A stretch of DNA of 64,000 nt from an uncultured Bacteroidota bacterium (GTDB lineage Bacteria > Bacteroidota > Bacteroidia > Flavobacteriales > Flavobacteriaceae): NCBI GenBank assembly GCA_902561795.1, contig CACERG010000005.1, forward strand, positions 1-64,000, given 5' to 3'. A program made the translations under genes and the position numbers. This document shows positions 1 to 64,000 of the stretch, in pieces (within the stretch, counting starts at the first letter, position 1; each line of letters starts with the position of its first letter). Under the pieces are notes generated by a model. That model saw only the letters and a program-made list of their open reading frames with translations. It searched no databases and was not told the origin of the DNA.

Positions 1-208
1 GAACCATTTGAAAATGACTAATTTCTTCTTTAGCTATATCCAACATTACAGAAACTAATTCTGATTTTTCTGGGAATGAAATAACAAGAGAAATCGCAGA
101 ATTTGCTGCTTTTTGTTCGCAATAGGTATGGTCGGTTAGTATTTCTTGCAAATTATTTTTTGCGATGTTTACCCAGCGAGGGTCCGAAGGCAACTTTAAA
201 CCCAACAT
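1..208 (-). CDS. miaE: tRNA 2-methylthio-N6-isopentenyladenosine-37 hydroxylase (MiaE-like), 5' part only
   Basis: The first 69 codons lie in the window and the rest runs off the left edge. The protein begins MLGLKLPSDPRWVNIA and continues with a helical stretch containing HTYCEQKAANSA and later AKEEISHFQM. This matches the N-terminus of bacterial MiaE proteins, ferritin-like non-haem di-iron enzymes that hydroxylate the modified A37 of tRNAs. The glutamates and histidine in EQKAA and EEISHF fit the first metal-binding helices of that fold. The start lies 12 bases past the dnaX stop on the same strand, so the two are probably co-transcribed. The family call rests on the N-terminal third only, so catalytic completeness cannot be judged. 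Confidence 0.75.
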   Translation of the reverse strand, partial: MLGLKLPSDPRWVNIAKNNLQEILTDHTYCEQKAANSAISLVISFPEKSELVSVMLDIAKEEISHFQMV

Positions 209-220
209 GTAAATAATAAT

Positions 221-1972
221 TTAATATTCAAGGTCAAAAGTTTTTCTTAAAATTTCTAATGAAGGATTAATTTTTAAAAGGTGTTCGTATTTTTCTTTTG
301 GTGAAAAAATAATCTCATCCTTTGCCACTTCGTCAACATTAACTTTTATTTTAATTTTATAATTATCCAATTTTTTATGAAGAAATGGAAGAAGTTTTTC
401 TTTTTCGATATTTATTTCCAACCTGTTCATTTCGTTTGCTACAGTAAATATTACATCATTTTTATCATCTAATTTGACAGGATTCATATTAAGAATAGAG
501 ATAATATTTTGTTTTCCTCTTTTTTTCAATTGCTCAATATATTCTCTTAGAGTACTTTCAAGATCTTTAAATTCAAATCTAGCTTCTGGTAGTATATTTT
601 TATTCTCTTTTTTTTTAATAGACTGAGTTACTGTTTTTTTTTTCAATTCTACACTTGAAAGTGAATAACTTGAAACTTTAGTATGAATTTGATCTTTTAT
701 TAAATTATTACTATGAATTTTTTCTTTTTTCTTCTCTGGCGAGTCGATTTTCATTGCATTTTTAATAGAACTCTCATCTTTCACATTTTCGACAAAACTT
801 TTGGGAAAATCATTATAGTCATTTTTTTTTAAATCATCTTCGGGGGGTAACTTTTTAATTTCGTTATGTGATGATGACGATTTATAAGGTTCTACAGTTA
901 AACTATTTTTTTTTTCTCTACCGAAATGGATGGAAGCTAGTTGCATTAAGATGAGTTCTACATGAACTCTCCTATTTTTAACATTCTTAAAGTTTATCTC
1001 ACTTTTATTTATTAGTTCTATTGCTTCTAATAACTTGGTGTGTAAAAGTTTTTCTGTAATCTGTATATATTCGGATTTTAGTTCTTTCCCAACCTCAAGT
1101 AATTCTAAAGTTTTGGGATCTTTTGCTAAAATTAAGTTTCTGAAAAAATCTCCGAGACCTTTGATAAATTGAATATTTTCTATTCCTCTTTTTATTAAAA
1201 GGTCATAGCTTTTGATTAATTCAGGGATATTATTATTAAAAATAATTTTTCCTAATCGGCAATACGTCTCATTATCTAAAAGATTTAAATTGTCAGCTAC
1301 TGATTTTTCATTTAGATCTGCTTTTGTAAAACTGACCATCCTGTCATAAATTGATAAAGCATCTCTTAGAGATCCGTCTGCTTTTTGTGCGATAAGGAAT
1401 AGTGCATTTTCCTCAAATTTACATTTGCTTTCAATAGCAATTTTTTTTAAATAAGATTGAATTTCTATTACTGAAATACGTTTGAAATCATAAATCTGGC
1501 ATCTTGACAGTATAGTTGGTATAATTTTATTTTTTTCGGTTGTTGCTAAAATAAAAATAATATGTTTCGGTGGTTCTTCGAGTGTTTTTAAAAACGCATT
1601 GAATGCAGAGTTTGATAACATGTGCGCTTCATCAATAATATAAACTTTATATTTTCCTATTTGAGGTGGTATTCTAACCTGTTCATTTAATTTACGAATG
1701 TCTTCAACTGAATTATTTGATGCAGCATCTAATTCAAAAATATTAAAAGAAAAATCTTCAGAATTTTTTGATTCTAAATTATTTATTTTTTTCGCTAGAA
1801 TTCGCGCACAAGAGGTTTTTCCAACCCCTCTTGGTCCTGAAAAAAGTAATGCCTGTGGAAGTTGGTTTGTTTTTAAACTATTTTTTAACGTATGTGTGAT
1901 ACTGTCTTGCCCAATTACTTCCTCAAATGATTTTGGTCGATTTTTTAATGCTGAAACTATAAATTGATCCAT
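221..1972 (-). CDS. dnaX: DNA polymerase III subunit gamma/tau (clamp-loader ATPase)
   Basis: This is the clamp-loader ATPase that assembles the sliding clamp for the replicative polymerase. The 583-residue protein has a Walker A motif GPRGVGKT at about 46-53, a Walker B/DEAH box at about 114-117 and the SRC motif at about 156-158. Domain III ends near residue 350. Beyond it lies a lysine-rich, low-complexity tail of about 130 residues and then a short folded C-terminal region, as in tau. The segment between the Walker A helix and the ELDAASNN motif carries none of the four cysteines that bind zinc in the E. coli protein. A run of ten A residues on the coding strand (906-915) sits at the core/tail junction, with stops close by in both other frames. 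A gene for MiaE follows directly. Assignment is very secure. Confidence 0.97.
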   Translation of the reverse strand: MDQFIVSALKNRPKSFEEVIGQDSITHTLKNSLKTNQLPQALLFSGPRGVGKTSCARILAKKINNLESKNSEDFSFNIFELDAASNNSVEDIRKLNEQVRIPPQIGKYKVYIIDEAHMLSNSAFNAFLKTLEEPPKHIIFILATTEKNKIIPTILSRCQIYDFKRISVIEIQSYLKKIAIESKCKFEENALFLIAQKADGSLRDALSIYDRMVSFTKADLNEKSVADNLNLLDNETYCRLGKIIFNNNIPELIKSYDLLIKRGIENIQFIKGLGDFFRNLILAKDPKTLELLEVGKELKSEYIQITEKLLHTKLLEAIELINKSEINFKNVKNRRVHVELILMQLASIHFGREKKNSLTVEPYKSSSSHNEIKKLPPEDDLKKNDYNDFPKSFVENVKDESSIKNAMKIDSPEKKKEKIHSNNLIKDQIHTKVSSYSLSSVELKKKTVTQSIKKKENKNILPEARFEFKDLESTLREYIEQLKKRGKQNIISILNMNPVKLDDKNDVIFTVANEMNRLEINIEKEKLLPFLHKKLDNYKIKIKVNVDEVAKDEIIFSPKEKYEHLLKINPSLEILRKTFDLEY

Positions 1973-1977
1973 TTAAG

Positions 1978-1985
1978 CAAATATA
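1978..1985 (-). promoter_or_regulatory. Possible -7 promoter element for dnaX
   Basis: On the minus strand the octamer TATATTTG matches the Bacteroidota -7 consensus TAnnTTTG. It ends about six bases before the dnaX ATG, so a transcript from it would have almost no leader. I found no good -33 TTG at the usual spacing, so the call is weak. Confidence 0.3.
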
Positions 1986-2050
1986 TAAATCTAATAAAGT
2001 TTTTATTAAACACTCTTAAATATATTCATTTATAATTATTAACAAATGAT

Positions 2051-2058
2051 TAAATTTG
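2051..2058 (+). promoter_or_regulatory. -7 promoter element of rnpB
   Basis: TAAATTTG is an exact match to the Bacteroidota -7 consensus TAnnTTTG. It ends four to five bases before the first base of the RNase P RNA P1 helix, where a transcription start would be expected. No clear -33 TTG is present. The position relative to the mature RNA is the main support. Confidence 0.55.
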
Positions 2059-2060
2059 TT

Positions 2061-2347
2061 TTGCAGGCCATCTTATCGCTTCTAAAATATAGAAGAGGAA
2101 AGTCCGGACACCAAAGAGCGGCATAGCGGGTAATACCCGTCCTTCATAAGAAGAGGAAAAGTGCAACAGAAAGAATGTACAGTTAGGCTGTAGTGAAATC
2201 ATGTAAACTCTATGTGGTGCAACGCCAAGTAAATCTACATAAGAATGGCTCGTTCAGAGTAGAAGGGTAGGCGGCTAGAGTGTTCAAGTAATTTTACACC
2301 CAGATAAATGATAAGACTAGACAGAATCCGGCTTACAGGCCTGCTTT
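2061..2347 (+). ncRNA. rnpB: RNase P RNA, bacterial type A
   Basis: This is the catalytic RNA that removes 5' leaders from precursor tRNAs. The sequence contains the conserved block GAGGAAAGTCCGGAC near 2093, the core GTGCAACAGAAAGAATGTACAG near 2160-2181, and the 3' block AGACAGAATCCGGCTTAC near 2318. The ends pair as helix P1: GCAGGCC at 2063-2069 with GGCCTGC at 2338-2344. That helix is followed by a short T run, so it may also serve as the terminator. Length is about 285 nt, slightly shorter than many type A RNAs. It lies between dnaX and rsmD on the opposite strand to both. Confidence 0.95.
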
Positions 2348-2355
2348 TTAAAATT

Positions 2356-2883
2356 TCAATTAAAAAAAGAAATAACGCTGTCACCGTACTTTCGATTCAT
2401 ATAATAGCTAGGTTCGTTGCTAAAATCAATTTTTTTATTGTGCTCAATAACTAACATACCATTAGTTAAGAGTTTTTCAACACTCAAATCTATAATGATT
2501 TTATATATATTATGCTCAATTTCGTATGGCGGATCGGCAAAGATTAAATGAAATTGGCTATTATTTTTTCTTAGAAAGTTGATACTTTCTGATTGAACGA
2601 CATTGATTTCAGTGTTTAATAAAAGGGATGTTTTTTTTATAAAAACTGTACATAGTCTATTCTGATCTACAGATGTAATATTTAATGAGCCCCTAGAAGC
2701 AAATTCATAGCTTATATTACCAGTACCCGAATAAAGATCTAAGACTTTGATATTTCTAAATTCTATTCTATTTTGTAAAATATTGAATAGACCCTCTTTT
2801 AGACGGTCCGTTGTTGGTCTTGTTTGTAGATTTTTTGGAGGATAAATTTTTCTTCCCTTATATTTCCCAGATATAATTCTCAT
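2356..2883 (-). CDS. rsmD: 16S rRNA (guanine(966)-N(2))-methyltransferase RsmD
   Basis: RsmD methylates G966 of 16S rRNA in the assembled small subunit using S-adenosylmethionine. The 175-residue protein begins MRIISGKYKGRKI. It has the family motif TRPTTDRLKEGLFNIL, the SAM-binding DLYSGTGNISYEFASRG at about 50-66 and the catalytic DPPYE near 116-120. Length is normal for the family. Its start codon shares one base with the stop of the upstream DUF3822 gene, so translation is likely coupled. The 3' end abuts rnpB, which is transcribed toward it. Confidence 0.95.
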   Translation of the reverse strand: MRIISGKYKGRKIYPPKNLQTRPTTDRLKEGLFNILQNRIEFRNIKVLDLYSGTGNISYEFASRGSLNITSVDQNRLCTVFIKKTSLLLNTEINVVQSESINFLRKNNSQFHLIFADPPYEIEHNIYKIIIDLSVEKLLTNGMLVIEHNKKIDFSNEPSYYMNRKYGDSVISFFN

Positions 2884-3656
2884 TAGTTAAAACAAGATGA
2901 CAGATAAGGTGCGTGATGTTTTGAGAAGTCAATTTTTGTTAACATGTTATCATTTGAGAAGGTAATATAATAATGGTAATTTTTTACAATGTCATAATAA
3001 CTCTCAAAGGCATCTATTCTTCCTAAAAATTGTATCTCAAAATTATTAGAATCAAGATCAAACTGTTCAACAACAAAAAAAAGATAATACATAAATTCAT
3101 TTTCATTTTTAACAACAAAACTATTGTAAAAAATCAACTTATTATTTTCTACAAGGAATATATCCATTGCATCAAAGTGTAAATGAACAAAAAGTTGTTT
3201 TGAAAATTTTTCAGTTGAGCACAAATTCAAAATCTTTTTTATGAGTATTGAGGTGTAATGAAAGACATTAAAATCTACATCTAGTTTTTCAATTACATTA
3301 TAAAGTTTCTTTGGGATAGAGTAAACATTTGTGTTATACTCTTTTTTCAATTCATCATATATTATAATTTCAGTTTCATGTTTTTTAAAATAAAAACTTA
3401 AATAGTCATCCAATCTGTTTTTATCAAAAAAAATTGTTGGTACTAGTGTAGAGGGCTGTTGAAAAAAAATTGTACTAAAATATTCAAAGTTTTTAGGGTT
3501 ATTTTTTAAAAAGTTTTTAATAAGATTTTCAAATTCAGTTGTATCAGTAGGGTAAGAAAAATAATCTACATTATCATCAGTACAAAATGAAAAACCATTT
3601 TTAAAAAAGTGAATTGAAAAGCTTTTATTTTGAAGAATATTATTCTCGCTTAGCAT
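2883..3656 (-). CDS. DUF3822 family protein
   Basis: The 257-residue protein begins MLSENNILQNKSFSIHF. I chose this ATG rather than the one eight codons upstream because it fits the family start and reduces the overlap with the preceding gene to 17 bases. It resembles DUF3822 proteins, found in Bacteroidota directly beside rsmD, as here. The sequence is rich in Phe, Tyr and Asn and has no signal peptide or membrane segment, so it is probably cytoplasmic. Family members have been suggested to resemble actin-like ATPase folds, but I see no nucleotide-binding motif and assign no function. The family call rests on sequence character plus the conserved neighbour. Confidence 0.75.
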   Translation of the reverse strand: MLSENNILQNKSFSIHFFKNGFSFCTDDNVDYFSYPTDTTEFENLIKNFLKNNPKNFEYFSTIFFQQPSTLVPTIFFDKNRLDDYLSFYFKKHETEIIIYDELKKEYNTNVYSIPKKLYNVIEKLDVDFNVFHYTSILIKKILNLCSTEKFSKQLFVHLHFDAMDIFLVENNKLIFYNSFVVKNENEFMYYLFFVVEQFDLDSNNFEIQFLGRIDAFESYYDIVKNYHYYITFSNDNMLTKIDFSKHHAPYLSSCFN

Positions 3657-4290
3657 CAAATATTGTTGGCCAATTACCATTTGTACTTACTTTACTTAGA
3701 GATCCTAGAATAATCTCTGGGCCGTTGACACCATCAACTGAAATAGTTTCATTTTCTTGCTTCACAAGGTCTTTATTCTGATCATACAGCAAAATTTCTT
3801 TAGAAACTTTAACTTCAAAAACCGGTACTTTATAACCATTTTTATTAATTATTTCAGCTTTAATTTGAAAAGTGCTATCCTCTAAACCATTGATTGGTAG
3901 GTAAGCCATTTTTTTGTAGGAATCGTTGTTTTTAAAGAGTGAGTCCTTAACTGAAACAAAGCCCAAGGTGTCCACAACTATCACCTCTTTTAACATGTCA
4001 ATTCTATATGTACGGTCATATTGCAAATATGATGAGTCACGTTTTTCTATTAGCGTAAAAATTCCTTCATCTACAAACTTAACAAGACTATCAAAATTAT
4101 TTGAAAATTTACCTTTAACATCTTTATGTGCTATTTGCGCTGTTCTTATGTCTTTTAACCTGTCAATTACAACTGCAAATCTTTCATTTTTTATTTGATT
4201 AAATTTTATAGGACCACTAATGGCATCGTATATCTTATAAGCAAAGAAAATTGATAAAATCCATAAAGCTGCTTGGATACCTAGTTTCAT
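3640..4290 (-). CDS. Membrane-anchored protein of unknown function
   Basis: The 216-residue protein starts MKLGIQAALWILSIFFAYKI, a single N-terminal membrane segment with few positive charges before it. A helical stretch follows (about 25-55, including RLKDIRTAQIAHKDVKGKFS), then a mostly beta region with no cysteine. A long hydrophobic N-terminal helix followed by residues such as RTAQIAHKDVKGKF recalls pseudopilin-like proteins, but I cannot confirm that. It is the first gene of the run unknown-DUF3822-rsmD, and it overlaps the DUF3822 start. No enzymatic motif is visible and no function is assigned. Confidence 0.75.
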   Translation of the reverse strand: MKLGIQAALWILSIFFAYKIYDAISGPIKFNQIKNERFAVVIDRLKDIRTAQIAHKDVKGKFSNNFDSLVKFVDEGIFTLIEKRDSSYLQYDRTYRIDMLKEVIVVDTLGFVSVKDSLFKNNDSYKKMAYLPINGLEDSTFQIKAEIINKNGYKVPVFEVKVSKEILLYDQNKDLVKQENETISVDGVNGPEIILGSLSKVSTNGNWPTIFDAKRE

Positions 4291-4308
4291 ATTATGATTT
4301 CTTTAAAA

Positions 4309-4336
4309 CAAATCTACAATTTTTTTTGTATCACAA
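4309..4336 (-). promoter_or_regulatory. Promoter for the unknown-DUF3822-rsmD run
   Basis: On the minus strand TAGATTTG (4316 down to 4309) matches the Bacteroidota -7 consensus. A TTTTG lies upstream with its TTG at 4336-4334, a spacing of 17 bases, within the range reported for this sigma factor. The expected transcription start is about 10-15 bases before the ATG at 4290. Confidence 0.5.
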
Positions 4337-4378
4337 AAGTTTTTAAAAAAAATTATATTTAGCGAATAGATTGATTTG

Positions 4379-5809
4379 ATGCACCCTAAAAGTTTTGCCT
4401 TACAACTTGAAAAAAAATTAGATTTTGAACCAACTAAATCCCAGCTTATCTGGTTTTCTGAAATATCGAGTTTTATTTTATCTAAAAATTTGAATTCGGT
4501 TTTTATATTAAAAGGCTATGCGGGTTCCGGGAAAACGACATTGCTTGGATCTTTAGTTCATCAGCTAAATAAAATTAATCATAAAGCGATATTAATTGCA
4601 CCGACAGGAAGGGCCGCAAAAGTAATGTCAACATATTCAAATTATCCTGCACAAACTATACATAAGCAAATTTATAATACTAAATCCGAAGACAGAGGTA
4701 AAATTATTTTTCGCTTAAAAAAAAATAATAATAAAAATACAATCTTTATAGTTGACGAAGCTTCAATGATTGGAAACGAAATAATCGAAACTGAATTTTC
4801 CAAAAATAATTCACTTTTAAATGATTTAGTAAAATATGTTAGAGATGGATATAACTGTAAGCTTTTAATGGTTGGTGATCCAGCACAACTTCCTCCAATT
4901 AATTTGACTGTAAGTCCAGCGTTAGATTTGGAAATATTGAAAAGATTTTATTTTGATAAAGTTTTTACAGTAGAATTAACTTTTGTTGTTCGACAAAAGC
5001 AAAACTCAGGAATATTAAACAATGCGACTGCAATTAGAAAACAACTTAACCAAAATATTTATGATCAGTTTAGATTCAATATAAGAGGATTTAATGATAT
5101 TCAAAATTTGAATGAAAGGAATATAATTTTTGAGGTAGTGGAGTCAGCATACAATAATTCTGGAATAGATCAAACCGTATTTATAGTTAGATCAAATAAG
5201 CGAGCCTATTTATTTAATAAACAAATAAGGCAAGAAGTATTGTATCTTGAAGATGAGCTATCAATTGGAGATCGACTTATGGTTTTAAAAAATAATTACT
5301 TTTGGCTTCAACACGCATCCAAGCCAGGTTTTATTGCCAACGGAGATATTATTGAAATAATCAAAATAAAATCTAAAAAAGAAATTTATGGTTTTTCTTT
5401 TGCTGAAGTTCAGGTTGTTTTGGTAGATTATCCTGAAGAACTACCATTCGAAACTATTTTATTACTTGATACACTTGAAATCAAGACAGCTTCATTGCCA
5501 TTTGAAGAAGTAAATAAGCTTTATAAAAATATAATGGAAGATTATGTTGATGAAAAGTCTAAGTTTAAGCGACTTACAAAAGTTAAAGAAAATAAATTTT
5601 TTAACGCTTTACAGGTTAAGTATTCATATGCAATTACATGCCATAAATCTCAAGGGGGTCAATGGGAAAATGTTTTTATAGAAAAGCCATATTTACCTAA
5701 TGGTTTAAATAAAGAATATTTGAGATGGCTATATACCGCAATTACACGTGCTACAAAAAATTTATATTTGATCGGTTTTACGGGCGAAGATTTCAATATG
5801 CAAAACTAA
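4379..5809 (+). CDS. RecD-like superfamily 1B DNA helicase
   Basis: An ATP-dependent 5'-3' DNA helicase of the RecD/Dda type, 476 residues from the ATG at 4379. An in-frame TTG sits one codon earlier, but the ATG is the better start. Motif I is GYAGSGKTTLL (about 46-56), motif Ia follows as LIAPTGRAAK, motif II is IFIVDEASM, and GDPAQLPPI is motif III. The C-terminal part carries TCHKSQGGQWENVFIE and RWLYTAITRATKNLYLIG, the UvrD_C_2-type motifs V and VI. It lacks the RecBC-binding N-terminal domain and no recB or recC is nearby, so it probably acts alone in repair or recombination. It is followed four bases later by the acyltransferase gene. Confidence 0.9.
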   Translation: MHPKSFALQLEKKLDFEPTKSQLIWFSEISSFILSKNLNSVFILKGYAGSGKTTLLGSLVHQLNKINHKAILIAPTGRAAKVMSTYSNYPAQTIHKQIYNTKSEDRGKIIFRLKKNNNKNTIFIVDEASMIGNEIIETEFSKNNSLLNDLVKYVRDGYNCKLLMVGDPAQLPPINLTVSPALDLEILKRFYFDKVFTVELTFVVRQKQNSGILNNATAIRKQLNQNIYDQFRFNIRGFNDIQNLNERNIIFEVVESAYNNSGIDQTVFIVRSNKRAYLFNKQIRQEVLYLEDELSIGDRLMVLKNNYFWLQHASKPGFIANGDIIEIIKIKSKKEIYGFSFAEVQVVLVDYPEELPFETILLLDTLEIKTASLPFEEVNKLYKNIMEDYVDEKSKFKRLTKVKENKFFNALQVKYSYAITCHKSQGGQWENVFIEKPYLPNGLNKEYLRWLYTAITRATKNLYLIGFTGEDFNMQN

Positions 5810-5813
5810 AAGT

Positions 5814-6356
5814 ATGTTTCGTTTATTTTCCAAAGTCATTTTTCTTAGATTGCTAGGTTGGAATATTCAAGGTAGTTTTCCTAAAATATTAAAATATGTT
5901 GTCGCAGTAGTTCCGCATACAAGCTGGATAGATTTTTTCGTCGGCTTAATGGTTAGAAGTATCTCAGGGGAGCAGATAAATTTTGTTGGTAAAAAAGAAT
6001 TATTTACCCCCTATTTAGGGTGGTTTTTGAGACTTTTGGGCGGTACTCCAATAGATCGTTCTGGACCTGGTGGTTCAGTTGAATCAATAGTCAAAATTTT
6101 TAGAGAAAATAAAAAATTTAGGATTGCTTTAGCACCAGAAGGAACACGTCAAAAAGTCGAAAATCTTAAAACCGGTTATTATCACATAGCTAAACAATTG
6201 AAAGTACCAATTGTACCAGTTAGCTTTGATTATAGAAGTAAAAAAATTATAATACATCCAAATTTTTATACCACAAATGATGAATCTAGAGATTTAAAAA
6301 AATTAGAAGTTCTATTTAGAGGATTTGTAGGTTTTTCTGAAGAAAAAAGTTTTTAA
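5814..6356 (+). CDS. 1-acyl-sn-glycerol-3-phosphate acyltransferase family protein
   Basis: A membrane-associated lysophospholipid acyltransferase of the PlsC family, 180 residues, likely transferring an acyl chain during phospholipid or lipid-A-related synthesis. It has the catalytic HX4D motif HTSWID at about 35-40, GGTPIDRS near 76-83 (block 2) and APEGTR near 107-112 (block 3). It is shorter than E. coli PlsC (about 245 residues), as is common for this Bacteroidota subfamily. The exact acceptor lipid cannot be read from sequence. The gene overlaps the end of convergent yebC by four bases. Confidence 0.88.
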   Translation: MFRLFSKVIFLRLLGWNIQGSFPKILKYVVAVVPHTSWIDFFVGLMVRSISGEQINFVGKKELFTPYLGWFLRLLGGTPIDRSGPGGSVESIVKIFRENKKFRIALAPEGTRQKVENLKTGYYHIAKQLKVPIVPVSFDYRSKKIIIHPNFYTTNDESRDLKKLEVLFRGFVGFSEEKSF

Positions 6357-7072
6357 ATATTTTTAATATCTAGTGTGTGGTATACATTTTGGACATCATC
6401 ATCTTCCTCAATTTTTTCAATTAATTCAAGAACTTCATTTTTCTGTTCATGTTCTAAAGTCTTTACTAATTGAGGTATTCTTTCAAAGCCAGAGAAAATA
6501 ATTTCCAAATTACGATTTTCTAGTTCTTTTTGAATTTTCCCATAGTGTTCAAATGAAGCATACAAATTTATTTCGTTATCAGCAACAAAAACCTCTTCAA
6601 CTCCAAAATCAATAAATTCTAACTCTATTTTTTCAATATCTAAATTTTTTTGATCAATTCTGAAGTTGCAAAAATGTGTAAAAATAAATTCCACTGAACC
6701 AGAAGTACCTAAGCTTCCTCCTGCTTTATTAAAATATGAACGAATATTTGCAACCGTTCGATTGTTATTGTCTGTTGCTGTTTCAACTAAAATTGCAATA
6801 CCATAAGGTGCATAGCCTTCAAAAATAATTTCTTTATAGTCTACAGTATTTTTTTCAGTTGCTTTTTTAATAGCTCTTTCAATATTCTCTTTTGGCATAT
6901 TAGCTGCCTTTGCATTTTGAATCAGAGCCCTTAATCGTGAGTTATTTTCCGGATCAGACCCTCCTTCTTTTACACACATAGAAATATCTTTTCCCAGGCG
7001 AGTAAATATTTTAGCCATTGCTGACCAACGCTTTAATTTTCTTGCCTTTCTAAATTCAAAAGCTCTACCCAT
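6353..7072 (-). CDS. yebC: YebC/PmpR (TACO1-like) family protein
   Basis: A member of the YebC family, annotated as a DNA-binding regulator and more recently linked to relief of ribosome stalling. The 239-residue protein has the normal length. Family blocks visible are KRWSAMAKIFTRLGKDI, SRLRALIQNAKAANMPKENIERAIKKA, and YEGYAPYG-like FEGYAPYGIAILVETATDNNNRT, followed by the GGSLGTSGSVEFIF block. It is the last gene of the thrABC-gcvT-SDR run but is separated from the SDR gene by 58 bases and may have its own promoter. Confidence 0.93.
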   Translation of the reverse strand: MGRAFEFRKARKLKRWSAMAKIFTRLGKDISMCVKEGGSDPENNSRLRALIQNAKAANMPKENIERAIKKATEKNTVDYKEIIFEGYAPYGIAILVETATDNNNRTVANIRSYFNKAGGSLGTSGSVEFIFTHFCNFRIDQKNLDIEKIELEFIDFGVEEVFVADNEINLYASFEHYGKIQKELENRNLEIIFSGFERIPQLVKTLEHEQKNEVLELIEKIEEDDDVQNVYHTLDIKNI

Positions 7073-7130
7073 TGATTTTTTAATTTATAAATATATGTAA
7101 ACTAGTAAGTTGATTTTTTAAATTTTATTT

Positions 7131-7958
7131 TTAATTATGCTGGAGTGTTAAGTCACTGAGAACATCTTCGTAAGATGGTTGAATATTGTGTGGTAGTTTA
7201 TTTTCTTTTGGAAGTACTGCTAGATACCTGGTCGTATTGGAAGTAAATACTTGCTTATAAAACCCAGGTTTATTATATCTTTTTTCTACTAGTGCCCTAA
7301 TAAAATCAAAATGTGAAATTAAATCAGTGCTTCCCAAGTGAAAAATTCCTGTTTTTTTATGGTTTATTATATAATGAATCTGTTGACTTAGACGAACATC
7401 ACTATTTACGTTAATAACTGTATTTGGGAATACTTCTATAGGAGAATTATCTCTTAAAGCTTTATCAATTTTTAATGTTCTAGGTGAGTTAAGGCCAAAA
7501 ATCATAGGCAAGCGAAGTATAATATATTTACCTGTTTTTAGATTCAAAAGTTGATTTTCAATTTTAATTTTAAAATGCCCATAGAGGCTTTTTGAAAGTG
7601 TTTTATCATATTCATAGGATGGGTAATGTCTAAAGGAATCAAAAACGTTTGCTGAAGAAATATACATTATTCTACAATCGTATTTTTGAACATGTTCTTT
7701 CAGATAAATATGTGTTTCTACTTGAGAATAAATATCCCCTCTTAGAGAGGATATAATCAATTTTGGATTAAATTTTTTTAAAATGGTGGTTAGTTTATCT
7801 TTTTGGTGATTAAAATGGACAAAATTAGAATTATTTTTGTAGCCCGTATTACTGTTATAAGTTCCTAAAGTATAAAAATAGGCTGAAAGCTCTCTATATA
7901 TCGCATTGCCAATAAACCCACTTCCTCCAAGTATAAGTATAGGTCTTGACACTTTCAA
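7131..7958 (-). CDS. NAD(P)-dependent extended SDR / RmlD-like sugar-nucleotide reductase
   Basis: The 275-residue protein begins with a Rossmann dinucleotide-binding motif, GGSGFIG at about 11-17. A catalytic YxxxK (Tyr126, Lys130, in SLYGHFK) is preceded by SSANVFD, as in extended short-chain dehydrogenases of the RmlD/epimerase type. Such proteins reduce or epimerise nucleotide sugars such as dTDP-4-keto-rhamnose. No other rml genes are near. The start lies one base past the gcvT stop, so it is co-transcribed with gcvT. The association with glycine metabolism is positional only and the substrate is unknown. Confidence 0.8.
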   Translation of the reverse strand: MKVSRPILILGGSGFIGNAIYRELSAYFYTLGTYNSNTGYKNNSNFVHFNHQKDKLTTILKKFNPKLIISSLRGDIYSQVETHIYLKEHVQKYDCRIMYISSANVFDSFRHYPSYEYDKTLSKSLYGHFKIKIENQLLNLKTGKYIILRLPMIFGLNSPRTLKIDKALRDNSPIEVFPNTVINVNSDVRLSQQIHYIINHKKTGIFHLGSTDLISHFDFIRALVEKRYNKPGFYKQVFTSNTTRYLAVLPKENKLPHNIQPSYEDVLSDLTLQHN

Positions 7959-7959
7959 A

Positions 7960-9039
7960 TTAAATAAATGGTGTTTTTACTACTTTCGCAGACCAAAATT
8001 TATCTCTAATAATTACTCCAATTTTAGTCAGTGGAGAGGAAAAACTCGTTTTAATGAAGCCCAAACCTATTCCTTTTTCAAGGATAGGTGACCTAGTACC
8101 AGAGGTAACTCTGCCAATTTTGTTATTATACTTATCAACTAGATTGTAACCATTTCTTGGTATGGCCCTTCCATCAATAATAAAACCAATTAATTTATAT
8201 TCTGTACCATCCAATTTTTGTCTATGAATGTTTTCAAAATTTATACATTTAGTTTCGGGCTTACTTATCCAACCCAAACCCGCGGCTATAGGAGATATAG
8301 TCTCGTCGATTTCATTACCATACAAACAATATCCCATTTCAGTTCTCAGTGAATCACGTGCACCAAGCCCTATTGGTTTAATACTCAAAGATGAACCTGC
8401 CTCAAGTACCGAATCCCAAATTTTTTCCGCTTGTTCTGATTTAAAATAAATTTCTAGCCCCCCTGCACCTGTATATCCTGTAGTAGCAATTATTGTATTT
8501 TGAAATCCGGCAAAGGAAGCAAAAGTGTGCCCATAGTAGGGTAGAGAATTTAAATTTAAATCTGTAAGCGATTGCATAGCTTGTAAAGCTTTGGGACCTT
8601 GAATAGAAAGTAATGCTATTTGATCTGAATCATCCTTTATTTCAGCACCAAATGATTCATTGTTTTTCCTTATATGTTCCCAATCTTTTTTGATATTAGA
8701 AGCATTAACAACAAGCATATAATCCTTATCATCTAATCTATAAACAATCAAATCATCAACAATTCCACCTGTTTCGTTAGGAAAATAGTTGTATTGAGCT
8801 TTTCCGACAGGAATTTTAGAAATATCGTTACTACAAATATATTGAAGAAGGTCGATGGCATTTGATCCAGATATTTTAAATTCTCCCATGTGCGAAACAT
8901 CAAAAACACCTAAATTTTTTCGAACTGCAATATGTTCTTCAATCAAGCTGTCATATTGAATAGGCATCAGATAACCTCCAAAAGAAGTCATTTTTGCATT
9001 TAAGGATATATGTGAATTGTAAAGAGGTGTTTTTTTCAA
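7960..9039 (-). CDS. gcvT: Glycine cleavage system T protein (aminomethyltransferase)
   Basis: GcvT transfers the methylene group from the aminomethyl-lipoyl H protein to tetrahydrofolate, releasing ammonia. The 359-residue protein has MKKTPLYNSHISLNAKM at the N-terminus, VFDVSHMGEF at about 45-54 and GGIVDDLIVYR at about 91-101, where the Asp is the folate-binding catalytic residue. The C-terminal barrel domain includes TSGTRSPILEKGIGLG. Other glycine-cleavage genes (gcvH, gcvP) are not in the window. It lies 18 bases after thrC, so glycine cleavage is transcriptionally tied to threonine synthesis here, which fits threonine as a source of glycine. No room exists for a glycine riboswitch in the 18-base gap. 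Confidence 0.96.
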   Translation of the reverse strand: MKKTPLYNSHISLNAKMTSFGGYLMPIQYDSLIEEHIAVRKNLGVFDVSHMGEFKISGSNAIDLLQYICSNDISKIPVGKAQYNYFPNETGGIVDDLIVYRLDDKDYMLVVNASNIKKDWEHIRKNNESFGAEIKDDSDQIALLSIQGPKALQAMQSLTDLNLNSLPYYGHTFASFAGFQNTIIATTGYTGAGGLEIYFKSEQAEKIWDSVLEAGSSLSIKPIGLGARDSLRTEMGYCLYGNEIDETISPIAAGLGWISKPETKCINFENIHRQKLDGTEYKLIGFIIDGRAIPRNGYNLVDKYNNKIGRVTSGTRSPILEKGIGLGFIKTSFSSPLTKIGVIIRDKFWSAKVVKTPFI

Positions 9040-9057
9040 ATTGACATGTATTTTGGT

Positions 9058-10368
9058 TTATTTTGAAAATAATATAGATTTTAAATCATTATAATCCTTT
9101 ATTAGTGTGCTCTTTTTTTTCCTTTTAAGCATATTTTTGATTTCATTAGGAATTTCAATTTTTTCTTTAATAATCTTTTCTACTGTTTTTGAAAATTTAA
9201 TAGGGTGAGCAGTTTCTAAAAATAAACCTTGATAACTTTCAGTTTCTTTTTTGGAATTCAAAAAATCTATTAAACCTAGATATCCAACAGCACCGTGAGG
9301 ATCGGTAATGTAATTTTTAAGTTTATAAATTTTGTTTATGGCTCTTTCAGTTTGTTTATCTGAATAACTATATGCAGTAAGTGATTTTTTTAATCCGAAT
9401 ATATCATTATTAAATAATTTTTGAATTCTCAAAAAATTACTTGGATTTGCTACGTCCATTGCATTAGAAATAGTTTGTATGGATTTTTTTGGTTTATATA
9501 TTCCTGAATTAAGAAACCTTGGTATTGTATCATTAGAATTTGTACTCGCAATAAAATGACTTATTGGTAGTCCCATCTTTTTTGAAACAAGACCAGCACA
9601 GATATTTCCAAAATTTCCACTTGGTACTGAAACAATTAGTTCTTTGTCAGGATTAGGACGGTCTCTATAGGCAATAAAATAATAAAACATTTGTGCTAAC
9701 CATCTTCCTACATTTATAGAATTAGCGGAAGTTAAATTAATTTTTTTTATTAACTCAGGATCAATAAAAGCATTCTTAACGAAGTTTTGGCAGTCATCAA
9801 AGCTACCTTCAACTTCTAATGCTGTAATATTTTTCCCTAAGGTAGTTAATTGATACTCTTGAATTTCACTCACTTTCCCCTTAGGAAAAAGAATTACAAC
9901 ATCTATATTTTTGAATTTATAAAATCCATTTGCCACTGCACCACCTGTGTCTCCAGAAGTTGCAACCAGTACCGTAATTTTTTTATTTTCTTTCTCTTTA
10001 AGATTTGCATAGGAAAGACAATTTGCCATAAACCTTGCACCAACGTCTTTAAATGCCAAAGTTGGTCCATGAAATAATTCAAGACTTGCAATATTTTTTG
10101 AAATATTTACAATTGGGAAATTAAACTTTAATGTTTTTTTTATAATCGCTTTAAGGACATCATTAGGGATTTCGTTTCCAACAAAAGGTTTTATCACTTG
10201 AAATGCGATCTCATAGTCAGAGTATTTCTTTATATTATTGACAAAATAATTACTAAGTTCTGGTATTTCACTTGGAAAATATAGACCTCGATCTGGAGCT
10301 AGCCCCCTTTCTATAGCTTCTATAAAGCCTACATCTTTCGAGTTATTATTAAGGCTGTAATATTTCAA
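9058..10368 (-). CDS. thrC: Threonine synthase
   Basis: This PLP enzyme converts O-phosphohomoserine to threonine, the last step of the pathway encoded by the three adjacent genes. The 436-residue protein begins MKYYSLNNNSKDVGFIEAI. It has the PLP-lysine motif HGPTLAFKDVGARF (Lys107) and the cofactor phosphate loop SGDTGGAVANGF. SANSINVGRWLAQ and SVPSGNFGNI are further conserved blocks. Length fits the shorter class of bacterial threonine synthases. The gene begins one base after the thrB stop. Confidence 0.97.
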   Translation of the reverse strand: MKYYSLNNNSKDVGFIEAIERGLAPDRGLYFPSEIPELSNYFVNNIKKYSDYEIAFQVIKPFVGNEIPNDVLKAIIKKTLKFNFPIVNISKNIASLELFHGPTLAFKDVGARFMANCLSYANLKEKENKKITVLVATSGDTGGAVANGFYKFKNIDVVILFPKGKVSEIQEYQLTTLGKNITALEVEGSFDDCQNFVKNAFIDPELIKKINLTSANSINVGRWLAQMFYYFIAYRDRPNPDKELIVSVPSGNFGNICAGLVSKKMGLPISHFIASTNSNDTIPRFLNSGIYKPKKSIQTISNAMDVANPSNFLRIQKLFNNDIFGLKKSLTAYSYSDKQTERAINKIYKLKNYITDPHGAVGYLGLIDFLNSKKETESYQGLFLETAHPIKFSKTVEKIIKEKIEIPNEIKNMLKRKKKSTLIKDYNDLKSILFSK

Positions 10369-10369
10369 A

Positions 10370-11296
10370 TTATTTTAAAATTTTTATTCCTACTTTGTTT
10401 ATGGGAGATAAATACATATCGTATTCTAAACCTATGCTTTTGTAAATTTCTGCCATTGCATTACCTGCTTTTTTTGCTGTTGCCATTCCTTTTGACAATG
10501 CAAAAATTGACGGTCCTGACCCAGAAATACCACTACCCAATGCACCTTGATTCAGAGCTTCATTTTTAACTTCCTCGAATTTTGGAATTAAAATTGATCT
10601 TGCAGGTTCAATCAATTCATCTTGTAAACTTCTTGATAAAAGGTTATAATTATTTGTATGAAGTGCGCTAATAAGTGCACCTAAATTTCCCCACTGTTTT
10701 ATTGCTTTTTTTAATGGAATATCATCTTTTAAAATTGCCCTTGAATGAATTGTTTTTAATTCAATTTTGGGGTGTATTATTGTTACAATTAATTCTGGTG
10801 GATAAGGTAAACTAACAATATCTATTGGATTTATACTTCGAACTAAAGTAAACCCTCCAAAGATAACTGGTGCTAGATTATCAGCATGGTACTCACCACT
10901 TGCCAATGCCTCCCCAAACATTGCAAAATCTAATAATTTGTCACTTTTGAATGGTCTACCGAGTAATTCATTTACAGCGAATACTGCTCCAGCTGAACTT
11001 GCTGCACTACTTCCAATCCCGCTACCAGGTTTTATTTTTTTTTCAATATTTATAATGAATCCATTTTTTGTAGGATGAGATTTTAACAGAGCACTTACTG
11101 CAACACTAGCTACATTCTTCAAGGGGTTTTTAGGAACTTTATAACCTTTAATATTTCCAATATGAACCCCAGGTTTTTCAATCATTTTCACATGAATCAA
11201 GTCACCAATAGGATCTAAGCAAAATCCAAGGACATCAAATCCACATGACACGTTGGCAACACTTGCAGGAGCAAAAACTTTGATCTCACTAATCAT
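10370..11296 (-). CDS. thrB: Homoserine kinase
   Basis: A GHMP-family kinase that phosphorylates homoserine, 308 residues. The ATP-binding GHMP motif is PGSGIGSSAASSAG at about 90-103. The N-terminal FAPASVANVSCGFDVLGF and the C-terminal GSGISGSGPSIFAL are characteristic of ThrB. Its start overlaps the thrA stop by four bases (ATGA-type), indicating coupled translation. Confidence 0.97.
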   Translation of the reverse strand: MISEIKVFAPASVANVSCGFDVLGFCLDPIGDLIHVKMIEKPGVHIGNIKGYKVPKNPLKNVASVAVSALLKSHPTKNGFIINIEKKIKPGSGIGSSAASSAGAVFAVNELLGRPFKSDKLLDFAMFGEALASGEYHADNLAPVIFGGFTLVRSINPIDIVSLPYPPELIVTIIHPKIELKTIHSRAILKDDIPLKKAIKQWGNLGALISALHTNNYNLLSRSLQDELIEPARSILIPKFEEVKNEALNQGALGSGISGSGPSIFALSKGMATAKKAGNAMAEIYKSIGLEYDMYLSPINKVGIKILK

Positions 11297-13746
11297 TGTG
11301 TTTTTCCTATTCTTATTATATCTCCAAAAATACCTCCCGCTGTAACATCTGCTCCTGCACCAGCACCCTTAACTATAAGCGGTTGTTCTTTGTATCTTGA
11401 AGTGTAAAAGAGAATTATGTTATCACTTCCTTTTAAATTATAAAAACTATGATTTTCGTCAATTTCTCTCAAGCCAACACAGGCTTTGCCGTTTTTAAGT
11501 TCAGCTACATATTTTAGGCGTTTGTTTTTTTTGATTGCACTTTCTAATATTGATCTAAAGTGATTTTCATTCCTATCAATAGATTTGTAAAGTTCATCAT
11601 TATTGTTACTTTTTAATACTTCCTCTGGTATAAAACTATTATTTGTAATATCGTCTAGTTCAAGTTTAAATCCACTTTCCCTGCCAAGAATTAATATTTT
11701 CCTAGCCACATCAATTCCGCTTAAATCTATCTTAGGATCAGGTTCAGTATAACCCTCTTTTTGTGCTTTTTGAACAATATTTTTAAAAGTGGTATTAAGT
11801 TTATAGTTATTAAAAATATAGTTTAGGCTACCAGATAAAATAGCTTGAATCTCTAAAATTTTATCACCAGATGCAATGAGATTGTTAAGAGTATCAATAA
11901 TTGGAAGTGCAGCGCCCACATTAGTTTCAAAAAGAAAAGGTGTTACGAATCGTCTTGCTGTTTTTTTTAGATTATTGTAGTTTTTAAGGCTGCTAGCGCA
12001 TGCAATTTTATTACATGTAACTACTCCAATACTATTTTTTAGATAACTCACGTACTCTTCTGCTATTTGCTCGCTAGCAGTATTGTCAACAAAAATACTG
12101 TTGCGTAAATTAAGTTTTTTAATATGATTGAAAAATTTTTCTCTATCCGCCTTAATACCAATTTTTTCTAAGTTATCTTTCCATGTTTTCAAATTTATTG
12201 GATTTTCAGAAAGAATCATTTTACTAGAATTAGATATGGATATTACACGAATCTTTAATCTCAAATTTTTTAAAAGGTAATCTTGTTGACCAAATAGTTG
12301 TTCTAGTAACTTACCCCCAACGTTTCCTACTCCAGTTACAAACAAATTCAATTCTTTGATTTGTTCTTGAAAAAAACTCTCATGAATTGTGTTTAGTGCT
12401 TTTTGAGTATTTATTTTATCTATCAGTATTGAAATATTTCTTTCAGAAGCCCCCTGTGCAATTGCTCTGATATTAATATTATTTGCTCCTAGGCTACTAA
12501 ACAGTTTTCCACTAATACCCTGATGTTCCTTCATTTTGTCTCCAACAATAGCAATATTAGTCATATTTTTTTCAATTTTTGCAGGCTCCACTTTCTGGAG
12601 ATTTATTTCAAGTGCAAAGCTTTCATCAATTAGTTTTTTTGATAAATCGGCATCTTCTGATTTAACCCCTATACAAATTGAATGTTCAGATGAGGCTTGA
12701 GTAATCATAATAATATTAATCTGCTTATCAGACAACGTTTGGAATAGTCTCTTTGAAAAACCTGGAATTCCAATCATTCCGCTACCCTCTAAACTTACAA
12801 GGGCGACATTCTCAATATGGCTGACACCTTTAACAATTTGACCATCAGATTTTTTTGAACCTTTACTGTCTATTCTAGTTCCCCTAGCGTTCGAATCAAA
12901 TGTATTTTTAATATTTACAGGTATACCTTTTTTTACAAGTGGCTGGAGAGTCGGTGGATAAATAACTTTTGCACCAAAATGTGAAAGCTCCATTGCTTCC
13001 TGATATGATAGTTTTCTTATAGGTGTTGCTTGAGATACTAGTTTTGGATTAGCTGTGAACATGCCACTAACATCTGACCATATTTCTAATTGACTTGCAT
13101 CTGAATAATTAGCTAGTAATGAGGCTGTTAAATCTGATCCACCGCGGCCTAAGGTCAGTGTATTACCTTCAACGTCACTTGCTATAAAACCTGGGAATAA
13201 AGCGATTTTATGTTTATTTTTCTTTAGAAAAGACATAGTTTTTTTCTTACTAAGAAAATCATCAACAACTTCGCGATCATTGACAGTTTTTTTAAAAATT
13301 ATTTCACGTGTATCTTTAAAAATAACATCATTTCCATTGTATTTTAGAATTTTAAAAATAATATTACTTGACAAAATTTCTCCAAAACTTAAAATTTTAG
13401 AATTACTTTTCGATGTAAGTTCATTTAATTTAAAAAGAGAGTCTAAAATCTCTTCAAGTTCATTAATCTGTGCTTTTAAAAAACTTATTATTTCACTTTG
13501 CTTTGTGACTGGAATAAAATGATCAATTAATACTTTATGCCGTTGTTCTATTATGTTTAAGAACTCTTTATAATTTATTTCTGAATTACTGGCGCTTTTA
13601 GCCATTGCAGAGAGAATGTCTGTCACGCCACTTAAGGCAGATACGACAACTAATTGCTTCTCATCACTCCTATTAATGATGTCAATTACCAAGGAAAGGC
13701 TATCTGGATTTGCTACAGAAGTACCTCCAAACTTAATAACTTTCAT
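11293..13746 (-). CDS. thrA: Bifunctional aspartate kinase / homoserine dehydrogenase I
   Basis: It catalyses the first and third steps of the aspartate-to-threonine pathway. The 817-residue protein has an aspartokinase domain (about 1-300) starting MKVIKFGGTSVANP with LGRGGSDLTASLLA near 199-212. A pair of ACT regulatory domains spans about 310-455. The homoserine dehydrogenase domain begins with the Rossmann motif GVGNVGGK near 472. The two ACT domains suggest threonine feedback inhibition, as in E. coli ThrA. It is the first gene of the thrABC-gcvT-SDR run, with a promoter-like TATTTTTG 44 bases upstream and a leader too short for a threonine attenuator. Confidence 0.97.
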   Translation of the reverse strand: MKVIKFGGTSVANPDSLSLVIDIINRSDEKQLVVVSALSGVTDILSAMAKSASNSEINYKEFLNIIEQRHKVLIDHFIPVTKQSEIISFLKAQINELEEILDSLFKLNELTSKSNSKILSFGEILSSNIIFKILKYNGNDVIFKDTREIIFKKTVNDREVVDDFLSKKKTMSFLKKNKHKIALFPGFIASDVEGNTLTLGRGGSDLTASLLANYSDASQLEIWSDVSGMFTANPKLVSQATPIRKLSYQEAMELSHFGAKVIYPPTLQPLVKKGIPVNIKNTFDSNARGTRIDSKGSKKSDGQIVKGVSHIENVALVSLEGSGMIGIPGFSKRLFQTLSDKQINIIMITQASSEHSICIGVKSEDADLSKKLIDESFALEINLQKVEPAKIEKNMTNIAIVGDKMKEHQGISGKLFSSLGANNINIRAIAQGASERNISILIDKINTQKALNTIHESFFQEQIKELNLFVTGVGNVGGKLLEQLFGQQDYLLKNLRLKIRVISISNSSKMILSENPINLKTWKDNLEKIGIKADREKFFNHIKKLNLRNSIFVDNTASEQIAEEYVSYLKNSIGVVTCNKIACASSLKNYNNLKKTARRFVTPFLFETNVGAALPIIDTLNNLIASGDKILEIQAILSGSLNYIFNNYKLNTTFKNIVQKAQKEGYTEPDPKIDLSGIDVARKILILGRESGFKLELDDITNNSFIPEEVLKSNNNDELYKSIDRNENHFRSILESAIKKNKRLKYVAELKNGKACVGLREIDENHSFYNLKGSDNIILFYTSRYKEQPLIVKGAGAGADVTAGGIFGDIIRIGKTQ

Positions 13747-13789
13747 ACAATAATTGATATATTTTTAAACTTACTTTTAACAATAAGCG

Positions 13790-13797
13790 CAAAAATA
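13790..13797 (-). promoter_or_regulatory. -7 promoter element upstream of the thr operon
   Basis: TATTTTTG on the minus strand matches TAnnTTTG. TTG trinucleotides lie 15 and 22 bases further upstream (13815-13813 and 13822-13820), on either side of the usual spacing. The predicted leader before the thrA ATG would be about 35-40 bases, and no leader peptide or terminator hairpin is visible. Confidence 0.45.
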
Positions 13798-13870
13798 GCA
13801 TTTATTGTTTGGCAAAATACAATTTGGTAGAAAACGTTTAGAATTATTAAAAGTTTAAAAGAATTTAATA

Positions 13871-16411
13871 TCAGTTTTCGACTTTTTCTTTTACAATTAA
13901 TTCTAGATTATCCTGTTTTTTATTTTTATCTATAAGAATTTTGTCACCCTCAACTATTGAATTATTTACAACATTTTCAGCTACTAAATCTTCAACATAT
14001 TTTTGAATTGCCCTGTTGAGTGGTCTTGCACCATATTTTGAATCATATCCTTTTTCAGTTATGTAATCTCTAGCTGAATTTGATATTTCAATTTTATAAC
14101 CCAGCTTAGTGATTCTATCAATTAGTTTTATTAGCTCTATATCAACTATTTTTCTAATATGTTTCTTTTCAAGATTGTTGAATATTACAATATCATCTAC
14201 TCTATTTAAGAATTCTGGTGAAAAAGTTTTCTTTAACTCCTTTTGAATAACTCCTTTTTCAATTTCGCTTGATTGTGCTCTTTGTGAAGAGGTCTCGAAT
14301 CCTAAACCATTTCCGAAATCTTTAACTTGACGTGCACCAATATTAGACGTCATTATTATTATCGTGTTTTGAAAATTGATTTTTCTTCCAAGACTATCTG
14401 TTAAAAATCCATCGTCAAGAACTTGTAGAAGCATATTAAATATATCGGGATGAGCTTTTTCTACCTCATCAAGTAATATAACAGAATATGGCCTTGTTCG
14501 TACCTTTTCAGTTAATTGCCCACCTTCTTCGTATCCAACATAACCAGGAGGTGAACCGATTAACCTTGATATTGCGAATTTCTCCATATATTCACTCATG
14601 TCCACACGAACTAAGTTTTCTTCTGAGTCAAAAATTTCTGAAGCTAAAATTTTAGCTAACTGGGTTTTGCCGACTCCAGTTTGGCCTAAAAAAATAAATG
14701 ATCCAATTGGTTTGTCAGGAGCTTTTAAGCCAGCTCTGTTACGCTGAATCGCCCTAACAACTTTTTCAACTGCTTCATCCTGACCGATTAACTTGGACTG
14801 TATTAATTTATTTAGCTTTGAGAGTTTACTTTTTTCAGATTTAACGATTTTATTTACCGGGACATTGGTCATCATTGAAACAACATCTGCTATGTCATTA
14901 TCGTTTACTGTTATTCTATTTTGCCTAGATTCTTCCTGCCACTTTTCTTGGGCTTCTAAAAGTGATTTTTCAACACGTTTTTCATCATCTCGAAGTTTGG
15001 CAGCCTCTTCATATTTTTGCCTTTTTACAACCGTATTTTTAAGATCACGTACCTGATCTAGTTGACTTTCAAGTTCGATAATTTCTTTAGGAACACTCAT
15101 ATTGTTAATGTGGACTCTGGAACCAGCCTCATCAAGAGCGTCTATTGCTTTATCTGGGAGGTATCGGTCTGACATATATCGGTTAGTCAAGTCAACACAA
15201 GCACTTAAGGCTTCATCAGTGTAATTTACGTTATGGTGATTTTCATATCGTTCTTTTATATTTTTAAGAATTTCAAGTGTTTCTTCAGGTGTAGTTTGTT
15301 CTACTAGTATTTTTTGAAATCTTCTTTCTAATGCACCATCTTTTTCAATATTTTGACGATATTCATCAAGAGTAGTTGCACCAATACACTGTATCTCACC
15401 TCTTGCCAATGCTGGTTTAAACATATTTGAAGCGTCTAGACTTCCCGTAGCACCACCAGCACCAACAATAGTGTGTATTTCGTCTATAAAAAGTATTATG
15501 TTATCATTTTTTTCAAGTTCATTCATAAGAGCTTTCATTCGTTCTTCAAATTGACCTCTATATTTCGTTCCAGCAACCAAACTGGCTAAGTCAAGTCCAA
15601 CTACTCTTTTATTGTATAAAACCCTAGACACCCTTTTTTGAATTATTCTCAATGCAAGTCCTTCTGCAATTGCAGACTTTCCGACTCCAGGTTCACCAAT
15701 AAGTAGAGGATTATTCTTTTTTCTCCTACTTAAAATTTGAGATACTCTTTCTATTTCTTTCTCCCTTCCAACTACTGGGTCAAGTTTTTCTTGTTCGGCT
15801 AATGAAGTAATGTCTCTCCCAAAATTATCCAAAACTGGGGTTTTTGATTTTTTGTTTGTTTTTGTTTCAGAAGTTGGTATAAATGGATTTTCTTTACTTT
15901 CTCCATCATTTTCTTTTTCATCAGGGAAAGAAGAAGATGGGAGTTCTTCGTATGTGTCAGTGTCGTTTGCAAGCATTAATTTGAATTGTTCTTTAACAAT
16001 GTCATAGTCAACATTTAATTGTGAAAGAAGCTTGGTGGTTGGATCGTTTTCATTACGGAGAATGCAAAGTAATAAGTGAACAGTATTGATTAATTCACTT
16101 TGGAATAATTTTGCTTCGAGAAAAGTTGTTTTTAACGCCCTTTCAGCCTGTCGAGTTAAATGAAGGTTTTTTTTATCATTTAATGTTTGGGTGTCATCAA
16201 TAGAAGCAGGATTTAAGATTTCAACCTTGCGTCTAAGTTCCTCTAAGTTAATTTCAATAGAATTCAAAATAGCAATAGCTTTTCCTCCCCCATCTCTTAA
16301 AATACCGAGCATAAGGTGTTCCGTGCCAATAAAGTTGTGCCCAAGTCTCAAGGCCTCCTCTTTACTAAAAGCAATTACATCCTTTACACGCGGTGAAAAA
16401 TTATCATCCAT
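13871..16411 (-). CDS. clpC: ATP-dependent Clp protease ATP-binding subunit ClpC
   Basis: A Hsp100/AAA+ unfoldase that feeds proteins to ClpP. The 846-residue protein has a Clp N-domain (about 1-145) and a first ATPase domain with Walker A GEPGVGKS at 239-246. A UVR-type coiled middle segment includes KRQKYEEAAKLRDDEKR. The second ATPase domain has Walker A GQTGVGKT and SEYMEKFAISRLIGSPPGYVGYEEGG. The UVR motif and length identify ClpC rather than ClpA or ClpB. No mcsA, mcsB or ctsR genes are near, as expected outside Firmicutes. It is divergent from gyrA. Confidence 0.95.
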   Translation of the reverse strand: MDDNFSPRVKDVIAFSKEEALRLGHNFIGTEHLMLGILRDGGGKAIAILNSIEINLEELRRKVEILNPASIDDTQTLNDKKNLHLTRQAERALKTTFLEAKLFQSELINTVHLLLCILRNENDPTTKLLSQLNVDYDIVKEQFKLMLANDTDTYEELPSSSFPDEKENDGESKENPFIPTSETKTNKKSKTPVLDNFGRDITSLAEQEKLDPVVGREKEIERVSQILSRRKKNNPLLIGEPGVGKSAIAEGLALRIIQKRVSRVLYNKRVVGLDLASLVAGTKYRGQFEERMKALMNELEKNDNIILFIDEIHTIVGAGGATGSLDASNMFKPALARGEIQCIGATTLDEYRQNIEKDGALERRFQKILVEQTTPEETLEILKNIKERYENHHNVNYTDEALSACVDLTNRYMSDRYLPDKAIDALDEAGSRVHINNMSVPKEIIELESQLDQVRDLKNTVVKRQKYEEAAKLRDDEKRVEKSLLEAQEKWQEESRQNRITVNDNDIADVVSMMTNVPVNKIVKSEKSKLSKLNKLIQSKLIGQDEAVEKVVRAIQRNRAGLKAPDKPIGSFIFLGQTGVGKTQLAKILASEIFDSEENLVRVDMSEYMEKFAISRLIGSPPGYVGYEEGGQLTEKVRTRPYSVILLDEVEKAHPDIFNMLLQVLDDGFLTDSLGRKINFQNTIIIMTSNIGARQVKDFGNGLGFETSSQRAQSSEIEKGVIQKELKKTFSPEFLNRVDDIVIFNNLEKKHIRKIVDIELIKLIDRITKLGYKIEISNSARDYITEKGYDSKYGARPLNRAIQKYVEDLVAENVVNNSIVEGDKILIDKNKKQDNLELIVKEKVEN

Positions 16412-16625
16412 AGCATATTGTTTATTAAATATATGTCAAAAAATAGACCAAAAACTCATTACAATGCTAATTGACAAAAAATTATTAAGAATTCAAAAAA
16501 AGGTGGGGTATTATTTACCACCAAAACTACCTCTAATTATGTTAATAATTTTAGGTATTTACTAAACAGAACAATCCTTTATTGTGTTGTGTTTGTGTAC
16601 TTTTACCGTAACAAACATATGGCAA

Positions 16626-19121
16626 ATGAGTCAAGAAGATAAATTAATTCCAATCAAGATTGAGGAGGAGATGAAGTCAGCTTACATTGATTATTCAATG
16701 TCTGTCATTGTGTCACGCGCACTTCCTGATGTCAGAGATGGATTAAAACCAGTCCACAGACGAGTACTTTTCGGCATGCATGAACTTGGAATTAGATCTA
16801 ATACAGCTTACAAAAAATCAGCTCGTATTGTCGGAGAAGTTTTAGGGAAATATCATCCGCATGGAGACAGTTCAGTTTATGATACAATGGTTCGTATGGC
16901 ACAAGATTGGAGTTTAAGATATCTATTGGTGGATGGTCAAGGAAATTTTGGTTCGATTGACGGAGATAGTCCTGCTGCAATGAGATATACTGAGGCTCGA
17001 ATGAAAAAAATGTCGGAGGATCTAATGGCAGATATTGAAAAAGAAACAGTGGACTTGCAGCTAAACTTTGATGATACCCTAAATGAGCCTACAGTACTAC
17101 CTACAAGAGTTCCAAATCTGTTAATTAATGGTGCATCAGGAATCGCAGTTGGTATGGCAACAAATATGCCCCCACATAATTTAAGCGAAGTTGTTGAAGG
17201 TACTATACAATACATTGACAACAATGACACTTCGATTGAAGATTTAATTCAAACAATAAAAGCTCCAGATTTTCCAACAGGAGGAATAATTTATGGTTAT
17301 GATGGGGTAAGGGAAGCTTTTCTTACAGGAAGAGGCCGAGTTGTATTAAGAGGCAAAGCTAATATCGAAGATATAAACGGAAAAGAATGCATAATTGTTG
17401 ATGAAATTCCTTATCAAGTAAATAAAGCTGAAATGATTCGTAAAACTGCCGAATTGGTTAACGACAAAAAAATTGATGGAATTAGTTCAATAAGAGATGA
17501 GTCTGACCGCAACGGAATGAGAATTGTTTATATTCTCAAGAGGGACGCTATTCCCAATATAGTTTTAAACAAACTTTACAAATACACCTCATTACAATCA
17601 TCATTCAGTGTAAACAACATAGCTTTAGTAGCTGGTAAACCTCAGATGTTGAATCTAAAAGAAATGATTCATCATTTTGTTGAGCACCGTCATGATGTAG
17701 TTGTACGTAGAACTAAATTTGAATTAAAAAAAGCTGAAGAAAGAGCCCATATTTTAGAAGGTTTGATTAAAGCGTCTGACAACATTGACGAGGTAATTAA
17801 AATAGTAAGAGCTTCTGAAAATACAGAGGAAGCGAAGAAAAATTTAATTAAACGTTTTGAGCTTACAGATACTCAAGCCAAAGCCATAGTTGAGATGCGA
17901 CTCAGACAATTAACTGGATTAGAGCAAGATAAACTAAGATCAGAATATGATAGTCTAGTAAAAACAATTGCCGACCTTAAAAATATTCTTGAAAATAAAG
18001 ACCGAAGAATGTCAATTATAAAGGACGAACTTATTGAGATTAAAGAAAAATACGGAGACGACCGTCGTTCAAAAATTGAATATGCTGGAGGGGATTTTAG
18101 TATGGAGGATATGATTCCAAACGAAAAAGTTGTAATTACTATTTCACACGCAGGTTATATTAAAAGAACTCCTTTAGTAGAGTATAAGACCCAAAATAGA
18201 GGGGGAGTTGGACAAAAAGCCTCTACCACAAGAGATGAAGACTTTCTTCAAGACTTATTTGTAGGGACTAACCACCAGTATATGCTGTTTTTTACCCAAA
18301 AGGGAAAATGTTTTTGGATGCGTGTATTTGAGATTCCAGAGGGATCAAAAACTTCTAAAGGTAGAGCCATACAAAACTTAATCAATATAGAACAAGATGA
18401 TAAGGTGGAAGCTTTTATTTGTACTCAGGACCTAAAGGACCAAGATTATATTAATAATCATTATGTAATAATGGCCACTAGAAAAGGCCAAGTGAAAAAA
18501 ACCTCATTAGAACAATATTCACGTCCAAGAACTAATGGCATTAATGCAATTAATATTAGAGAGGGAGATGTCCTTTTGGAAGCAAAACTAACCACAGGTA
18601 ATAGCCATGTGATGTTAGCTGTAAAATCTGGGAAAGCAATTAGGTTTGAGGAGAGTAAAACACGACCGATGGGACGTGGCGCCTCTGGTGTTAGAGGAAT
18701 TTCTCTCAATAATGATAACGATGAGGTAGTAGGCATGGTTGCTGTAAATGACATGGATGCGAATATCCTAGTAGTTTCAGAAAATGGTTATGGTAAGAGG
18801 TCAAGCCTTGATGATTACAGAGTTACAAATAGAGGCGGTAAGGGAGTAAAAACTATATCAGTGACAGAAAAAACAGGAAAACTTGTTGCTATTAAAAACG
18901 TTAATGACCAAGATGACCTAATGATCATAAATAAATCAGGTATTGCTATTAGAATGGAAGTTAGTGGACTAAGGATTATGGGCCGAGCAACCCAAGGAGT
19001 TAAACTAATAAACTTAAAAGCAGATGATACAATTGCTGCGGTTGCAAAAGTTATGAAAGACGAAGATAAAATTGAGGATATTAATGATCTAGAAGTAAAA
19101 GATGGCACTATTATTGAGTAA
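16626..19121 (+). CDS. gyrA: DNA gyrase subunit A
   Basis: The breakage-reunion subunit of gyrase, which introduces negative supercoils. I place the start at the ATG of [10 protein letters not shown] (831 residues). In-frame codons upstream give a 14-residue extension not seen in the family. The catalytic tyrosine is Tyr121 in [10 protein letters not shown]. The quinolone-resistance region reads [10 protein letters not shown], with Ser and Asp at the usual susceptible positions. The C-terminal beta-pinwheel repeats are present. The GyrA box near 18,200 reads QNRGGVG, degenerate relative to the E. coli QRRGGKG. It is divergent from clpC and followed 19 bases later by a TPR gene. Confidence 0.97.
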
Positions 19122-19140
19122 AATTATTAAACAAAAAACA

Positions 19141-20361
19141 ATGAATAAATATCTAATACTATCATTAATCTTATTTATTAATATTATTAATGGTCAAAAA
19201 AAAGAAATTAAAAAAGCTGAAAAGCTTTTCGAATCCGGAGACGTCAAAGGTGCTTCTGAAATACTAGTTAATAATTCAAATCTTTTTGACACGGCTGACC
19301 AAAAAGTTTTACTACAGAAAATATATCTTGAGGCAAAAATTGATCAGGTAAATGGTAAATTTCAATCTTCATATGATAAGTATAAGCAATATGCTTCTTT
19401 AGGTGGAAAAGATATTGGATATGACGACCAAATAGTCAAACTCACCTCTGACATAGTAAACAGTGCGATAGATGATAATTCTGAAAATCGTTATTCTGAC
19501 TCTGCGCCTAAACTTTATTTAGCTTATTCTATAAACCCAGAAACTAATCAAGATTATCTCTATTTCGCGGCAGGAAATTCGGTTAGTGGGCAAGATTTTG
19601 ATACAGCTTTAACATATTACAATCTATTAAAGGAGATGAAGTATGAAGGAATTTCAACCCGATACTTTGCGAAACCAGCTGGTGAGGAAGAAGAGGTCGA
19701 ATTTTCAGAGTCTGAGTACAATGTTTACAAAAAAACTAAACAGTATACCGATTTTAGAGAAGAAACATCTGAGTCGAGGTATCCTGAGATTATTAAAAAT
19801 ATTGCACTTATTTACGCTCAAAAAGGTGATAATGACAAAGCGATGGAAGCGGTCAAACTCGCAAGGGAAGCCGATCCTAAAGATTTAAACCTTATTCTTA
19901 CTGAAGCCAACCTATATATTCAGCTTAACGAAAACGACCGTTTCGAAGAGCTAATGAAACAGGCTATTGAACAAGATCCTAACAATGCAGTTCTTTACTT
20001 TAATATTGGTGTTGTCAATGCACAAAAAGGAAATAAAACAGATGCAATAAAATATTACAAAAAAACTATTGAGCTAGATCCAAATTTTGAGTCAGGATAC
20101 TTAAATCTTGTATCTCTAATTTTACAAGGTGAAAGCTCAATTGTAGAGGAAATGAATGGCTTAGGCACTTCAAGGGCTGACAACGCTAGATATGATGAGC
20201 TAAAAACTGAAAGAGAAAGCCTTTACAAGGAGTGTGTACCAATCTTAGAAAAGCTTGTAAACATAAATCAAAATCAAGAAGCTGTAAAAACACTTATGAA
20301 TATATATGGTACATTAGGAAATACTGAAGGTTTTAAGAAAATGAAGGACTTAGTAAAATAG
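19141..20361 (+). CDS. Secreted tetratricopeptide-repeat protein
   Basis: The 406-residue protein starts at the ATG of MNKYLILSLILFINIINGQ, a clear signal peptide with a likely cleavage after the Gly-Gln. The upstream in-frame ATG lies inside gyrA and would spoil the signal. TPR units are evident in the second half, for example the helices around AQKGDNDKAMEAVKLAREADP and IGVVNAQKGNKTDAIKYYKKTIELDP. TPR proteins act as scaffolds, so this is probably a periplasmic partner-binding protein. It follows gyrA closely and is likely co-transcribed. No enzymatic domain is visible. Confidence 0.85.
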   Translation: MNKYLILSLILFINIINGQKKEIKKAEKLFESGDVKGASEILVNNSNLFDTADQKVLLQKIYLEAKIDQVNGKFQSSYDKYKQYASLGGKDIGYDDQIVKLTSDIVNSAIDDNSENRYSDSAPKLYLAYSINPETNQDYLYFAAGNSVSGQDFDTALTYYNLLKEMKYEGISTRYFAKPAGEEEEVEFSESEYNVYKKTKQYTDFREETSESRYPEIIKNIALIYAQKGDNDKAMEAVKLAREADPKDLNLILTEANLYIQLNENDRFEELMKQAIEQDPNNAVLYFNIGVVNAQKGNKTDAIKYYKKTIELDPNFESGYLNLVSLILQGESSIVEEMNGLGTSRADNARYDELKTERESLYKECVPILEKLVNINQNQEAVKTLMNIYGTLGNTEGFKKMKDLVK

Positions 20362-20444
20362 GCTTTAAATCATTTTTGATGTAGATAATATTATTAAAAA
20401 TTTATCTTGTAAAAAAGGAAAGGACAAAGAGGTAACATTCTATT

Positions 20445-21194
20445 TTAGAAAATCTTTTTTATAATTCTTAGTTTATGACTGTGCTTTTTCGTTTCTAAGT
20501 TATATATTCCAGTTTGGTCTATTCTGTCAATTCTAACTTTACCATGTGAGTGAAGAATGTAATTGTTTTCAAGCAAAATTCCAACGTGGATAATCTTTCC
20601 TTCATCATCATCAAAAAAAGCAAGATCACCTGCTTGACTCTCGTCAATAAAACTTAGTGTTTCACCTATTTCAGATTGTAGGTTGGCATCTCTAGGTATT
20701 AAATGACCATTAATTCTGTATGTCATTTGAGTAAGACCAGAACAATCTATACCTATTGGTGTTTTACCACCCCATAAATAAGGAGAATTTAAATATAGAG
20801 ATGCAGTTTTGAGTAGATCTGATTTTTTATTAGATTTTAATTGGAAAGGACCATCAAATTTGTGTCCTAGAAATTTGCATGCTCCAATATTACTTCCTAA
20901 CAACAGGCATGCTAATTTGTTTTCAGATGTTTCAATATAATCAATTAGCCTATTACTATAACTATTTGTGTTGAAGCTAATTTCTTCTGCAATATCTTTA
21001 CTAATATGTACAAATTGTTTTTTATCAATCCACCCTGTATATTCGTCGCTGAGTGTTATTATTTTAATCCAATCTTTTTCTTCTACTATTAATTTAAAGC
21101 AGTCCCCATAAAGGAGTTGAGAAATAAGTTCACTTTTATGTGAATTGTTGCTTCTAATCGGTACTATGCTTAAATTACATATTCCGTAATCCAA
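20445..21194 (-). CDS. NlpC/P60 (C40) family cysteine peptidase with SH3-like domain
   Basis: The protein is probably a cell-wall peptide hydrolase cleaving gamma-D-glutamyl bonds in peptidoglycan. From the TTG at 21194 it has 249 residues, beginning DYGICNLSIVPIR after the initiator, which fits known relatives. No ATG is available near the N-terminus. An SH3b-like region is followed by the catalytic domain, with Cys in GIDCSGLTQM (about residue 151), His in IIHVGILL (about 203) and a third polar residue in ILHSHGK (about 215-217). No signal peptide is apparent with this start, as is common in this Bacteroidota subfamily. It converges with the TPR gene. Confidence 0.88.
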   Translation of the reverse strand: MDYGICNLSIVPIRSNNSHKSELISQLLYGDCFKLIVEEKDWIKIITLSDEYTGWIDKKQFVHISKDIAEEISFNTNSYSNRLIDYIETSENKLACLLLGSNIGACKFLGHKFDGPFQLKSNKKSDLLKTASLYLNSPYLWGGKTPIGIDCSGLTQMTYRINGHLIPRDANLQSEIGETLSFIDESQAGDLAFFDDDEGKIIHVGILLENNYILHSHGKVRIDRIDQTGIYNLETKKHSHKLRIIKKIF

Positions 21195-21295
21195 AACTAT
21201 ATATAATTGATGTTTACATTGAAGTAAAAATAAAAATTTTAATTCCTTAAATGTCAAGTAAATTTTAAATAATATAAATTAATTACAAGATTATG

Positions 21296-21303
21296 TAGAT
21301 TTG
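21296..21303 (+). promoter_or_regulatory. Possible -7 promoter element for the HD phosphohydrolase gene
   Basis: TAGATTTG matches TAnnTTTG and ends 14 bases before the TTG start codon at 21318, so the leader would be very short. No TTG lies at the right distance upstream. Confidence 0.35.
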
Positions 21304-21317
21304 AAATAAAAAAATAT

Positions 21318-23363
21318 TTGAAATCTTTCTGGAAGTATATTATATCTAAACAAGGCTTATTTTATAAGTCATTATTAATATTAGCTAGTTCATTACTGAT
21401 TTTGTACATATTCCCATTCGGAGGACAGTTTAAATATGAATTTCAAAAAGGAAGAGCATGGCAATATTCAGATTTTTATTCACCATTTGATTTTTCAATT
21501 TTAAAAACTGATGAAGAAATAAATAATGATAAAGAAGAAGTCTTAAAAAGTTTAAAACCCTATCTAAGATCGGATATTATTTTAAGAGATCAAGTTTTTA
21601 AAAATTACTCCGTAGAATTTTATAATTTTTTTCAAAAAGAAAATTTAACGATTCAGGTAGATAGTCTTTATAATTTTGGAGTCCAACAACTAAATGAAAT
21701 TTACAAGTTTGGAGTTTTACCACCAAATTACACGCACAAGGGGAATCTTTCAATTTTTCTTATTCAAGAACAAACTGAAATCTCGATTAACATAAATCAA
21801 CTGTTTCGCTCTGAAGCCATTTTTGATTTTTTAAGTAAAAAACTAATTAATTCTTCCTACAACAAATATGAGGATTTATATAAGGATCTTTTTTTTGAAA
21901 TCATAACTCCAAACATAACTTTAGACAATGAATTTTTCGAAAAACAAAAAGAACAATCTCTTCAAAATATATCGAAATCTAAAGGATTTATTGCATCAGG
22001 AGATTTTATTGTTGCTGAAGGAGAATTAGTGGATGAAAAAACATATAAAATCCTTGACTCATTAAGAAGTGAATTTATATCCAAACAAGGGGAACAAAAT
22101 TCACTTTGGATAATTTTCGGATACAGCATTTTAATTGTACTGACTTTTACACTTTTACTGTTGTTTTTGTACGCATACAGGTTTGGAATTTATGAGGACA
22201 ATAGAAAGCTAACATTCATTTTCTTTAATATACTTATTGTTATAATAGCAGTAACAGCAATTATAAATTATGATACAGGTTATGTTTTTGCAGTGCCAAT
22301 TTGTATTCTTCCATTAATAATTAAGGCTTTTTTTGATGCAAGACTTGGTTTATTTACACACGTTCTTACGATTTTACTGATAGGATTTATTGTCCCAAAT
22401 AGTTTTGAATTTGTTTTTTTACAAATAACAGCAGGAGTAATTACAATTCAGTCTGTCGAGCAATTATATAGAAGAGCAAATTTATTTATATCTGTTGGGC
22501 AGATTGTCTTAGTTTATATGATAGGATATATAGCTTTTACTAGTATTCAAGAAGGAAGTCTTTTAAAATTAAATTTAACTCCGATAGCATTATTTATGTT
22601 AAATGGCTTATTAATGCTCTTTGTCCAGCCACTAATATATATATATGAACGAATTTTTGGTTTAGTTTCAGATGTATCTCTATTAGAATTGTCAGATACA
22701 AATTCAATATTACTAAAAGAGCTTTCTGATAAGGCTCCTGGGACATTTAATCATTCTCTACAAGTTGCAAATCTAGCTGAAGCAGCTGCAAATGAAATTG
22801 GGGCAAATACCTTATTAGTAAGAGTTGGAGCCTTGTACCATGATATTGGAAAATTGAAATCACCCTCTTACTTTTCAGAAAATCAGACAGCTAGTGTTTC
22901 TCCTCATGATGAGCTTAGCCCTTTGAAAAGTGCTAAAATTATAATTGATCATGTAATAGAAGGGATCACTATCGCTGAAAAATATAAAATTCCTGACAGA
23001 ATTATTGATTTTATAAGGACCCACCACGGAACATCTTTGGTTTACTATTTTTACAAAAAGCAACAAGAAATTACACCTGAAGATATTGATGTTGAAAAAT
23101 TTAAATACCCGGGACCTAAACCATTTTCTAAGGAGACAGCTATCTTGATGATGGCGGATTCAGTTGAAGCTGCATCAAAGAGTTTAAAATCCCCAAGTTT
23201 GAATGATTTAAAATTTTTTATTGATAAAATAATTGATGGAAAGATGTCTGAAAAGCAATTTAATTCATCAGACATTACCTTTTCAGAGATAGAAATTGTT
23301 AAAAAAGTTTTGTACAAAAAACTTATTAATGTCTACCAACTTAGAATTGAATATCCAGAATAA
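21318..23363 (+). CDS. 7TM-HD family phosphohydrolase (PgpH/YqfF-like, putative c-di-AMP phosphodiesterase)
   Basis: An integral membrane protein of 681 residues, with a TTG start giving MKSFWKYIISKQ. An N-terminal membrane helix (about 15-35) is followed by an extracytoplasmic 7TMR-HDED-type region to about 260. Seven membrane segments follow (about 265-455), then a cytoplasmic HD domain. HD-domain residues are visible in GTFNHSLQVANLAEAA, LYHDIGKLKSP and RTHHGTSLV, with a later Asp in LMMADSVEAASKS. Characterised members (PgpH in Listeria) degrade c-di-AMP, and that role here is inferred from architecture. The gene is divergent from the NlpC gene and followed by tRNA-Ser. Confidence 0.9.
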   Translation: MKSFWKYIISKQGLFYKSLLILASSLLILYIFPFGGQFKYEFQKGRAWQYSDFYSPFDFSILKTDEEINNDKEEVLKSLKPYLRSDIILRDQVFKNYSVEFYNFFQKENLTIQVDSLYNFGVQQLNEIYKFGVLPPNYTHKGNLSIFLIQEQTEISININQLFRSEAIFDFLSKKLINSSYNKYEDLYKDLFFEIITPNITLDNEFFEKQKEQSLQNISKSKGFIASGDFIVAEGELVDEKTYKILDSLRSEFISKQGEQNSLWIIFGYSILIVLTFTLLLLFLYAYRFGIYEDNRKLTFIFFNILIVIIAVTAIINYDTGYVFAVPICILPLIIKAFFDARLGLFTHVLTILLIGFIVPNSFEFVFLQITAGVITIQSVEQLYRRANLFISVGQIVLVYMIGYIAFTSIQEGSLLKLNLTPIALFMLNGLLMLFVQPLIYIYERIFGLVSDVSLLELSDTNSILLKELSDKAPGTFNHSLQVANLAEAAANEIGANTLLVRVGALYHDIGKLKSPSYFSENQTASVSPHDELSPLKSAKIIIDHVIEGITIAEKYKIPDRIIDFIRTHHGTSLVYYFYKKQQEITPEDIDVEKFKYPGPKPFSKETAILMMADSVEAASKSLKSPSLNDLKFFIDKIIDGKMSEKQFNSSDITFSEIEIVKKVLYKKLINVYQLRIEYPE

Positions 23364-23377
23364 TATTAATCAAAATA

Positions 23378-23407
23378 TTGATTATTTTGCTGGATCTACT
23401 ATTTTTG
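23378..23407 (+). promoter_or_regulatory. Promoter of tRNA-Ser(GCT)
   Basis: TTG at 23378-23380, a 19-base spacer and TATTTTTG at 23400-23407 match the Bacteroidota consensus TTG-N19-TAnnTTTG exactly. The predicted start is a few bases before the tRNA 5' end at 23419. This is the best promoter match in the window. Confidence 0.65.
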
Positions 23408-23418
23408 CTTCCTAATTT

Positions 23419-23502
23419 GGAGAGGTGCCAGAGTGGTAATGGAGCAGATTGCTAATCTGTCAACGTGTAAGCGTTGCCAGGGTTCGAATCCCTGTCTCTC
23501 CG
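23419..23502 (+). tRNA. tRNA-Ser(GCT)
   Basis: The acceptor stem GGAGAGG pairs with TCTCTCC (23495-23501) with one G-T pair. The anticodon loop TTGCTAA gives anticodon GCT, reading AGC/AGT serine codons. A class II long variable arm (AACGTGTAAGCGTT) and the TTCGAAT T-loop are present. No CCA is encoded. A terminator follows closely. Confidence 0.96.
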
Positions 23503-23514
23503 CGATATTCTTTT

Positions 23515-23546
23515 AAACCCCTGCAAATAGTGGGGGTTTGTTTTTA
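23515..23546 (+). terminator. Rho-independent terminator after tRNA-Ser
   Basis: AAACCCC at 23515-23521 pairs with GGGGTTT at 23533-23539 across an 11-base loop and is followed by a T-rich tail. It lies 12 bases past the tRNA. Confidence 0.8.
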
Positions 23547-23651
23547 TTATAAACACATTTAGAAATACTTGATAAAATAATATATGATTTTTAAAGACCA
23601 CTAAACAAAAAATTATTTATAATTTGAATTTATTAGAACCAATAAGCAAAT

Positions 23652-24926
23652 ATGAAAAATAATAGAAGAAAATTTGCGAAGGATTTAGGATCTGTAGCCC
23701 TAGGGATAACAATAATTCCGAGAAATGTTATGGGAAAGGGCTTTATAGCACCGAGTGACAGGTTTAATATTGGAGTTATTGGCTTGGGAGCTCAAAGTGG
23801 TGGTCTTATTGAAAGAATGTCTAAAATTTCTGATGCTAGAATTATCGCAGGTTGTGATGTTCATCAAAAAAGATTAAACAGATTTCGTAAATTAATAGAT
23901 ACTCAATACAAGAAATATAAAATAAAGGGCGCGGCTAAAATATATGAAGATTTCGATAAACTGATTGATAACTCAAATATTGATGGGATTGTTGTTAGTA
24001 CACCCGATCATTGGCATGCTATACCCTCAATTAATGCAATGAAAGCCGGAAAGCATGTTTATTGTGAAAAACCAATGTCTCACACTATTCAAGAGGGGAG
24101 AGCTATGGAAAAGATAGCTAGAGAATACAATTGCATTCTACAAACGGGCAGCATGCAGCGCTCAGGGGCTGATTTTCGAAATGCCTGCCAATTAGTTCGA
24201 AATGGATATATTGGTAAAATTGAAAAAGTTTGGATTGAAGTAGGCAATCCATCAGCTACGTGCAATCTTCCATTCCAAGAAACTCCAGATTATTTAAATT
24301 GGGACAGGTGGTTGGGACCCGCACCTTTACGTCCTTACCACGATATAATTGTAGAAAAGGGTATGTTTCCAAACTGGAGGTGGTATAGAGAGTATGGAGG
24401 TGGTATTCTTTCTGACTGGGGAGCTCACATGTTTGATATAGTTCAATGGGCTCTTGATAAGGATCATACAGGACCTGTAAAATATGAAGCTCCAATGGAA
24501 CCGACTGCATCACGAGGCCTAGTTATGCACTATGATGACGGTGTTGAAGTAGAACATAGGAATTTTGGACGAGGATTTGCAGTTCGTTTTTTTGGATCAA
24601 ACGGGACACTCGACATAAGCCGAAGTTTTTTTGAGACTAACCCTAAAGATTTATTGAATATAAAATTTAAGCCAACTGACATAAAACTTTATGTATCTGA
24701 AAGCCATGAAAATGATTGGGTAACTTCTGCAAAAGAGGGCTCAAAACCTGTTTGTGATGTTGAAGTTGGTCATAGAACAGCAACGATTTGTCATATCGCA
24801 AATTTAGCATATGAATTTAGAAGACCTTTAAATTGGGATCCTGTCAAAGAGGTATTTATAGATGATTTTGAAGCGAACCTTAGAAGGGGGAAGCAATATA
24901 GAAAACCTTACGAATTAAAAATTTAA
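23652..24926 (+). CDS. Gfo/Idh/MocA family oxidoreductase, Tat-exported
   Basis: An NAD(P)-dependent sugar or polyol oxidoreductase, or a related NAD-recycling glycosidase-type enzyme, 424 residues. The N-terminus MKNNRRKFAKDLG carries a twin-arginine motif followed by a hydrophobic stretch, so export to the periplasm with bound cofactor is likely. The Rossmann motif GVIGLGAQSGG lies near 41-51 and the family EKP motif at about 139-141 (in YCEKPMSHT). STPDHWHAIPS precedes it. The C-terminal domain includes GGGILSDWGAHMFD with the substrate-site His. It heads the run with ThuA, M28, DUF6702 and sulfatase genes. The substrate is unknown. Confidence 0.9.
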   Translation: MKNNRRKFAKDLGSVALGITIIPRNVMGKGFIAPSDRFNIGVIGLGAQSGGLIERMSKISDARIIAGCDVHQKRLNRFRKLIDTQYKKYKIKGAAKIYEDFDKLIDNSNIDGIVVSTPDHWHAIPSINAMKAGKHVYCEKPMSHTIQEGRAMEKIAREYNCILQTGSMQRSGADFRNACQLVRNGYIGKIEKVWIEVGNPSATCNLPFQETPDYLNWDRWLGPAPLRPYHDIIVEKGMFPNWRWYREYGGGILSDWGAHMFDIVQWALDKDHTGPVKYEAPMEPTASRGLVMHYDDGVEVEHRNFGRGFAVRFFGSNGTLDISRSFFETNPKDLLNIKFKPTDIKLYVSESHENDWVTSAKEGSKPVCDVEVGHRTATICHIANLAYEFRRPLNWDPVKEVFIDDFEANLRRGKQYRKPYELKI

Positions 24927-24930
24927 AACA

Positions 24931-25800
24931 ATGAAATATTTTAAATTGAGTCCTTTTTCAATAGCAATTTTTTTTCTTGTATCAAGTTTTTGTTACCCTC
25001 AAAATAATCTACCTACATTAAAAGGGAAAAATATCATTTTTGTTTATGGTGGATCAATTCATAGTCCAAAAGAAAGTGCTGATCTTTTCGTACCTATTTT
25101 AGAAGCAGAAGGAGCAAAAGTTCAAGTATTTGACAATTTCACTGTCTATGAAGATCAAAATTTAATGAATGAAACAGATCTGATAATTCAGGCATTCACA
25201 GATTTTTTTACACCTGTTGAAAATAGAATGAATGATAAACAATTTAAAGGATTACAGATAGCGATTCTTAATGGAACTGGTTTCTCAGGGTGGCATGGTG
25301 GATTGGGATCCTCAAATACAATTAATCAACGATATCAATTTATTGTTGGAGGCCAATTTGTGTCGCATCCAGGGGGTATTACTAATTTTAAAGTTAAAAT
25401 TATTGATTCTACAGATTTAATCACAAAGGATATAGGAGATTTTGAAGTTAAAAACTCAGAACAGTATTATATGCTTATTGATCCTAATATTAAGGTACTT
25501 GCTGTAACTGAATTTACAAACCAGACCTATCAAAAATCAGCCAATTTGAAATTAGAACAAATCAATTATTTAGATATCGATGTGGAAAATCAAATTAAAG
25601 GAAGTGTTATGCCTGTTATTTGGAAAAAAAAATATGGTAAAGGAAGAATATTTTACTCCTCAATCGGACATAGTCTTAGTGATTTTGATTTACCAGAGGT
25701 AATGAATATTCAAATGAGAGGATTTAGATGGGCTTCTGAGGGCAAATATGTAAAAAAAGAAAATATTATAACTCCCATTTATAAACTAAAAGCTCAATGA
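24931..25800 (+). CDS. ThuA-like domain protein, secreted
   Basis: The 289-residue protein has an N-terminal signal peptide (hydrophobic residues 9-22, ending SFCYPQ). The core resembles the ThuA/trehalose-utilisation fold, a class-I glutamine-amidotransferase-like domain. Supporting segments are IIFVYGGSIHSPKESADLFVPIL near 35-57, DLIIQAFTDFFTP near 85, and AILNGTGFSGWHGG near 109-122. SHPGG follows, typical of the family. ThuA proteins are found beside Gfo/Idh/MocA oxidoreductases in sugar-catabolic clusters, as here with a four-base gap. The precise reaction is not established for this branch. Confidence 0.82.
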   Translation: MKYFKLSPFSIAIFFLVSSFCYPQNNLPTLKGKNIIFVYGGSIHSPKESADLFVPILEAEGAKVQVFDNFTVYEDQNLMNETDLIIQAFTDFFTPVENRMNDKQFKGLQIAILNGTGFSGWHGGLGSSNTINQRYQFIVGGQFVSHPGGITNFKVKIIDSTDLITKDIGDFEVKNSEQYYMLIDPNIKVLAVTEFTNQTYQKSANLKLEQINYLDIDVENQIKGSVMPVIWKKKYGKGRIFYSSIGHSLSDFDLPEVMNIQMRGFRWASEGKYVKKENIITPIYKLKAQ

Positions 25801-25854
25801 ATCAAACTTAGCTTAATATACTTATATTAGAAAAATAATCAACTTGATCCAAAT

Positions 25855-27261
25855 ATGAAAAACGCAAAATTTAATATTCTAAAAGTACTTTTTTTTACTT
25901 ATTTATTTATTCATAGTTTCTTTTCTATAAAAGCACAAACAAGCGGACTTGATAAAGAAGATGTAAAAGTCATAAAAGGAATTTATGATGAGTCTTTGAC
26001 AAGTCGAGACACCTATAAACTATTGGATCATCTTTGTAACAAAATTGGACATAGATTAAGTGGATCAATAGGAGCATCAAAGGCCGTAGAGTGGACAGAG
26101 ATGATTATGAATAGTTATAGCTTTGATAAAATATATAAACAAGATCTTTTTGTTCCTAATTGGAAACGAGGAAATAAAGAAGAAGTAAGAATTATAGGAC
26201 AAAAGGATGAAGAACTAAATGTTCTTGCACTTGGTATGTCTGTTTCAACTCCAAAAAAGGGTATTTCTGCAAAAGTTGTTGAAGTTCAGGGGATTGAAGA
26301 TATAGAGGTCTTAGGAAGAGATAAAATAAAAGGTAAAATTGTTTTTTTCAATCGACCAACTGATCAACGTTTAATTTCAACTGGATCTGCATACGGTGGT
26401 GCAGTGGATCAAAGAACTGCTGGACCTGCTGAGGCAGCAAAATATGGAGCCGTTGCAGTTGTTATTAGGTCTATTGGGACGGCATTTGATGATGTACCTC
26501 ATACCGGTGTTACCAGGTACGTTGAAGGAATAAAGAAAATACCTGCTGCAGCATTAGGAGTTAAATCAGCCGATAAACTAACACTAGCTTTAAAAAACAA
26601 TCCGAACGTAAAGCTATTCATTAAAATGAATTGCGAGACTCTAGAAGACGCACCCTCACATAATGTGGTTGGCGAACTAATTGGAAATGAGTTTCCTAAT
26701 GAAATCATAACTATAGGAGGCCATCTTGACTCTTGGGATGTTGGTCAAGGGGCTCATGATGATGGTGCAGGTTGTATGCAATCAATTCAAGTTCTTCGCC
26801 TTTTCCAAAAATTGGGAATAAAACCTAAAAGAACTATACGAGCTGTTATGTTTATGAATGAAGAGAATGGAACTCGTGGTGGATTAAAATATGCTGAATT
26901 AGCAAAGAAAAACAATGAAAATCACCTAATTGCTTTAGAAAGTGACGCAGGTGCTTTTACACCAAGAGGCTTTGGAGTCACAGCTGAAGTATCTACTATT
27001 AAAAAATTCAGATCATGGTTGCCTTATTTTGATCGTAACACTATTAGTTATTTTAAAAAAGGAGGTGGAGGTGTAGATATTAACCCATTAAATAGATTAT
27101 TAGGTACTCCCACAATCGGATTTATTCCAGATTCTCAGCGTATGTTTGACATTCATCATTCGGATAATGATTCATTTGATTCTGTACATCCTCGTGAGCT
27201 TGAGTTAGGAACCGCATCCATTGCTAGCTTAATTTATTTAATTGACAAATACGGTTTGTAA
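25855..27261 (+). CDS. M28 family zinc aminopeptidase/carboxypeptidase (CPQ-like), secreted
   Basis: A secreted di-zinc exopeptidase of 468 residues. A signal peptide (about 1-28, ending IKAQ) precedes a PA-insert domain (about 140-250) and the M28 catalytic core. Metal ligands are visible: His290 and Asp292 in GGHLDSWD, Asp302/303 in GAHDDGAG, and the Glu pair in FMNEENGTRGG near 336-337. A later DIHHSDND supplies the final His. It resembles plasma glutamate carboxypeptidase (CPQ), which removes residues from dipeptides and oligopeptides. The gene lies 54 bases after thuA and 11 bases before the DUF6702 gene. Confidence 0.92.
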   Translation: MKNAKFNILKVLFFTYLFIHSFFSIKAQTSGLDKEDVKVIKGIYDESLTSRDTYKLLDHLCNKIGHRLSGSIGASKAVEWTEMIMNSYSFDKIYKQDLFVPNWKRGNKEEVRIIGQKDEELNVLALGMSVSTPKKGISAKVVEVQGIEDIEVLGRDKIKGKIVFFNRPTDQRLISTGSAYGGAVDQRTAGPAEAAKYGAVAVVIRSIGTAFDDVPHTGVTRYVEGIKKIPAAALGVKSADKLTLALKNNPNVKLFIKMNCETLEDAPSHNVVGELIGNEFPNEIITIGGHLDSWDVGQGAHDDGAGCMQSIQVLRLFQKLGIKPKRTIRAVMFMNEENGTRGGLKYAELAKKNNENHLIALESDAGAFTPRGFGVTAEVSTIKKFRSWLPYFDRNTISYFKKGGGGVDINPLNRLLGTPTIGFIPDSQRMFDIHHSDNDSFDSVHPRELELGTASIASLIYLIDKYGL

Positions 27262-27272
27262 ATTTTAAAATA

Positions 27273-27794
27273 ATGATACTCAAGATAGCTTTAGTGCTAT
27301 TATCTTCTTTTTTTCTAAAAACCCAAGATGTTAAGCACGACTTTTATGTGAGTGTAACATCAATAAGGCATAATGCAGAAAAACAAAATTTGTCCATTAG
27401 GATTAAGTTATTTGCTAATGACTTAGAAAAATCATTTGTAGATGAAAAAGGATTTGGTTTAGGGATATTAAAAAAATCACCCAATGAAAATGCAAAACAA
27501 CTTATCGAAAAATATATTTTTTCAAAATTCTCAGTAATAGTCAATGAGAAGCTAATTAATATGAGCTTTGTAGAGCAGAAACGCGAAAATACCGAACGAG
27601 TCGAAGAGGACTTAATAATTTGTAAACTTGAAGCTTCTAATATCCCCAAAATTGATTCAATTAAAATAAAGAATCAATTTTTGACCGAAAGTTTTGATTC
27701 TCAAACTAACATCGTATTTATAATTGCAAATGGGATGAGGAAGTCTCTTAATCTTGACAGAAAAATTTCAGAAGGAGAAATAAGTTTTAATTAA
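27273..27794 (+). CDS. DUF6702-type exported protein
   Basis: The 173-residue protein begins with a short hydrophobic signal (MILKIALVLLSSFFL). The body contains KHDFYVSVTSIRHNAEKQ near the N-terminus, the pattern of the DUF6702 family, which in Flavobacteriia often sits directly behind an M28 peptidase gene as here. It has no cysteines in a catalytic context and no recognisable enzymatic motif. It is probably a periplasmic beta-sandwich accessory protein. No function is assigned. Confidence 0.7.
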   Translation: MILKIALVLLSSFFLKTQDVKHDFYVSVTSIRHNAEKQNLSIRIKLFANDLEKSFVDEKGFGLGILKKSPNENAKQLIEKYIFSKFSVIVNEKLINMSFVEQKRENTERVEEDLIICKLEASNIPKIDSIKIKNQFLTESFDSQTNIVFIIANGMRKSLNLDRKISEGEISFN

Positions 27795-27823
27795 GTCTTT
27801 GAAATATGCACACATATAAGAAC

Positions 27824-29314
27824 ATGAGATACTTTTTTTTATTTTTTCTTTTGACAATTTCAAAATATTCCATTATCTCATGTAACAGAATATCTAATTC
27901 AAATAAAATAAGTCAACCTAATATACTTTTAATTTTTACTGATGATCAAAGAGCTGATGCACTAGGTATAGCTCCAAACCCTCACATTAAAACCCCAAAT
28001 ATTGATAATCTTGCAAAATCTGGAATTTTTTTCCAAAATTCATATGTAATGGGAGGTCACCATGGTGCAATTTGTGCACCGAGCAGGGCAATGTTGCTAA
28101 GTGGTAAAAGTCTTTTCCATGTTTACGATCGTTTAGATGGTGTTGAAACTCTTCCAAATTATCTAAATGATCGAGGATATCAAACATTTGCAACCGGAAA
28201 ATGGCACAATGGAGCACCAAGCTTTGAAGCAAACTTTGAAAAGGGATCCAATATCATGTTGGGAGGTATGAGTGATCATTTTAAAGTGCCAGTAAAAAGT
28301 TTAGATATAAACGGAAAACTTAATAACTTAAATATTAGTGGATTTTCAACTGATTTATTTGTAGACTCTGCATTAAATTATATAGATAAGTATAACAAAT
28401 CAGAAAAACAGAAACCTTTCTTTTGTTATATTGCATTAACAGCACCTCATGATCCCCGTTCACCAGCCCCAAATTATTCAAATATTTATAAAGATGATTT
28501 GATTCCTGTCCCATCAAATTTTAAACCTGTACATCCTTTTAAATTTGACAATATGAATGAAAGAGATGAAAGTCTTGCCCCTTGGCCGCGTACTGAAAAA
28601 ATTATTCAATCTTCAATTGCTGAGTATTATTCTTTGATACAGCATATTGATGATAGAGTAGGGGATATTATCAAACGTCTCAAGGAATATGATTTATTCG
28701 ATAATACTCTTATAGTATATGCTTCTGATAATGGTCTGGCTCTAGGTAGTCACGGTCTTCTAGGTAAACAAAACTTATATGAACACAGTACTAAGGTTCC
28801 ATTAATAATATCGGGTCCAGGTATTCCAAAAGGCCAAACTACCAAGGCATTAGTTTATTTATTTGACCTTTTTCCAACTGTAACTGAATATTTAAAATTA
28901 CAAAGACCCAACAATATTGACGGATTATCATTGATGAACATCATCCAAAATAAACAAAAAGGAGTAAGGAAATCACTTTATACTGCATATAGAAATTCAG
29001 TAAGAGCGGTTAGGGATAAAGATTGGAAATTAATTTATTATCCTAAAATTAATTATACTCAATTATATAATCTTAAAAATGATCCCTATGAACTAAATAA
29101 TCTAGCTAAAAATTCTGAAAATCAGATCAAAGTTGATAAAATGATGAAACTCTTAAGTTATCACAGAGACGCTACAGATGATACTATAAATCTTAAACCT
29201 TTGAAAACTCAGAGTAAAGAATACGATTATAAAAAGTTAGTTCAAAATTTAGATCAATGGCAGCCAAAATATATTATAGATAAATATTTTCCAGAAGGGA
29301 CTAAAAGAGAATAA
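27824..29314 (+). CDS. Sulfatase (Cys-type), lipoprotein
   Basis: A type I sulfatase hydrolysing sulfate esters, 496 residues from the ATG of MRYFFLFF. I chose this start because it gives a clean lipoprotein signal with lipobox IISC (Cys20). A metal-binding Asp pair occurs in IFTDDQRAD. The active-site sequence CAPSR (84-88) carries the Cys converted to formylglycine. GKWHNGAP and YASDNGLALGSHG are further sulfatase blocks. Maturation needs a sulfatase-modifying enzyme, which is not in this window. It is co-directional with the Gfo/Idh, ThuA and M28 genes, and its stop lies six bases from the convergent CotH gene. The substrate, perhaps a sulfated algal glycan, is inferred from habitat only. 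Confidence 0.92.
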   Translation: MRYFFLFFLLTISKYSIISCNRISNSNKISQPNILLIFTDDQRADALGIAPNPHIKTPNIDNLAKSGIFFQNSYVMGGHHGAICAPSRAMLLSGKSLFHVYDRLDGVETLPNYLNDRGYQTFATGKWHNGAPSFEANFEKGSNIMLGGMSDHFKVPVKSLDINGKLNNLNISGFSTDLFVDSALNYIDKYNKSEKQKPFFCYIALTAPHDPRSPAPNYSNIYKDDLIPVPSNFKPVHPFKFDNMNERDESLAPWPRTEKIIQSSIAEYYSLIQHIDDRVGDIIKRLKEYDLFDNTLIVYASDNGLALGSHGLLGKQNLYEHSTKVPLIISGPGIPKGQTTKALVYLFDLFPTVTEYLKLQRPNNIDGLSLMNIIQNKQKGVRKSLYTAYRNSVRAVRDKDWKLIYYPKINYTQLYNLKNDPYELNNLAKNSENQIKVDKMMKLLSYHRDATDDTINLKPLKTQSKEYDYKKLVQNLDQWQPKYIIDKYFPEGTKRE

Positions 29315-29320
29315 TATTTT

Positions 29321-30712
29321 TTATTGTTTTAATGACTCACTTATTGAATATTTCAAATAATTCACACTTTCCTGCCACAATTTAAGATTTGGCTCTTTCT
29401 CACCAAAAATTTGGTTGGCTCTTTCAACTTCAGTTTCTATTTGAGATGACCATTTGTTTAGAAGTAAATTGATGTTAGACATATTAAACAACTCATTTTT
29501 AAAAATTGTATCTAGTTCATAGTATCTATCTTTAAAGTCTTTATAAGAACCAATTATTTTATCACAAGCTGCTGACTTTTGCAATAAATTAAATGAACCG
29601 TATCTGAATCCATTACATTCATTAGAAGTATTATACCATTTATCCCTAATCGGAGTCACTGGATTTAAATTTTGAATCAAATTTTCGAAAGAATTGTCTA
29701 AGTCCCATGGAATTAGCTGTAGCTTGTCTTCAGTTGGATCTTCATACCAGTAGTAATTGTGATTCTCAAAAATTTCATTTTCTTGGTGATAAAAATGTAA
29801 GAATCCGTCATCATTAGCAATTCTTCTATCAACAACTAGGGTTTTCAAAAAAAGATCTTGATTAATCCATTGATTAACAATAGCTTTTGAGCCGTAAAAA
29901 TCTGTTGCGCCCAATAAATCTGAAAATCGTTTCATTTTTGACACATCTGATGCTTCTTCATTTGTTTTTAATCCTCCAACAAAATAATCTTCAGTTTGAG
30001 AATTACCAGTGCTTTCAACTGGCCAAACTTCTTTATATAAATTGCCGTCTGGTTTTTCAAAATGTTTATTTGTGAAAGGACCATCTACATTTTCTGTATT
30101 TGCAAAAATTCCGTTGAACTCTCCATTTATATAAATTAAGGCATGATTTGATCTTGGAGCAATAATACCAAATTTTCTGAACATATAATATCCCAATCGT
30201 TCATGCATTTTTGTTGGATCGAGGTTTTGAGAATGAAATTGCAGTTTTTTTAGATTATAAAACTTTTTATTTCCTCTCCAATTAAATTTAATTTTCATGG
30301 AGAGTTTTGGACATGTTTTATATCCACTGGGGTTAGCCCAATCCTCATTTGACAGACAACCTACCCATGCACCAATAGAACCTTTATATCTAACACCTAC
30401 ATTTTTAACTATTTTGTTTTCAAAAACTAAATGACCTTCAACATATTTCTCTGCTGCTGGATTTCTATCAATTTTATCTAAGTTTTTTTCTGTTATATAA
30501 ATATCAAATCTGTGCAGTTTATCTTGATCATATATATAGTCAGATAAATGTCTTTCGTCATTGTTATATTCATCAAATGAGTTTATAATTTGATTTATAG
30601 GTTCCTCGTAATTTTCAGTTGTTTCATCAGTTGAGGTTGAAAAGATTTCTTTTTCTGTGGTACAACAAAATATAGTTAAAAGGAGTAATATATTTGCAAA
30701 ACATCTTTTCAT
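29321..30712 (-). CDS. CotH kinase family lipoprotein
   Basis: The 463-residue protein starts at the ATG of MKRCFANILLLLTIFCC, a lipoprotein signal with the acylated Cys at about 16-17. The body has the CotH-family order of motifs: GVRYKGSIGAWV, KLQFHSQNLDPTKMHERLGYYMFRKFG, NHALIYINGEFNGIFANTENVD and the Asp-containing LIPWDLDNSFENL. CotH proteins are atypical kinases of the spore coat and of many bacterial secreted proteins, and their bacterial substrates are mostly unknown. No neighbour suggests a partner, and it is convergent with the sulfatase gene. Surface anchoring is inferred from the lipobox. Confidence 0.87.
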   Translation of the reverse strand: MKRCFANILLLLTIFCCTTEKEIFSTSTDETTENYEEPINQIINSFDEYNNDERHLSDYIYDQDKLHRFDIYITEKNLDKIDRNPAAEKYVEGHLVFENKIVKNVGVRYKGSIGAWVGCLSNEDWANPSGYKTCPKLSMKIKFNWRGNKKFYNLKKLQFHSQNLDPTKMHERLGYYMFRKFGIIAPRSNHALIYINGEFNGIFANTENVDGPFTNKHFEKPDGNLYKEVWPVESTGNSQTEDYFVGGLKTNEEASDVSKMKRFSDLLGATDFYGSKAIVNQWINQDLFLKTLVVDRRIANDDGFLHFYHQENEIFENHNYYWYEDPTEDKLQLIPWDLDNSFENLIQNLNPVTPIRDKWYNTSNECNGFRYGSFNLLQKSAACDKIIGSYKDFKDRYYELDTIFKNELFNMSNINLLLNKWSSQIETEVERANQIFGEKEPNLKLWQESVNYLKYSISESLKQ

Positions 30713-30797
30713 TTTAAATAGATAACACAAAGAGGGTTAAAACAATATCTACGAATGCTTTTAATTTATAAGTTGACATAAATTATTTATTGTTGGT

Positions 30798-31952
30798 TCA
30801 AGAAAATTCTTTAATTAAGTTTTGAATCATTCCAACCCCTCTATTTAGTTGATCCTTTGATATAAATTCATCTCCTCTATGGGCTTGGGCAATATCGCCT
30901 GGACCACAAATTGCTGTATTAAATCCTTGATTTGCAAAGTGACCTGCTTCGGCAGCAAAGGAAACTGTATCCCAACTTGAATTTCCTGAAATTTTTTTAA
31001 TAAGTGACAAAATTTCATCGTTTTCTGAGGTATCTAAATGTGGTACTACAGGGTGGTTCTCAATGTTTTTTATTCTAAAATCTGGATAAATTCTACGCAA
31101 TTGATCTTCTCTTTCTTCACAATATTGCTCAAATTCAGATATAATTGAAAAAATATCATCTCTTGGAATTGTCCTTAAATCCCAAGAAAAATGGACCTTA
31201 TCAGCTATTACATTTGGTGCTATACCTCCATTTATTACTCCTATATGAATAGAAGAATGAGGTGGATTAAATCTTTTGTCGACACGACCTTCTTCTATTA
31301 AAGAGTTCATTTTATTTTCAAGCCATAAAATTAGACGCATGGCCTCATGAATAGCACTGACTTCCTGTTTGATTCTGCTGCTATGACCAGCAGAGCCATT
31401 CACATAAGTATCCATTATATAGATTGCTTTTTGACCGATAATAGGCTCCATCATTGAAGGTTCTCCGATTATTGCAAATTTTGGTGTTTCTTCATAAAAA
31501 TTATTTAATGCTTTTGTAAGATCTGGTGCTGCAAGACATCCTACTTCCTCATCATAGCTAAATGCAAAATATATAGGCTTTTTTAAATCTGCATTTACCA
31601 TTTCTGGTAAAGTAGCCAAACAGCAAGCTAAAAAACCTTTCATATCTGCTGAACCTCTTCCATAAAGTTTTCCATCACCTTTATCAGTTAAAGTAAAAGG
31701 ATTTGAAGTCCATTTTTGCCCTTCTACTGGAACAACGTCCATATGTCCAGATAAAATAACCCCTCCCTCTTTGGGTGGTCCAATTCTGCAATGTAATGAA
31801 GCTTTATTTTCATTTTTGTTTGGTACTAAATTAACTTCTACTTTGTAAGATTCTAGATATTCTTTTATCCAGTTTAGTATTGTCATATTACTTTCACCAC
31901 CAAGAATTGGAAATGAAACTAGTTTTGCTAAAATCTTTTCTACATTCATCAT
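30798..31952 (-). CDS. Acetylornithine deacetylase / M20 family N-acyl amino acid hydrolase
   Basis: A cytoplasmic M20 metallo-hydrolase, 384 residues, best matching ArgE. Metal ligands are visible as His70 and Asp72 in LSGHMDVVPVEG and Asp103 in GRGSADMKGF. The Glu pair in YDEEVGCLA is the general-base/ligand motif. AGHFANQGFNTAICGPGDIAQAHRGDEF near the C-terminus is ArgE-like. There are no arginine biosynthesis genes nearby. It is separated by three bases from the upstream YfcC-type transporter gene, so it more likely deacylates an imported N-acyl amino acid than works in arginine synthesis. That role is inference. Confidence 0.85.
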   Translation of the reverse strand: MMNVEKILAKLVSFPILGGESNMTILNWIKEYLESYKVEVNLVPNKNENKASLHCRIGPPKEGGVILSGHMDVVPVEGQKWTSNPFTLTDKGDGKLYGRGSADMKGFLACCLATLPEMVNADLKKPIYFAFSYDEEVGCLAAPDLTKALNNFYEETPKFAIIGEPSMMEPIIGQKAIYIMDTYVNGSAGHSSRIKQEVSAIHEAMRLILWLENKMNSLIEEGRVDKRFNPPHSSIHIGVINGGIAPNVIADKVHFSWDLRTIPRDDIFSIISEFEQYCEEREDQLRRIYPDFRIKNIENHPVVPHLDTSENDEILSLIKKISGNSSWDTVSFAAEAGHFANQGFNTAICGPGDIAQAHRGDEFISKDQLNRGVGMIQNLIKEFS

Positions 31953-31955
31953 AAA

Positions 31956-33359
31956 TTAATTATAGTCAATAGCTACTGCAACAATTAATGCCAAAAAAGC
32001 AATTATAATTAGTACAATTAAAACTGGAAAAATAAATCTTATCCATCTATCAATAGGTACTCTACTCATACTAAGCATTGCAATTAAACCACCAAGCGTT
32101 GGGTTTATAAGGTTTGTTAGACCGTCTCCAACTTGAAATGCTAAAATAGTAATTTGTCTGTTTAGGCCAAGAGATTCGCCTAAAGGTATCATTACTGGGA
32201 GTGTAGCAAGTGCTTGTCCACTTCCGGAAGGGATAAAGAAATTAATAAATGATTGAGAGATAGACATGCAGATAGCCGAAAGATAAAGAGGAAGACCTTC
32301 CAAAATAATTGAAAGTTGATATGAAATTGTATCTCCAATATTTCCCATTTCCATCAAAACTTTAATAGTTGTTGCAAAACCAACCATAAATGCTCCAGGA
32401 GCCGCTAAAGCGACTGATTCAAGAACAATTTTACTCATTGAATTACCTCCCATTTTAGAGAATAAGCCAGTCAAAAAGGCAATTATCAAAAAAACAGCAG
32501 ATAACTCATTAATATGCCAATCTAAATTAAAAACACCATATATGATTAAAATTAGGCCTAAAACAAAAATTCCAATAATCGACCAATTAGTTATACTCAA
32601 TGAATAATCTTTAATTGGTTTAGATAGAGTTAAATTTTTTGTATTTAAACCTATTGCTAAACTTTCCTGGTCATTTAAAATTATTTTTTTAAAATATCTG
32701 ACATTATACAATGCCATTACAATAAGTCCGATAGAACATAGAATTGTTCTTAAAAATGCTCCAGAAAACATTGGAAGCTCTGCTATTTTGTGACCAGTAC
32801 CAATAGTATATGGATTTATTGGGGATAGTCCAAAGCCAACTGTCATAGCCCCAACTGATATACCAGCAGCAAGAATCAAATCACCACCTAAAGCTAAACT
32901 TAAGACAGCAGCTACAGGTATTAAAGCGATGTTATTCTCAAGTCCAACTGAAACACCTAAAAGACCATAGGCAAATGTCATAATAACAACAATCAAGTAT
33001 TTCCTTTTTAATCCCATTTTTCTTATGAGAGTTCCAATTGCATTTTCTATTGCTTTAGATTTTTCCATAAATCCGAACATAATTCCTCCAGCAAGTACAA
33101 TAAAAATTATTTCAGATGCAGACTTAAAACCAAGTGGTATAGCTTTAAACATTTGTAAAATCCCTATTGGGGTTGAATCAATTACTTTGTATGAATCTGG
33201 TACTACAGTACTTCTTCCATCCAAATTTATCCTTTCATATGTGCCAGCTGGAAGTATATATGTCATTGCTGTAACTAGAAGAATTATACAAAAAACTATT
33301 GTTATTGCATGTGGTACTCTTTCAAAAAAAGACTTTTCTATAATATTTTTTTTTGTCAT
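31956..33359 (-). CDS. YfcC/DcuC-type membrane transporter
   Basis: A polytopic inner-membrane protein of 467 residues with about 12 hydrophobic segments. Characteristic stretches are AMTYILPAGTYERI near 31-44, EIIFIVLAGGIMFGFMEKSKAIE near 83-105 and SINFFIPSGSGQALATLP-like FINFFIPSGSGQALATLPVMIPLGE near 370. This is the pattern of the YfcC branch of the C4-dicarboxylate/arginine-ornithine antiporter superfamily. Cargo is not known for this branch. Operon pairing with an ArgE-like hydrolase suggests import of N-acylated amino acids or small peptides. A TAGGTTTG promoter element lies just upstream. Confidence 0.85.
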   Translation of the reverse strand: MTKKNIIEKSFFERVPHAITIVFCIILLVTAMTYILPAGTYERINLDGRSTVVPDSYKVIDSTPIGILQMFKAIPLGFKSASEIIFIVLAGGIMFGFMEKSKAIENAIGTLIRKMGLKRKYLIVVIMTFAYGLLGVSVGLENNIALIPVAAVLSLALGGDLILAAGISVGAMTVGFGLSPINPYTIGTGHKIAELPMFSGAFLRTILCSIGLIVMALYNVRYFKKIILNDQESLAIGLNTKNLTLSKPIKDYSLSITNWSIIGIFVLGLILIIYGVFNLDWHINELSAVFLIIAFLTGLFSKMGGNSMSKIVLESVALAAPGAFMVGFATTIKVLMEMGNIGDTISYQLSIILEGLPLYLSAICMSISQSFINFFIPSGSGQALATLPVMIPLGESLGLNRQITILAFQVGDGLTNLINPTLGGLIAMLSMSRVPIDRWIRFIFPVLIVLIIIAFLALIVAVAIDYN

Positions 33360-33387
33360 TTTTTAAAGATCAGGTGATACATAATTG

Positions 33388-33395
33388 CAAACCTA
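33388..33395 (-). promoter_or_regulatory. -7 promoter element of the yfcC-argE pair
   Basis: TAGGTTTG on the minus strand matches TAnnTTTG and lies 28 bases before the ATG at 33359. No -33 TTG is evident at the normal distance, so confidence is limited. Confidence 0.4.
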
Positions 33396-33523
33396 TGCGC
33401 TTTATATAAATTTTCGGCTCTCTTTAGAATATGGCTTATCATTTTAAAACTTCATTAATAAAATTACATCAAAACTTTCTTTTTATATTTAATCAAATAA
33501 TAATAACAACAAAGATCTTAAAA

Positions 33524-34063
33524 ATGTCACAGGTTAAAGCTCTAATAAATTCTGTTGAAAAATCGCGAGCTAGTTATTTAAATACGGTACAAATACTTTC
33601 AAAGGATAAAATAGAATTCAAAAAAAATGAGAATTCTTGGAATATCATTGAAATAACAGAACACCTTTATTGGGCAGAATTTTTGGGAGTTGCAGTTATG
33701 GCAAAAGTTTTAAATGAAATTTTAGAGGGTAAAAAAGAGCTTAAATATGACTCAAAAAATAAAGGGTTGTCAATAGAAAAGATAATTGATTTAACATGGA
33801 AAGAAAAAGAAAAAGTTCCTGATATTGCGGCTCCACGTGTAAGGGGATCATTTAAATTTTGGATCACCTCATTTAAGAGTCTTCAAAATATTCTTTTTGT
33901 ATTTGGAAACAAACTAACCGATGATATGTTACGTGTTATTGCGCACGCACATCCTATTTCAGGAGAGTTGGACTTTCATCAAAGGCTTGAATTTCTTCGG
34001 TATCACATAGAAAGACATCATTTACAAGCAAAAGGGAATATTAAAAATTTTCTTGGAAGCTGA
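33524..34063 (+). CDS. DinB-like four-helix protein
   Basis: The 179-residue protein starts at the ATG of MSQVKALINSVEKSR. Longer in-frame starts add a Phe/Ile-rich tail without homology character. The sequence is helical and has the DinB_2 pattern: ENSWNIIEITEHLYWAE with a His near 50, and later HAHPISGELDFHQRLEFLRYHIERH with metal-binding-type His residues near the C-terminus. DinB-like proteins are four-helix bundles, often zinc- or nickel-binding thiol-dependent transferases or damage-induced proteins of unknown role. It stands alone between the YfcC operon and the ATP-grasp operon. Confidence 0.78.
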   Translation: MSQVKALINSVEKSRASYLNTVQILSKDKIEFKKNENSWNIIEITEHLYWAEFLGVAVMAKVLNEILEGKKELKYDSKNKGLSIEKIIDLTWKEKEKVPDIAAPRVRGSFKFWITSFKSLQNILFVFGNKLTDDMLRVIAHAHPISGELDFHQRLEFLRYHIERHHLQAKGNIKNFLGS

Positions 34064-34264
34064 TTAAAACTTCAATAATTGTTTTCTTATGGGGAAGTTT
34101 TAGAAAAATTAATTTTTAATATTATTGTATTTTTTATTAATTTATTTAGACAAATCTTTAAAAAAAAGATCAAATAATAATTAATATTTAATTTTTTTCT
34201 TTCTCATAGTAAATTATTATAAATGTAGGGGAGGTAATTTATATTTTAGAATCAAACAACTTAT

Positions 34265-35707
34265 TTGAACGATTTACTAGCAAATTACGAGCAATATCCG
34301 AATACATGGGATGAAATGTTTGATGATTCTGGAAAAGTAAGAACAATTTATTCTCATTTTGGTAAATTTTTGAGTGAGACTAAGCTTGATAGTCTCAATC
34401 AGATGAAGGAATTCTCAAATCAATTTTTTAAAAATCAGGGTGTAACTTTTACAGTTTATCACGATAATAAAGGTGTCGAAAAAATATTCCCTTTTGATAT
34501 AATCCCAAGAATAATAAACTCCAATGAATGGGAAATAATTGAAAAAGGTATAATTCAAAGAATCACTGCACTTAATTTTTTTTTGAAAGATGTATATCAT
34601 GAAAAATTCATAATTAAAGATGATGTTATACCTGCAAGTCTGATAATTAATAACGATTGTTACCTCCGACAAATGATGAGACTTGAAGTACCAAAAAATA
34701 TTTATACACACATATCAGGTGTTGATTTAATAAGAGATAAAAATGGCGAATTGTTTGTCTTAGAGGATAATTTAAGAACCCCTTCCGGGGTAAGTTATAT
34801 GCTTGAAAATCGTGAGATTACTAGGAGGTTATATCCCAATTTAATGCCAAAACATAAAGTTCGACCTGTCGACAATTATCCGCAAATTTTGTATCAACAA
34901 CTTAAAACATTAGTCGATAAAAATGATCCAGAAATTGTATTATTAACTCCTGGATTATATAACTCAGCCTATTATGAGCATACAACCTTAGCAAGGTTGA
35001 TGGGTGTTGAATTAGTTGAAGGCAGTGATCTGGTATTAGATAATAATATGGTTTTTATGAAAACAGCTAGCGGTAATAAGAAAGTTGATATTATCTACAG
35101 ACGTATAGACGATGATTTTTTGGATCCATTAAGTTTTAATACTGACAGTATTCTTGGTCTAGCAGGTATAATGGAAGCTTATAGACAAGGAAATGTCTGT
35201 ATTGTTAATGCACCTGGAACTGGAATTGCTGATGATAAAGCAATTTATTCTTATGTTCCAAAAATGATTAATTACTATTTAAATGAAAAACCAATTTTGA
35301 AAAACATAGAAACCTATCATTTATCTAACAGTGAGCAAAATGATTATGTTAAAAATAATATAAATGACATGGTAATTAAAAAAACAGATGGTAGCGGTGG
35401 TTATGGAATGTTAATGGGAAATAAAGCATCTGAAGAAGAAATAGACATTTACTTTAACCAAATAAAAAAAAATCCAAGCAACTTTATTGCTCAGCCGATT
35501 TTAAACCTCTCAACAAGCCCATGCGTGATTGATAAGAAGTTAGTTCCAAGGTGTATTGATTTAAGACCATTTGCAATCTACGGTTCAGAAAAAATAAAAG
35601 TTTGTCCGGGAGGTCTGTCAAGAGTTGCGATGAAAAATAAATCTCTTATAGTGAATAGTTCACAAGGTGGTGGAAGTAAAGATACTTGGGTAATAAGGAA
35701 ACAGTAA
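34265..35707 (+). CDS. Circularly permuted ATP-grasp protein (DUF404/DUF407 type)
   Basis: The 480-residue protein starts at a TTG, since no ATG or GTG lies between the upstream in-frame stop at 34247 and the conserved N-terminal region. A strong-looking GGGGAGGT at 34228-34235 is about 30 bases from it. Family blocks are NTWDEMFDDSGKVR near 17-30, PFDIIPRIINSNEW, VLEDNLRTPSGVSYM and the C-terminal IVNSSQGGGSKDTWVI. KKTDGSGGYGMLMG is the glycine-rich ATP-binding loop. Such enzymes are predicted amide-bond ligases. It is the first gene of a three-gene operon with the alpha-E and transglutaminase genes, a combination recurrent in bacteria and proposed to make or handle a peptide. The substrate is unknown. 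Confidence 0.9.
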   Translation: MNDLLANYEQYPNTWDEMFDDSGKVRTIYSHFGKFLSETKLDSLNQMKEFSNQFFKNQGVTFTVYHDNKGVEKIFPFDIIPRIINSNEWEIIEKGIIQRITALNFFLKDVYHEKFIIKDDVIPASLIINNDCYLRQMMRLEVPKNIYTHISGVDLIRDKNGELFVLEDNLRTPSGVSYMLENREITRRLYPNLMPKHKVRPVDNYPQILYQQLKTLVDKNDPEIVLLTPGLYNSAYYEHTTLARLMGVELVEGSDLVLDNNMVFMKTASGNKKVDIIYRRIDDDFLDPLSFNTDSILGLAGIMEAYRQGNVCIVNAPGTGIADDKAIYSYVPKMINYYLNEKPILKNIETYHLSNSEQNDYVKNNINDMVIKKTDGSGGYGMLMGNKASEEEIDIYFNQIKKNPSNFIAQPILNLSTSPCVIDKKLVPRCIDLRPFAIYGSEKIKVCPGGLSRVAMKNKSLIVNSSQGGGSKDTWVIRKQ

Positions 35708-35709
35708 AA

Positions 35710-36645
35710 ATGTTAAGTCGAGTTGCAAATAATTTATTTTGGATGGATAGATATATGGAAAGAAGCTATGGTCTATTAAATCTGATTAAAACTAATTATA
35801 ATTCTACATTAGATTCTGGCGATTACTCATCATGGAATAAAATTATGTTCACATATTTAGCAATTCGAAGTGAAAATGAATACAAAAATCACCAAGATTC
35901 AATATCAACAATTTTTTTCATTTTGTTTGACAAAAAAAACCCAAACACCCTATTTAATATGGTAGTTAAAGCTAGAGAAAATGCTAGAAGTGTCCAAGAA
36001 CATATTTCTAGAGAACTCTGGTTATCAGTTAACAAATTTTTTCTCCATCTTACCGAGGAAGACATGATTCTTAAGTATAAGAAGAGTGAACCAATAACTA
36101 TAGTGAACGAACTTCTTCAATTTAGTCATATCTATTACAGTGTTGCGGATATTACCCAAGAAAGAGGAACAGCATATTGTTTTATGAATTTAGGCAAATA
36201 TTTAGAACGAGTGGTTCAGAGTATAGATTTTTTAAATCTCAGAATTATTAGTCTTGATAACGAAAAAGAGGATTTATATGAAAGCTATTTCTTTAAGAAT
36301 TTATTAATTTCAATTGGAGGGTATCAACTATATTTAAAAACCTACAAATCAATTTATAAAATTGAAAATGTAGTAAAAATGATTGCAATAAATGAAAATT
36401 TTCCTAGATCAATTATTTACAGTGTCAATAAATTAGATGTACACATTGGAAGGCTTAATGAGTTTAATCAAATAAAAACTGGTGAATTAAACTTCATGGT
36501 TGGCAAACTAAAAAATCATTTAAAATATTCTACTATTGATGCAATTAAACAAAATGGCCTTGAACAGTTTTTAGATAATATTAAGTTTGAATTAAATAAA
36601 ATTTCAAATAGCATTAACAAAACTTACTTTAATCAGATTTTTTGA
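35710..36645 (+). CDS. Alpha-E domain protein
   Basis: The 311-residue, all-helical protein begins MLSRVANNLFWMDRYMERSY, the diagnostic N-terminus of the alpha-E domain (DUF403). An in-frame ATG upstream lies within the ATP-grasp gene and is rejected. The ATG is two bases past the ATP-grasp stop. Conserved features include ARENARSVQEHISRELW near 90-106 and a cluster of charged residues, RGTAYCFMNLGKYLERV, near 150-166. Its biochemical role is unproven, and by genomic association it works with the flanking ATP-grasp and transglutaminase proteins. It has no signal peptide or membrane segment. Confidence 0.9.
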   Translation: MLSRVANNLFWMDRYMERSYGLLNLIKTNYNSTLDSGDYSSWNKIMFTYLAIRSENEYKNHQDSISTIFFILFDKKNPNTLFNMVVKARENARSVQEHISRELWLSVNKFFLHLTEEDMILKYKKSEPITIVNELLQFSHIYYSVADITQERGTAYCFMNLGKYLERVVQSIDFLNLRIISLDNEKEDLYESYFFKNLLISIGGYQLYLKTYKSIYKIENVVKMIAINENFPRSIIYSVNKLDVHIGRLNEFNQIKTGELNFMVGKLKNHLKYSTIDAIKQNGLEQFLDNIKFELNKISNSINKTYFNQIF

Positions 36646-36646
36646 C

Positions 36647-37606
36647 ATGTTCAAATATTATTTAACACATTCGACATATTATAAATATTCAAATCAAATT
36701 CAAGAGAATACAAATAGAATCTGCTTGTACCCATACAATGACATGATTCAGCAATTAGTTAGTCATAAATTAGAAATTACGGGTAATCCAAATGTGTCTA
36801 CTCATATTGATGAGTTTAATAATAGAGTTGGTTTCTTTAACTATATCCCACCTCATAAGGAGATGACAATTACATCAAAGGCAGAAATAATTTTGAAGAG
36901 CAAAAATCTACCAGATGAAGAAATTGACATTTTGAGTGAATGGACTAAAATAAATGATATTTCAAAAGATATAGATTATATGCATTTTTTGAAAATTGAG
37001 AATTTTTTTGCTAAAAATAAGTTTAAAAAAATTTTGAATGAGTTAAGGAGTGAAAATGATTCCGTATTAAACTTTTCAAAAGTTCTTTGCACATATGTAA
37101 ATAAAAACTTTAAGTATAAGAAGGGGGTGACAAACATTAATTCATCTCTTGATGAGGTATGGAAGTTAAAATCTGGGGTATGTCAAGACTTCACAAATAT
37201 TTTTATCCAATTACTTAGATTATCAAAAATACCCACCAGATATGTAAGTGGATATGTTTTTTCAAAAGGAGGTTTAATAGGTGCTGGAGCGACCCATGCA
37301 TGGGCAGAAGTATTTATTCCATTTTATGGCTGGCTTGGATTAGATCCTACCAACAATTGTGTTGCAGATAAATATCATATAAGACTTTGTGTAGGGAGGA
37401 ATTATGAGGATTGTTCACCTATAAAAGGTGTTTTTAAGGGTAATGAAAAGCAGTCTATGAAGGTCAAAGTATATTTAGACACTAAAAGAAATTCTAAGTT
37501 TGATAAAGTGGAGTTTAATGACTCAGAAAATCAAAGTCAACCGATAGTTACCAAGCCTTTTAATAGTTTTCAAAAAAACTTACAAATAGTTCAACAACAG
37601 CAATAA
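36647..37606 (+). CDS. Transglutaminase-like cysteine protease/transferase
   Basis: The 319-residue protein has an N-terminal beta domain of the bacterial transglutaminase-associated type (about 1-100). The papain-like transglutaminase core follows. The catalytic triad is visible as Cys179 in SGVCQDFTN, His217 in GATHAWAEVF and Asp233 in GLDPTNN. VGRNYEDCSPIKGVFKG is typical of this subfamily. No signal peptide is present, so it acts in the cytoplasm. It starts one base after the alpha-E stop. It could hydrolyse or crosslink the amide bond made by the ATP-grasp partner, which is inference. Confidence 0.9.
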   Translation: MFKYYLTHSTYYKYSNQIQENTNRICLYPYNDMIQQLVSHKLEITGNPNVSTHIDEFNNRVGFFNYIPPHKEMTITSKAEIILKSKNLPDEEIDILSEWTKINDISKDIDYMHFLKIENFFAKNKFKKILNELRSENDSVLNFSKVLCTYVNKNFKYKKGVTNINSSLDEVWKLKSGVCQDFTNIFIQLLRLSKIPTRYVSGYVFSKGGLIGAGATHAWAEVFIPFYGWLGLDPTNNCVADKYHIRLCVGRNYEDCSPIKGVFKGNEKQSMKVKVYLDTKRNSKFDKVEFNDSENQSQPIVTKPFNSFQKNLQIVQQQQ

Positions 37607-37748
37607 AAATAAAAGAAGTGGTACTTTAGTCTTTGTTATTGAATTGTTTACTTTACTTTTCATTTTGAAACAAACCTTTGAATAAAATGAAGTCACAAAA
37701 ATTCAAAATAATAAAACTTGACATTATGTGTTTTTGGATTTAATAAAG

Positions 37749-39953
37749 ATGTTAAATAAACCTGTTTTTCTTTTAATTTTTAGCCTTTTTTTTAATCAAA
37801 TATTTTCTCAAAAAAAGGTTGACTCTACTCATGTTAGATTTACAAATCAAAAAATTATAATTGATGGGATCGATGATGAAACAGATTGGGAAAAAGCAGA
37901 ATTAAAGTCTGATTTTTGGCAGTGGTTTCCTACAGATTCTATTAAGGCTTTAAAACAAACTGAAATAAAGTTTTTATATGATTTAAATAATATTTACTCA
38001 TTTGTTAAATGCTATGAGAGTGAAGACGAAAGTATTATATCGAGTCTCAGAAGAGATATGGGTAGATTTTCTGATTTTTTTCTATTTACATTAGATACTT
38101 TCAATGATTTAACAAATGCTTATGCTTTTGGAGGAAATTCCGTAGGTGTAAAAAAAGATGAAATTTTTTTTAATGGTGGGAGAACACTGGGAGAAGATGC
38201 AAATTGGGACTGGGATGCAAAATTTGATCTAGAAACAAAGATTTATGAAAATTTTTATACTGCCGAAATAAGAATACCATTAAGTTCAATAAGATTTGCA
38301 AACAACAGTAAATCTTGGAGATTTAATGTGTCGAGAAGAAGAATTATTGATAATGAATTTTCTACTTTATTCAGGGTGCCTCAAGAACAATCTTTTATCA
38401 ACCTTTCATTTACCGAACCATTAGTATTTGAAAAACCTTTGGGAAAATCTAAAACTCCGATAACCATAATTCCCTACATAAATTTATTAAAATCTAAGAC
38501 TTTTGAAAATAATGAAAAAACTAACAATCTTGAATATGGGGGTGATGGAAGAGTATTTATTGGAACAGGACTTAATTTAGATTTTACAATTAACCCTGAT
38601 TTTTCCCAAATAGAAGTTGATGATCAAATTATTAACTTAACACGTTTTGCAGTTGCTCTTCCAGAAAAAAGACAATTTTTTATTCAGAATAGTGATCTTT
38701 TTAGTGGCTTTGGAGATACTTTCGAAAATAGAGCATTCTTTACAAGGCGAATTGGGGTTACTAAGGATCTAAATGGTAACACAATTCAAAATAAAATTCG
38801 TGCAGGGGTAAGATTAAGTGGAAAACTCACTAAACGTCTTAGAATTGGATTATTGAATATGCAAACAGCAAAAGATGAAGAAAACTTGATATCATCTAAC
38901 AACAATACAGTCTTATCATTTCAACAGAATGTTTTTTCTAAATCGAATTTAAAATTTTTGTTTGTTAATAGGGAAGAAACAGGTCAAGATAACTTTGAAT
39001 CAGAACAAGAGCGTTATAATCGTTTACTTGGTTTTGATTACAATTTTATTTCAAAAAATGATAAAATTAGAGGAAAGGTCTTTTTTTATAATACATTTTC
39101 CCCATCTGAAGAAAATGAGGGAATATCAACGGGCTTTAGATTTAATTACAATGATATAAAAAATAGGTTTAGGACTGTATTCACAAGAACAACACCAAAT
39201 TTTACAAGTGATCTAGGGTTTTCCAGAAGAACAGGATTTAAAAAAAATTACACAAAATATGATAGAGTTTTTTTTCCGAAATCTAAATTAATTCAAAGTA
39301 TAACAATAGGTCCTGAGTTATATTATATTGATAAACCAGAAGAAAATAACCTAGTAACTGATAGAAGATTGAATGCTAATTTTTCTGTCAATTTTAAAAA
39401 CAGGTCTAGGATTGATTTATCACTCGTTAATACCTATATATATTTAGAAAATAGTTTTGACCCCACTGGGTTAAATTATGATTCTCCAATAACAGAAGGT
39501 GCTTATGATACTTCTCAATTTGAATTTGGATTTAACTCTACAAATAGACGAAAATTTAGATTTAACTCTGAAATTAGTTTTGGAGGATATTTCAGTGGTG
39601 AAAAGTTTTCAATAAGTAATAATTTTAATTTCAGAATAGATAAACTTTTACAAGCAAGCTTAAAATTAAGCTACGATAAAATAAATTTACCTGAACCTCA
39701 AAAATCAGTAGGTTTAATTTTGGTAAGTCCAAAATTGGATTTTACATTTACTAAAAATATTTTTTGGGCCAGTTTTATCCAGTTTTCGAATTTTTCAAAT
39801 ACACTAGGTATTAATTCTAGACTTCAGTGGCGTTTTGCTCCTTTATCAGACTTATTTTTGGTATATACTGACAATTCAAATTATCTTGAAAACGATTTAA
39901 TACCTAATTTTAGGACAATAAATTTGAAAATAACTTATTGGATCAATATTTGA
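37749..39953 (+). CDS. DUF5916 outer-membrane protein with N-terminal CBM9-like domain (copy A)
   Basis: The 734-residue protein starts at MLNKPVFLLIFSLFF and has a signal peptide ending near Gln residues. The first 200 residues form a CBM9-like beta-sandwich, with KIIIDGIDDETDWEKAE as the hallmark opening. Residues from about 220 to the end are rich in alternating hydrophobic/polar strands and aromatic residues, as in a large outer-membrane beta-barrel. It closes on a strand ending in Trp-Ile-Asn-Ile. SQIEVDDQIINLTRFAVALPEKRQFFIQN resembles the DUF5916 core, and its counterpart occurs in copy B near 49,600. Function is not known. The family often accompanies secreted peptidases. A DUF819 gene follows on the other strand. 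Confidence 0.85.
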   Translation: MLNKPVFLLIFSLFFNQIFSQKKVDSTHVRFTNQKIIIDGIDDETDWEKAELKSDFWQWFPTDSIKALKQTEIKFLYDLNNIYSFVKCYESEDESIISSLRRDMGRFSDFFLFTLDTFNDLTNAYAFGGNSVGVKKDEIFFNGGRTLGEDANWDWDAKFDLETKIYENFYTAEIRIPLSSIRFANNSKSWRFNVSRRRIIDNEFSTLFRVPQEQSFINLSFTEPLVFEKPLGKSKTPITIIPYINLLKSKTFENNEKTNNLEYGGDGRVFIGTGLNLDFTINPDFSQIEVDDQIINLTRFAVALPEKRQFFIQNSDLFSGFGDTFENRAFFTRRIGVTKDLNGNTIQNKIRAGVRLSGKLTKRLRIGLLNMQTAKDEENLISSNNNTVLSFQQNVFSKSNLKFLFVNREETGQDNFESEQERYNRLLGFDYNFISKNDKIRGKVFFYNTFSPSEENEGISTGFRFNYNDIKNRFRTVFTRTTPNFTSDLGFSRRTGFKKNYTKYDRVFFPKSKLIQSITIGPELYYIDKPEENNLVTDRRLNANFSVNFKNRSRIDLSLVNTYIYLENSFDPTGLNYDSPITEGAYDTSQFEFGFNSTNRRKFRFNSEISFGGYFSGEKFSISNNFNFRIDKLLQASLKLSYDKINLPEPQKSVGLILVSPKLDFTFTKNIFWASFIQFSNFSNTLGINSRLQWRFAPLSDLFLVYTDNSNYLENDLIPNFRTINLKITYWINI

Positions 39954-39984
39954 ATTTGTAACGCTTATAACTAATATTAAGATC

Positions 39985-41121
39985 TCAAATATTATTTAAA
40001 ACATATATTACAAAAAATCCAAGGTAAGTTCCAATAGCATTTCCTAAGGTGCCCATTAAAATTGATGGTAAAATCAGTTCATTTCTTTTAAAAGTCTCTG
40101 CAAGTGCAATTGCGGAAGCTCCTCCACCTACATTTGTTTGACTTGCAATTGCTACCATTTGCCAATCTCGATAAAATAGACCACCGATAATGATTATTAA
40201 TATTCCATGTATTAACACTGAAACACTTGTGAACAAAAAAAGAGTAATTCCTATCTCTTTGAGCTCATAAACAGCATTTATTTCACAATATGCCCCTATA
40301 ACTGCTAAGAATAAATGAACTAGATATAAGCCTAAATTATGACCTCCTTTTAATTTACTAATAAAGTTGGTTTGAGCCAGAAGAATACCAATTGTTGAAA
40401 GGATTAAAATGGATGGAATACTATTAAATTTTTTAGCTAAAATTTCAGAAATATAAAAAGCTGAAATTCCAAGGAAAATCAAACTTGCTAAAGAAACTAA
40501 GTCCATTTTATCTTCATCAAAATTTTTTTCATTAGAAATAGGTTGTTTTAATATTACTTTACCCTTCCATATTTTTGATAAGATTAGTGGAAATGTCAAA
40601 GTAGCTAATATCCAAATTGTTGTTACAACATTATCAACGGCAACTGTTCCTGCATATAAAATTCCTTTTTTTTGAAAACCATATTCTAATGCCACTGCAT
40701 TAAAGTTGACACTGCCTCCTGTGTAGGTCCCAGTCAACATTCCTGCAATTACATTTGCATCTGAGCCTAATACGTTTTCAGGAGATATAATTATCCATGA
40801 TATTAGAATTCCTAGTGTTGTTGATAGTGATCCAACTACAAATAATGTGATCATTGGTAAACCTGCTTTTTTTATTGAAACAAGATTCACATTCAGAAGC
40901 AGAAAAAATATTGATATAGGAGCTATATATTCAAAAATTATAGAATACAATTCAATACTGTTTGAAGCAGACGGAATAAGTTTCAGATTAGCAATAATTG
41001 CTGTAAACAATATTACCAAAAGAGCTGAACCTAACTGCTTTCCTAATTTTGTCCTGCCTACATATAATGATAAAATTATCATAAGACAAAGCATAAGAAG
41101 AACATAAACTGTATTACTCAT
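39985..41121 (-). CDS. DUF819 family membrane transporter
   Basis: A polytopic inner-membrane protein of 378 residues with about 11 hydrophobic segments. The conserved pattern GTYTGGSVNFNAVALEYG near 125-142 and the C-terminal IASQTNVGGGASAIALAETF identify the DUF819/YjcL family, related to sodium-dependent transporters and 2-keto-3-deoxygluconate permease-like folds. Cargo is unknown. It lies between two genes for exported proteins on the opposite strand, so its promoter must be in the 102-base gap before the VPS10 gene. Its position within one of two related gene sets suggests import of a product released outside by those proteins. Confidence 0.85.
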   Translation of the reverse strand: MSNTVYVLLMLCLMIILSLYVGRTKLGKQLGSALLVILFTAIIANLKLIPSASNSIELYSIIFEYIAPISIFFLLLNVNLVSIKKAGLPMITLFVVGSLSTTLGILISWIIISPENVLGSDANVIAGMLTGTYTGGSVNFNAVALEYGFQKKGILYAGTVAVDNVVTTIWILATLTFPLILSKIWKGKVILKQPISNEKNFDEDKMDLVSLASLIFLGISAFYISEILAKKFNSIPSILILSTIGILLAQTNFISKLKGGHNLGLYLVHLFLAVIGAYCEINAVYELKEIGITLFLFTSVSVLIHGILIIIIGGLFYRDWQMVAIASQTNVGGGASAIALAETFKRNELILPSILMGTLGNAIGTYLGFFVIYVLNNI

Positions 41122-41223
41122 AATTAGAACATTAAATACTTTTATTAGTTTAATTTATAAAAAAGGAGAGTATAAATTTTAAGTTTTCATAAATTAACTG
41201 TTGAATCTATAAATCTTTTGTAA

Positions 41224-44217
41224 ATGTTTAATCAATTTAAAAATAAATTACTTCTAGCTGTTTTAACTTTCACTTGCAACATTTCATATGGCCAAGAACT
41301 TCAAAGAATAAATTTTGAAGACATTAAATATAGAAATGTAGGACCAACAAGAGGCGGAAGATCAACTTCTGTGTGTGGTGTTATCAAAAACCAATTCACA
41401 TTCTATATGGGAACCTCTGGCGGCGGTTTGTGGAAGACTATCGATGGTGGATTGAGTTGGAATAATATTAGTGATGGGTATTTTGAATCTCCTTCTATTG
41501 GTTCAATTGATGTATTTCAATCAAATCCTGATATTATATATGTTGGAACGGGTTCTGATGGAATACGTTCAAATGTGATTGTAGGAAAAGGTGTATATAA
41601 ATCTTTAGATGCGGGTAAGAGCTGGAAATTTATAGGACTAAAGGGTGCAGGTCAAATAGGCGCAATTAAGGTTCATCCTAAAAACCCTGACATAGTTTAT
41701 GCTGCTGCAATTGGTCAACCATTTAAACAAAATTCAGAAAGAGGATTATTTAAATCAATAGATGGAGGTAAAAATTGGAAAAAAATTCTTTACATATCTG
41801 ATAAAATTGGAATTGTAGATATGGAATTTTCTCCTGATGACCCCAACACAATTTACGCTGCATCATGGGAGGTTAATCGAAAACCATGGACAATAATGAG
41901 TGGATCAAAAGATGGAGGTATATACAAATCAGTTGATGGAGGCCAAAGTTGGACTAAGCTTTTTAAAGGATTACCAAAAGGTAATATTGGAAAAATTGAT
42001 TTGGCAACTTCACCCGCCGACACTAATAGACTTTACGCACTTATCGAGGCAGGAGAAGGTCAGGGAGGCGTTTATGTTTCTTATGATAAAGGGTCAAGTT
42101 TCAACGTAATGAGTCATAGAAAAGAATTGGTAAATAGACCCTTTTATTATTGTAATATTTATGCTCACCCAAAAAATGCAGATGTAATTTATTCAAGTGC
42201 CAATAAGTTTATGGTTTCTATTGATGCGGGTAAAACTTGGGATATAAGAGAAACACCTCACGGGGATAATCATGACATATGGATAAATCCTAATCATGAT
42301 AACATATGGATTCAATCAAATGATGGAGGGGGAAACGTTACTTTTAATTCCGGAAAAACTTGGACTACCCAATTTAATCAACCTACTGCAGAGATTTATC
42401 AAGTCGAAGTAGATCAACAGTTTCCTTATTGGCTATATGGAGGTCAGCAAGATAATTACACTACAGTTTCTGTCCCAAGCCAACCGCCTTATCCGATTCA
42501 GGCAGGACCAAATGCATGGATACTTTCAACCGGTGGCTGTGAAACTGGTCCAGCTGTTCCAAAACCAAGTAATCCGAATATTGTTTACTCAAATTGCAAG
42601 GGAAGATTTAGTATATATAACAAAGAGACTGGACAGGAAAAGCAATATTATGTTGGAGCTCAAAACATGTACGGGCATAATCCAAAAGATTTGAAGTTTA
42701 GATTTCAAAGGGTATCTCCGATACATATTTCTCCACATGATGAAAATGTTATATACCACGGTTCTCAATTTCTTCATAAAACTACCGATGGAGGGATTAA
42801 TTGGAAGATAATTTCGCCTGATTTAACAGAATTTGACAAATCAAAACAAGTTATTTCAGGATCTCCAATAACTAGGGATATTACAGGTGAAGAGTTTTAT
42901 AGTACCATATACTCTGTTAGAGAGTCAATCTTACAGAAAGATTTAATTTGGGTAGGTTCGAATGATGGCTTGGTCCATTTAACTGTTGATGGAGGTAAAA
43001 ACTGGAGAAATGTGACTCCCAGAAATTTATTAAAAGGAGGTCGAGTGGACTCAGTAGAGCCGTCAAGCCATGATCCATCTTCAGCCTATATAACAATTTT
43101 AAGATATCAATTAGGAGATTGGTCACCTTATATTTATAAAACAAAAAATTATGGTAAATCTTGGGAATTAATTGTAGATGGCATACCTCATGACTTTCCA
43201 GTAAGAGTTGTTAGGGAAGATCCATTAAAAAAAGGATTACTTTTTGCAGGTACTGAATTTGGAATTTTTGTTTCACAAAATGATGGAAATAACTGGGTAA
43301 AATTTCAAAAAAATTTACCAATTACTCCAGTAACTGATCTTAAAATACATAGAGACGACCTTGTCTTATCAACAATGGGAAGATCATTTTGGGTTATGGA
43401 TGACATTAATTTTTTAAGAACTGATTTGAATGGACCAAAACCCATAGTTGTAAATCCTTCTGAGGCGGTTCGTTATCAATATAACATTCCTGATATAGAA
43501 ATTAATGACTATTTACAAGCAGGTGTTTTTATTGACTATTATCTGGATAGTGACAAGTATCAGGATGTCTTGATTTCCATCTTAGATGAAAAAGGAAAAA
43601 TAATTGACTCTTTTAATTCAATTTCGAGTGAAGCTAAAGAGTCAACTAACTACAATATGCAACTTAGTGACTTTTCATCCAATGCATCTTATAAAGTGAC
43701 AACCAAAAAAGGCTTCAATCGTTTTAGATGGAACCTAAGACATCGAGGAATATATGATGATGATGAAGAAAAAAATATTGTGGGTCCATTTGTTAGTCCA
43801 GGTAAATATGTAGTTGAAGTAACACTTGACAATACCAATAAAATTTCATCTGAATTTTCAGTTGAAAAAGATCCAAATACAGAAATCTCTCAGGATGTCT
43901 TTGCTGAAGTTGAACAATTTCAATTAAAATTAATCAACAAGATTAGAGAGGCAACGAGGATTTCAAATGAGATCAAGTCATTGAAACTATCAAAAAATTT
44001 AAAGAAAAATAAGTTACAAGGCCTAGACGCAATTTTAGAAAAACTAGAAACCAAAGAGGGTGATTACATGCAGCCAATGCTAATTGATCAGTTTAAATAT
44101 CTCTACAGTATGGTGACTGAAGCCGACCAAGTTTTAGGTAAAGATGCTTATGATAGATATAAAGAACTAAGTTTGCAACTTGAAAAAATTACACAAAAGG
44201 AATTAACATTAAATTGA
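41224..44217 (+). CDS. Secreted VPS10/sortilin-like BNR-repeat beta-propeller protein (copy A)
   Basis: The 997-residue protein has a signal peptide (about 1-23, ending ISYGQ). The N-terminal half and more carries repeated Asp-box/BNR motifs of the type SxDxGxxW, for example TIDGGLSW, LDAGKSW, SIDGGKNW, SVDGGQSW, SIDAGKTW and TVDGGKNW. The propeller is of the VPS10/sortilin or GH74-like ten-bladed kind. The segment from about 840 to the end has a beta domain and a helical stretch. No sialidase or GH74 catalytic residues can be established by eye. These proteins are widely annotated as glycosyl hydrolases on the basis of the repeats only. A small secreted protein gene follows 72 bases downstream. 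Confidence 0.85.
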   Translation: MFNQFKNKLLLAVLTFTCNISYGQELQRINFEDIKYRNVGPTRGGRSTSVCGVIKNQFTFYMGTSGGGLWKTIDGGLSWNNISDGYFESPSIGSIDVFQSNPDIIYVGTGSDGIRSNVIVGKGVYKSLDAGKSWKFIGLKGAGQIGAIKVHPKNPDIVYAAAIGQPFKQNSERGLFKSIDGGKNWKKILYISDKIGIVDMEFSPDDPNTIYAASWEVNRKPWTIMSGSKDGGIYKSVDGGQSWTKLFKGLPKGNIGKIDLATSPADTNRLYALIEAGEGQGGVYVSYDKGSSFNVMSHRKELVNRPFYYCNIYAHPKNADVIYSSANKFMVSIDAGKTWDIRETPHGDNHDIWINPNHDNIWIQSNDGGGNVTFNSGKTWTTQFNQPTAEIYQVEVDQQFPYWLYGGQQDNYTTVSVPSQPPYPIQAGPNAWILSTGGCETGPAVPKPSNPNIVYSNCKGRFSIYNKETGQEKQYYVGAQNMYGHNPKDLKFRFQRVSPIHISPHDENVIYHGSQFLHKTTDGGINWKIISPDLTEFDKSKQVISGSPITRDITGEEFYSTIYSVRESILQKDLIWVGSNDGLVHLTVDGGKNWRNVTPRNLLKGGRVDSVEPSSHDPSSAYITILRYQLGDWSPYIYKTKNYGKSWELIVDGIPHDFPVRVVREDPLKKGLLFAGTEFGIFVSQNDGNNWVKFQKNLPITPVTDLKIHRDDLVLSTMGRSFWVMDDINFLRTDLNGPKPIVVNPSEAVRYQYNIPDIEINDYLQAGVFIDYYLDSDKYQDVLISILDEKGKIIDSFNSISSEAKESTNYNMQLSDFSSNASYKVTTKKGFNRFRWNLRHRGIYDDDEEKNIVGPFVSPGKYVVEVTLDNTNKISSEFSVEKDPNTEISQDVFAEVEQFQLKLINKIREATRISNEIKSLKLSKNLKKNKLQGLDAILEKLETKEGDYMQPMLIDQFKYLYSMVTEADQVLGKDAYDRYKELSLQLEKITQKELTLN

Positions 44218-44289
44218 AATACAAAACATTCTTTATCAAATTTATTTGTACATTGTTTTTTTAGAATTTAACCATAAAAATTTTTTAAA

Positions 44290-44982
44290 ATGAAAAAATT
44301 ATTTTTTAGTATACTAACACTTTCTACTATATCAATAAATGCACAGTATTGTTTATTTTTCGATATTAAAGCTGAAGAACCAGAAATGGTGGTCTCTGCA
44401 CTTACAGCCGCTATGAACACTGAGTGGGCAAAAAATATGCAGGCAACAAAATCTCTTTTTGCCTATCTTCCAAATGGAAAAATTGAATCAACTCATTCGC
44501 TGCAATTTTGTTTTCCAGATGAGGCCGCTTTTGAGGCTGCCTTTATGAGTTATGGTCAGTCTTTAGTAGCACAATTACTATTTGAGGGCAAATTAGCAGA
44601 TTATTCCGTTGATATATCTCAATCTTTAAATATGCCTATTTGGTATAATGGGGAAGACTGGGCTGAGGACAATGTTTTTATGATTTATCAAATGGACGTT
44701 TCCAATCCATCAATGTATCTCAAAGAGTTTAAAAGTTTTTCTCAAAAAATGGCAAAAAAACTTGGTTTTGAAGAAAACTCTTATGGGCTAGCTATGCCAA
44801 TTTTAGGTAAAAATGCTGATTTTAGTCATTTTGTATGGATTGGTGCCCCCGATATAAAAACTTCTCTATCGAGTATGAAGAAAATGTTGTCTGATCCTGG
44901 ATTTTCTGAATTTGCTAAGAAAGTTGCTGCAATAAGAAAAGTAGTTAATACTACAATGCTTGTCCGTCTAGCTGATTTTTAA
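44290..44982 (+). CDS. Small two-domain secreted protein (copy A)
   Basis: The 230-residue protein has a signal peptide (MKKLFFSILTLSTISINA, cleaved before QYC). The mature part looks like two similar alpha/beta units. Each opens with a strand, CLFFDIKAEEP near 21-31 and VFMIYQMDVSNPS near 127-139. Each continues with a helix rich in Ala, Lys and Leu and a strand with His, TSHSLQF-type. The order suggests a tandem ferredoxin-like or dimeric alpha-beta-barrel arrangement. It resembles the protein at 50,529-51,215 over its whole length. I do not recognise a named family. It is followed 18 bases later by a strong terminator and preceded by the VPS10 gene. Confidence 0.75.
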   Translation: MKKLFFSILTLSTISINAQYCLFFDIKAEEPEMVVSALTAAMNTEWAKNMQATKSLFAYLPNGKIESTHSLQFCFPDEAAFEAAFMSYGQSLVAQLLFEGKLADYSVDISQSLNMPIWYNGEDWAEDNVFMIYQMDVSNPSMYLKEFKSFSQKMAKKLGFEENSYGLAMPILGKNADFSHFVWIGAPDIKTSLSSMKKMLSDPGFSEFAKKVAAIRKVVNTTMLVRLADF

Positions 44983-45000
44983 AATATTTTTTAAAAATTT

Positions 45001-45028
45001 AACCCTCCATTTTGGAGGGTTTTTTATT
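45001..45028 (+). terminator. Rho-independent terminator after small secreted protein A
   Basis: AACCCTCC at 45001-45008 and GGAGGGTT at 45014-45021 form an eight-base stem with a five-base loop, then a T run. The stem is identical to that of the terminator at 51,234. Confidence 0.85.
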
Positions 45029-45101
45029 TTAAAATCTCACTAATAAAGTCAAAAACGTATCTATTTATCAAAAAATGAAGTTTTCCAAATTTGATATTTG
45101 T

Positions 45102-48100
45102 TTACAAAAATTTGCCTGTTTGATTTTTTAATTTTGATAATTCATCTAAATAACCTGATAATTCCTCTTTTAAAACCTTAAAAACTTTTTGAGATCCTTT
45201 TGTTGGTAATCCATCGCCGCTCTCAACACTTTTTCTTAAATAAGCTAATCTGTTATTTACCTTTATGGGAAAATTGAGTGGATCTTGACCACTTCTATTT
45301 TTTACTTGATAAATGTTGGCTTCAATTTTTTCTAATTTGTTAATTAATATTTTGATTCTTTCTGAAATATCACTTTTTGTTTTGTTTGCTTTTATGAGTA
45401 ATTTCTTTTTAATTTCTCGAATTTCAATTACGCTATTGTTTGCCAGATCTGTCTGCAACATTATTTCCATGGCAAATTCAAATTGTTTTTCTATCTCCTC
45501 ATCGCTAATTTCAATTCTTGGATCCTTTCTAACCTCCAAAGTTGTTTCATACAATTTATCATCAACGTTCAGTTTAACAATATACCTTCCAGGTGGTGCT
45601 ATTGGGCCTAGTGATGGCTTTGCCGACCACATAATCATTCCTTCAAATTCTGTTACCCCAGGATATCTAAGGTTCCAACTGTAACTATTCAAGCCTTTTT
45701 TCATCATAGGGTCTTTGTTTTTAGGACCAAACCAAGAAGTATCTTCTTCATCTGTTTTATCCTCAAGAATACCATCTTTATCTAAAACAATCCTGCCCTT
45801 AGAGTCTATGATTTTTAAGGATAGCTTGTTTGGAATAGATGGTAAAAAATACTTTATTTCAGCATTTTGAACCCTTCTTGTGGCGTAATAGGATTTATAT
45901 AAATAAGGATTTTTAGGATTTACTTTTTTCATTTCTCTAATTGGTGAAATGTCATCCAAAATATAAACAGACCTTCCATGTGTACCAATGACTAAATCTT
46001 TGTCAGTAACTATTAAATCTGAAATTTGTGTATCAGGTAGATTTAAACTTAAAGATTCCCAATTGTCACCATCATTGTAAGAGACCCAAACATTATGTTC
46101 CCCACCTGCATACAGAAGACCTTGAATTTTGGTGTCCTCTCTTATAACATGAAGAAAATCGTCTGATCTTATTCCGTTTACAATTTTTTTCCAAGACTTA
46201 CCATAATCATTAGTTTTCCATAGATACGGTTCTCTATCATCCATTTGATATCTTTTAGCAGCAACATATATAGTTCCTGGTTTGTGTAAGGATTCTTCAA
46301 TTATGCTTATCCTTGTGTCTTTAGGCATATCATTGGGTGTAATGTTTTCCCAAGTTTTGCCATGATTTTTAGTAATATGTATTAAACCATCATCTGAGCC
46401 TGCCCAAATTAAATTTTTATCGTGATTAGAAGGAACTAAAGCAAAAATTGTAGCATAAATTTCAGGACCATTCATATCATTTGTTATTACTCCCCCTGTT
46501 TCTCCAAGTGTATTTGGATCAGCATAAGTTAAATCCGGGCTAATTTTATTCCAACTGTAACCATCATCTTCAGAAACCCAAACATGTTGAGACGAGGTAT
46601 AAAGTTTATTTGGATTTAATGGAGAAAAAACAATGGGAAATGTCCACTGCCATCTCTCGGGTAGAGCACTTGCAGGTTCACCAGAAAAAAATCTAGGGTA
46701 AACTTGTATATCTCTGTTGAAACCAGTTTTTCTGTCAAATTTAGTCAATAAGGCTCCCTGACTACCAGCATAGAACCAATCTAAATTTATTGGGTGCTGG
46801 GCTATGTAGCCTGATTCTCCTCCTCCTACTGGATAATAGTATTGTTTGTGGGGCCCTCTAGCTTGTTTAAATTCCCAACCCTCTGATGGCACACACATAG
46901 TTGAATTATCTTGTTGAGCACCACAAACAAAATATGGAAAATCTTTTGTTACCATTATATGATAAAGCTGCGAAGTAGGAAAATCGAGATCAGTCCAAGT
47001 ATTTCCTCCATTAACTGATACACAACCACCTCCATCGTTAGCATTAATCATTCGATTAGGGTTTTTAGGATCAATCCACAAATCATGATTATCCCCGTGA
47101 GGTACTTCAATTTTTTTATCGAATGTTTTTCCTCCATCAGTTGATTTATAAAAACCAGTGTTAAGTGCATAAACGATATTTTCATTTTTTGGATCTGCAT
47201 AAATTCTACTATAGTAAAAAGCTCTTTGCCTTAGTTTACGTTCATCATTTAATTTCTTCCATGTTTTTCCTGCATCCTCTGAAGAATAGACACCACCATT
47301 ATTTGATTCAACTATAGCCCAGAGCCTGTTTGAATTAGCTCCGGAAACTGTAATTCCAATTTTTCCAAGAGGTTTATCTGCGAAGCCAGAGTTATCGGAT
47401 ATGTTTTCCCATGTTTCACCACCATCAGTGGATTTATACAATCCACATTCTTCGCCACCACCTAACATTTTATATGGAGTTCTGTATACTTGCCAAAACG
47501 ACGCATAAATAACTTCGGGATTATTTGGATCAAGAATTAAATCAATAGCTCCAGTTTTAGAACTTTTATACAATATTTTTTTCCAGTTTAGACCCCCATC
47601 GATGGATTTAAAAACACCTCTTTCTTGGTTTTCACCATATGGATGACCTAAAGCTGCAACATAGACAACATTAGGATTTTCAGGATGAATTCTAATTTTT
47701 GAAATGGCATGGGTATCTTTAAGTCCCATGTGTGTCCACGTTTTACCTGCATTATTTGATTTGTAAACACCATCACCTTGCATTATATTCCCTCTAAGTT
47801 CAGTCTCTCCCATCCCTATAAATAAAATATCTGGGTTTGAATCTGAAACTGCCACTGCACCTACTGAAGAACTATTTATTTGACCATCAGTTATTGGATC
47901 CCAAGTAATTCCTCCATCTGTTGTTTTCCAAAGACCACCTCCAACAGCACCAAAGTAATATTCGTTTATCCTTGAGGATGATCCAGAAACTGCTAACGAC
48001 CTTCCACCCCTGTCAGGACCAATATTTCTCCATTCTAAGTTTTCTACTATATTATTTTTTTGACTATTTATATAAGAAGAAAAGGAAATAGTTAAAGAAA

Positions 48101-48125
48101 AAATAAGTATTGATATAAATTTCAT
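45102..48125 (-). CDS. Secreted VPS10/sortilin-like BNR-repeat beta-propeller protein (copy B)
   Basis: The 1007-residue protein has a signal peptide (about 1-21) and resembles the protein at 41,224 throughout. It opens with NIGPDRGGRSLAVSG (copy A: NVGPTRGGRS) and has the same GGGLWKTTDGG block. Many BNR motifs follow (NNAGKTW, SIDGGLNW, STDGGETW, SEDAGKTW, STDGGKTF, SEDDGYSW, TKNHGKTW). The C-terminal 170 residues are a beta domain and a coiled helical region. A DUF5916 gene precedes it on the same strand, so these two may be co-transcribed. Enzymatic activity cannot be claimed from the repeats. Confidence 0.85.
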   Translation of the reverse strand: MKFISILIFSLTISFSSYINSQKNNIVENLEWRNIGPDRGGRSLAVSGSSSRINEYYFGAVGGGLWKTTDGGITWDPITDGQINSSSVGAVAVSDSNPDILFIGMGETELRGNIMQGDGVYKSNNAGKTWTHMGLKDTHAISKIRIHPENPNVVYVAALGHPYGENQERGVFKSIDGGLNWKKILYKSSKTGAIDLILDPNNPEVIYASFWQVYRTPYKMLGGGEECGLYKSTDGGETWENISDNSGFADKPLGKIGITVSGANSNRLWAIVESNNGGVYSSEDAGKTWKKLNDERKLRQRAFYYSRIYADPKNENIVYALNTGFYKSTDGGKTFDKKIEVPHGDNHDLWIDPKNPNRMINANDGGGCVSVNGGNTWTDLDFPTSQLYHIMVTKDFPYFVCGAQQDNSTMCVPSEGWEFKQARGPHKQYYYPVGGGESGYIAQHPINLDWFYAGSQGALLTKFDRKTGFNRDIQVYPRFFSGEPASALPERWQWTFPIVFSPLNPNKLYTSSQHVWVSEDDGYSWNKISPDLTYADPNTLGETGGVITNDMNGPEIYATIFALVPSNHDKNLIWAGSDDGLIHITKNHGKTWENITPNDMPKDTRISIIEESLHKPGTIYVAAKRYQMDDREPYLWKTNDYGKSWKKIVNGIRSDDFLHVIREDTKIQGLLYAGGEHNVWVSYNDGDNWESLSLNLPDTQISDLIVTDKDLVIGTHGRSVYILDDISPIREMKKVNPKNPYLYKSYYATRRVQNAEIKYFLPSIPNKLSLKIIDSKGRIVLDKDGILEDKTDEEDTSWFGPKNKDPMMKKGLNSYSWNLRYPGVTEFEGMIMWSAKPSLGPIAPPGRYIVKLNVDDKLYETTLEVRKDPRIEISDEEIEKQFEFAMEIMLQTDLANNSVIEIREIKKKLLIKANKTKSDISERIKILINKLEKIEANIYQVKNRSGQDPLNFPIKVNNRLAYLRKSVESGDGLPTKGSQKVFKVLKEELSGYLDELSKLKNQTGKFL

Positions 48126-48204
48126 AATAAATTTTTTTGTGTAACTCGTTTCAAATTAAAAAAAAATTAAGCAATATGAATTGTTAAAACTAATTTTTGT
48201 GTAA

Positions 48205-50433
48205 TCATATACCAAACAAATACTGAAATTTTAAAAACAATTGAGTTTGGTCTACTCGAAAAAGTGAATACATGTCATCATTAAATTCACTTAATGAGTT
48301 TTGATTGCCACCTATATAAAAAACAGTTGATGGATTTGGATTCCATTGAATTAATGGCTGAATAAAAAATCTTTCAGAAAATGTATTATACTCAGAAATT
48401 ATTCTAATATTAAAAAAATTATTGAACTGATATCGGATGGAAAATCTTGAGATAGATCCATTGTAATAAAAATTATCGCTATCCAAATATTTTAACCTTG
48501 CATATCTAATTGAAGGCGAAATTCTCAATTTATTACTTAGTTGTATCAATGGAATAAAGTTGAAAGTTAATTCTTTCCCTTTTTCTGGGATAGCTTCATT
48601 AAATGCTAACTCTCTCCCAACAGTAAAATTTAAATTTAAGGCAAAAGATTCGCTAGGGCTACTTCGAATTACAAATCGATTACTCTCCAAATTTCTATAA
48701 TCTCGACCAAGAAAGTTTTTAAACGCATCAAAGTCCAGGGTATAAGTAATTTCAGTATTGAATAAAGTTTTTATACTTAAAATGCCGTCTATACTAATTG
48801 TTTTTAGGTAGTCTTCGTAGGTATATACTATATCTGCTTTAGTTCCGAAACTTAAAAATTGGAGAGCAGGTTTATTTGGAAATACTTGGTAAGCATGATA
48901 AAGAGTTGCCCATCTTCTATTATTTTTTACAAAAAACCCAACATCTGCTTGGAAATTTGGAGAAAAGTCTCTATAAGTTAGATAAGATCTCCATTTTTGG
49001 GTATTTCTATAAAGCTGAAAGTAAAGAGATTTACCATTAAAATTTTGATTATCCAATACTACTGACCTGCCGAAAATATTATCTTCAGACTCAATCCAGT
49101 CTGCAACCGGCTCTTTATTTAAATTGAGAAATAATTCATAAGTAAACCTCAAGTTTTTTGATAATAAAAACCAACCGTCTGTACCAAATAAATTCCCATA
49201 GCCTCCATTTTTATAATATCTGTTTGTAGATAAAAAACCAAGGCGTGCATTTTTACTAAGAAGACGTTGATATCTTAAAACATTGACAAAAGATTCTTCT
49301 CCTTCACCCAAATAAGATCGATCTTCACCTGCAATTTGATATATTGAATTTTGATCAAGTGCAGTAAGAAAAAATAAACGTTCTTTTTTTCCCTGACTAA
49401 TTAGCTTTGTTGATATCAATGGGTTATTTATTGATCTTGAATAAAATGCACCGCTTACGTATTGAACGATATCAGTTCCACGATTAAAATAAGGTCTTCT
49501 TTCGGGATATTCTAAGGCCACCGCAGAATTTACATCAATTTGCGTGACATCGGCCTCTACTTGAGAAAAATCAGGATTCAAAGTCACCTCAAGAGTACTG
49601 TTCTTATTCAAATCGACATTAAGACCTAGTCCGAAGTTAGGTTGTAGTTTTTGATATTTGATTTCATCAAATAAATTGGATTTACTACCAGTAATATTTC
49701 CCGCGAGGTAAGGTAAAAACTCAACTCTTTTGTCAATTTTGATATCAGATAATATTAACTTATCGGTAGTTTGACATATTTGACATGGAGCAGTTCTGTC
49801 ATATTTTTGGCTTCTAAGCTCTATTGGTATACCTTCTCTAAAAGTGTTTCTTCTAAAATTAAAATTCCATTCTTGATTGTTTCCATTAGGGAAAGGTAAC
49901 GATGCGAATGGTATTTTAAATTCAACCTGGTAGCCATCAGATACAATCGTCCCACTTGTTTCATGATCTACATTAAAATTTATATCATACCTATCTTCAT
50001 CAGTAAGAGCATTAATTGCTCTTGCATCTAATTGACTTCCAAAGGCATTAGATAAAAGAAGATAATTATTTCTGCTATCACCATAAGTATCAAAAGCTAT
50101 TACCACAAAATCATCACTTATCATCCCTAAGTCATCTCTAGAACGAACTGAGGCTCTTATATTCTCTGGTTTTGAAAATGCATGGAAACCTATATACAAG
50201 TGAGTATCAGAATACAAAACATAAACTTTAGTTTTTTCTTTTGGAATAATATTATTCCCAGGATTAACTTCATAATCAAGGTCAACAGAAATAGCATTTT
50301 CCCACTCTTTTTCTGATATTATACCATCAATTAAAATTTGAGTCTCATTAGTTTTATTTGGAATGAATTTTTCCTGAGAATAATTAAATGAACTAAATAG
50401 AATTATCGATACTATGTGTATTCTGTGGAACAA
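48205..50433 (-). CDS. DUF5916 outer-membrane protein with N-terminal CBM9-like domain (copy B)
   Basis: The 742-residue protein has a signal peptide (about 1-18) and a CBM9-like first domain with ILIDGIISEKEWENA near 31-45. A barrel-like DUF5916 region follows to the C-terminus, which ends in aromatic-rich strands (FLKFQYLFGI). Family blocks DFSQVEADVTQIDVNSAVALEYPERRPYF and FGLGLNVDLNKNSTLEVTLNPDF are counterparts of those in copy A. It is 79 bases upstream of VPS10 copy B on the same strand. It is divergent from small secreted protein B. Copies A and B are paralogues rather than recent duplicates. Confidence 0.85.
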   Translation of the reverse strand: MFHRIHIVSIILFSSFNYSQEKFIPNKTNETQILIDGIISEKEWENAISVDLDYEVNPGNNIIPKEKTKVYVLYSDTHLYIGFHAFSKPENIRASVRSRDDLGMISDDFVVIAFDTYGDSRNNYLLLSNAFGSQLDARAINALTDEDRYDINFNVDHETSGTIVSDGYQVEFKIPFASLPFPNGNNQEWNFNFRRNTFREGIPIELRSQKYDRTAPCQICQTTDKLILSDIKIDKRVEFLPYLAGNITGSKSNLFDEIKYQKLQPNFGLGLNVDLNKNSTLEVTLNPDFSQVEADVTQIDVNSAVALEYPERRPYFNRGTDIVQYVSGAFYSRSINNPLISTKLISQGKKERLFFLTALDQNSIYQIAGEDRSYLGEGEESFVNVLRYQRLLSKNARLGFLSTNRYYKNGGYGNLFGTDGWFLLSKNLRFTYELFLNLNKEPVADWIESEDNIFGRSVVLDNQNFNGKSLYFQLYRNTQKWRSYLTYRDFSPNFQADVGFFVKNNRRWATLYHAYQVFPNKPALQFLSFGTKADIVYTYEDYLKTISIDGILSIKTLFNTEITYTLDFDAFKNFLGRDYRNLESNRFVIRSSPSESFALNLNFTVGRELAFNEAIPEKGKELTFNFIPLIQLSNKLRISPSIRYARLKYLDSDNFYYNGSISRFSIRYQFNNFFNIRIISEYNTFSERFFIQPLIQWNPNPSTVFYIGGNQNSLSEFNDDMYSLFRVDQTQLFLKFQYLFGI

Positions 50434-50528
50434 TTTTTTAAGATAAAAAAGTGCAAGTTATTGAATAAAAACAAAGTCTATATCTTTTTTCATAATTTAG
50501 ATAATCAAATAATTATAAACCAATCAAA

Positions 50529-51215
50529 ATGAAAAAAATAATTTTTTTACTTCTATTTGCCAGTTCAAGTTTAATTTTTTCACAAAATATTGCATTTGAA
50601 CAGGTGGCTATAAAAGTTAAGCCAGGGAGCTCTGCTCACGTTCTTAATCTTTTTAATGATTTTTATGGTAATATTGAAAAGCCTGAAGGTGTTAATATTA
50701 GGCTTTCATATTTAAATTTTAGACCTCAAGATATAGAAGCTACTCACTATTTAACTTTTACGGGATCACTTGAAGGACTTGCAAAACTGAGAGAAATTAG
50801 AGGAGGTGATAAATATTCGTTGTATAATTCAAATATGTTAAGGCATGCAGATATAATTTCTACAAGTGGTGGAACAAGTTTAATGAGAATGAATTTAAAC
50901 AAAGGGAATCAACCTATTTCTCAAGTATGGAGGTGGAGAGTTGATGATCCAGCGAGTTTTGCATCTGAATTTACAACTCTAATCAAAGCTTTCACTCAAT
51001 TAGGATATCTTTCGTTAGGTCAAATTACCCACGGAATTGGACAGGATGGGGAATCACACTATGTATATATGACTCATGAAGATTATTCAGGAGCATTAGG
51101 TTGGGGTCCCAAAACCCAAGCCGAACAGCAAGCGTTTTTAAAATTTCAGAAAGCAACTTCAAAATACTCAACATTTTTGGGTTCAGTAACAATGTCAAAT
51201 ATTAAAGTTTGGTAA
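50529..51215 (+). CDS. Small two-domain secreted protein (copy B)
   Basis: The 228-residue protein has a signal peptide (MKKIIFLLLFASSSLIFS, cleaved before QN). Two alpha/beta units are apparent: FEQVAIKVKPGSSAHVLNLFN near 22-42 and QVWRWRVDDPASFASEF near 136-152, each followed by a helix and strands. HYLTFTGSLEG in unit one parallels SLQFCFPDEAA in copy A. The length, signal peptide, layout and downstream terminator are shared with copy A. No catalytic motif is visible. It stands divergent from DUF5916 copy B and upstream of the GntP operon. Confidence 0.75.
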   Translation: MKKIIFLLLFASSSLIFSQNIAFEQVAIKVKPGSSAHVLNLFNDFYGNIEKPEGVNIRLSYLNFRPQDIEATHYLTFTGSLEGLAKLREIRGGDKYSLYNSNMLRHADIISTSGGTSLMRMNLNKGNQPISQVWRWRVDDPASFASEFTTLIKAFTQLGYLSLGQITHGIGQDGESHYVYMTHEDYSGALGWGPKTQAEQQAFLKFQKATSKYSTFLGSVTMSNIKVW

Positions 51216-51233
51216 ACTAATTTTTAAATCTCT

Positions 51234-51261
51234 AACCCTCCAATTCGGAGGGTTTTTTTTA
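51234..51261 (+). terminator. Rho-independent terminator after small secreted protein B
   Basis: AACCCTCC at 51234-51241, loop AATTC, GGAGGGTT at 51247-51254, then a T run. It separates the small protein gene from the GntP operon. The stem is the same as at 45,001. Confidence 0.85.
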
Positions 51262-51301
51262 ATATTTGTATTTAGAAAACAAGTAATTTCAAATTATAAA
51301 T

Positions 51302-52618
51302 ATGCCTTTAGTAATTGTTTTTATAGGAATTTTATTTTTATTTCTCCTAATAACTTTTTTTAAATTCAACGGATTTATTTCTTTTATATTGGTAGCAATA
51401 GGAATTGGAATAACCCAAGGAATGCAATTAAATGATATTGTAAATTCTATAGAAAATGGTATTGGGAATACATTAGGATTCCTTATTATGATTTTAGGAT
51501 TTGGAGCTATGTTAGGAAAACTTGTTGCTGAAAGTGGTGCAGCTCAACAAATAACTAATGGTTTAATTAAAATTTTTGGAATTAATTATACTAAAGTAGC
51601 AGTAATGTTAACTGGTTTCATAGTTGGAATCACAATGTTTTACTCAGTCGGTTTTGTCATTTTAGTCCCCTTAGTTTTTACTGTAGCAAAAGCAACTGGT
51701 CTTTCATTGATTGGAGTAGGATTACCTATGCTAGCATCATTATCTGTTACTCACGGATTTTTACCACCACATCCTGCCCCTTCAGCATTATCAGTAATGT
51801 TTGAAGCTGATATTGGAAAGACTCTCATCTATGGTATTTTACTTTCCATACCTGCAATTTTAATTTCAGGACCTTTATTAACTAATTTCTTGCCTAAAGT
51901 AGAAGCTAAGCCTCTTAAAGAGTTTATGACAACAAAAGTATTCAAGCAAGACGAATTACCAAGCTTATTTAATAGTCTATCCACAGCTTTATTACCAGTA
52001 TTATTGATTGGTTTTTCTACTTTGATTTCTTTTTTAATTCAAGAGGAGAGTATTTTATCAAAGTGTATAAATTTTGTTGGAAATCCAGTGATTGCTCTAC
52101 TACTTACACTTCTTTTAGGTACATATTCGTTAGGAATTTCAAGAGGTAAAACCATGAATCAAATCATGAAAACTTATGCAGAGGCGGTATCAGGAATTAC
52201 GATGGTTCTTTTGGTTATATCGGGTGCTGGTGCCTTAAAACAAATTTTAATTGACAGCGGGGTCAGTGATTACATTGGTGGAATACTTGAAATATCTTCA
52301 ATGTCTCCTTTATTAATTGGTTGGATAATTGCGACACTTATACGTTTTTCTGTGGGTTCTGCTACAGTTGCAGGCCTCACAACAGCTGGAATAGTCTTAC
52401 CTTTAGTTCAAAATACAAATGTGAGTCCTGAATTAATGGTTTTATCTATTGGATCGGGTAGCCTCATGTTATCACATGTTAATGATAGTGGGTTTTGGTT
52501 ATTTAAAGAATATTTTAATTTAACTGTAAAAGAAACACTTTCCACATGGACTGTTATGGAAACAAGCATAGGAATTTCAGGACTTTTTGGAGTTTTAATT
52601 TTAAACCAATTAATATAG
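51302..52618 (+). CDS. GntP family permease, possibly a D-serine (DsdX-like) transporter
   Basis: A polytopic proton symporter of 438 residues with about 12 membrane segments. Family stretches include GFLIMILGFGAMLGKLVAESGAAQQI near 59-84, PPHPAPSALS near 157-166, TLLLGTYSLGISRGKTM near 261-277 and HVNDSGFWLFKEYF near 397-410. GntP members carry gluconate and related sugar acids, while DsdX of E. coli carries D-serine. Downstream RidA and a D-serine-dehydratase-like gene, with spacings of 1 and 5 bases, favour an amino-acid cargo here. That is inference from context. Confidence 0.88.
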   Translation: MPLVIVFIGILFLFLLITFFKFNGFISFILVAIGIGITQGMQLNDIVNSIENGIGNTLGFLIMILGFGAMLGKLVAESGAAQQITNGLIKIFGINYTKVAVMLTGFIVGITMFYSVGFVILVPLVFTVAKATGLSLIGVGLPMLASLSVTHGFLPPHPAPSALSVMFEADIGKTLIYGILLSIPAILISGPLLTNFLPKVEAKPLKEFMTTKVFKQDELPSLFNSLSTALLPVLLIGFSTLISFLIQEESILSKCINFVGNPVIALLLTLLLGTYSLGISRGKTMNQIMKTYAEAVSGITMVLLVISGAGALKQILIDSGVSDYIGGILEISSMSPLLIGWIIATLIRFSVGSATVAGLTTAGIVLPLVQNTNVSPELMVLSIGSGSLMLSHVNDSGFWLFKEYFNLTVKETLSTWTVMETSIGISGLFGVLILNQLI

Positions 52619-52619
52619 A

Positions 52620-53084
52620 ATGAGTATACATTTAAAAGAACGAATCAAAGTTATGAGTCTTGATTTACCTCCCGCACCCGAACCCTCGGGTGTATACCGA
52701 CCAATTTTAATAGTTGACGATCATTTGTACGTTTCTGGTCAAGGACCTGTTTTGTCCGACGGTAGTCTTATTTATGGAAAGGTAGGATCTGAGCTTAACA
52801 AAGAACAAGGTAAAGTTGCTGCTAGACAGGTTGGTCTAACAATGCTTTCTACCATTATAAAACATACTTCAGAATCGTTAAAGATAAAACGTGTTATAAA
52901 AGTATTAGGAATGGTGAATGCAACTCCAGATTTTAAACATCATCCTTTTGTTATAAATGGATTTAGTGAACTTTTTTCAGAAGTTTTTGGAGAAAAAAAT
53001 GGAATTGGTGTAAGAAGTGCTGTTGGTATGAATCTTCCGAATAATATACCAGTTGAGGTTGAAGCTGCTTTTTTAATCGAATAA
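52620..53084 (+). CDS. RidA family (imine/enamine deaminase-like) protein
   Basis: The 154-residue protein belongs to the RidA/YjgF superfamily. RidA hydrolyses reactive 2-aminoacrylate and related enamines released by PLP-dependent dehydratases. The family block VDDHLYVSGQGPV is near 34-46. The segment GVRSAVGMNLPNNIPVEVEAAF near 130-151 carries the conserved Arg and the C-terminal Glu-Ala. At 154 residues it is longer than E. coli RidA (128), so it belongs to a longer subgroup whose substrate range differs. Placement between a GntP permease and a dehydratase-like enzyme fits detoxification of the dehydratase intermediate. Confidence 0.85.
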   Translation: MSIHLKERIKVMSLDLPPAPEPSGVYRPILIVDDHLYVSGQGPVLSDGSLIYGKVGSELNKEQGKVAARQVGLTMLSTIIKHTSESLKIKRVIKVLGMVNATPDFKHHPFVINGFSELFSEVFGEKNGIGVRSAVGMNLPNNIPVEVEAAFLIE

Positions 53085-53089
53085 TATAG

Positions 53090-54199
53090 ATGTCAATAAA
53101 TAATTGGTTTAAGGTTAATGATGAAAGTAAAATTTTAACCCCCGGATTAATTGTTTTTCCCGAAAGAATAGAGCATAACATTAAATCTATGATTTCTATT
53201 TCGGGTGATGTAAATCGGTTGATTCCCCATGTTAAAACTTACAAAATGCCCTCAGTCGTTAAACTTCAGATGGATTATGGTATAAAAGAATTCAAATGTG
53301 CAACTTTTGGAGAATTAGAAATGCTGATTTCATGTAAGGTGAAGCATATATTACTTGCAATACAGCCTACAAAGGAAAAAGCAATTCGATTTTTGAATCT
53401 TCAAAAAAAATATCCAAAAATTAAGTTTTCTACACTTGTGGATAATATTGATTCTTTAAAATTGTTTTCAAGTCTATCAAAAGCTATTGATATTAGGATG
53501 AATTTATGGTTAGACATAAATAATGGAATGAATAGAACAGGAATAATTCCAGATAAGGCGTTAGGTCTTTGTTTAGAATTATTTGAGGATCAAAACTTAA
53601 AATTTAATGGACTCCATGTTTATGACGGTCATATTCGACATACGTCCCTAAGTAAAAGATTAAATCAATGTAATTTGGATTTTGAAAAAGTTGAACAACT
53701 AGTGGTGCAAATAAAAAATAAAATCGGAACGTTGCCACAAATTATTACAGGAGGTACGCCTAGTTTTTACCCTCATTCATTGAGAAAAAAAAACCTATTG
53801 AGTCCAGGAACAACTCTTCTTTGGGACTTAGGTTATCAGAAAATATGGAAAGAGTCACCATTTCTGCACGCTGCTGTTTTAGTGACAAGATTAATAAGCA
53901 AACCAGCTCCAAATATCTATTGTTTTGATTTAGGACACAAGGCAGTTTCTTCTGAGATGCCATTACCAAGAATGGAAATTTTTGGTTTGGAGGGAGCATC
54001 TCATAAATCTCAGAGTGAAGAGCATCTTGTAATTGAATATAAAGACCATAAAAATTTAAATATCGGTGACCTGTTTTATGCAATTCCATACCATATATGT
54101 CCTACAGTCGCAAAATACAATAAATCTTATGTTGTAATCAATGGAGAAATTCAGTCTTCATGGGATATCCAGGCAAGAGATTATCAATTATCTTTTTAG
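53090..54199 (+). CDS. D-serine dehydratase / D-threonine aldolase-like PLP enzyme
   Basis: A fold-type III PLP enzyme of 369 residues. The alanine-racemase-like barrel carries the PLP-lysine motif PHVKTYK (Lys49). The C-terminal D-serine-dehydratase-like domain has the metal site HIC (His335, Cys337) in PYHICPTV. As I recall the family, HxC is found in zinc-dependent D-serine dehydratases and D-threo-hydroxyaspartate dehydratases, while D-threonine aldolases have HxD, so a dehydratase is more likely. The product would be pyruvate and ammonia from D-serine, through an enamine that RidA removes. Position in the operon with GntP and RidA genes supports this. The exact substrate is not established. 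Confidence 0.85.
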   Translation: MSINNWFKVNDESKILTPGLIVFPERIEHNIKSMISISGDVNRLIPHVKTYKMPSVVKLQMDYGIKEFKCATFGELEMLISCKVKHILLAIQPTKEKAIRFLNLQKKYPKIKFSTLVDNIDSLKLFSSLSKAIDIRMNLWLDINNGMNRTGIIPDKALGLCLELFEDQNLKFNGLHVYDGHIRHTSLSKRLNQCNLDFEKVEQLVVQIKNKIGTLPQIITGGTPSFYPHSLRKKNLLSPGTTLLWDLGYQKIWKESPFLHAAVLVTRLISKPAPNIYCFDLGHKAVSSEMPLPRMEIFGLEGASHKSQSEEHLVIEYKDHKNLNIGDLFYAIPYHICPTVAKYNKSYVVINGEIQSSWDIQARDYQLSF

Positions 54200-54205
54200 A
54201 GAATT

Positions 54206-55276
54206 ATGGAATTTATTTTTGACGCCCATCTTGACCTATCAATGAATGCAACTGAATGGAATCGTGATTATCGTTTGAAAACAAATACAATTCGTAAACT
54301 TGAAAAAGGAATGAATGATTTGCCAGGCCGAGAACTTTCAACTGTCTCTTTTCCAGATTTACGGAATGGCAACATAGGGTTATGTGTTGGCACTCTAATA
54401 GCAAGATGCGTTAAACCAAAAAACCCTTTACCAGGTTGGAATTCTCAAGAACAAGCTTGGGCTCACACCCAAGGGCAATTGGCTTGGTACAAGGAAATGG
54501 AATCTCAAAAAGAGTTAGTTCAAATAAATTCAAAATCGAACTTAAAAAAACATTTAAATAATTGGAAATCAAATCCAATTAGTACACCTTTAGGTTATGT
54601 TTTAAGTCTTGAGGGAGCAGACTCAATTATATCTATGAATCATTTGGAGCGAATGTATGATATGGGATTAAGAGCTATTGGCCCAGCACATTACGGACCA
54701 GGGACTTATGCTTATGGGACTGATTCAAGTGGAGGAATAGGAGAAAAGGGAAAATTATTGTTGAAAAAAATACAAGAGCTCAAACTTATTCTGGATGTAA
54801 CTCATCTGTGCGATTTAAGTTTTTGGGAAACTCTTGAATTTTATCAAGGTCCAATTTGGGCAAGCCATAGTAATTGCAGAAAAATAGTTAATAATGAAAG
54901 ACAGTTCGATGATTCTCAAATCAGAATTTTGATTGATCATAATGCAGTTATTGGAATGGCATTTGATGCTTGGATGATGACTCCAAATTGGGAAAGAGGA
55001 AAAACTAAACCGAGTGATAAAGGGCTTTTAATTGAATCAATTGTGGACCATATCGACCATATTTGCCAACTTTCTGGAAATACAAATCACGTAATGATTG
55101 GGTCAGATCTAGATGGTGGTTTTGGAAAAGAGCAATGCCCAGAAGATTTGGATACAATTGCTGATTTACAAAAACTAGGATATATTTTAAATAGAAGGGG
55201 CTATTCAGATAATGATATTGAGAAAATATTATCTAAAAATGGAATTTTATTTTTGCAAAAACATTTACCTAATTAG
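54206..55276 (+). CDS. M19 family dipeptidase (membrane/renal dipeptidase-like)
   Basis: A zinc dipeptidase of 356 residues. Metal and catalytic residues are visible: His8 and Asp10 in FDAHLDLS, the bridging Glu in LSLEGADSI, His in LDVTHLCD and His in WASHSNCR. The Asp in IGSDLDGGFG completes the pattern. Members of M19 hydrolyse dipeptides and, unusually, accept D-amino acids at the C-terminal position. No signal peptide is present, so it is cytoplasmic. It starts six bases after the PLP-enzyme stop and is the last gene of the operon. It may supply D-amino acids from imported L,D-dipeptides, which is inference. Confidence 0.9.
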   Translation: MEFIFDAHLDLSMNATEWNRDYRLKTNTIRKLEKGMNDLPGRELSTVSFPDLRNGNIGLCVGTLIARCVKPKNPLPGWNSQEQAWAHTQGQLAWYKEMESQKELVQINSKSNLKKHLNNWKSNPISTPLGYVLSLEGADSIISMNHLERMYDMGLRAIGPAHYGPGTYAYGTDSSGGIGEKGKLLLKKIQELKLILDVTHLCDLSFWETLEFYQGPIWASHSNCRKIVNNERQFDDSQIRILIDHNAVIGMAFDAWMMTPNWERGKTKPSDKGLLIESIVDHIDHICQLSGNTNHVMIGSDLDGGFGKEQCPEDLDTIADLQKLGYILNRRGYSDNDIEKILSKNGILFLQKHLPN

Positions 55277-55351
55277 TTTTTTTAAAAACAACCTACTTAA
55301 TTAAACCTTTATATATTGATAGTCAACAAGTTATAGCTAATTTTAAATTTA

Positions 55352-55378
55352 ATTAATCTTTGATTAATCAAGTTTTTT
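55352..55378 (+). terminator. Possible AT-rich terminator after the M19 dipeptidase
   Basis: ATTAATC at 55352-55358 and GATTAAT at 55362-55368 form a perfect seven-base stem with a three-base loop, followed by TTTTTT at 55373-55378. The stem is nearly all A-T and so weak, but it ends the four-gene operon. Confidence 0.35.
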
Positions 55379-55439
55379 CAAAGTTAAATATATTATTATC
55401 TGACTTCTTATAATTTATCTATTCCTTTATATTTATATA

Positions 55440-55907
55440 ATGAAAAAAATCTATTTAATTTTAATACTACTTACATCTCTCAATGTTATGGCTCAAAACA
55501 AAAAAAATTATTTTATACATTTCACATCAAACCCAATGGTCAATCCAAGTGCCGCAATAATGTCAATAAATGCAGCAAGTGAAGCCCTGAAGCAAGGGCA
55601 TAGTGTAGTATACTTTGCAGCAGGAGATGGTGTTAGGATTTTATTAAAAGATGTGATAAAGAATCTTCACACTGTAACTGCACACGGTGGTAGATTTGGT
55701 AAAATAAGTAAAATGGCCGAAAATCTATTTTTAGAGTTTTCTAATCAAGGAGGTATTATTCACGTTTCAGAAGGTTCTTTTGCTACTTATGGGATAAACC
55801 AAGATAATCATAAAGAGCATTTGATTGAAGTATCAAAGATATTCTGGAGCTACCCCAAACAATTAATTGAAGAAAGCTCAAAAGCAGATATCGTCTTTTC
55901 CTACTAA
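55440..55907 (+). CDS. Exported DsrE-like protein
   Basis: The 155-residue protein has a signal peptide (MKKIYLILILLTSLNVMA). The body has the DsrE/DsrF-like order of elements: a first strand YFIHFTSNPM, then AIMSINAASEALKQGHSVVYFAAGDGVRIL near 42-71 and later a helix and strand. The mature protein contains no cysteine at all, so the sulfur-transfer Cys of TusD/DsrE is missing. It is probably a periplasmic sulfur-relay-fold protein with another role. It is monocistronic as far as can be seen. Confidence 0.65.
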   Translation: MKKIYLILILLTSLNVMAQNKKNYFIHFTSNPMVNPSAAIMSINAASEALKQGHSVVYFAAGDGVRILLKDVIKNLHTVTAHGGRFGKISKMAENLFLEFSNQGGIIHVSEGSFATYGINQDNHKEHLIEVSKIFWSYPKQLIEESSKADIVFSY

Positions 55908-56017
55908 ATGAATAATAACAATCTAAGTTAATTTAAAAAGCATCTGGCAGTAGGAAAGAAAATACATCTAGAGTCAAACTACCTTAGACAGTAGAAGCAT
56001 TATTTTGGCAGAGTAAT

Positions 56018-56025
56018 TATATTTG
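56018..56025 (+). promoter_or_regulatory. Possible -7 promoter element for the orphan lipoprotein gene
   Basis: TATATTTG matches TAnnTTTG, 21 bases before the ATG at 56047. No -33 element at normal spacing is evident. Confidence 0.35.
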
Positions 56026-56046
56026 GACTATGAAAAACTTTATTAA

Positions 56047-56667
56047 ATGAAGCATTTCTTTTTTCTATTAATATCATTTTTAATTGTCGGATGTTCAAAC
56101 GATATGAATGATTCTGAACAAACATCACAACAATCAACCGATATGAATGTTTCTGAGCAAGAAAAAGAAAGGTTTTTCAGCCAAGAAAATGCACTAAATG
56201 TTTTATCAGATGAAGAAACAACATTAAGAGAAAAACTGGCATTTTTAACTAATGATTACGAATTATGGTTTAATGAAACAGAATACAACAATCAATTAGA
56301 AGAAAATAATCAAGAGGCATATCATTTTGAAAGATTTTTTCAAAGTGATTCAATAACTGAAATACGTTATTTTAAGTTATATGATAATCAATGCTGGACT
56401 GATTTTTACGGCTCAGATATTGGAACAGACGAAGTTGAGTTTTCTGATTCTCCATTTAGAGTTGGGTTAATCCCAGTAGTCGCTGATGGGGGAGGCCAAG
56501 AGCTTTCATTAGAAGAGGGGGTTTTATATCACAGAAGTGTATGTACGTGTCCTAATGAAGATAATACTGGTTTTTTAAAATATGATATAGCTGTTTACAA
56601 ACTAATTACGAATGAGCAATTTCAGTTGATGAATGATTGGATGTCGAGTTTACTTCCATGTGACTAA
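56047..56667 (+). CDS. Lipoprotein of unknown function
   Basis: The 206-residue protein has a lipoprotein signal, MKHFFFLLISFLIVGC, with the acylated Cys at 16. An acidic, Ser/Asn/Gln-rich linker follows, in which a short unit recurs in NDMNDSEQ and TDMNVSEQ. The folded part (about 60-206) has Trp- and Tyr-containing strands and four cysteines, in NQCWTDF, VCTCPNED and LLPCD, that could form disulfides. I do not recognise the family. It is flanked by orphan genes and tRNA-Arg. Confidence 0.65.
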   Translation: MKHFFFLLISFLIVGCSNDMNDSEQTSQQSTDMNVSEQEKERFFSQENALNVLSDEETTLREKLAFLTNDYELWFNETEYNNQLEENNQEAYHFERFFQSDSITEIRYFKLYDNQCWTDFYGSDIGTDEVEFSDSPFRVGLIPVVADGGGQELSLEEGVLYHRSVCTCPNEDNTGFLKYDIAVYKLITNEQFQLMNDWMSSLLPCD

Positions 56668-56949
56668 TTTGTGATTGGCAAGCATTACAAGGTTAGTACA
56701 CTAAAAATTTCCCAAAAGATCTATTATTAGTCAGATTTTATATTCTTATTTAGAGAAAAATCCTAGTGCATAATAAAGAGGATAAGAGAGGGTTATCGAT
56801 TATGTCCTTTTATTTATATTTGCTTGCCTATTTTAAGGGTTTTTAGAGTAAGATACTTTTGGCAATATTGTGATTTTGATTGTGATTTTTAGTCAAGAGA
56901 ATAAGTTTAAATGATTAAAACTTCTGAAAGCCCTTGTAAACAGTACAAG
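56668..56949. other. Non-coding stretch before tRNA-Arg
   Basis: A 282-base gap between the orphan lipoprotein stop and tRNA-Arg. I see no open frame of useful length and no RNA fold I can recognise. The only signal is TACTTTTG at 56854, listed separately. Confidence 0.5.
56854..56861 (+). promoter_or_regulatory. Possible -7 promoter element for tRNA-Arg
   Basis: TACTTTTG matches TAnnTTTG and lies 88 bases before the tRNA 5' end, leaving a long precursor leader. No good -33 TTG is seen, so this is tentative. Confidence 0.3.
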
Positions 56950-57023
56950 GGTCGCGTAGCTCAGCTGGATAGAGCATCTGCCTTCTAAGCAGACGGTCAT
57001 AGGTTCGAATCCTATCGCGATCA
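56950..57023 (+). tRNA. tRNA-Arg(TCT)
   Basis: The acceptor stem GGTCGCG pairs with CGCGATC (57016-57022) with one G-T pair. The anticodon loop CTTCTAA gives TCT, reading AGA/AGG. D arm, anticodon stem CTGCC/AGCAG-type pairing and the TTCGAAT T-loop are present. No CCA is encoded. A terminator lies 15 bases downstream. Confidence 0.96.
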
Positions 57024-57038
57024 CTTTAAAAAAGTTTT

Positions 57039-57065
57039 AAACCCTTTAAATAAAGGGTTTTCTTT
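57039..57065 (+). terminator. Rho-independent terminator after tRNA-Arg
   Basis: AAACCCTTT at 57039-57047 pairs with AAAGGGTTT at 57052-57060 across a four-base loop, followed by TCTTTATTG. Confidence 0.75.
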
Positions 57066-57099
57066 ATTGTTTTTATATGAAATAAGAAAAAATTATAAA

Positions 57100-57690
57100 A
57101 TGTCATGTCTAATTAAGAATATTTCAATTTTTTTAATGACAGCTTTCTTTCTATTAAAATGCTCAGGGGATGATTCAAATGATACGACGGGAGAGATAAT
57201 GTTACCAGTAATAATCAAAACCGAATCACAACTCAGAGATGAAGAATATAAAGCTGATTCGATATATGGAAAGATTAGAAATTTAGATGATTATTGGATT
57301 GCATTTAAAACCATCGGTGAAACACAATATGGATATGACTTTGGAGAACAAGAGGTGGAAATTTTTACTGATTTAACAATTGCAAGCTCCGACAGTAACA
57401 GGGACGACGCAGCTGGTATAGCTCATGGATCATGTAAAGAGGGAATTATTAAAATAGCCATTAATGCTGATTATTGGGCTGAATACTCTTTTAATAGAAG
57501 ATTAATATTAATGTGGCACGAATTTGGGCATGATGTACTTAATGCAGCACATGTTTCAGATGAAAGAGCAATAATGAATACTCCACTTCCAGATGAGTAT
57601 GACCTTGAGATATTTAAAAAAGAAGAAGCTGATTTATTTAGCGGAAAAGATTTAATTCTATTTGATTGTAATGACCCTTATTTTAATTAA
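57100..57690 (+). CDS. Lipoprotein with a zincin-like HExxH motif
   Basis: The 196-residue protein starts at the ATG of MSCLIKNISIFLM, giving a lipoprotein signal with FLLKC and acylated Cys21. An upstream in-frame ATG overlaps the terminator and spoils the signal. Near residue 140 it has WHEFGHDVLNAAHVSDERAIMN: His140, Glu141, His144 and His151. That is an HExxH core with a third His six residues on, one residue longer than the metzincin HExxHxxGxxH. It is probably a surface-anchored metalloprotease of an unnamed family. It lies between tRNA-Arg and alanine dehydrogenase. Confidence 0.7.
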   Translation: MSCLIKNISIFLMTAFFLLKCSGDDSNDTTGEIMLPVIIKTESQLRDEEYKADSIYGKIRNLDDYWIAFKTIGETQYGYDFGEQEVEIFTDLTIASSDSNRDDAAGIAHGSCKEGIIKIAINADYWAEYSFNRRLILMWHEFGHDVLNAAHVSDERAIMNTPLPDEYDLEIFKKEEADLFSGKDLILFDCNDPYFN

Positions 57691-57733
57691 TCTTAGTAAT
57701 TTAAAATTTAAAATTAATTTTCCTAAAAGTTAA

Positions 57734-58843
57734 ATGAAAATAGGAATACCCAAAGAGATTAAACCCCAAGAAGCTAGGGTAGGGCTTACTCCTGCAGGTG
57801 CATTTTACCTTGTGAGTGAAGGACACCAAGTTTGCATCCAAAAAAATGCAGGTTTATTAAGTGGGTTTGATGATAAGGAATATCAAAAAGTAGGTTGTAA
57901 AATCGTAAGTAAAATTGAAGACATATACAATTTTGCAGAAATGATAGTTAAAGTTAAAGAACCTATTGAACAGGAGTACGACCTAATTATGCCTGATCAA
58001 TTGATTTTTACCTTTTTTCATTTTGCTTCAAGTAAAAAATTAACTGAAGCGATGATAGGTTCAAATTCTATTTGTTTAGCATATGAGACAGTTGAAGAAA
58101 ATGGCAAGTTACCATTATTGATTCCAATGTCTGAAGTTGCAGGAAGAATGGCTACTCAAGAGGGAGCCAAATATCTTGGAAAACCTTTTGGAGGCTTTGG
58201 TATCCTTTTGGGCGGAGTTACTGGTGTAAGACCCGCAAACGTTATGATTATTGGGGGTGGAATTGCAGGTACTGAGGCGGCATTGATGGCAGCCGGCTTA
58301 GGCGCAAACGTTTCAATATTTGACAATAATTTGGAACGATTACGTGATTTAGAAAAAACAATGCCTGATAATGTTACTCCTATTTTTTCTAATCAACTTA
58401 ATATAGAACTTGAAATCCGAAGATCGCATTTGATAATAGGTACTGTTTTAATACCTGGATCTAAGACTCCAAAATTAATTGACAAAAAAATGTTATCAAA
58501 AATGATGCAGGGAACAGTTTTAGTTGATGTGGCTATTGATCAAGGGGGATGCTTTGAAACAAGTGAACCCACAACACACGAAAATCCAATTGTTATAAAA
58601 GAAGGAATTATCCATTATGCAGTAACCAATATGCCAGGAGCAGTTCCAAATACTTCAACTATAGCATTAACTAATTCGACTTTAAGTTACATTATTGAAC
58701 TTGCAAATAAAGGCTGGAAAAAAGCATGTCAAGAAAATTCCTCCCTTGCTAAAGGGTTAAATATAATGAATGGAAAAGTTGTTTATAAACAAGTGGCTGA
58801 TGCATTTGATTTGGATTTCACTGAAGTTGAATCACTAATTTAA
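57734..58843 (+). CDS. ald: Alanine dehydrogenase
   Basis: It catalyses reversible NAD-dependent oxidative deamination of L-alanine to pyruvate and ammonia. The 369-residue protein begins MKIGIPKEIKPQEARVGLTP. The substrate Lys is in VKVKEP near 75, the catalytic His in FFHFASSKKL near 96, and the NAD-binding Rossmann motif is IIGGGIAGTEAA near 173. SIAxxQGG-type AIDQGGCFETSEPTTH follows. The length fits Ald. It is followed by the DUF4442 and NPD genes, and may funnel alanine from peptide breakdown to pyruvate. Confidence 0.94.
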   Translation: MKIGIPKEIKPQEARVGLTPAGAFYLVSEGHQVCIQKNAGLLSGFDDKEYQKVGCKIVSKIEDIYNFAEMIVKVKEPIEQEYDLIMPDQLIFTFFHFASSKKLTEAMIGSNSICLAYETVEENGKLPLLIPMSEVAGRMATQEGAKYLGKPFGGFGILLGGVTGVRPANVMIIGGGIAGTEAALMAAGLGANVSIFDNNLERLRDLEKTMPDNVTPIFSNQLNIELEIRRSHLIIGTVLIPGSKTPKLIDKKMLSKMMQGTVLVDVAIDQGGCFETSEPTTHENPIVIKEGIIHYAVTNMPGAVPNTSTIALTNSTLSYIIELANKGWKKACQENSSLAKGLNIMNGKVVYKQVADAFDLDFTEVESLI

Positions 58844-58847
58844 GGGT

Positions 58848-59300
58848 ATGGAATTTACTCCGTTTGGTATCAACCTTTACACTTTTTTTAATTTACCTTC
58901 TGCATGGTGGTGTGGTGTAAGAGTAAAAGAAATTTCAAGTAAATATTGTAGTACAAAAGTAAATTTGAATTGGATTAATAAAAACCCTTTTAAATCAATT
59001 TTTTGGGCTATTCAGGGAATGGCCGCAGAGCTTTCTACAGGGGTTTTGATAATGCAGGCATCAAAAAGATTTAAATGTGATATTTCAATGCTTGTAATTA
59101 ATAACAAAGCAACTTTCACAAAAAAAGCGAAAGGACAAATTGTTTTTTCATGTGATAATGGAGAAGCTGTTGATAAAACATTCACTAAATTGTTAAAAAC
59201 AAATAAATCTCAAACCTTATGGCTTCAAGCAAAAGGTATTGATAAAGAAGGTGATATCGTATCAACTTTCGATTTTGAATGGACCCTTTTACTAAAATAA
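58848..59300 (+). CDS. DUF4442 hotdog-fold protein
   Basis: The 150-residue protein resembles DUF4442, a hotdog-fold family related to acyl-CoA thioesterases. Supporting features are NLPSAWWCGVRVKEIS near the N-terminus, FWAIQGMAAELSTGVLIMQA near 52-71 forming the central helix, and the later FTKKAKGQIVFSC strand pair. No catalytic residue can be confirmed by eye, and the substrate is not known. It begins four bases after ald. Confidence 0.8.
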   Translation: MEFTPFGINLYTFFNLPSAWWCGVRVKEISSKYCSTKVNLNWINKNPFKSIFWAIQGMAAELSTGVLIMQASKRFKCDISMLVINNKATFTKKAKGQIVFSCDNGEAVDKTFTKLLKTNKSQTLWLQAKGIDKEGDIVSTFDFEWTLLLK

Positions 59301-59305
59301 ATTCT

Positions 59306-60280
59306 ATGAGACCATCATTTTTTAAAGACCTATCTATACCTGCTGTTGCTGCACCTATGTTTTTAATTTCTTGTCCAAAGCTTGTAATTGAATGTTGTAA
59401 AAATGGTGTTGTAGGAACACTTCCTGCACTAAACCAAAAAACTACTGAGGGTTTTGAAGAATGGATTATTGAAATTAAAGAAGCCTTGAGTAAATATGAA
59501 ATAGAAACTGGGAAAAACACTGCTCCCTTCGGAGTAAACCTTATAGTTCATCCAACAAATCCAAGAGTTATGCCTGACTTGCAAATATGTATTAAGCATA
59601 AAGTTCCTATAGTTATCACTTCACTTGGTGCCGTATCTGATCTTGTAGATGCTGTTCACAGCTATGGAGGACTTGTATTTCATGATATTATTAAAAGAAG
59701 ACACGCTGAAAAAGCTACTGAAGCTGGGGTTGATGGGTTGATATTAGTTGCTGCTGGTGCTGGTGGCCATGGAGGGACAATTAACCCTATGGCATTAATT
59801 AATGAGGTTAAAACTTTTTTTAATAAAACAATTCTACTTTCAGGTTGTATAAGTAACGGTAATGATATTGCATCTGCCCTTCAAATGGGAGCCGATTTAG
59901 CTTACATGGGAACACGATTTATAAACGTAAATGAAAGTATGGCTGATAAGTCATATCAAAAAATGATAATGGATAGCAAGGCCGAGGATATAATTTATAC
60001 AGCTGCTGTTTCAGGAGTTAATGCGAGTTTTTTGAGACCAAGTTTAGAAGCTATGGGTATCACTGAGGATTTATGGAAAAAAACAAAAAAAATTGATTTT
60101 GGAAGCGAATTAGATCATGCTAAGGAAGAGGCAAAGGCATGGAAGACAATTTGGTCTGCAGGTCAAGGTGTAACTTCAATAAGTGATATAAAACCAGTGG
60201 GAGAGCTTATTAGTCAATTAAAAGTGGAATTTGAAAAAGCTTTATCAAAACAAAAAGAAAATTATAAATACTTTTTTTAA
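59306..60280 (+). CDS. Nitronate monooxygenase-like FMN enzyme
   Basis: The 324-residue protein starts at the ATG of MRPSFFKDLSIPAVAAP. An in-frame ATG nine codons upstream lies inside the DUF4442 gene and is less likely. It has the NPD/2-nitropropane dioxygenase TIM-barrel pattern: AAPMFLISCPKL near 14-25, GVNLIVHPTNPR near 80-91, AAGAGGHGG near 150-158 and GADLAYMGTRFI near 200-211. The family oxidises alkyl nitronates with FMN and O2, and some members act on fatty-acid or other substrates. The natural substrate here is unknown. It converges with the AI-2E transporter gene. Confidence 0.88.
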   Translation: MRPSFFKDLSIPAVAAPMFLISCPKLVIECCKNGVVGTLPALNQKTTEGFEEWIIEIKEALSKYEIETGKNTAPFGVNLIVHPTNPRVMPDLQICIKHKVPIVITSLGAVSDLVDAVHSYGGLVFHDIIKRRHAEKATEAGVDGLILVAAGAGGHGGTINPMALINEVKTFFNKTILLSGCISNGNDIASALQMGADLAYMGTRFINVNESMADKSYQKMIMDSKAEDIIYTAAVSGVNASFLRPSLEAMGITEDLWKKTKKIDFGSELDHAKEEAKAWKTIWSAGQGVTSISDIKPVGELISQLKVEFEKALSKQKENYKYFF

Positions 60281-60305
60281 TTTCATTTACAACACAATCA
60301 GACTT

Positions 60306-61394
60306 TCAAAAATTTTTAGTAAGCGATTTAATAATTTTATTTTTTGGTAAAAATTCTTGACCTATTACTTTTAAAGAAGTATAAAGTGGTATTGCGAAGA
60401 TCATTCCCACAGGACCTGTGAGTGTACCAGCTGCAAGTATGAGGATAAAAATTTCCAGAGGATGTGATTTCACACTATTTGAGAAGATAAAAGGTTGGCT
60501 AAAAAAATTATCGATTATTTGCCCAATTAAAAAGCCAACTAAAACAAATAACGTTTTGGGCATTATAATAGTACTAAAATCTGAACCTATAAAACTACTC
60601 ATAGTTAAAATTGAAATAAGGAATGCACCTATTATAGGTCCTAGATATGGAATTAAATTAAGAAGTGCACACAGAAATGCGATTACAAATGCATTTTGAA
60701 CATCTAAAATAGTAAGCACTATACTGTAAATGATTAGTAAAATACTAATTTGCATCAAAAGACCTAAAAAATAACGAGATAGTAAGTTTTTGATCTTATT
60801 GATAGATTTTTCTACTTTGTTTGATATTTTATCCTCCACCATGGCTAAAATTATTCTCTTTTGAATAAAACTATCTTTTAAAAAAAAGAATAATATGAAT
60901 ACTATTGAGAATAAACCCACGGTAAAACCACCAAATAGTTCCAATGTTTGATTGATTAATTCAGGAAGAAGTCCAAAGTTTACATTTTTAAATAAATTAT
61001 CTACTGAAAGTTGCTGTTTCCAAAAACTGTTATCAAGCTGAAAATAAATACTTATTTCATTTACTAAAGTCTCGATATTTATCTTTAATGTATCGATATT
61101 TAATAAAGCTAGATTTTCTACTTGTTTTATAAATAAAGGGACAAACAGAGAAAAAATACTAATTAAAATACCTAACAAAAATATTATACTTATTGTTGAT
61201 GCTAAAATTGAATTTAGTTTCACTTTTTCTGAAAGGAATTGACTTATTGGACGTCCAATTAAACTTACAACCCCCGCAATTAACATATAAATTATAAGTG
61301 ATTTAAGTTGAAACAGCAACCAGGCAATGATACATAGACCTAAAAGTCTAATTATGGCCCAAAAAACTCCTACAGTGATTTCTCTGGAATTCAT
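60306..61394 (-). CDS. AI-2E family transporter
   Basis: A polytopic inner-membrane protein of 362 residues from the ATG of MNSREITVGVFWAIIRL. A longer start overlaps rsmE and is less likely. It has about eight hydrophobic segments and the family motif ILNLIPYLGPIIGAFL-like LLNLIPYLGPIIGAFLISI near 250. Despite the name, most members of the family are not autoinducer exporters, and several are ion or solute channels. It is the third gene of the run tsaD-rsmE-AI-2E. Confidence 0.88.
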   Translation of the reverse strand: MNSREITVGVFWAIIRLLGLCIIAWLLFQLKSLIIYMLIAGVVSLIGRPISQFLSEKVKLNSILASTISIIFLLGILISIFSLFVPLFIKQVENLALLNIDTLKINIETLVNEISIYFQLDNSFWKQQLSVDNLFKNVNFGLLPELINQTLELFGGFTVGLFSIVFILFFFLKDSFIQKRIILAMVEDKISNKVEKSINKIKNLLSRYFLGLLMQISILLIIYSIVLTILDVQNAFVIAFLCALLNLIPYLGPIIGAFLISILTMSSFIGSDFSTIIMPKTLFVLVGFLIGQIIDNFFSQPFIFSNSVKSHPLEIFILILAAGTLTGPVGMIFAIPLYTSLKVIGQEFLPKNKIIKSLTKNF

Positions 61395-61413
61395 ATGCAA
61401 AGATAGGAAAGTT

Positions 61414-62127
61414 TCAAATTTTATTTTGTTGTTGTTGAACATGCAGTAAATGACATCCCAATACTCCTGCAGTTTCGGTTCTGTATCTTTGATCTCCTAG
61501 ACTTATGGCCGTGTGACCTAAAGTAATAACTTTTTCGATTTCCTCATTGCTAAAATCACCCTCAGGACCAATTAAAAGACATATTTTTTTGAAATTTAAC
61601 TTATAGTTAACCAATAGGTTACTTGGCCTTGGCGAGCAATGGGCAATTAAAATTGGATTTTGATTATTTTCTAAAAATTCATCAAACTTTATTATTTCAT
61701 CAATTTTTGGTAGGAAAAAATTATTTGATTGCTTTAGTGCTGTTATTGCAATTTTTATTAAACGCTCAGTTTTTAAAACCTTCCTTTCAGATCTCTCGCA
61801 TAATAAAGGGGTTATTCTATCAACACCAATTTCAGTAAGTTTTTCAACCAACCATTCCATTCTATGGTTGCTTTTGGTTGGTGCAATTGCTATTTGGATT
61901 TTACCAAGCTCTTTTTTGTGTTCTAAGGCAATTTGCTTAGTTGCAATTAGCTTATTCTTTTTATTATAACTTAGTTTTCCGTTCCACTCAAGACCTTTTC
62001 CGTTTGTGAAAGTTATCTCGTCTCCAGCCTTTTTTCTTAAAACTTTTGATATATGTTTACTTTCTGATAGATCTAACTCGAAACTTTTGGTATTAATTGT
62101 AATATGAGAATCAAAAAATAATGTCAT
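61414..62127 (-). CDS. rsmE: 16S rRNA (uracil(1498)-N(3))-methyltransferase
   Basis: RsmE methylates U1498 of 16S rRNA. The 237-residue protein has a PUA-like N-terminal domain and a SPOUT-type knotted domain. LLIGPEGDFSNEEIEKV near 190 and ISLGDQRYRTETAGVLGCHLL at the C-terminus are RsmE signatures. MEWLVEKLTEIGVDRI is the central conserved helix. It lies two bases after the tsaD stop. Confidence 0.94.
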   Translation of the reverse strand: MTLFFDSHITINTKSFELDLSESKHISKVLRKKAGDEITFTNGKGLEWNGKLSYNKKNKLIATKQIALEHKKELGKIQIAIAPTKSNHRMEWLVEKLTEIGVDRITPLLCERSERKVLKTERLIKIAITALKQSNNFFLPKIDEIIKFDEFLENNQNPILIAHCSPRPSNLLVNYKLNFKKICLLIGPEGDFSNEEIEKVITLGHTAISLGDQRYRTETAGVLGCHLLHVQQQQNKI

Positions 62128-62129
62128 AT

Positions 62130-63131
62130 CTAAATTTGCAAACGTGATTTAGATTCATCAGAAAGGTTACCATATTTTTTTTCATTTAATTTGAAGTATC
62201 CACCAATTCCAATCATAGCTGCGTTATCAGTGGTGTATTCAACTGGAGGAATAAATAATTCCCATCCGTTTTTTATTTTTTGTTTTTTCAGCTCACTACA
62301 AATTTCTGAATTAGCTGTAACTCCACCTCCAATAACTATTCTTTTTAATTCGAAATCATTAGATACTATCTTTATTTTATTTATGATTGTCTGAATTAGT
62401 GTGTTTTGAAGGCTTGCACATAAATCATTAAGATTTTTTTCTATGAATTTTGGATTTTTAGTTTGTTCAATTTTAATAAAATTCATAAAAGCAGTTTTAA
62501 TTCCGCTGTAGCTTACATTATATCCTTTTGGACGAGCTATTGGAAAGGTAAACCTCTGTTTATTGCCTTTTTTCGCAAGGTTGTCTATTTCTTGTCCTGC
62601 TGGGTATGAAAGACCCATAATCTTTCCGCATTTGTCAAATGCCTCACCTATTGCATCATCAAGTGTTGTTCCAATTAATTCAAAATTAAAGTAGCTTTTG
62701 ACTAAAATTAGCTGTGTGTGTCCTCCAGATAATGTTATCCCTAAAAAAGGAAATTCTGGAGTAAGATTACCCTCTATAAAATGAACAAGAAGATGAGCAT
62801 GCATATGATTTACTGGAATTAAAGGTAAATCTAAAGCTAATGCCATTGACTTTGCAAATGATCCTCCTACAAGTAAAGAACCTAAAAGTCCAGGGCCTTG
62901 TGTGTAAGCAATTGCAGTTAATTGTTTTTTATCGATATTTGCTTCAACTAAGGCCTGTGAAATTACTGGAACTATTTTTGACTGGTGTGCCCTTGAAGCT
63001 AGTTCTGGTACTATTCCCCCATATGCCTTATGAATTAAATTTTGATTTGCTATGCAATTTGAAAGAACTTTTCGACCGTCCAAAACAGCTGCAGCGGTGT
63101 CATCGCATGAAGTTTCAATAGCTAATAGCAT
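62130..63131 (-). CDS. tsaD: tRNA N6-adenosine threonylcarbamoyltransferase
   Basis: TsaD transfers the threonylcarbamoyl group to A37 of ANN-decoding tRNAs with TsaB and TsaE. The 333-residue protein opens with AIETSCDDTAAAVLDG. GPGLLGSLLVGGSFAK is near 79-94. The metal-binding histidines are His109 and His111 in NHMHAHLL. GGVTANSE and DNAAMIGIGG are the ASKHA-fold C-terminal motifs. Length is normal. The gene is divergent from the TamB-like gene, a pairing I associate with Flavobacteriia. Confidence 0.96.
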   Translation of the reverse strand: MLLAIETSCDDTAAAVLDGRKVLSNCIANQNLIHKAYGGIVPELASRAHQSKIVPVISQALVEANIDKKQLTAIAYTQGPGLLGSLLVGGSFAKSMALALDLPLIPVNHMHAHLLVHFIEGNLTPEFPFLGITLSGGHTQLILVKSYFNFELIGTTLDDAIGEAFDKCGKIMGLSYPAGQEIDNLAKKGNKQRFTFPIARPKGYNVSYSGIKTAFMNFIKIEQTKNPKFIEKNLNDLCASLQNTLIQTIINKIKIVSNDFELKRIVIGGGVTANSEICSELKKQKIKNGWELFIPPVEYTTDNAAMIGIGGYFKLNEKKYGNLSDESKSRLQI

Positions 63132-63168
63132 ATTGCTCTAGTAAATGAAATAAGTAGTAATAATTAAA

Positions 63169-63176
63169 CAAAAATA
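63169..63176 (-). promoter_or_regulatory. -7 promoter element for tsaD
   Basis: TATTTTTG on the minus strand (63176 down to 63169) matches TAnnTTTG, 37 bases before the tsaD ATG. The -33 element is not clear. Confidence 0.35.
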
Positions 63177-63185
63177 ATAGATACA

Positions 63186-64000
63186 ATTAATAAAAAGTAT
63201 AAAATAGCGTCAATACTTTTAGGGATATTATTATTCCTTGGCCTTAGCTTTTATTTTATATTATCCTCTTCTATTGTACAAACAAAAATTGTAAAAAGTC
63301 TTACGGACAATTTCACAAAAAAAACTAATCAAAAAATCCTTTTTGAAAACCTTAAGTTGCAGTGGAATGGTAAAATGATATTTACAGATTTTTTTATTGA
63401 GGACCATCACAAAGACACATTGATCTATGCAAAATCTTTAGAAAGTTCCTTGATAAATTTTAAAGGTTTATATACTGGAAATATTGAGCTAAACTACTTG
63501 AATGGAGATGACTTTTATTTGAAATTAAAACATTATGAAGGTGAAAAAACTCACTCACTAAATATTCTTTTAGAAAAACTTAAAAAAAATAAAAAACGAA
63601 ATCGTAAGACAAAATTTGAGGTCAAAGAAATTGTTCTTGACAAGATCTCTTTTCTTTTTGGAAATGAAAATAATAACAGCTTAAAACCTATTAAATTAAA
63701 TTCTGGAAAAATTAAAGCAAGTGAGCTTGTTTTTATCAACACTCAACTAAAGGTTAATATTGAAGATTTTGAAGGTACTTTAAATAATAGTTTTATGAAA
63801 TCTATAAATACAAGTGCATTAATATCTTACAAACCTGGATTTCTTAGCATGAACAAATTACGGTTATCATCTGGTCCAAATTACCTAAATGGTAAAATTG
63901 AATTATCAGGCACTAACGGTAGTCTAAATAATTTCAACTCAAATGGAAATATTAATATGATAGTAGACAATTGTAAAGTTGAGTTACTTTCTATATTTCC
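63186..64000 (+). CDS. TamB-like translocation/assembly module protein, 5' part only
   Basis: The first 271 codons are seen and the gene runs off the right edge. The open frame begins after a stop at 63165-63167. It encodes an N-terminal membrane anchor (INKKYKIASILLGILLFLGL), then IVQTKIVKSLTDNFTKKTNQ and FENLKLQWNGKMIFTDFFI. This is the AsmA/TamB N-terminal pattern of a beta-taco protein that bridges the envelope. No ATG, GTG or TTG occurs in frame between the upstream stop and the membrane segment, so the true start is likely a non-canonical codon. ATT at 63186 (M-N-K-K) fits best. Coordinates of the start are approximate. Confidence 0.75.
   Translation, partial: MNKKYKIASILLGILLFLGLSFYFILSSSIVQTKIVKSLTDNFTKKTNQKILFENLKLQWNGKMIFTDFFIEDHHKDTLIYAKSLESSLINFKGLYTGNIELNYLNGDDFYLKLKHYEGEKTHSLNILLEKLKKNKKRNRKTKFEVKEIVLDKISFLFGNENNNSLKPIKLNSGKIKASELVFINTQLKVNIEDFEGTLNNSFMKSINTSALISYKPGFLSMNKLRLSSGPNYLNGKIELSGTNGSLNNFNSNGNINMIVDNCKVELLSIF

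Follow-up and report, generated by a model that had tools for sequence, protein, structure and literature searches.

Small secreted-protein genes in probable cassette-like modules, and their overlap with VPS10 and DUF5916 surface-protein families in a marine Flavobacteriaceae genus

In the window, i.e., the whole 64-kb stretch of DNA analyzed, two DUF5916 genes, two VPS10/BNR propeller genes and two genes encoding small secreted proteins were found along with one DUF819 gene, in agreement with the sequence-only reading, which had divided them into two related sets. Set A consists of DUF5916-A (37728..39953, forward strand; about 740 aa; Pfam DUF5916, E 3.8e-19), a DUF819 membrane transporter gene (39985..41121, reverse strand; Pfam E 2.8e-49), VPS10-A (41224..44217, forward strand; Pfam Sortilin-Vps10, E 1.1e-23) and small-A (44290..44982, forward strand). 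Set B includes VPS10-B (45102..48125, reverse strand; Pfam E 5.3e-34), DUF5916-B (48205..50433, reverse strand) and small-B (50529..51215, forward strand; family alignment). Each of the small genes, both of which encode secreted proteins of the cassette family, ends at a cassette-type terminator on the forward strand (45001..45021 and 51234..51254), and the two terminators have the same AACCCTCC/GGAGGGTT stem (CCCTCC/GGAGGG), as previously noted, with different loops. A cassette leader of 26 nt (50503..50528, forward strand; PWM score 19.4 bits) abuts the ATG of small-B; the leader of small-A in the window is degenerate and falls below the 12-bit cut.

In the marine Flavobacteriaceae genus concerned, VPS10 and DUF5916 are both families of surface proteins with multiple gene copies. 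VPS10-A (84.2 bits) and VPS10-B (118.2 bits) both pass the gathering cut-off of Sortilin/VPS10 (PF15902, 33 bits), and DUF5916-A (69.3 bits) that of DUF5916 (PF19313, 22.6 bits), a feature they share with the Sortilin/VPS10 BNR propellers and DUF5916 proteins of Bacteroidota. The DUF5916-B protein gave no Pfam DUF5916 match at E 0.01, whereas a stretch of its own DNA scored 46.9 bits, which is above the cut-off; the group to which it belongs (about 740 aa) is far from the canonical DUF5916 members of about 800 aa, and no solved relative of this group was found by sequence search. Among solved structures, a BNR "glycosyl hydrolase" (3b7f) is similar in sequence to VPS10-B (E 8.5e-8). DUF5916-A is predicted to be outer-membrane-barrel-like, with a CBM9-like N-terminal part. 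No paper using the name DUF5916 was found in the literature search. The paralogy proposed between the sets holds for VPS10 (37% identity over about 1000 aa) and DUF5916 (26%, E 8e-22), while small-A and small-B show no BLAST similarity (E 2.4) and are related at the profile level only (hhalign probability 98.5, E 1.6e-15, 217 columns). DUF5916-A is nearer to proteins of other genera (41–45% identity) than to DUF5916-B, and at two other loci (L134, L141) DUF5916-A-like genes likewise have a weak relative of DUF819 (26%) in their vicinity. VPS10-A is the sister of a third paralogue, VPS10-C, apart from VPS10-B (support 95/95, with long branches).

DUF5916-B was found beside a VPS10 gene in 24 of 34 neighborhoods in the genus, this gene being VPS10-C in 16 cases and VPS10-A in eight. 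That DUF5916-B and VPS10 form a functional pair in which the small genes are bystanders is a reasonable possibility that we rate somewhat below even: the two genes are mostly tail-to-tail neighbors, and this involves two VPS10 paralogues at two loci, but no VPS10 is seen in the other 10 neighborhoods (one of them clipped by a contig end), VPS10-C keeps its position without DUF5916-B at eight syntenic loci, and elsewhere the two genes are neighbors at near-chance levels (4/45 and 1/16). At the cell surface, their products probably cooperate or share substrates. A joint move of DUF5916-B and its VPS10 was also considered, and pairs among 19 genomes were sorted by the site of DUF5916-B. When both copies were at the VPS10-C locus (n = 91), the identities amounted to 78.9% for DUF5916-B and 76.1% for VPS10-C; when one was there and the other elsewhere (n = 70), to 68.2 and 71.9%; and when both were elsewhere (n = 10), to 73.0 and 77.7%. 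These values would suit a single DUF5916-B orthologue that shifted its location, or a diverged copy may have replaced the original one.

Matches to small-A were obtained in 25 of 60 genomes, including its own, every one of which belongs to the genus, and nine small-A orthologues carry leaders of 32–39 bits. Paralogues of small-B occur on two contigs of one genome (G000, C3 and C25). Neither small protein has a Pfam match at 0.01. Among the 23 members of the small-B family, one showed a weak match to NIPSNAP (E 0.0012), a point of likeness to the NIPSNAP-like dimeric alpha/beta barrels, and the other 22 showed none. The hits of the small-B profile in the PDB sequences, mostly designed TPR proteins, were taken to be spurious. 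Several remote members of the small-gene family lack the CCCTCC/GGAGGG stem.

The stem had been regarded as a sign of an old duplication. It occurs only twice in the window and in none of 100 shuffles, but a scan of six genomes, from which all the genome-wide figures are taken, gave 11, 17, and 12 matches in three members of the genus, corresponding to 10, 15, and 9 places when palindromic sites were merged, none in three outgroup genomes of the same family, and none in any of the six with the pattern read backwards. Since the stem is genus-wide, the idea that the two identical stems are the vestige of a local duplication was rejected. The hairpin also follows ordinary genes: of the 38 genes listed, 11 did not pass a permissive leader filter and a twelfth had a negative score. 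Four hairpins in 771 kb of other genera show that its restriction to the genus is not strict. The five hairpin-plus-tail matches in viral contigs, which have different flanks and no leader in the stretches examined, were taken to be due to chance; these contigs gave no leader matches.

The 26-nt leader abutting the ATG carries about 30 bits and is common to many small genes, most of which encode secreted proteins; promoter-like TATATCTTAG or TTTGTATATTG boxes can be seen by eye just 5' of it. At a threshold of at least 24 bits, 71 matches were obtained in 1.50 Mb of DNA from the genus, most of which was selected around small genes and hairpins, with a PWM trained on the hits it counts. None were obtained in Markov shuffles, two in 519 kb of genus loci picked without regard to small genes, and none and two in 293 and 771 kb, respectively, of DNA from other genera. 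Out of 69 leader genes at this threshold, 35 are followed within 150 nt by the CCCTCC hairpin, 14 by a weaker one and 18 by none, and two are cut off. The 64 cassette proteins scanned (63 of the 74 listed plus small-A of the window, the 11 omitted being mostly small-A and small-B orthologues) matched 17 Pfam models, which make up about 10 unrelated groups after our merging of overlapping models; single-linkage clustering placed 44 of 69 cassette proteins in one cluster.

At several loci (L259, L254, and L059/L125), unrelated ORFs stand in tandem arrays with a recurring element between them; some arrays lie on short contigs, L259 being a whole contig of 8.4 kb. The spacers reach about 250 bp and are similar between different genes and species: among the 45 longest rows of each list, repeats preceding different genes show, for example, 72–89% identity over about 185–205 nt, whereas those on the downstream side reach 93% over 140 nt, and nine spacers align with a mean column identity of 77%. 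The similarity of the DNA upstream of unrelated genes was 13.8 within genomes versus 9.9 between genomes (7.1 when shuffled), a difference reached in none of 2000 permutations, with a significance inflated by the separate counting of related genomes. The 60 nt downstream show no within-genome excess (13.3 versus 13.7). A tRNA gene lies on the same strand within 450 nt upstream of 7 of 88 leader sites, where about 0.5 would be expected, this limit having been chosen after viewing the data and the seven sites corresponding to about four tRNA genes. No copy of a tRNA 3' end was found downstream. No recombinase was found among the Pfam families listed in the scan of 85 neighbors (25 of 64) or in 10 proteins scanned singly. 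At six array loci, only tRNAs reached the Rfam gathering score, and a sub-threshold U4 match in the window (36000–53000) was taken to be due to chance.

Shared flanks occur on unrelated genes, in tandem arrays and with within-genome homogenization of the upstream DNA, and the module, which across the DNA searched is almost confined to this genus, is in some excess after tRNA genes. We consider it probable that two independent things overlap in the window, the VPS10/DUF5916 surface families, with which a functional pairing of DUF5916-B and VPS10 is compatible, and small-gene modules, which we read as cassette-like expression modules homogenized by recombination. Small-A and small-B would belong to a set of small genes, mostly for secreted proteins, that extends across the genus and is carried in a common module, consisting of a promoter region, the 26-nt leader ending at the ATG, the ORF and often the CCCTCC/GGAGGG terminator, neighboring modules being linked by the recurring spacers. 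As members of this set, they would therefore have landed next to VPS10 and DUF5916 as cassettes rather than as subunits of a duplicated machine. The common leader would give similar expression to the genes carrying it, and the repeats may provide the homology by which ORFs are gained, lost or exchanged, or else be the target of a putative recombinase.

The shared flanks could also be those of a regulon held alike by gene conversion. A regulon in which nothing moves, with one transcription factor, a strong translation leader and a terminator that is simply the favorite of the genus, would fit the promoter-like boxes, the hairpins after ordinary genes and the lack of within-genome excess downstream, but we think it unlikely, since in long spacers conservation extends over the 120 bp between the terminator and the promoter, the same spacer separates different pairs of genes, depending on the species, and both the homogenization upstream and the excess after tRNA genes speak against it.

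More tentatively, the cassette-like modules of marine Flavobacteriaceae may form an integron-like system without a known attC, in which the unit of exchange would be the boundary, at most about 250 bp long and composed of the terminator, the conserved spacer and the promoter-leader. A pool of small secreted-protein genes (SnoaL/NTF2-like, tandem alpha/beta-barrel-like, and others), which would bring their own expression signals, might be acquired, lost and exchanged at various sites, some of them linked to tRNA genes. Integron arrays consist of tandem, mostly unrelated small ORFs with a repeated hairpin-containing element between them and a content that varies among relatives, and the present arrays resemble them in all these respects. 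They differ in that the genes carry individual promoter-like leaders, often along with a terminator, the modules also occur singly and after tRNA genes, and no integrase was found in the proteins and listed families mentioned above. Whereas attC sites have RYYYAAC/GTTRRRY cores and an imperfect palindrome, no attC-type core is evident by eye in the spacer consensus. That many genes for secreted proteins have a conserved sequence directly at the start codon also recalls surface-protein families with many genes and conserved 5' regions, such as the vpma-type loci of Mycoplasma; the present ORFs, however, belong to several unrelated families, and about half of them have a common 3' hairpin as well. 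Among the matches listed in a search on integrons and gene cassettes in Flavobacteria, none dealt with such arrays by its title, and no paper joining gene cassette, SnoaL and integron was found; as far as our literature searches went, we know of no publication on these cassettes.

The sequence-only reading had proposed that a surface barrel, a propeller and a small partner form a machine that was duplicated and then rearranged. Each of the three types is indeed present twice within 13.5 kb. Small-B, DUF5916-B, VPS10-B, VPS10-A and DUF819 are clustered in G158 (L093), which belongs to the genus but not to the window's clade and has VPS10-B at the same site, and the three types also lie near one another, more loosely, in L180. 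Pairwise links among the three families exceed chance over 10 genus genomes (Poisson 6e-6 to 4e-5), these values being inflated by the separate counting of related genomes, and most of the excess stems from the clade of the window: of the small genes, 13 of 52 have a VPS10 nearby, versus 2.95 expected, and 3 of 18 versus 0.85 once that clade is removed. Against this, only 4 of 20 small-A neighborhoods show the window's order, those of the four closest syntenic relatives (L044–L047), all of which lack VPS10-B at this place; the other 16 have no window partners adjacent, several of these contigs ending near the gene. VPS10 genes with both partners within 10 kb numbered 6 of 44 in the 10 genus genomes and, in the five of these that lie beyond the window's clade, none of 20. 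In the 45 loci of DUF5916-B relatives at no more than 56% identity, assumed to lie beyond the genus, VPS10 was found in four, a small gene in six (directly after DUF5916 in L218, L222, and L224) and both in none, so that co-occurrence of the three families within 10 kb was not above chance in other lineages. Given these counts, the absence of VPS10-B from the four closest relatives and the affinities of VPS10-A and DUF5916-A described above, we rejected the duplicated three-gene unit as highly improbable, despite the DUF5916-B/VPS10 adjacency, the pairwise links and G158, the chief finding that speaks against this rejection.

If the cassette reading is true, this architecture would explain the diverse sets of secreted proteins in the small genomes (MAGs of 1.0–2.2 Mb) of uncultured marine Flavobacteriaceae, and the 30-bit leader tag permits the whole cassette pool to be listed. 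The presence of a small gene beside a surface-protein gene in these genomes may mean that a cassette has been inserted there, and not that the two have a common function.

The gene content and coordinates of the sequence-only reading were confirmed: set A carries DUF5916-A (37728-39953, + strand), a DUF819 transporter gene (39985-41121, -), VPS10-A (41224-44217, +) and small-A (44290-44982, +), and set B VPS10-B (45102-48125, -), DUF5916-B (48205-50433, -) and small-B (50529-51215, +). The paralogy proposed between the sets was found for VPS10 (37% identity) and DUF5916 (26%), but for the small proteins it is seen in the family profiles only (217 aligned columns, probability 98.5, E 1.6e-15), BLAST finding no similarity between them. 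A glutamine follows the likely signal peptide in both, a pattern reported for Bacteroidetes (PMC5837995). The named relatives of the host genome (41 contigs, 1.73 Mb, 80.8% complete) are marine Flavobacteriaceae MAGs and single-cell genomes, for example SCGC AAA795-G10, TMED48 and an MS024-2A isolate. Downstream of set B, at 51302-55276, a row of GntP permease, RidA-like (as we take it to be), D-threonine-aldolase/BhcC-like and M19 dipeptidase genes, also kept beside small-B/DUF5916-B in several members of the genus, suggests the use of D-amino-acid dipeptides. Three adjoining genes at 34265-37606 presumably resemble those of a circularly permuted ATP-grasp, an alpha-E and a transglutaminase-like protein.

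That the three families form a conserved unit, duplicated and rearranged here long ago, was not borne out. A sample of 148 genomes from the order contained small-A only in the host genome itself. Of 60 relatives, counting the host, 25 carry it; all 25 belong to the genus, and in two the matches are remote ones only. A clear orthologue exists in 22 relatives, and the neighbourhoods of 20 (all but those in G156 and G173) were compared. The window's gene order is kept in four (genomes G178, G163, G157 and G165), all lacking VPS10-B; at the other 16 no partner from the window adjoins small-A, several contigs stopping near it, and VPS10 relatives lie 5-6 kb from it at loci L057 and L059. Small-B occupies the same site in G165 (99% identity) and in G178 and G157 (68-70%), and is absent from G163. 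Elsewhere in the host genome, where VPS10 occurs on contigs C1, C3, C6 and C18, DUF5916 on C2 and small genes on C3 and C25, the types are not combined, with one exception on C1, where a very distant small-family relative (E 3e-4) lies 4 kb from VPS10. Against this conclusion counts genome G158 (locus L093), where small-B, DUF5916-B, VPS10-B, VPS10-A and DUF819 stand in the window's order, without small-A. Pairwise co-occurrence also exceeded chance in ten genus genomes (small near VPS10, 13/52, expected 2.95; small near DUF5916, 10/52, expected 1.57; DUF5916 near VPS10, 9/28, expected 1.55), VPS10 having both partners near in 6 of 44 cases, whereas in the five genomes outside the window's clade the pairs numbered 3/18 (expected 0.85), 1/18 (0.64) and 3/17 (0.82), respectively, and none of 20 VPS10 genes had both.

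Other arrangements were encountered. At L122 (G153), two small-family genes lie less than 6 kb from an orthologue of VPS10-B (80%), with no DUF5916 within the stretch examined. At L218, L222 and L224, from another Flavobacteriaceae group, a small-family gene lies right after DUF5916 in the same orientation and at most about 75 nt away, which is an independent small/DUF5916 neighbourhood. A VPS10 gene at L057 (G148 contig C1, 608852-612014) is broken into two reading frames and is perhaps a decaying copy.

VPS10 stands alongside DUF5916-B in 24 of 34 genus neighbourhoods, as VPS10-C (a third paralogue, from another locus) in 16 and as VPS10-A in eight; in the latter pairing, in the window's clade, small-A or VPS10-B lies in between. 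Since DUF5916-B adjoins VPS10 in two settings, a working relation is hinted at, yet either gene occurs without the other. VPS10-C has fixed surroundings of its own, eight loci hold it without DUF5916-B, and at L113 (G179) and L119 (G160) DUF5916-B is at its place and VPS10-C is missing. VPS10-A and VPS10-C are sister clades (support 95/95, with a long-branch warning from the tool). No VPS10 was found within the stretches examined around the 38-41% paralogues of DUF5916-B in eight genomes, and elsewhere VPS10 lies by DUF5916 in 1 of 16 loci and in 4 of 45, the latter counted as outside the genus by a DUF5916-B identity of at most 56%, a sequence cut-off rather than a taxonomic test. Proteins from other genera (41-45%) are closer to DUF5916-A than DUF5916-B is; as a weak DUF819 relative (26%) occurs near DUF5916-A-like genes of two other genera (L134 and L141), the DUF5916-A/DUF819 neighbourhood may predate the genus. 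DUF5916 genes of approximately 740 codons form tandem pairs or triplets at L245, L247, L249 and L250, in marine Bacteroidetes single-cell genomes.

Many unrelated small genes share a common leader, and half of them a common terminator. The 26 nt ahead of the ATG have the consensus ATATTATTAATCATAAATCAATTAAA (30.5 bits). In 1.50 Mb of genus DNA, much of it chosen for small genes, 71 sites scored at least 24 bits, against none in Markov shuffles and two in 519 kb from 34 genus loci not selected for small genes. In the DNA searched, the signals are nearly restricted to the genus: other genera gave no such leader in 293 kb and two in 771 kb, the latter also containing four hairpins. Genes with leader and hairpin at L219 (215+) and L248 (819+), loci taken as outside the genus, are a possible case of transfer between genera. 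Among the 69 leader genes listed at this threshold (median 230 aa), 64 start with MK and 63 have an N-terminal hydrophobic run by a crude test, and the products probably reside in the periplasm or at the cell surface; 35 genes are followed by the CCCTCC hairpin, 14 by a weaker one and 18 by none, two being cut off. The 64 cassette proteins scanned match 17 Pfam models (threshold 0.01), SnoaL types being commonest, along with DUF1059, CMD, SMP-30/SGL, DUF3237, DsrE, beta-lactamase and others. These merge into about ten unrelated groups, so that the shared flanks cannot be put down to common descent of the reading frames. Within the window the leader scores 19.4 bits at small-B and below 12 at small-A, nine listed small-A orthologues reaching 32-39.

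The identical stem noted at both small genes is present, as a CCCTCC/GGAGGG hairpin 20 nt past each stop codon (45001-45021 and 51234-51254, the only such sites in the window), but it is not local to the two sets and recurs across genus genomes. It follows 18 of 21 small-A genes (the window and 20 loci), and one of the three exceptions lies at a contig end. Of the nine small-B genes adjoining DUF5916-B, eight have it; remote family members frequently lack it. Of 100 strong terminators with perfect stems in 1.35 Mb of genus DNA (84 loci, many selected for small genes), about half contain its core. A genome-wide search for the pattern CCCTCCN{3,7}GGAGGGTTTT gave 11, 17 and 12 matches in the host genome, G148 and G171 (10, 15 and 9 places when matches on both strands count as one) and none in three same-family genomes belonging to other genera; its backwards control gave none in all six. 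Most of the 38 reading frames ahead of these hairpins are short and start with MKK; 11 do not pass a loose leader filter and another scores negative, these 12 including ordinary genes and reverse-strand hairpin readings.

The small genes also form tandem arrays with repeated spacers (L254 in the host genome, L259 in G148, L059/L125 in G150, L265 and L053 in G171). Of two length classes seen among 14 intergenic stretches, short spacers (65-133 nt) often hold a terminator, a promoter-like box and the leader; long ones (207-256 nt) have some 120 extra conserved bases, and nine of them show a mean column identity of 77%, middle included. Among the 45 longest BLASTN matches listed for each side, some of the longest being true orthologues, flanks of different genes match, for example, at 72-89% over 185-205 nt upstream, and on the downstream side identity reaches 93% over 140 nt, between species as well as inside one genome. 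Upstream DNA is homogenised within genomes: between unrelated genes, positions -90 to -27 score 13.8 within a genome vs. 9.9 between genomes (shuffled 7.1), a difference reached by none of 2000 label permutations. The downstream 60 nt are alike overall, with no within-genome excess (13.3 within, 13.7 between, shuffled 5.3). Several small-A contigs in fragmented genomes stop right after the gene, and repeats could cause such ends. At 7 of 88 distinct leader sites (about 0.5 expected), a tRNA gene for Ser, Leu or Ala lies on the same strand at most 450 nt upstream, a limit chosen after inspection of the data; several sites being orthologous, these amount to about four independent cases, and no duplicate of the tRNA end was found downstream.

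Most likely, the leader-promoter confers similar expression on these cassette-like genes and the terminator insulates them, and the repeats probably permit reading frames to be gained, lost or exchanged by homologous recombination or by a recombinase, none having been seen among the 25 of 64 Pfam families listed for neighbouring genes or in ten proteins scanned singly. VPS10 and DUF5916 stand outside this proposed cassette system, and the set in the window probably consists of cassette genes that met a surface-protein locus.
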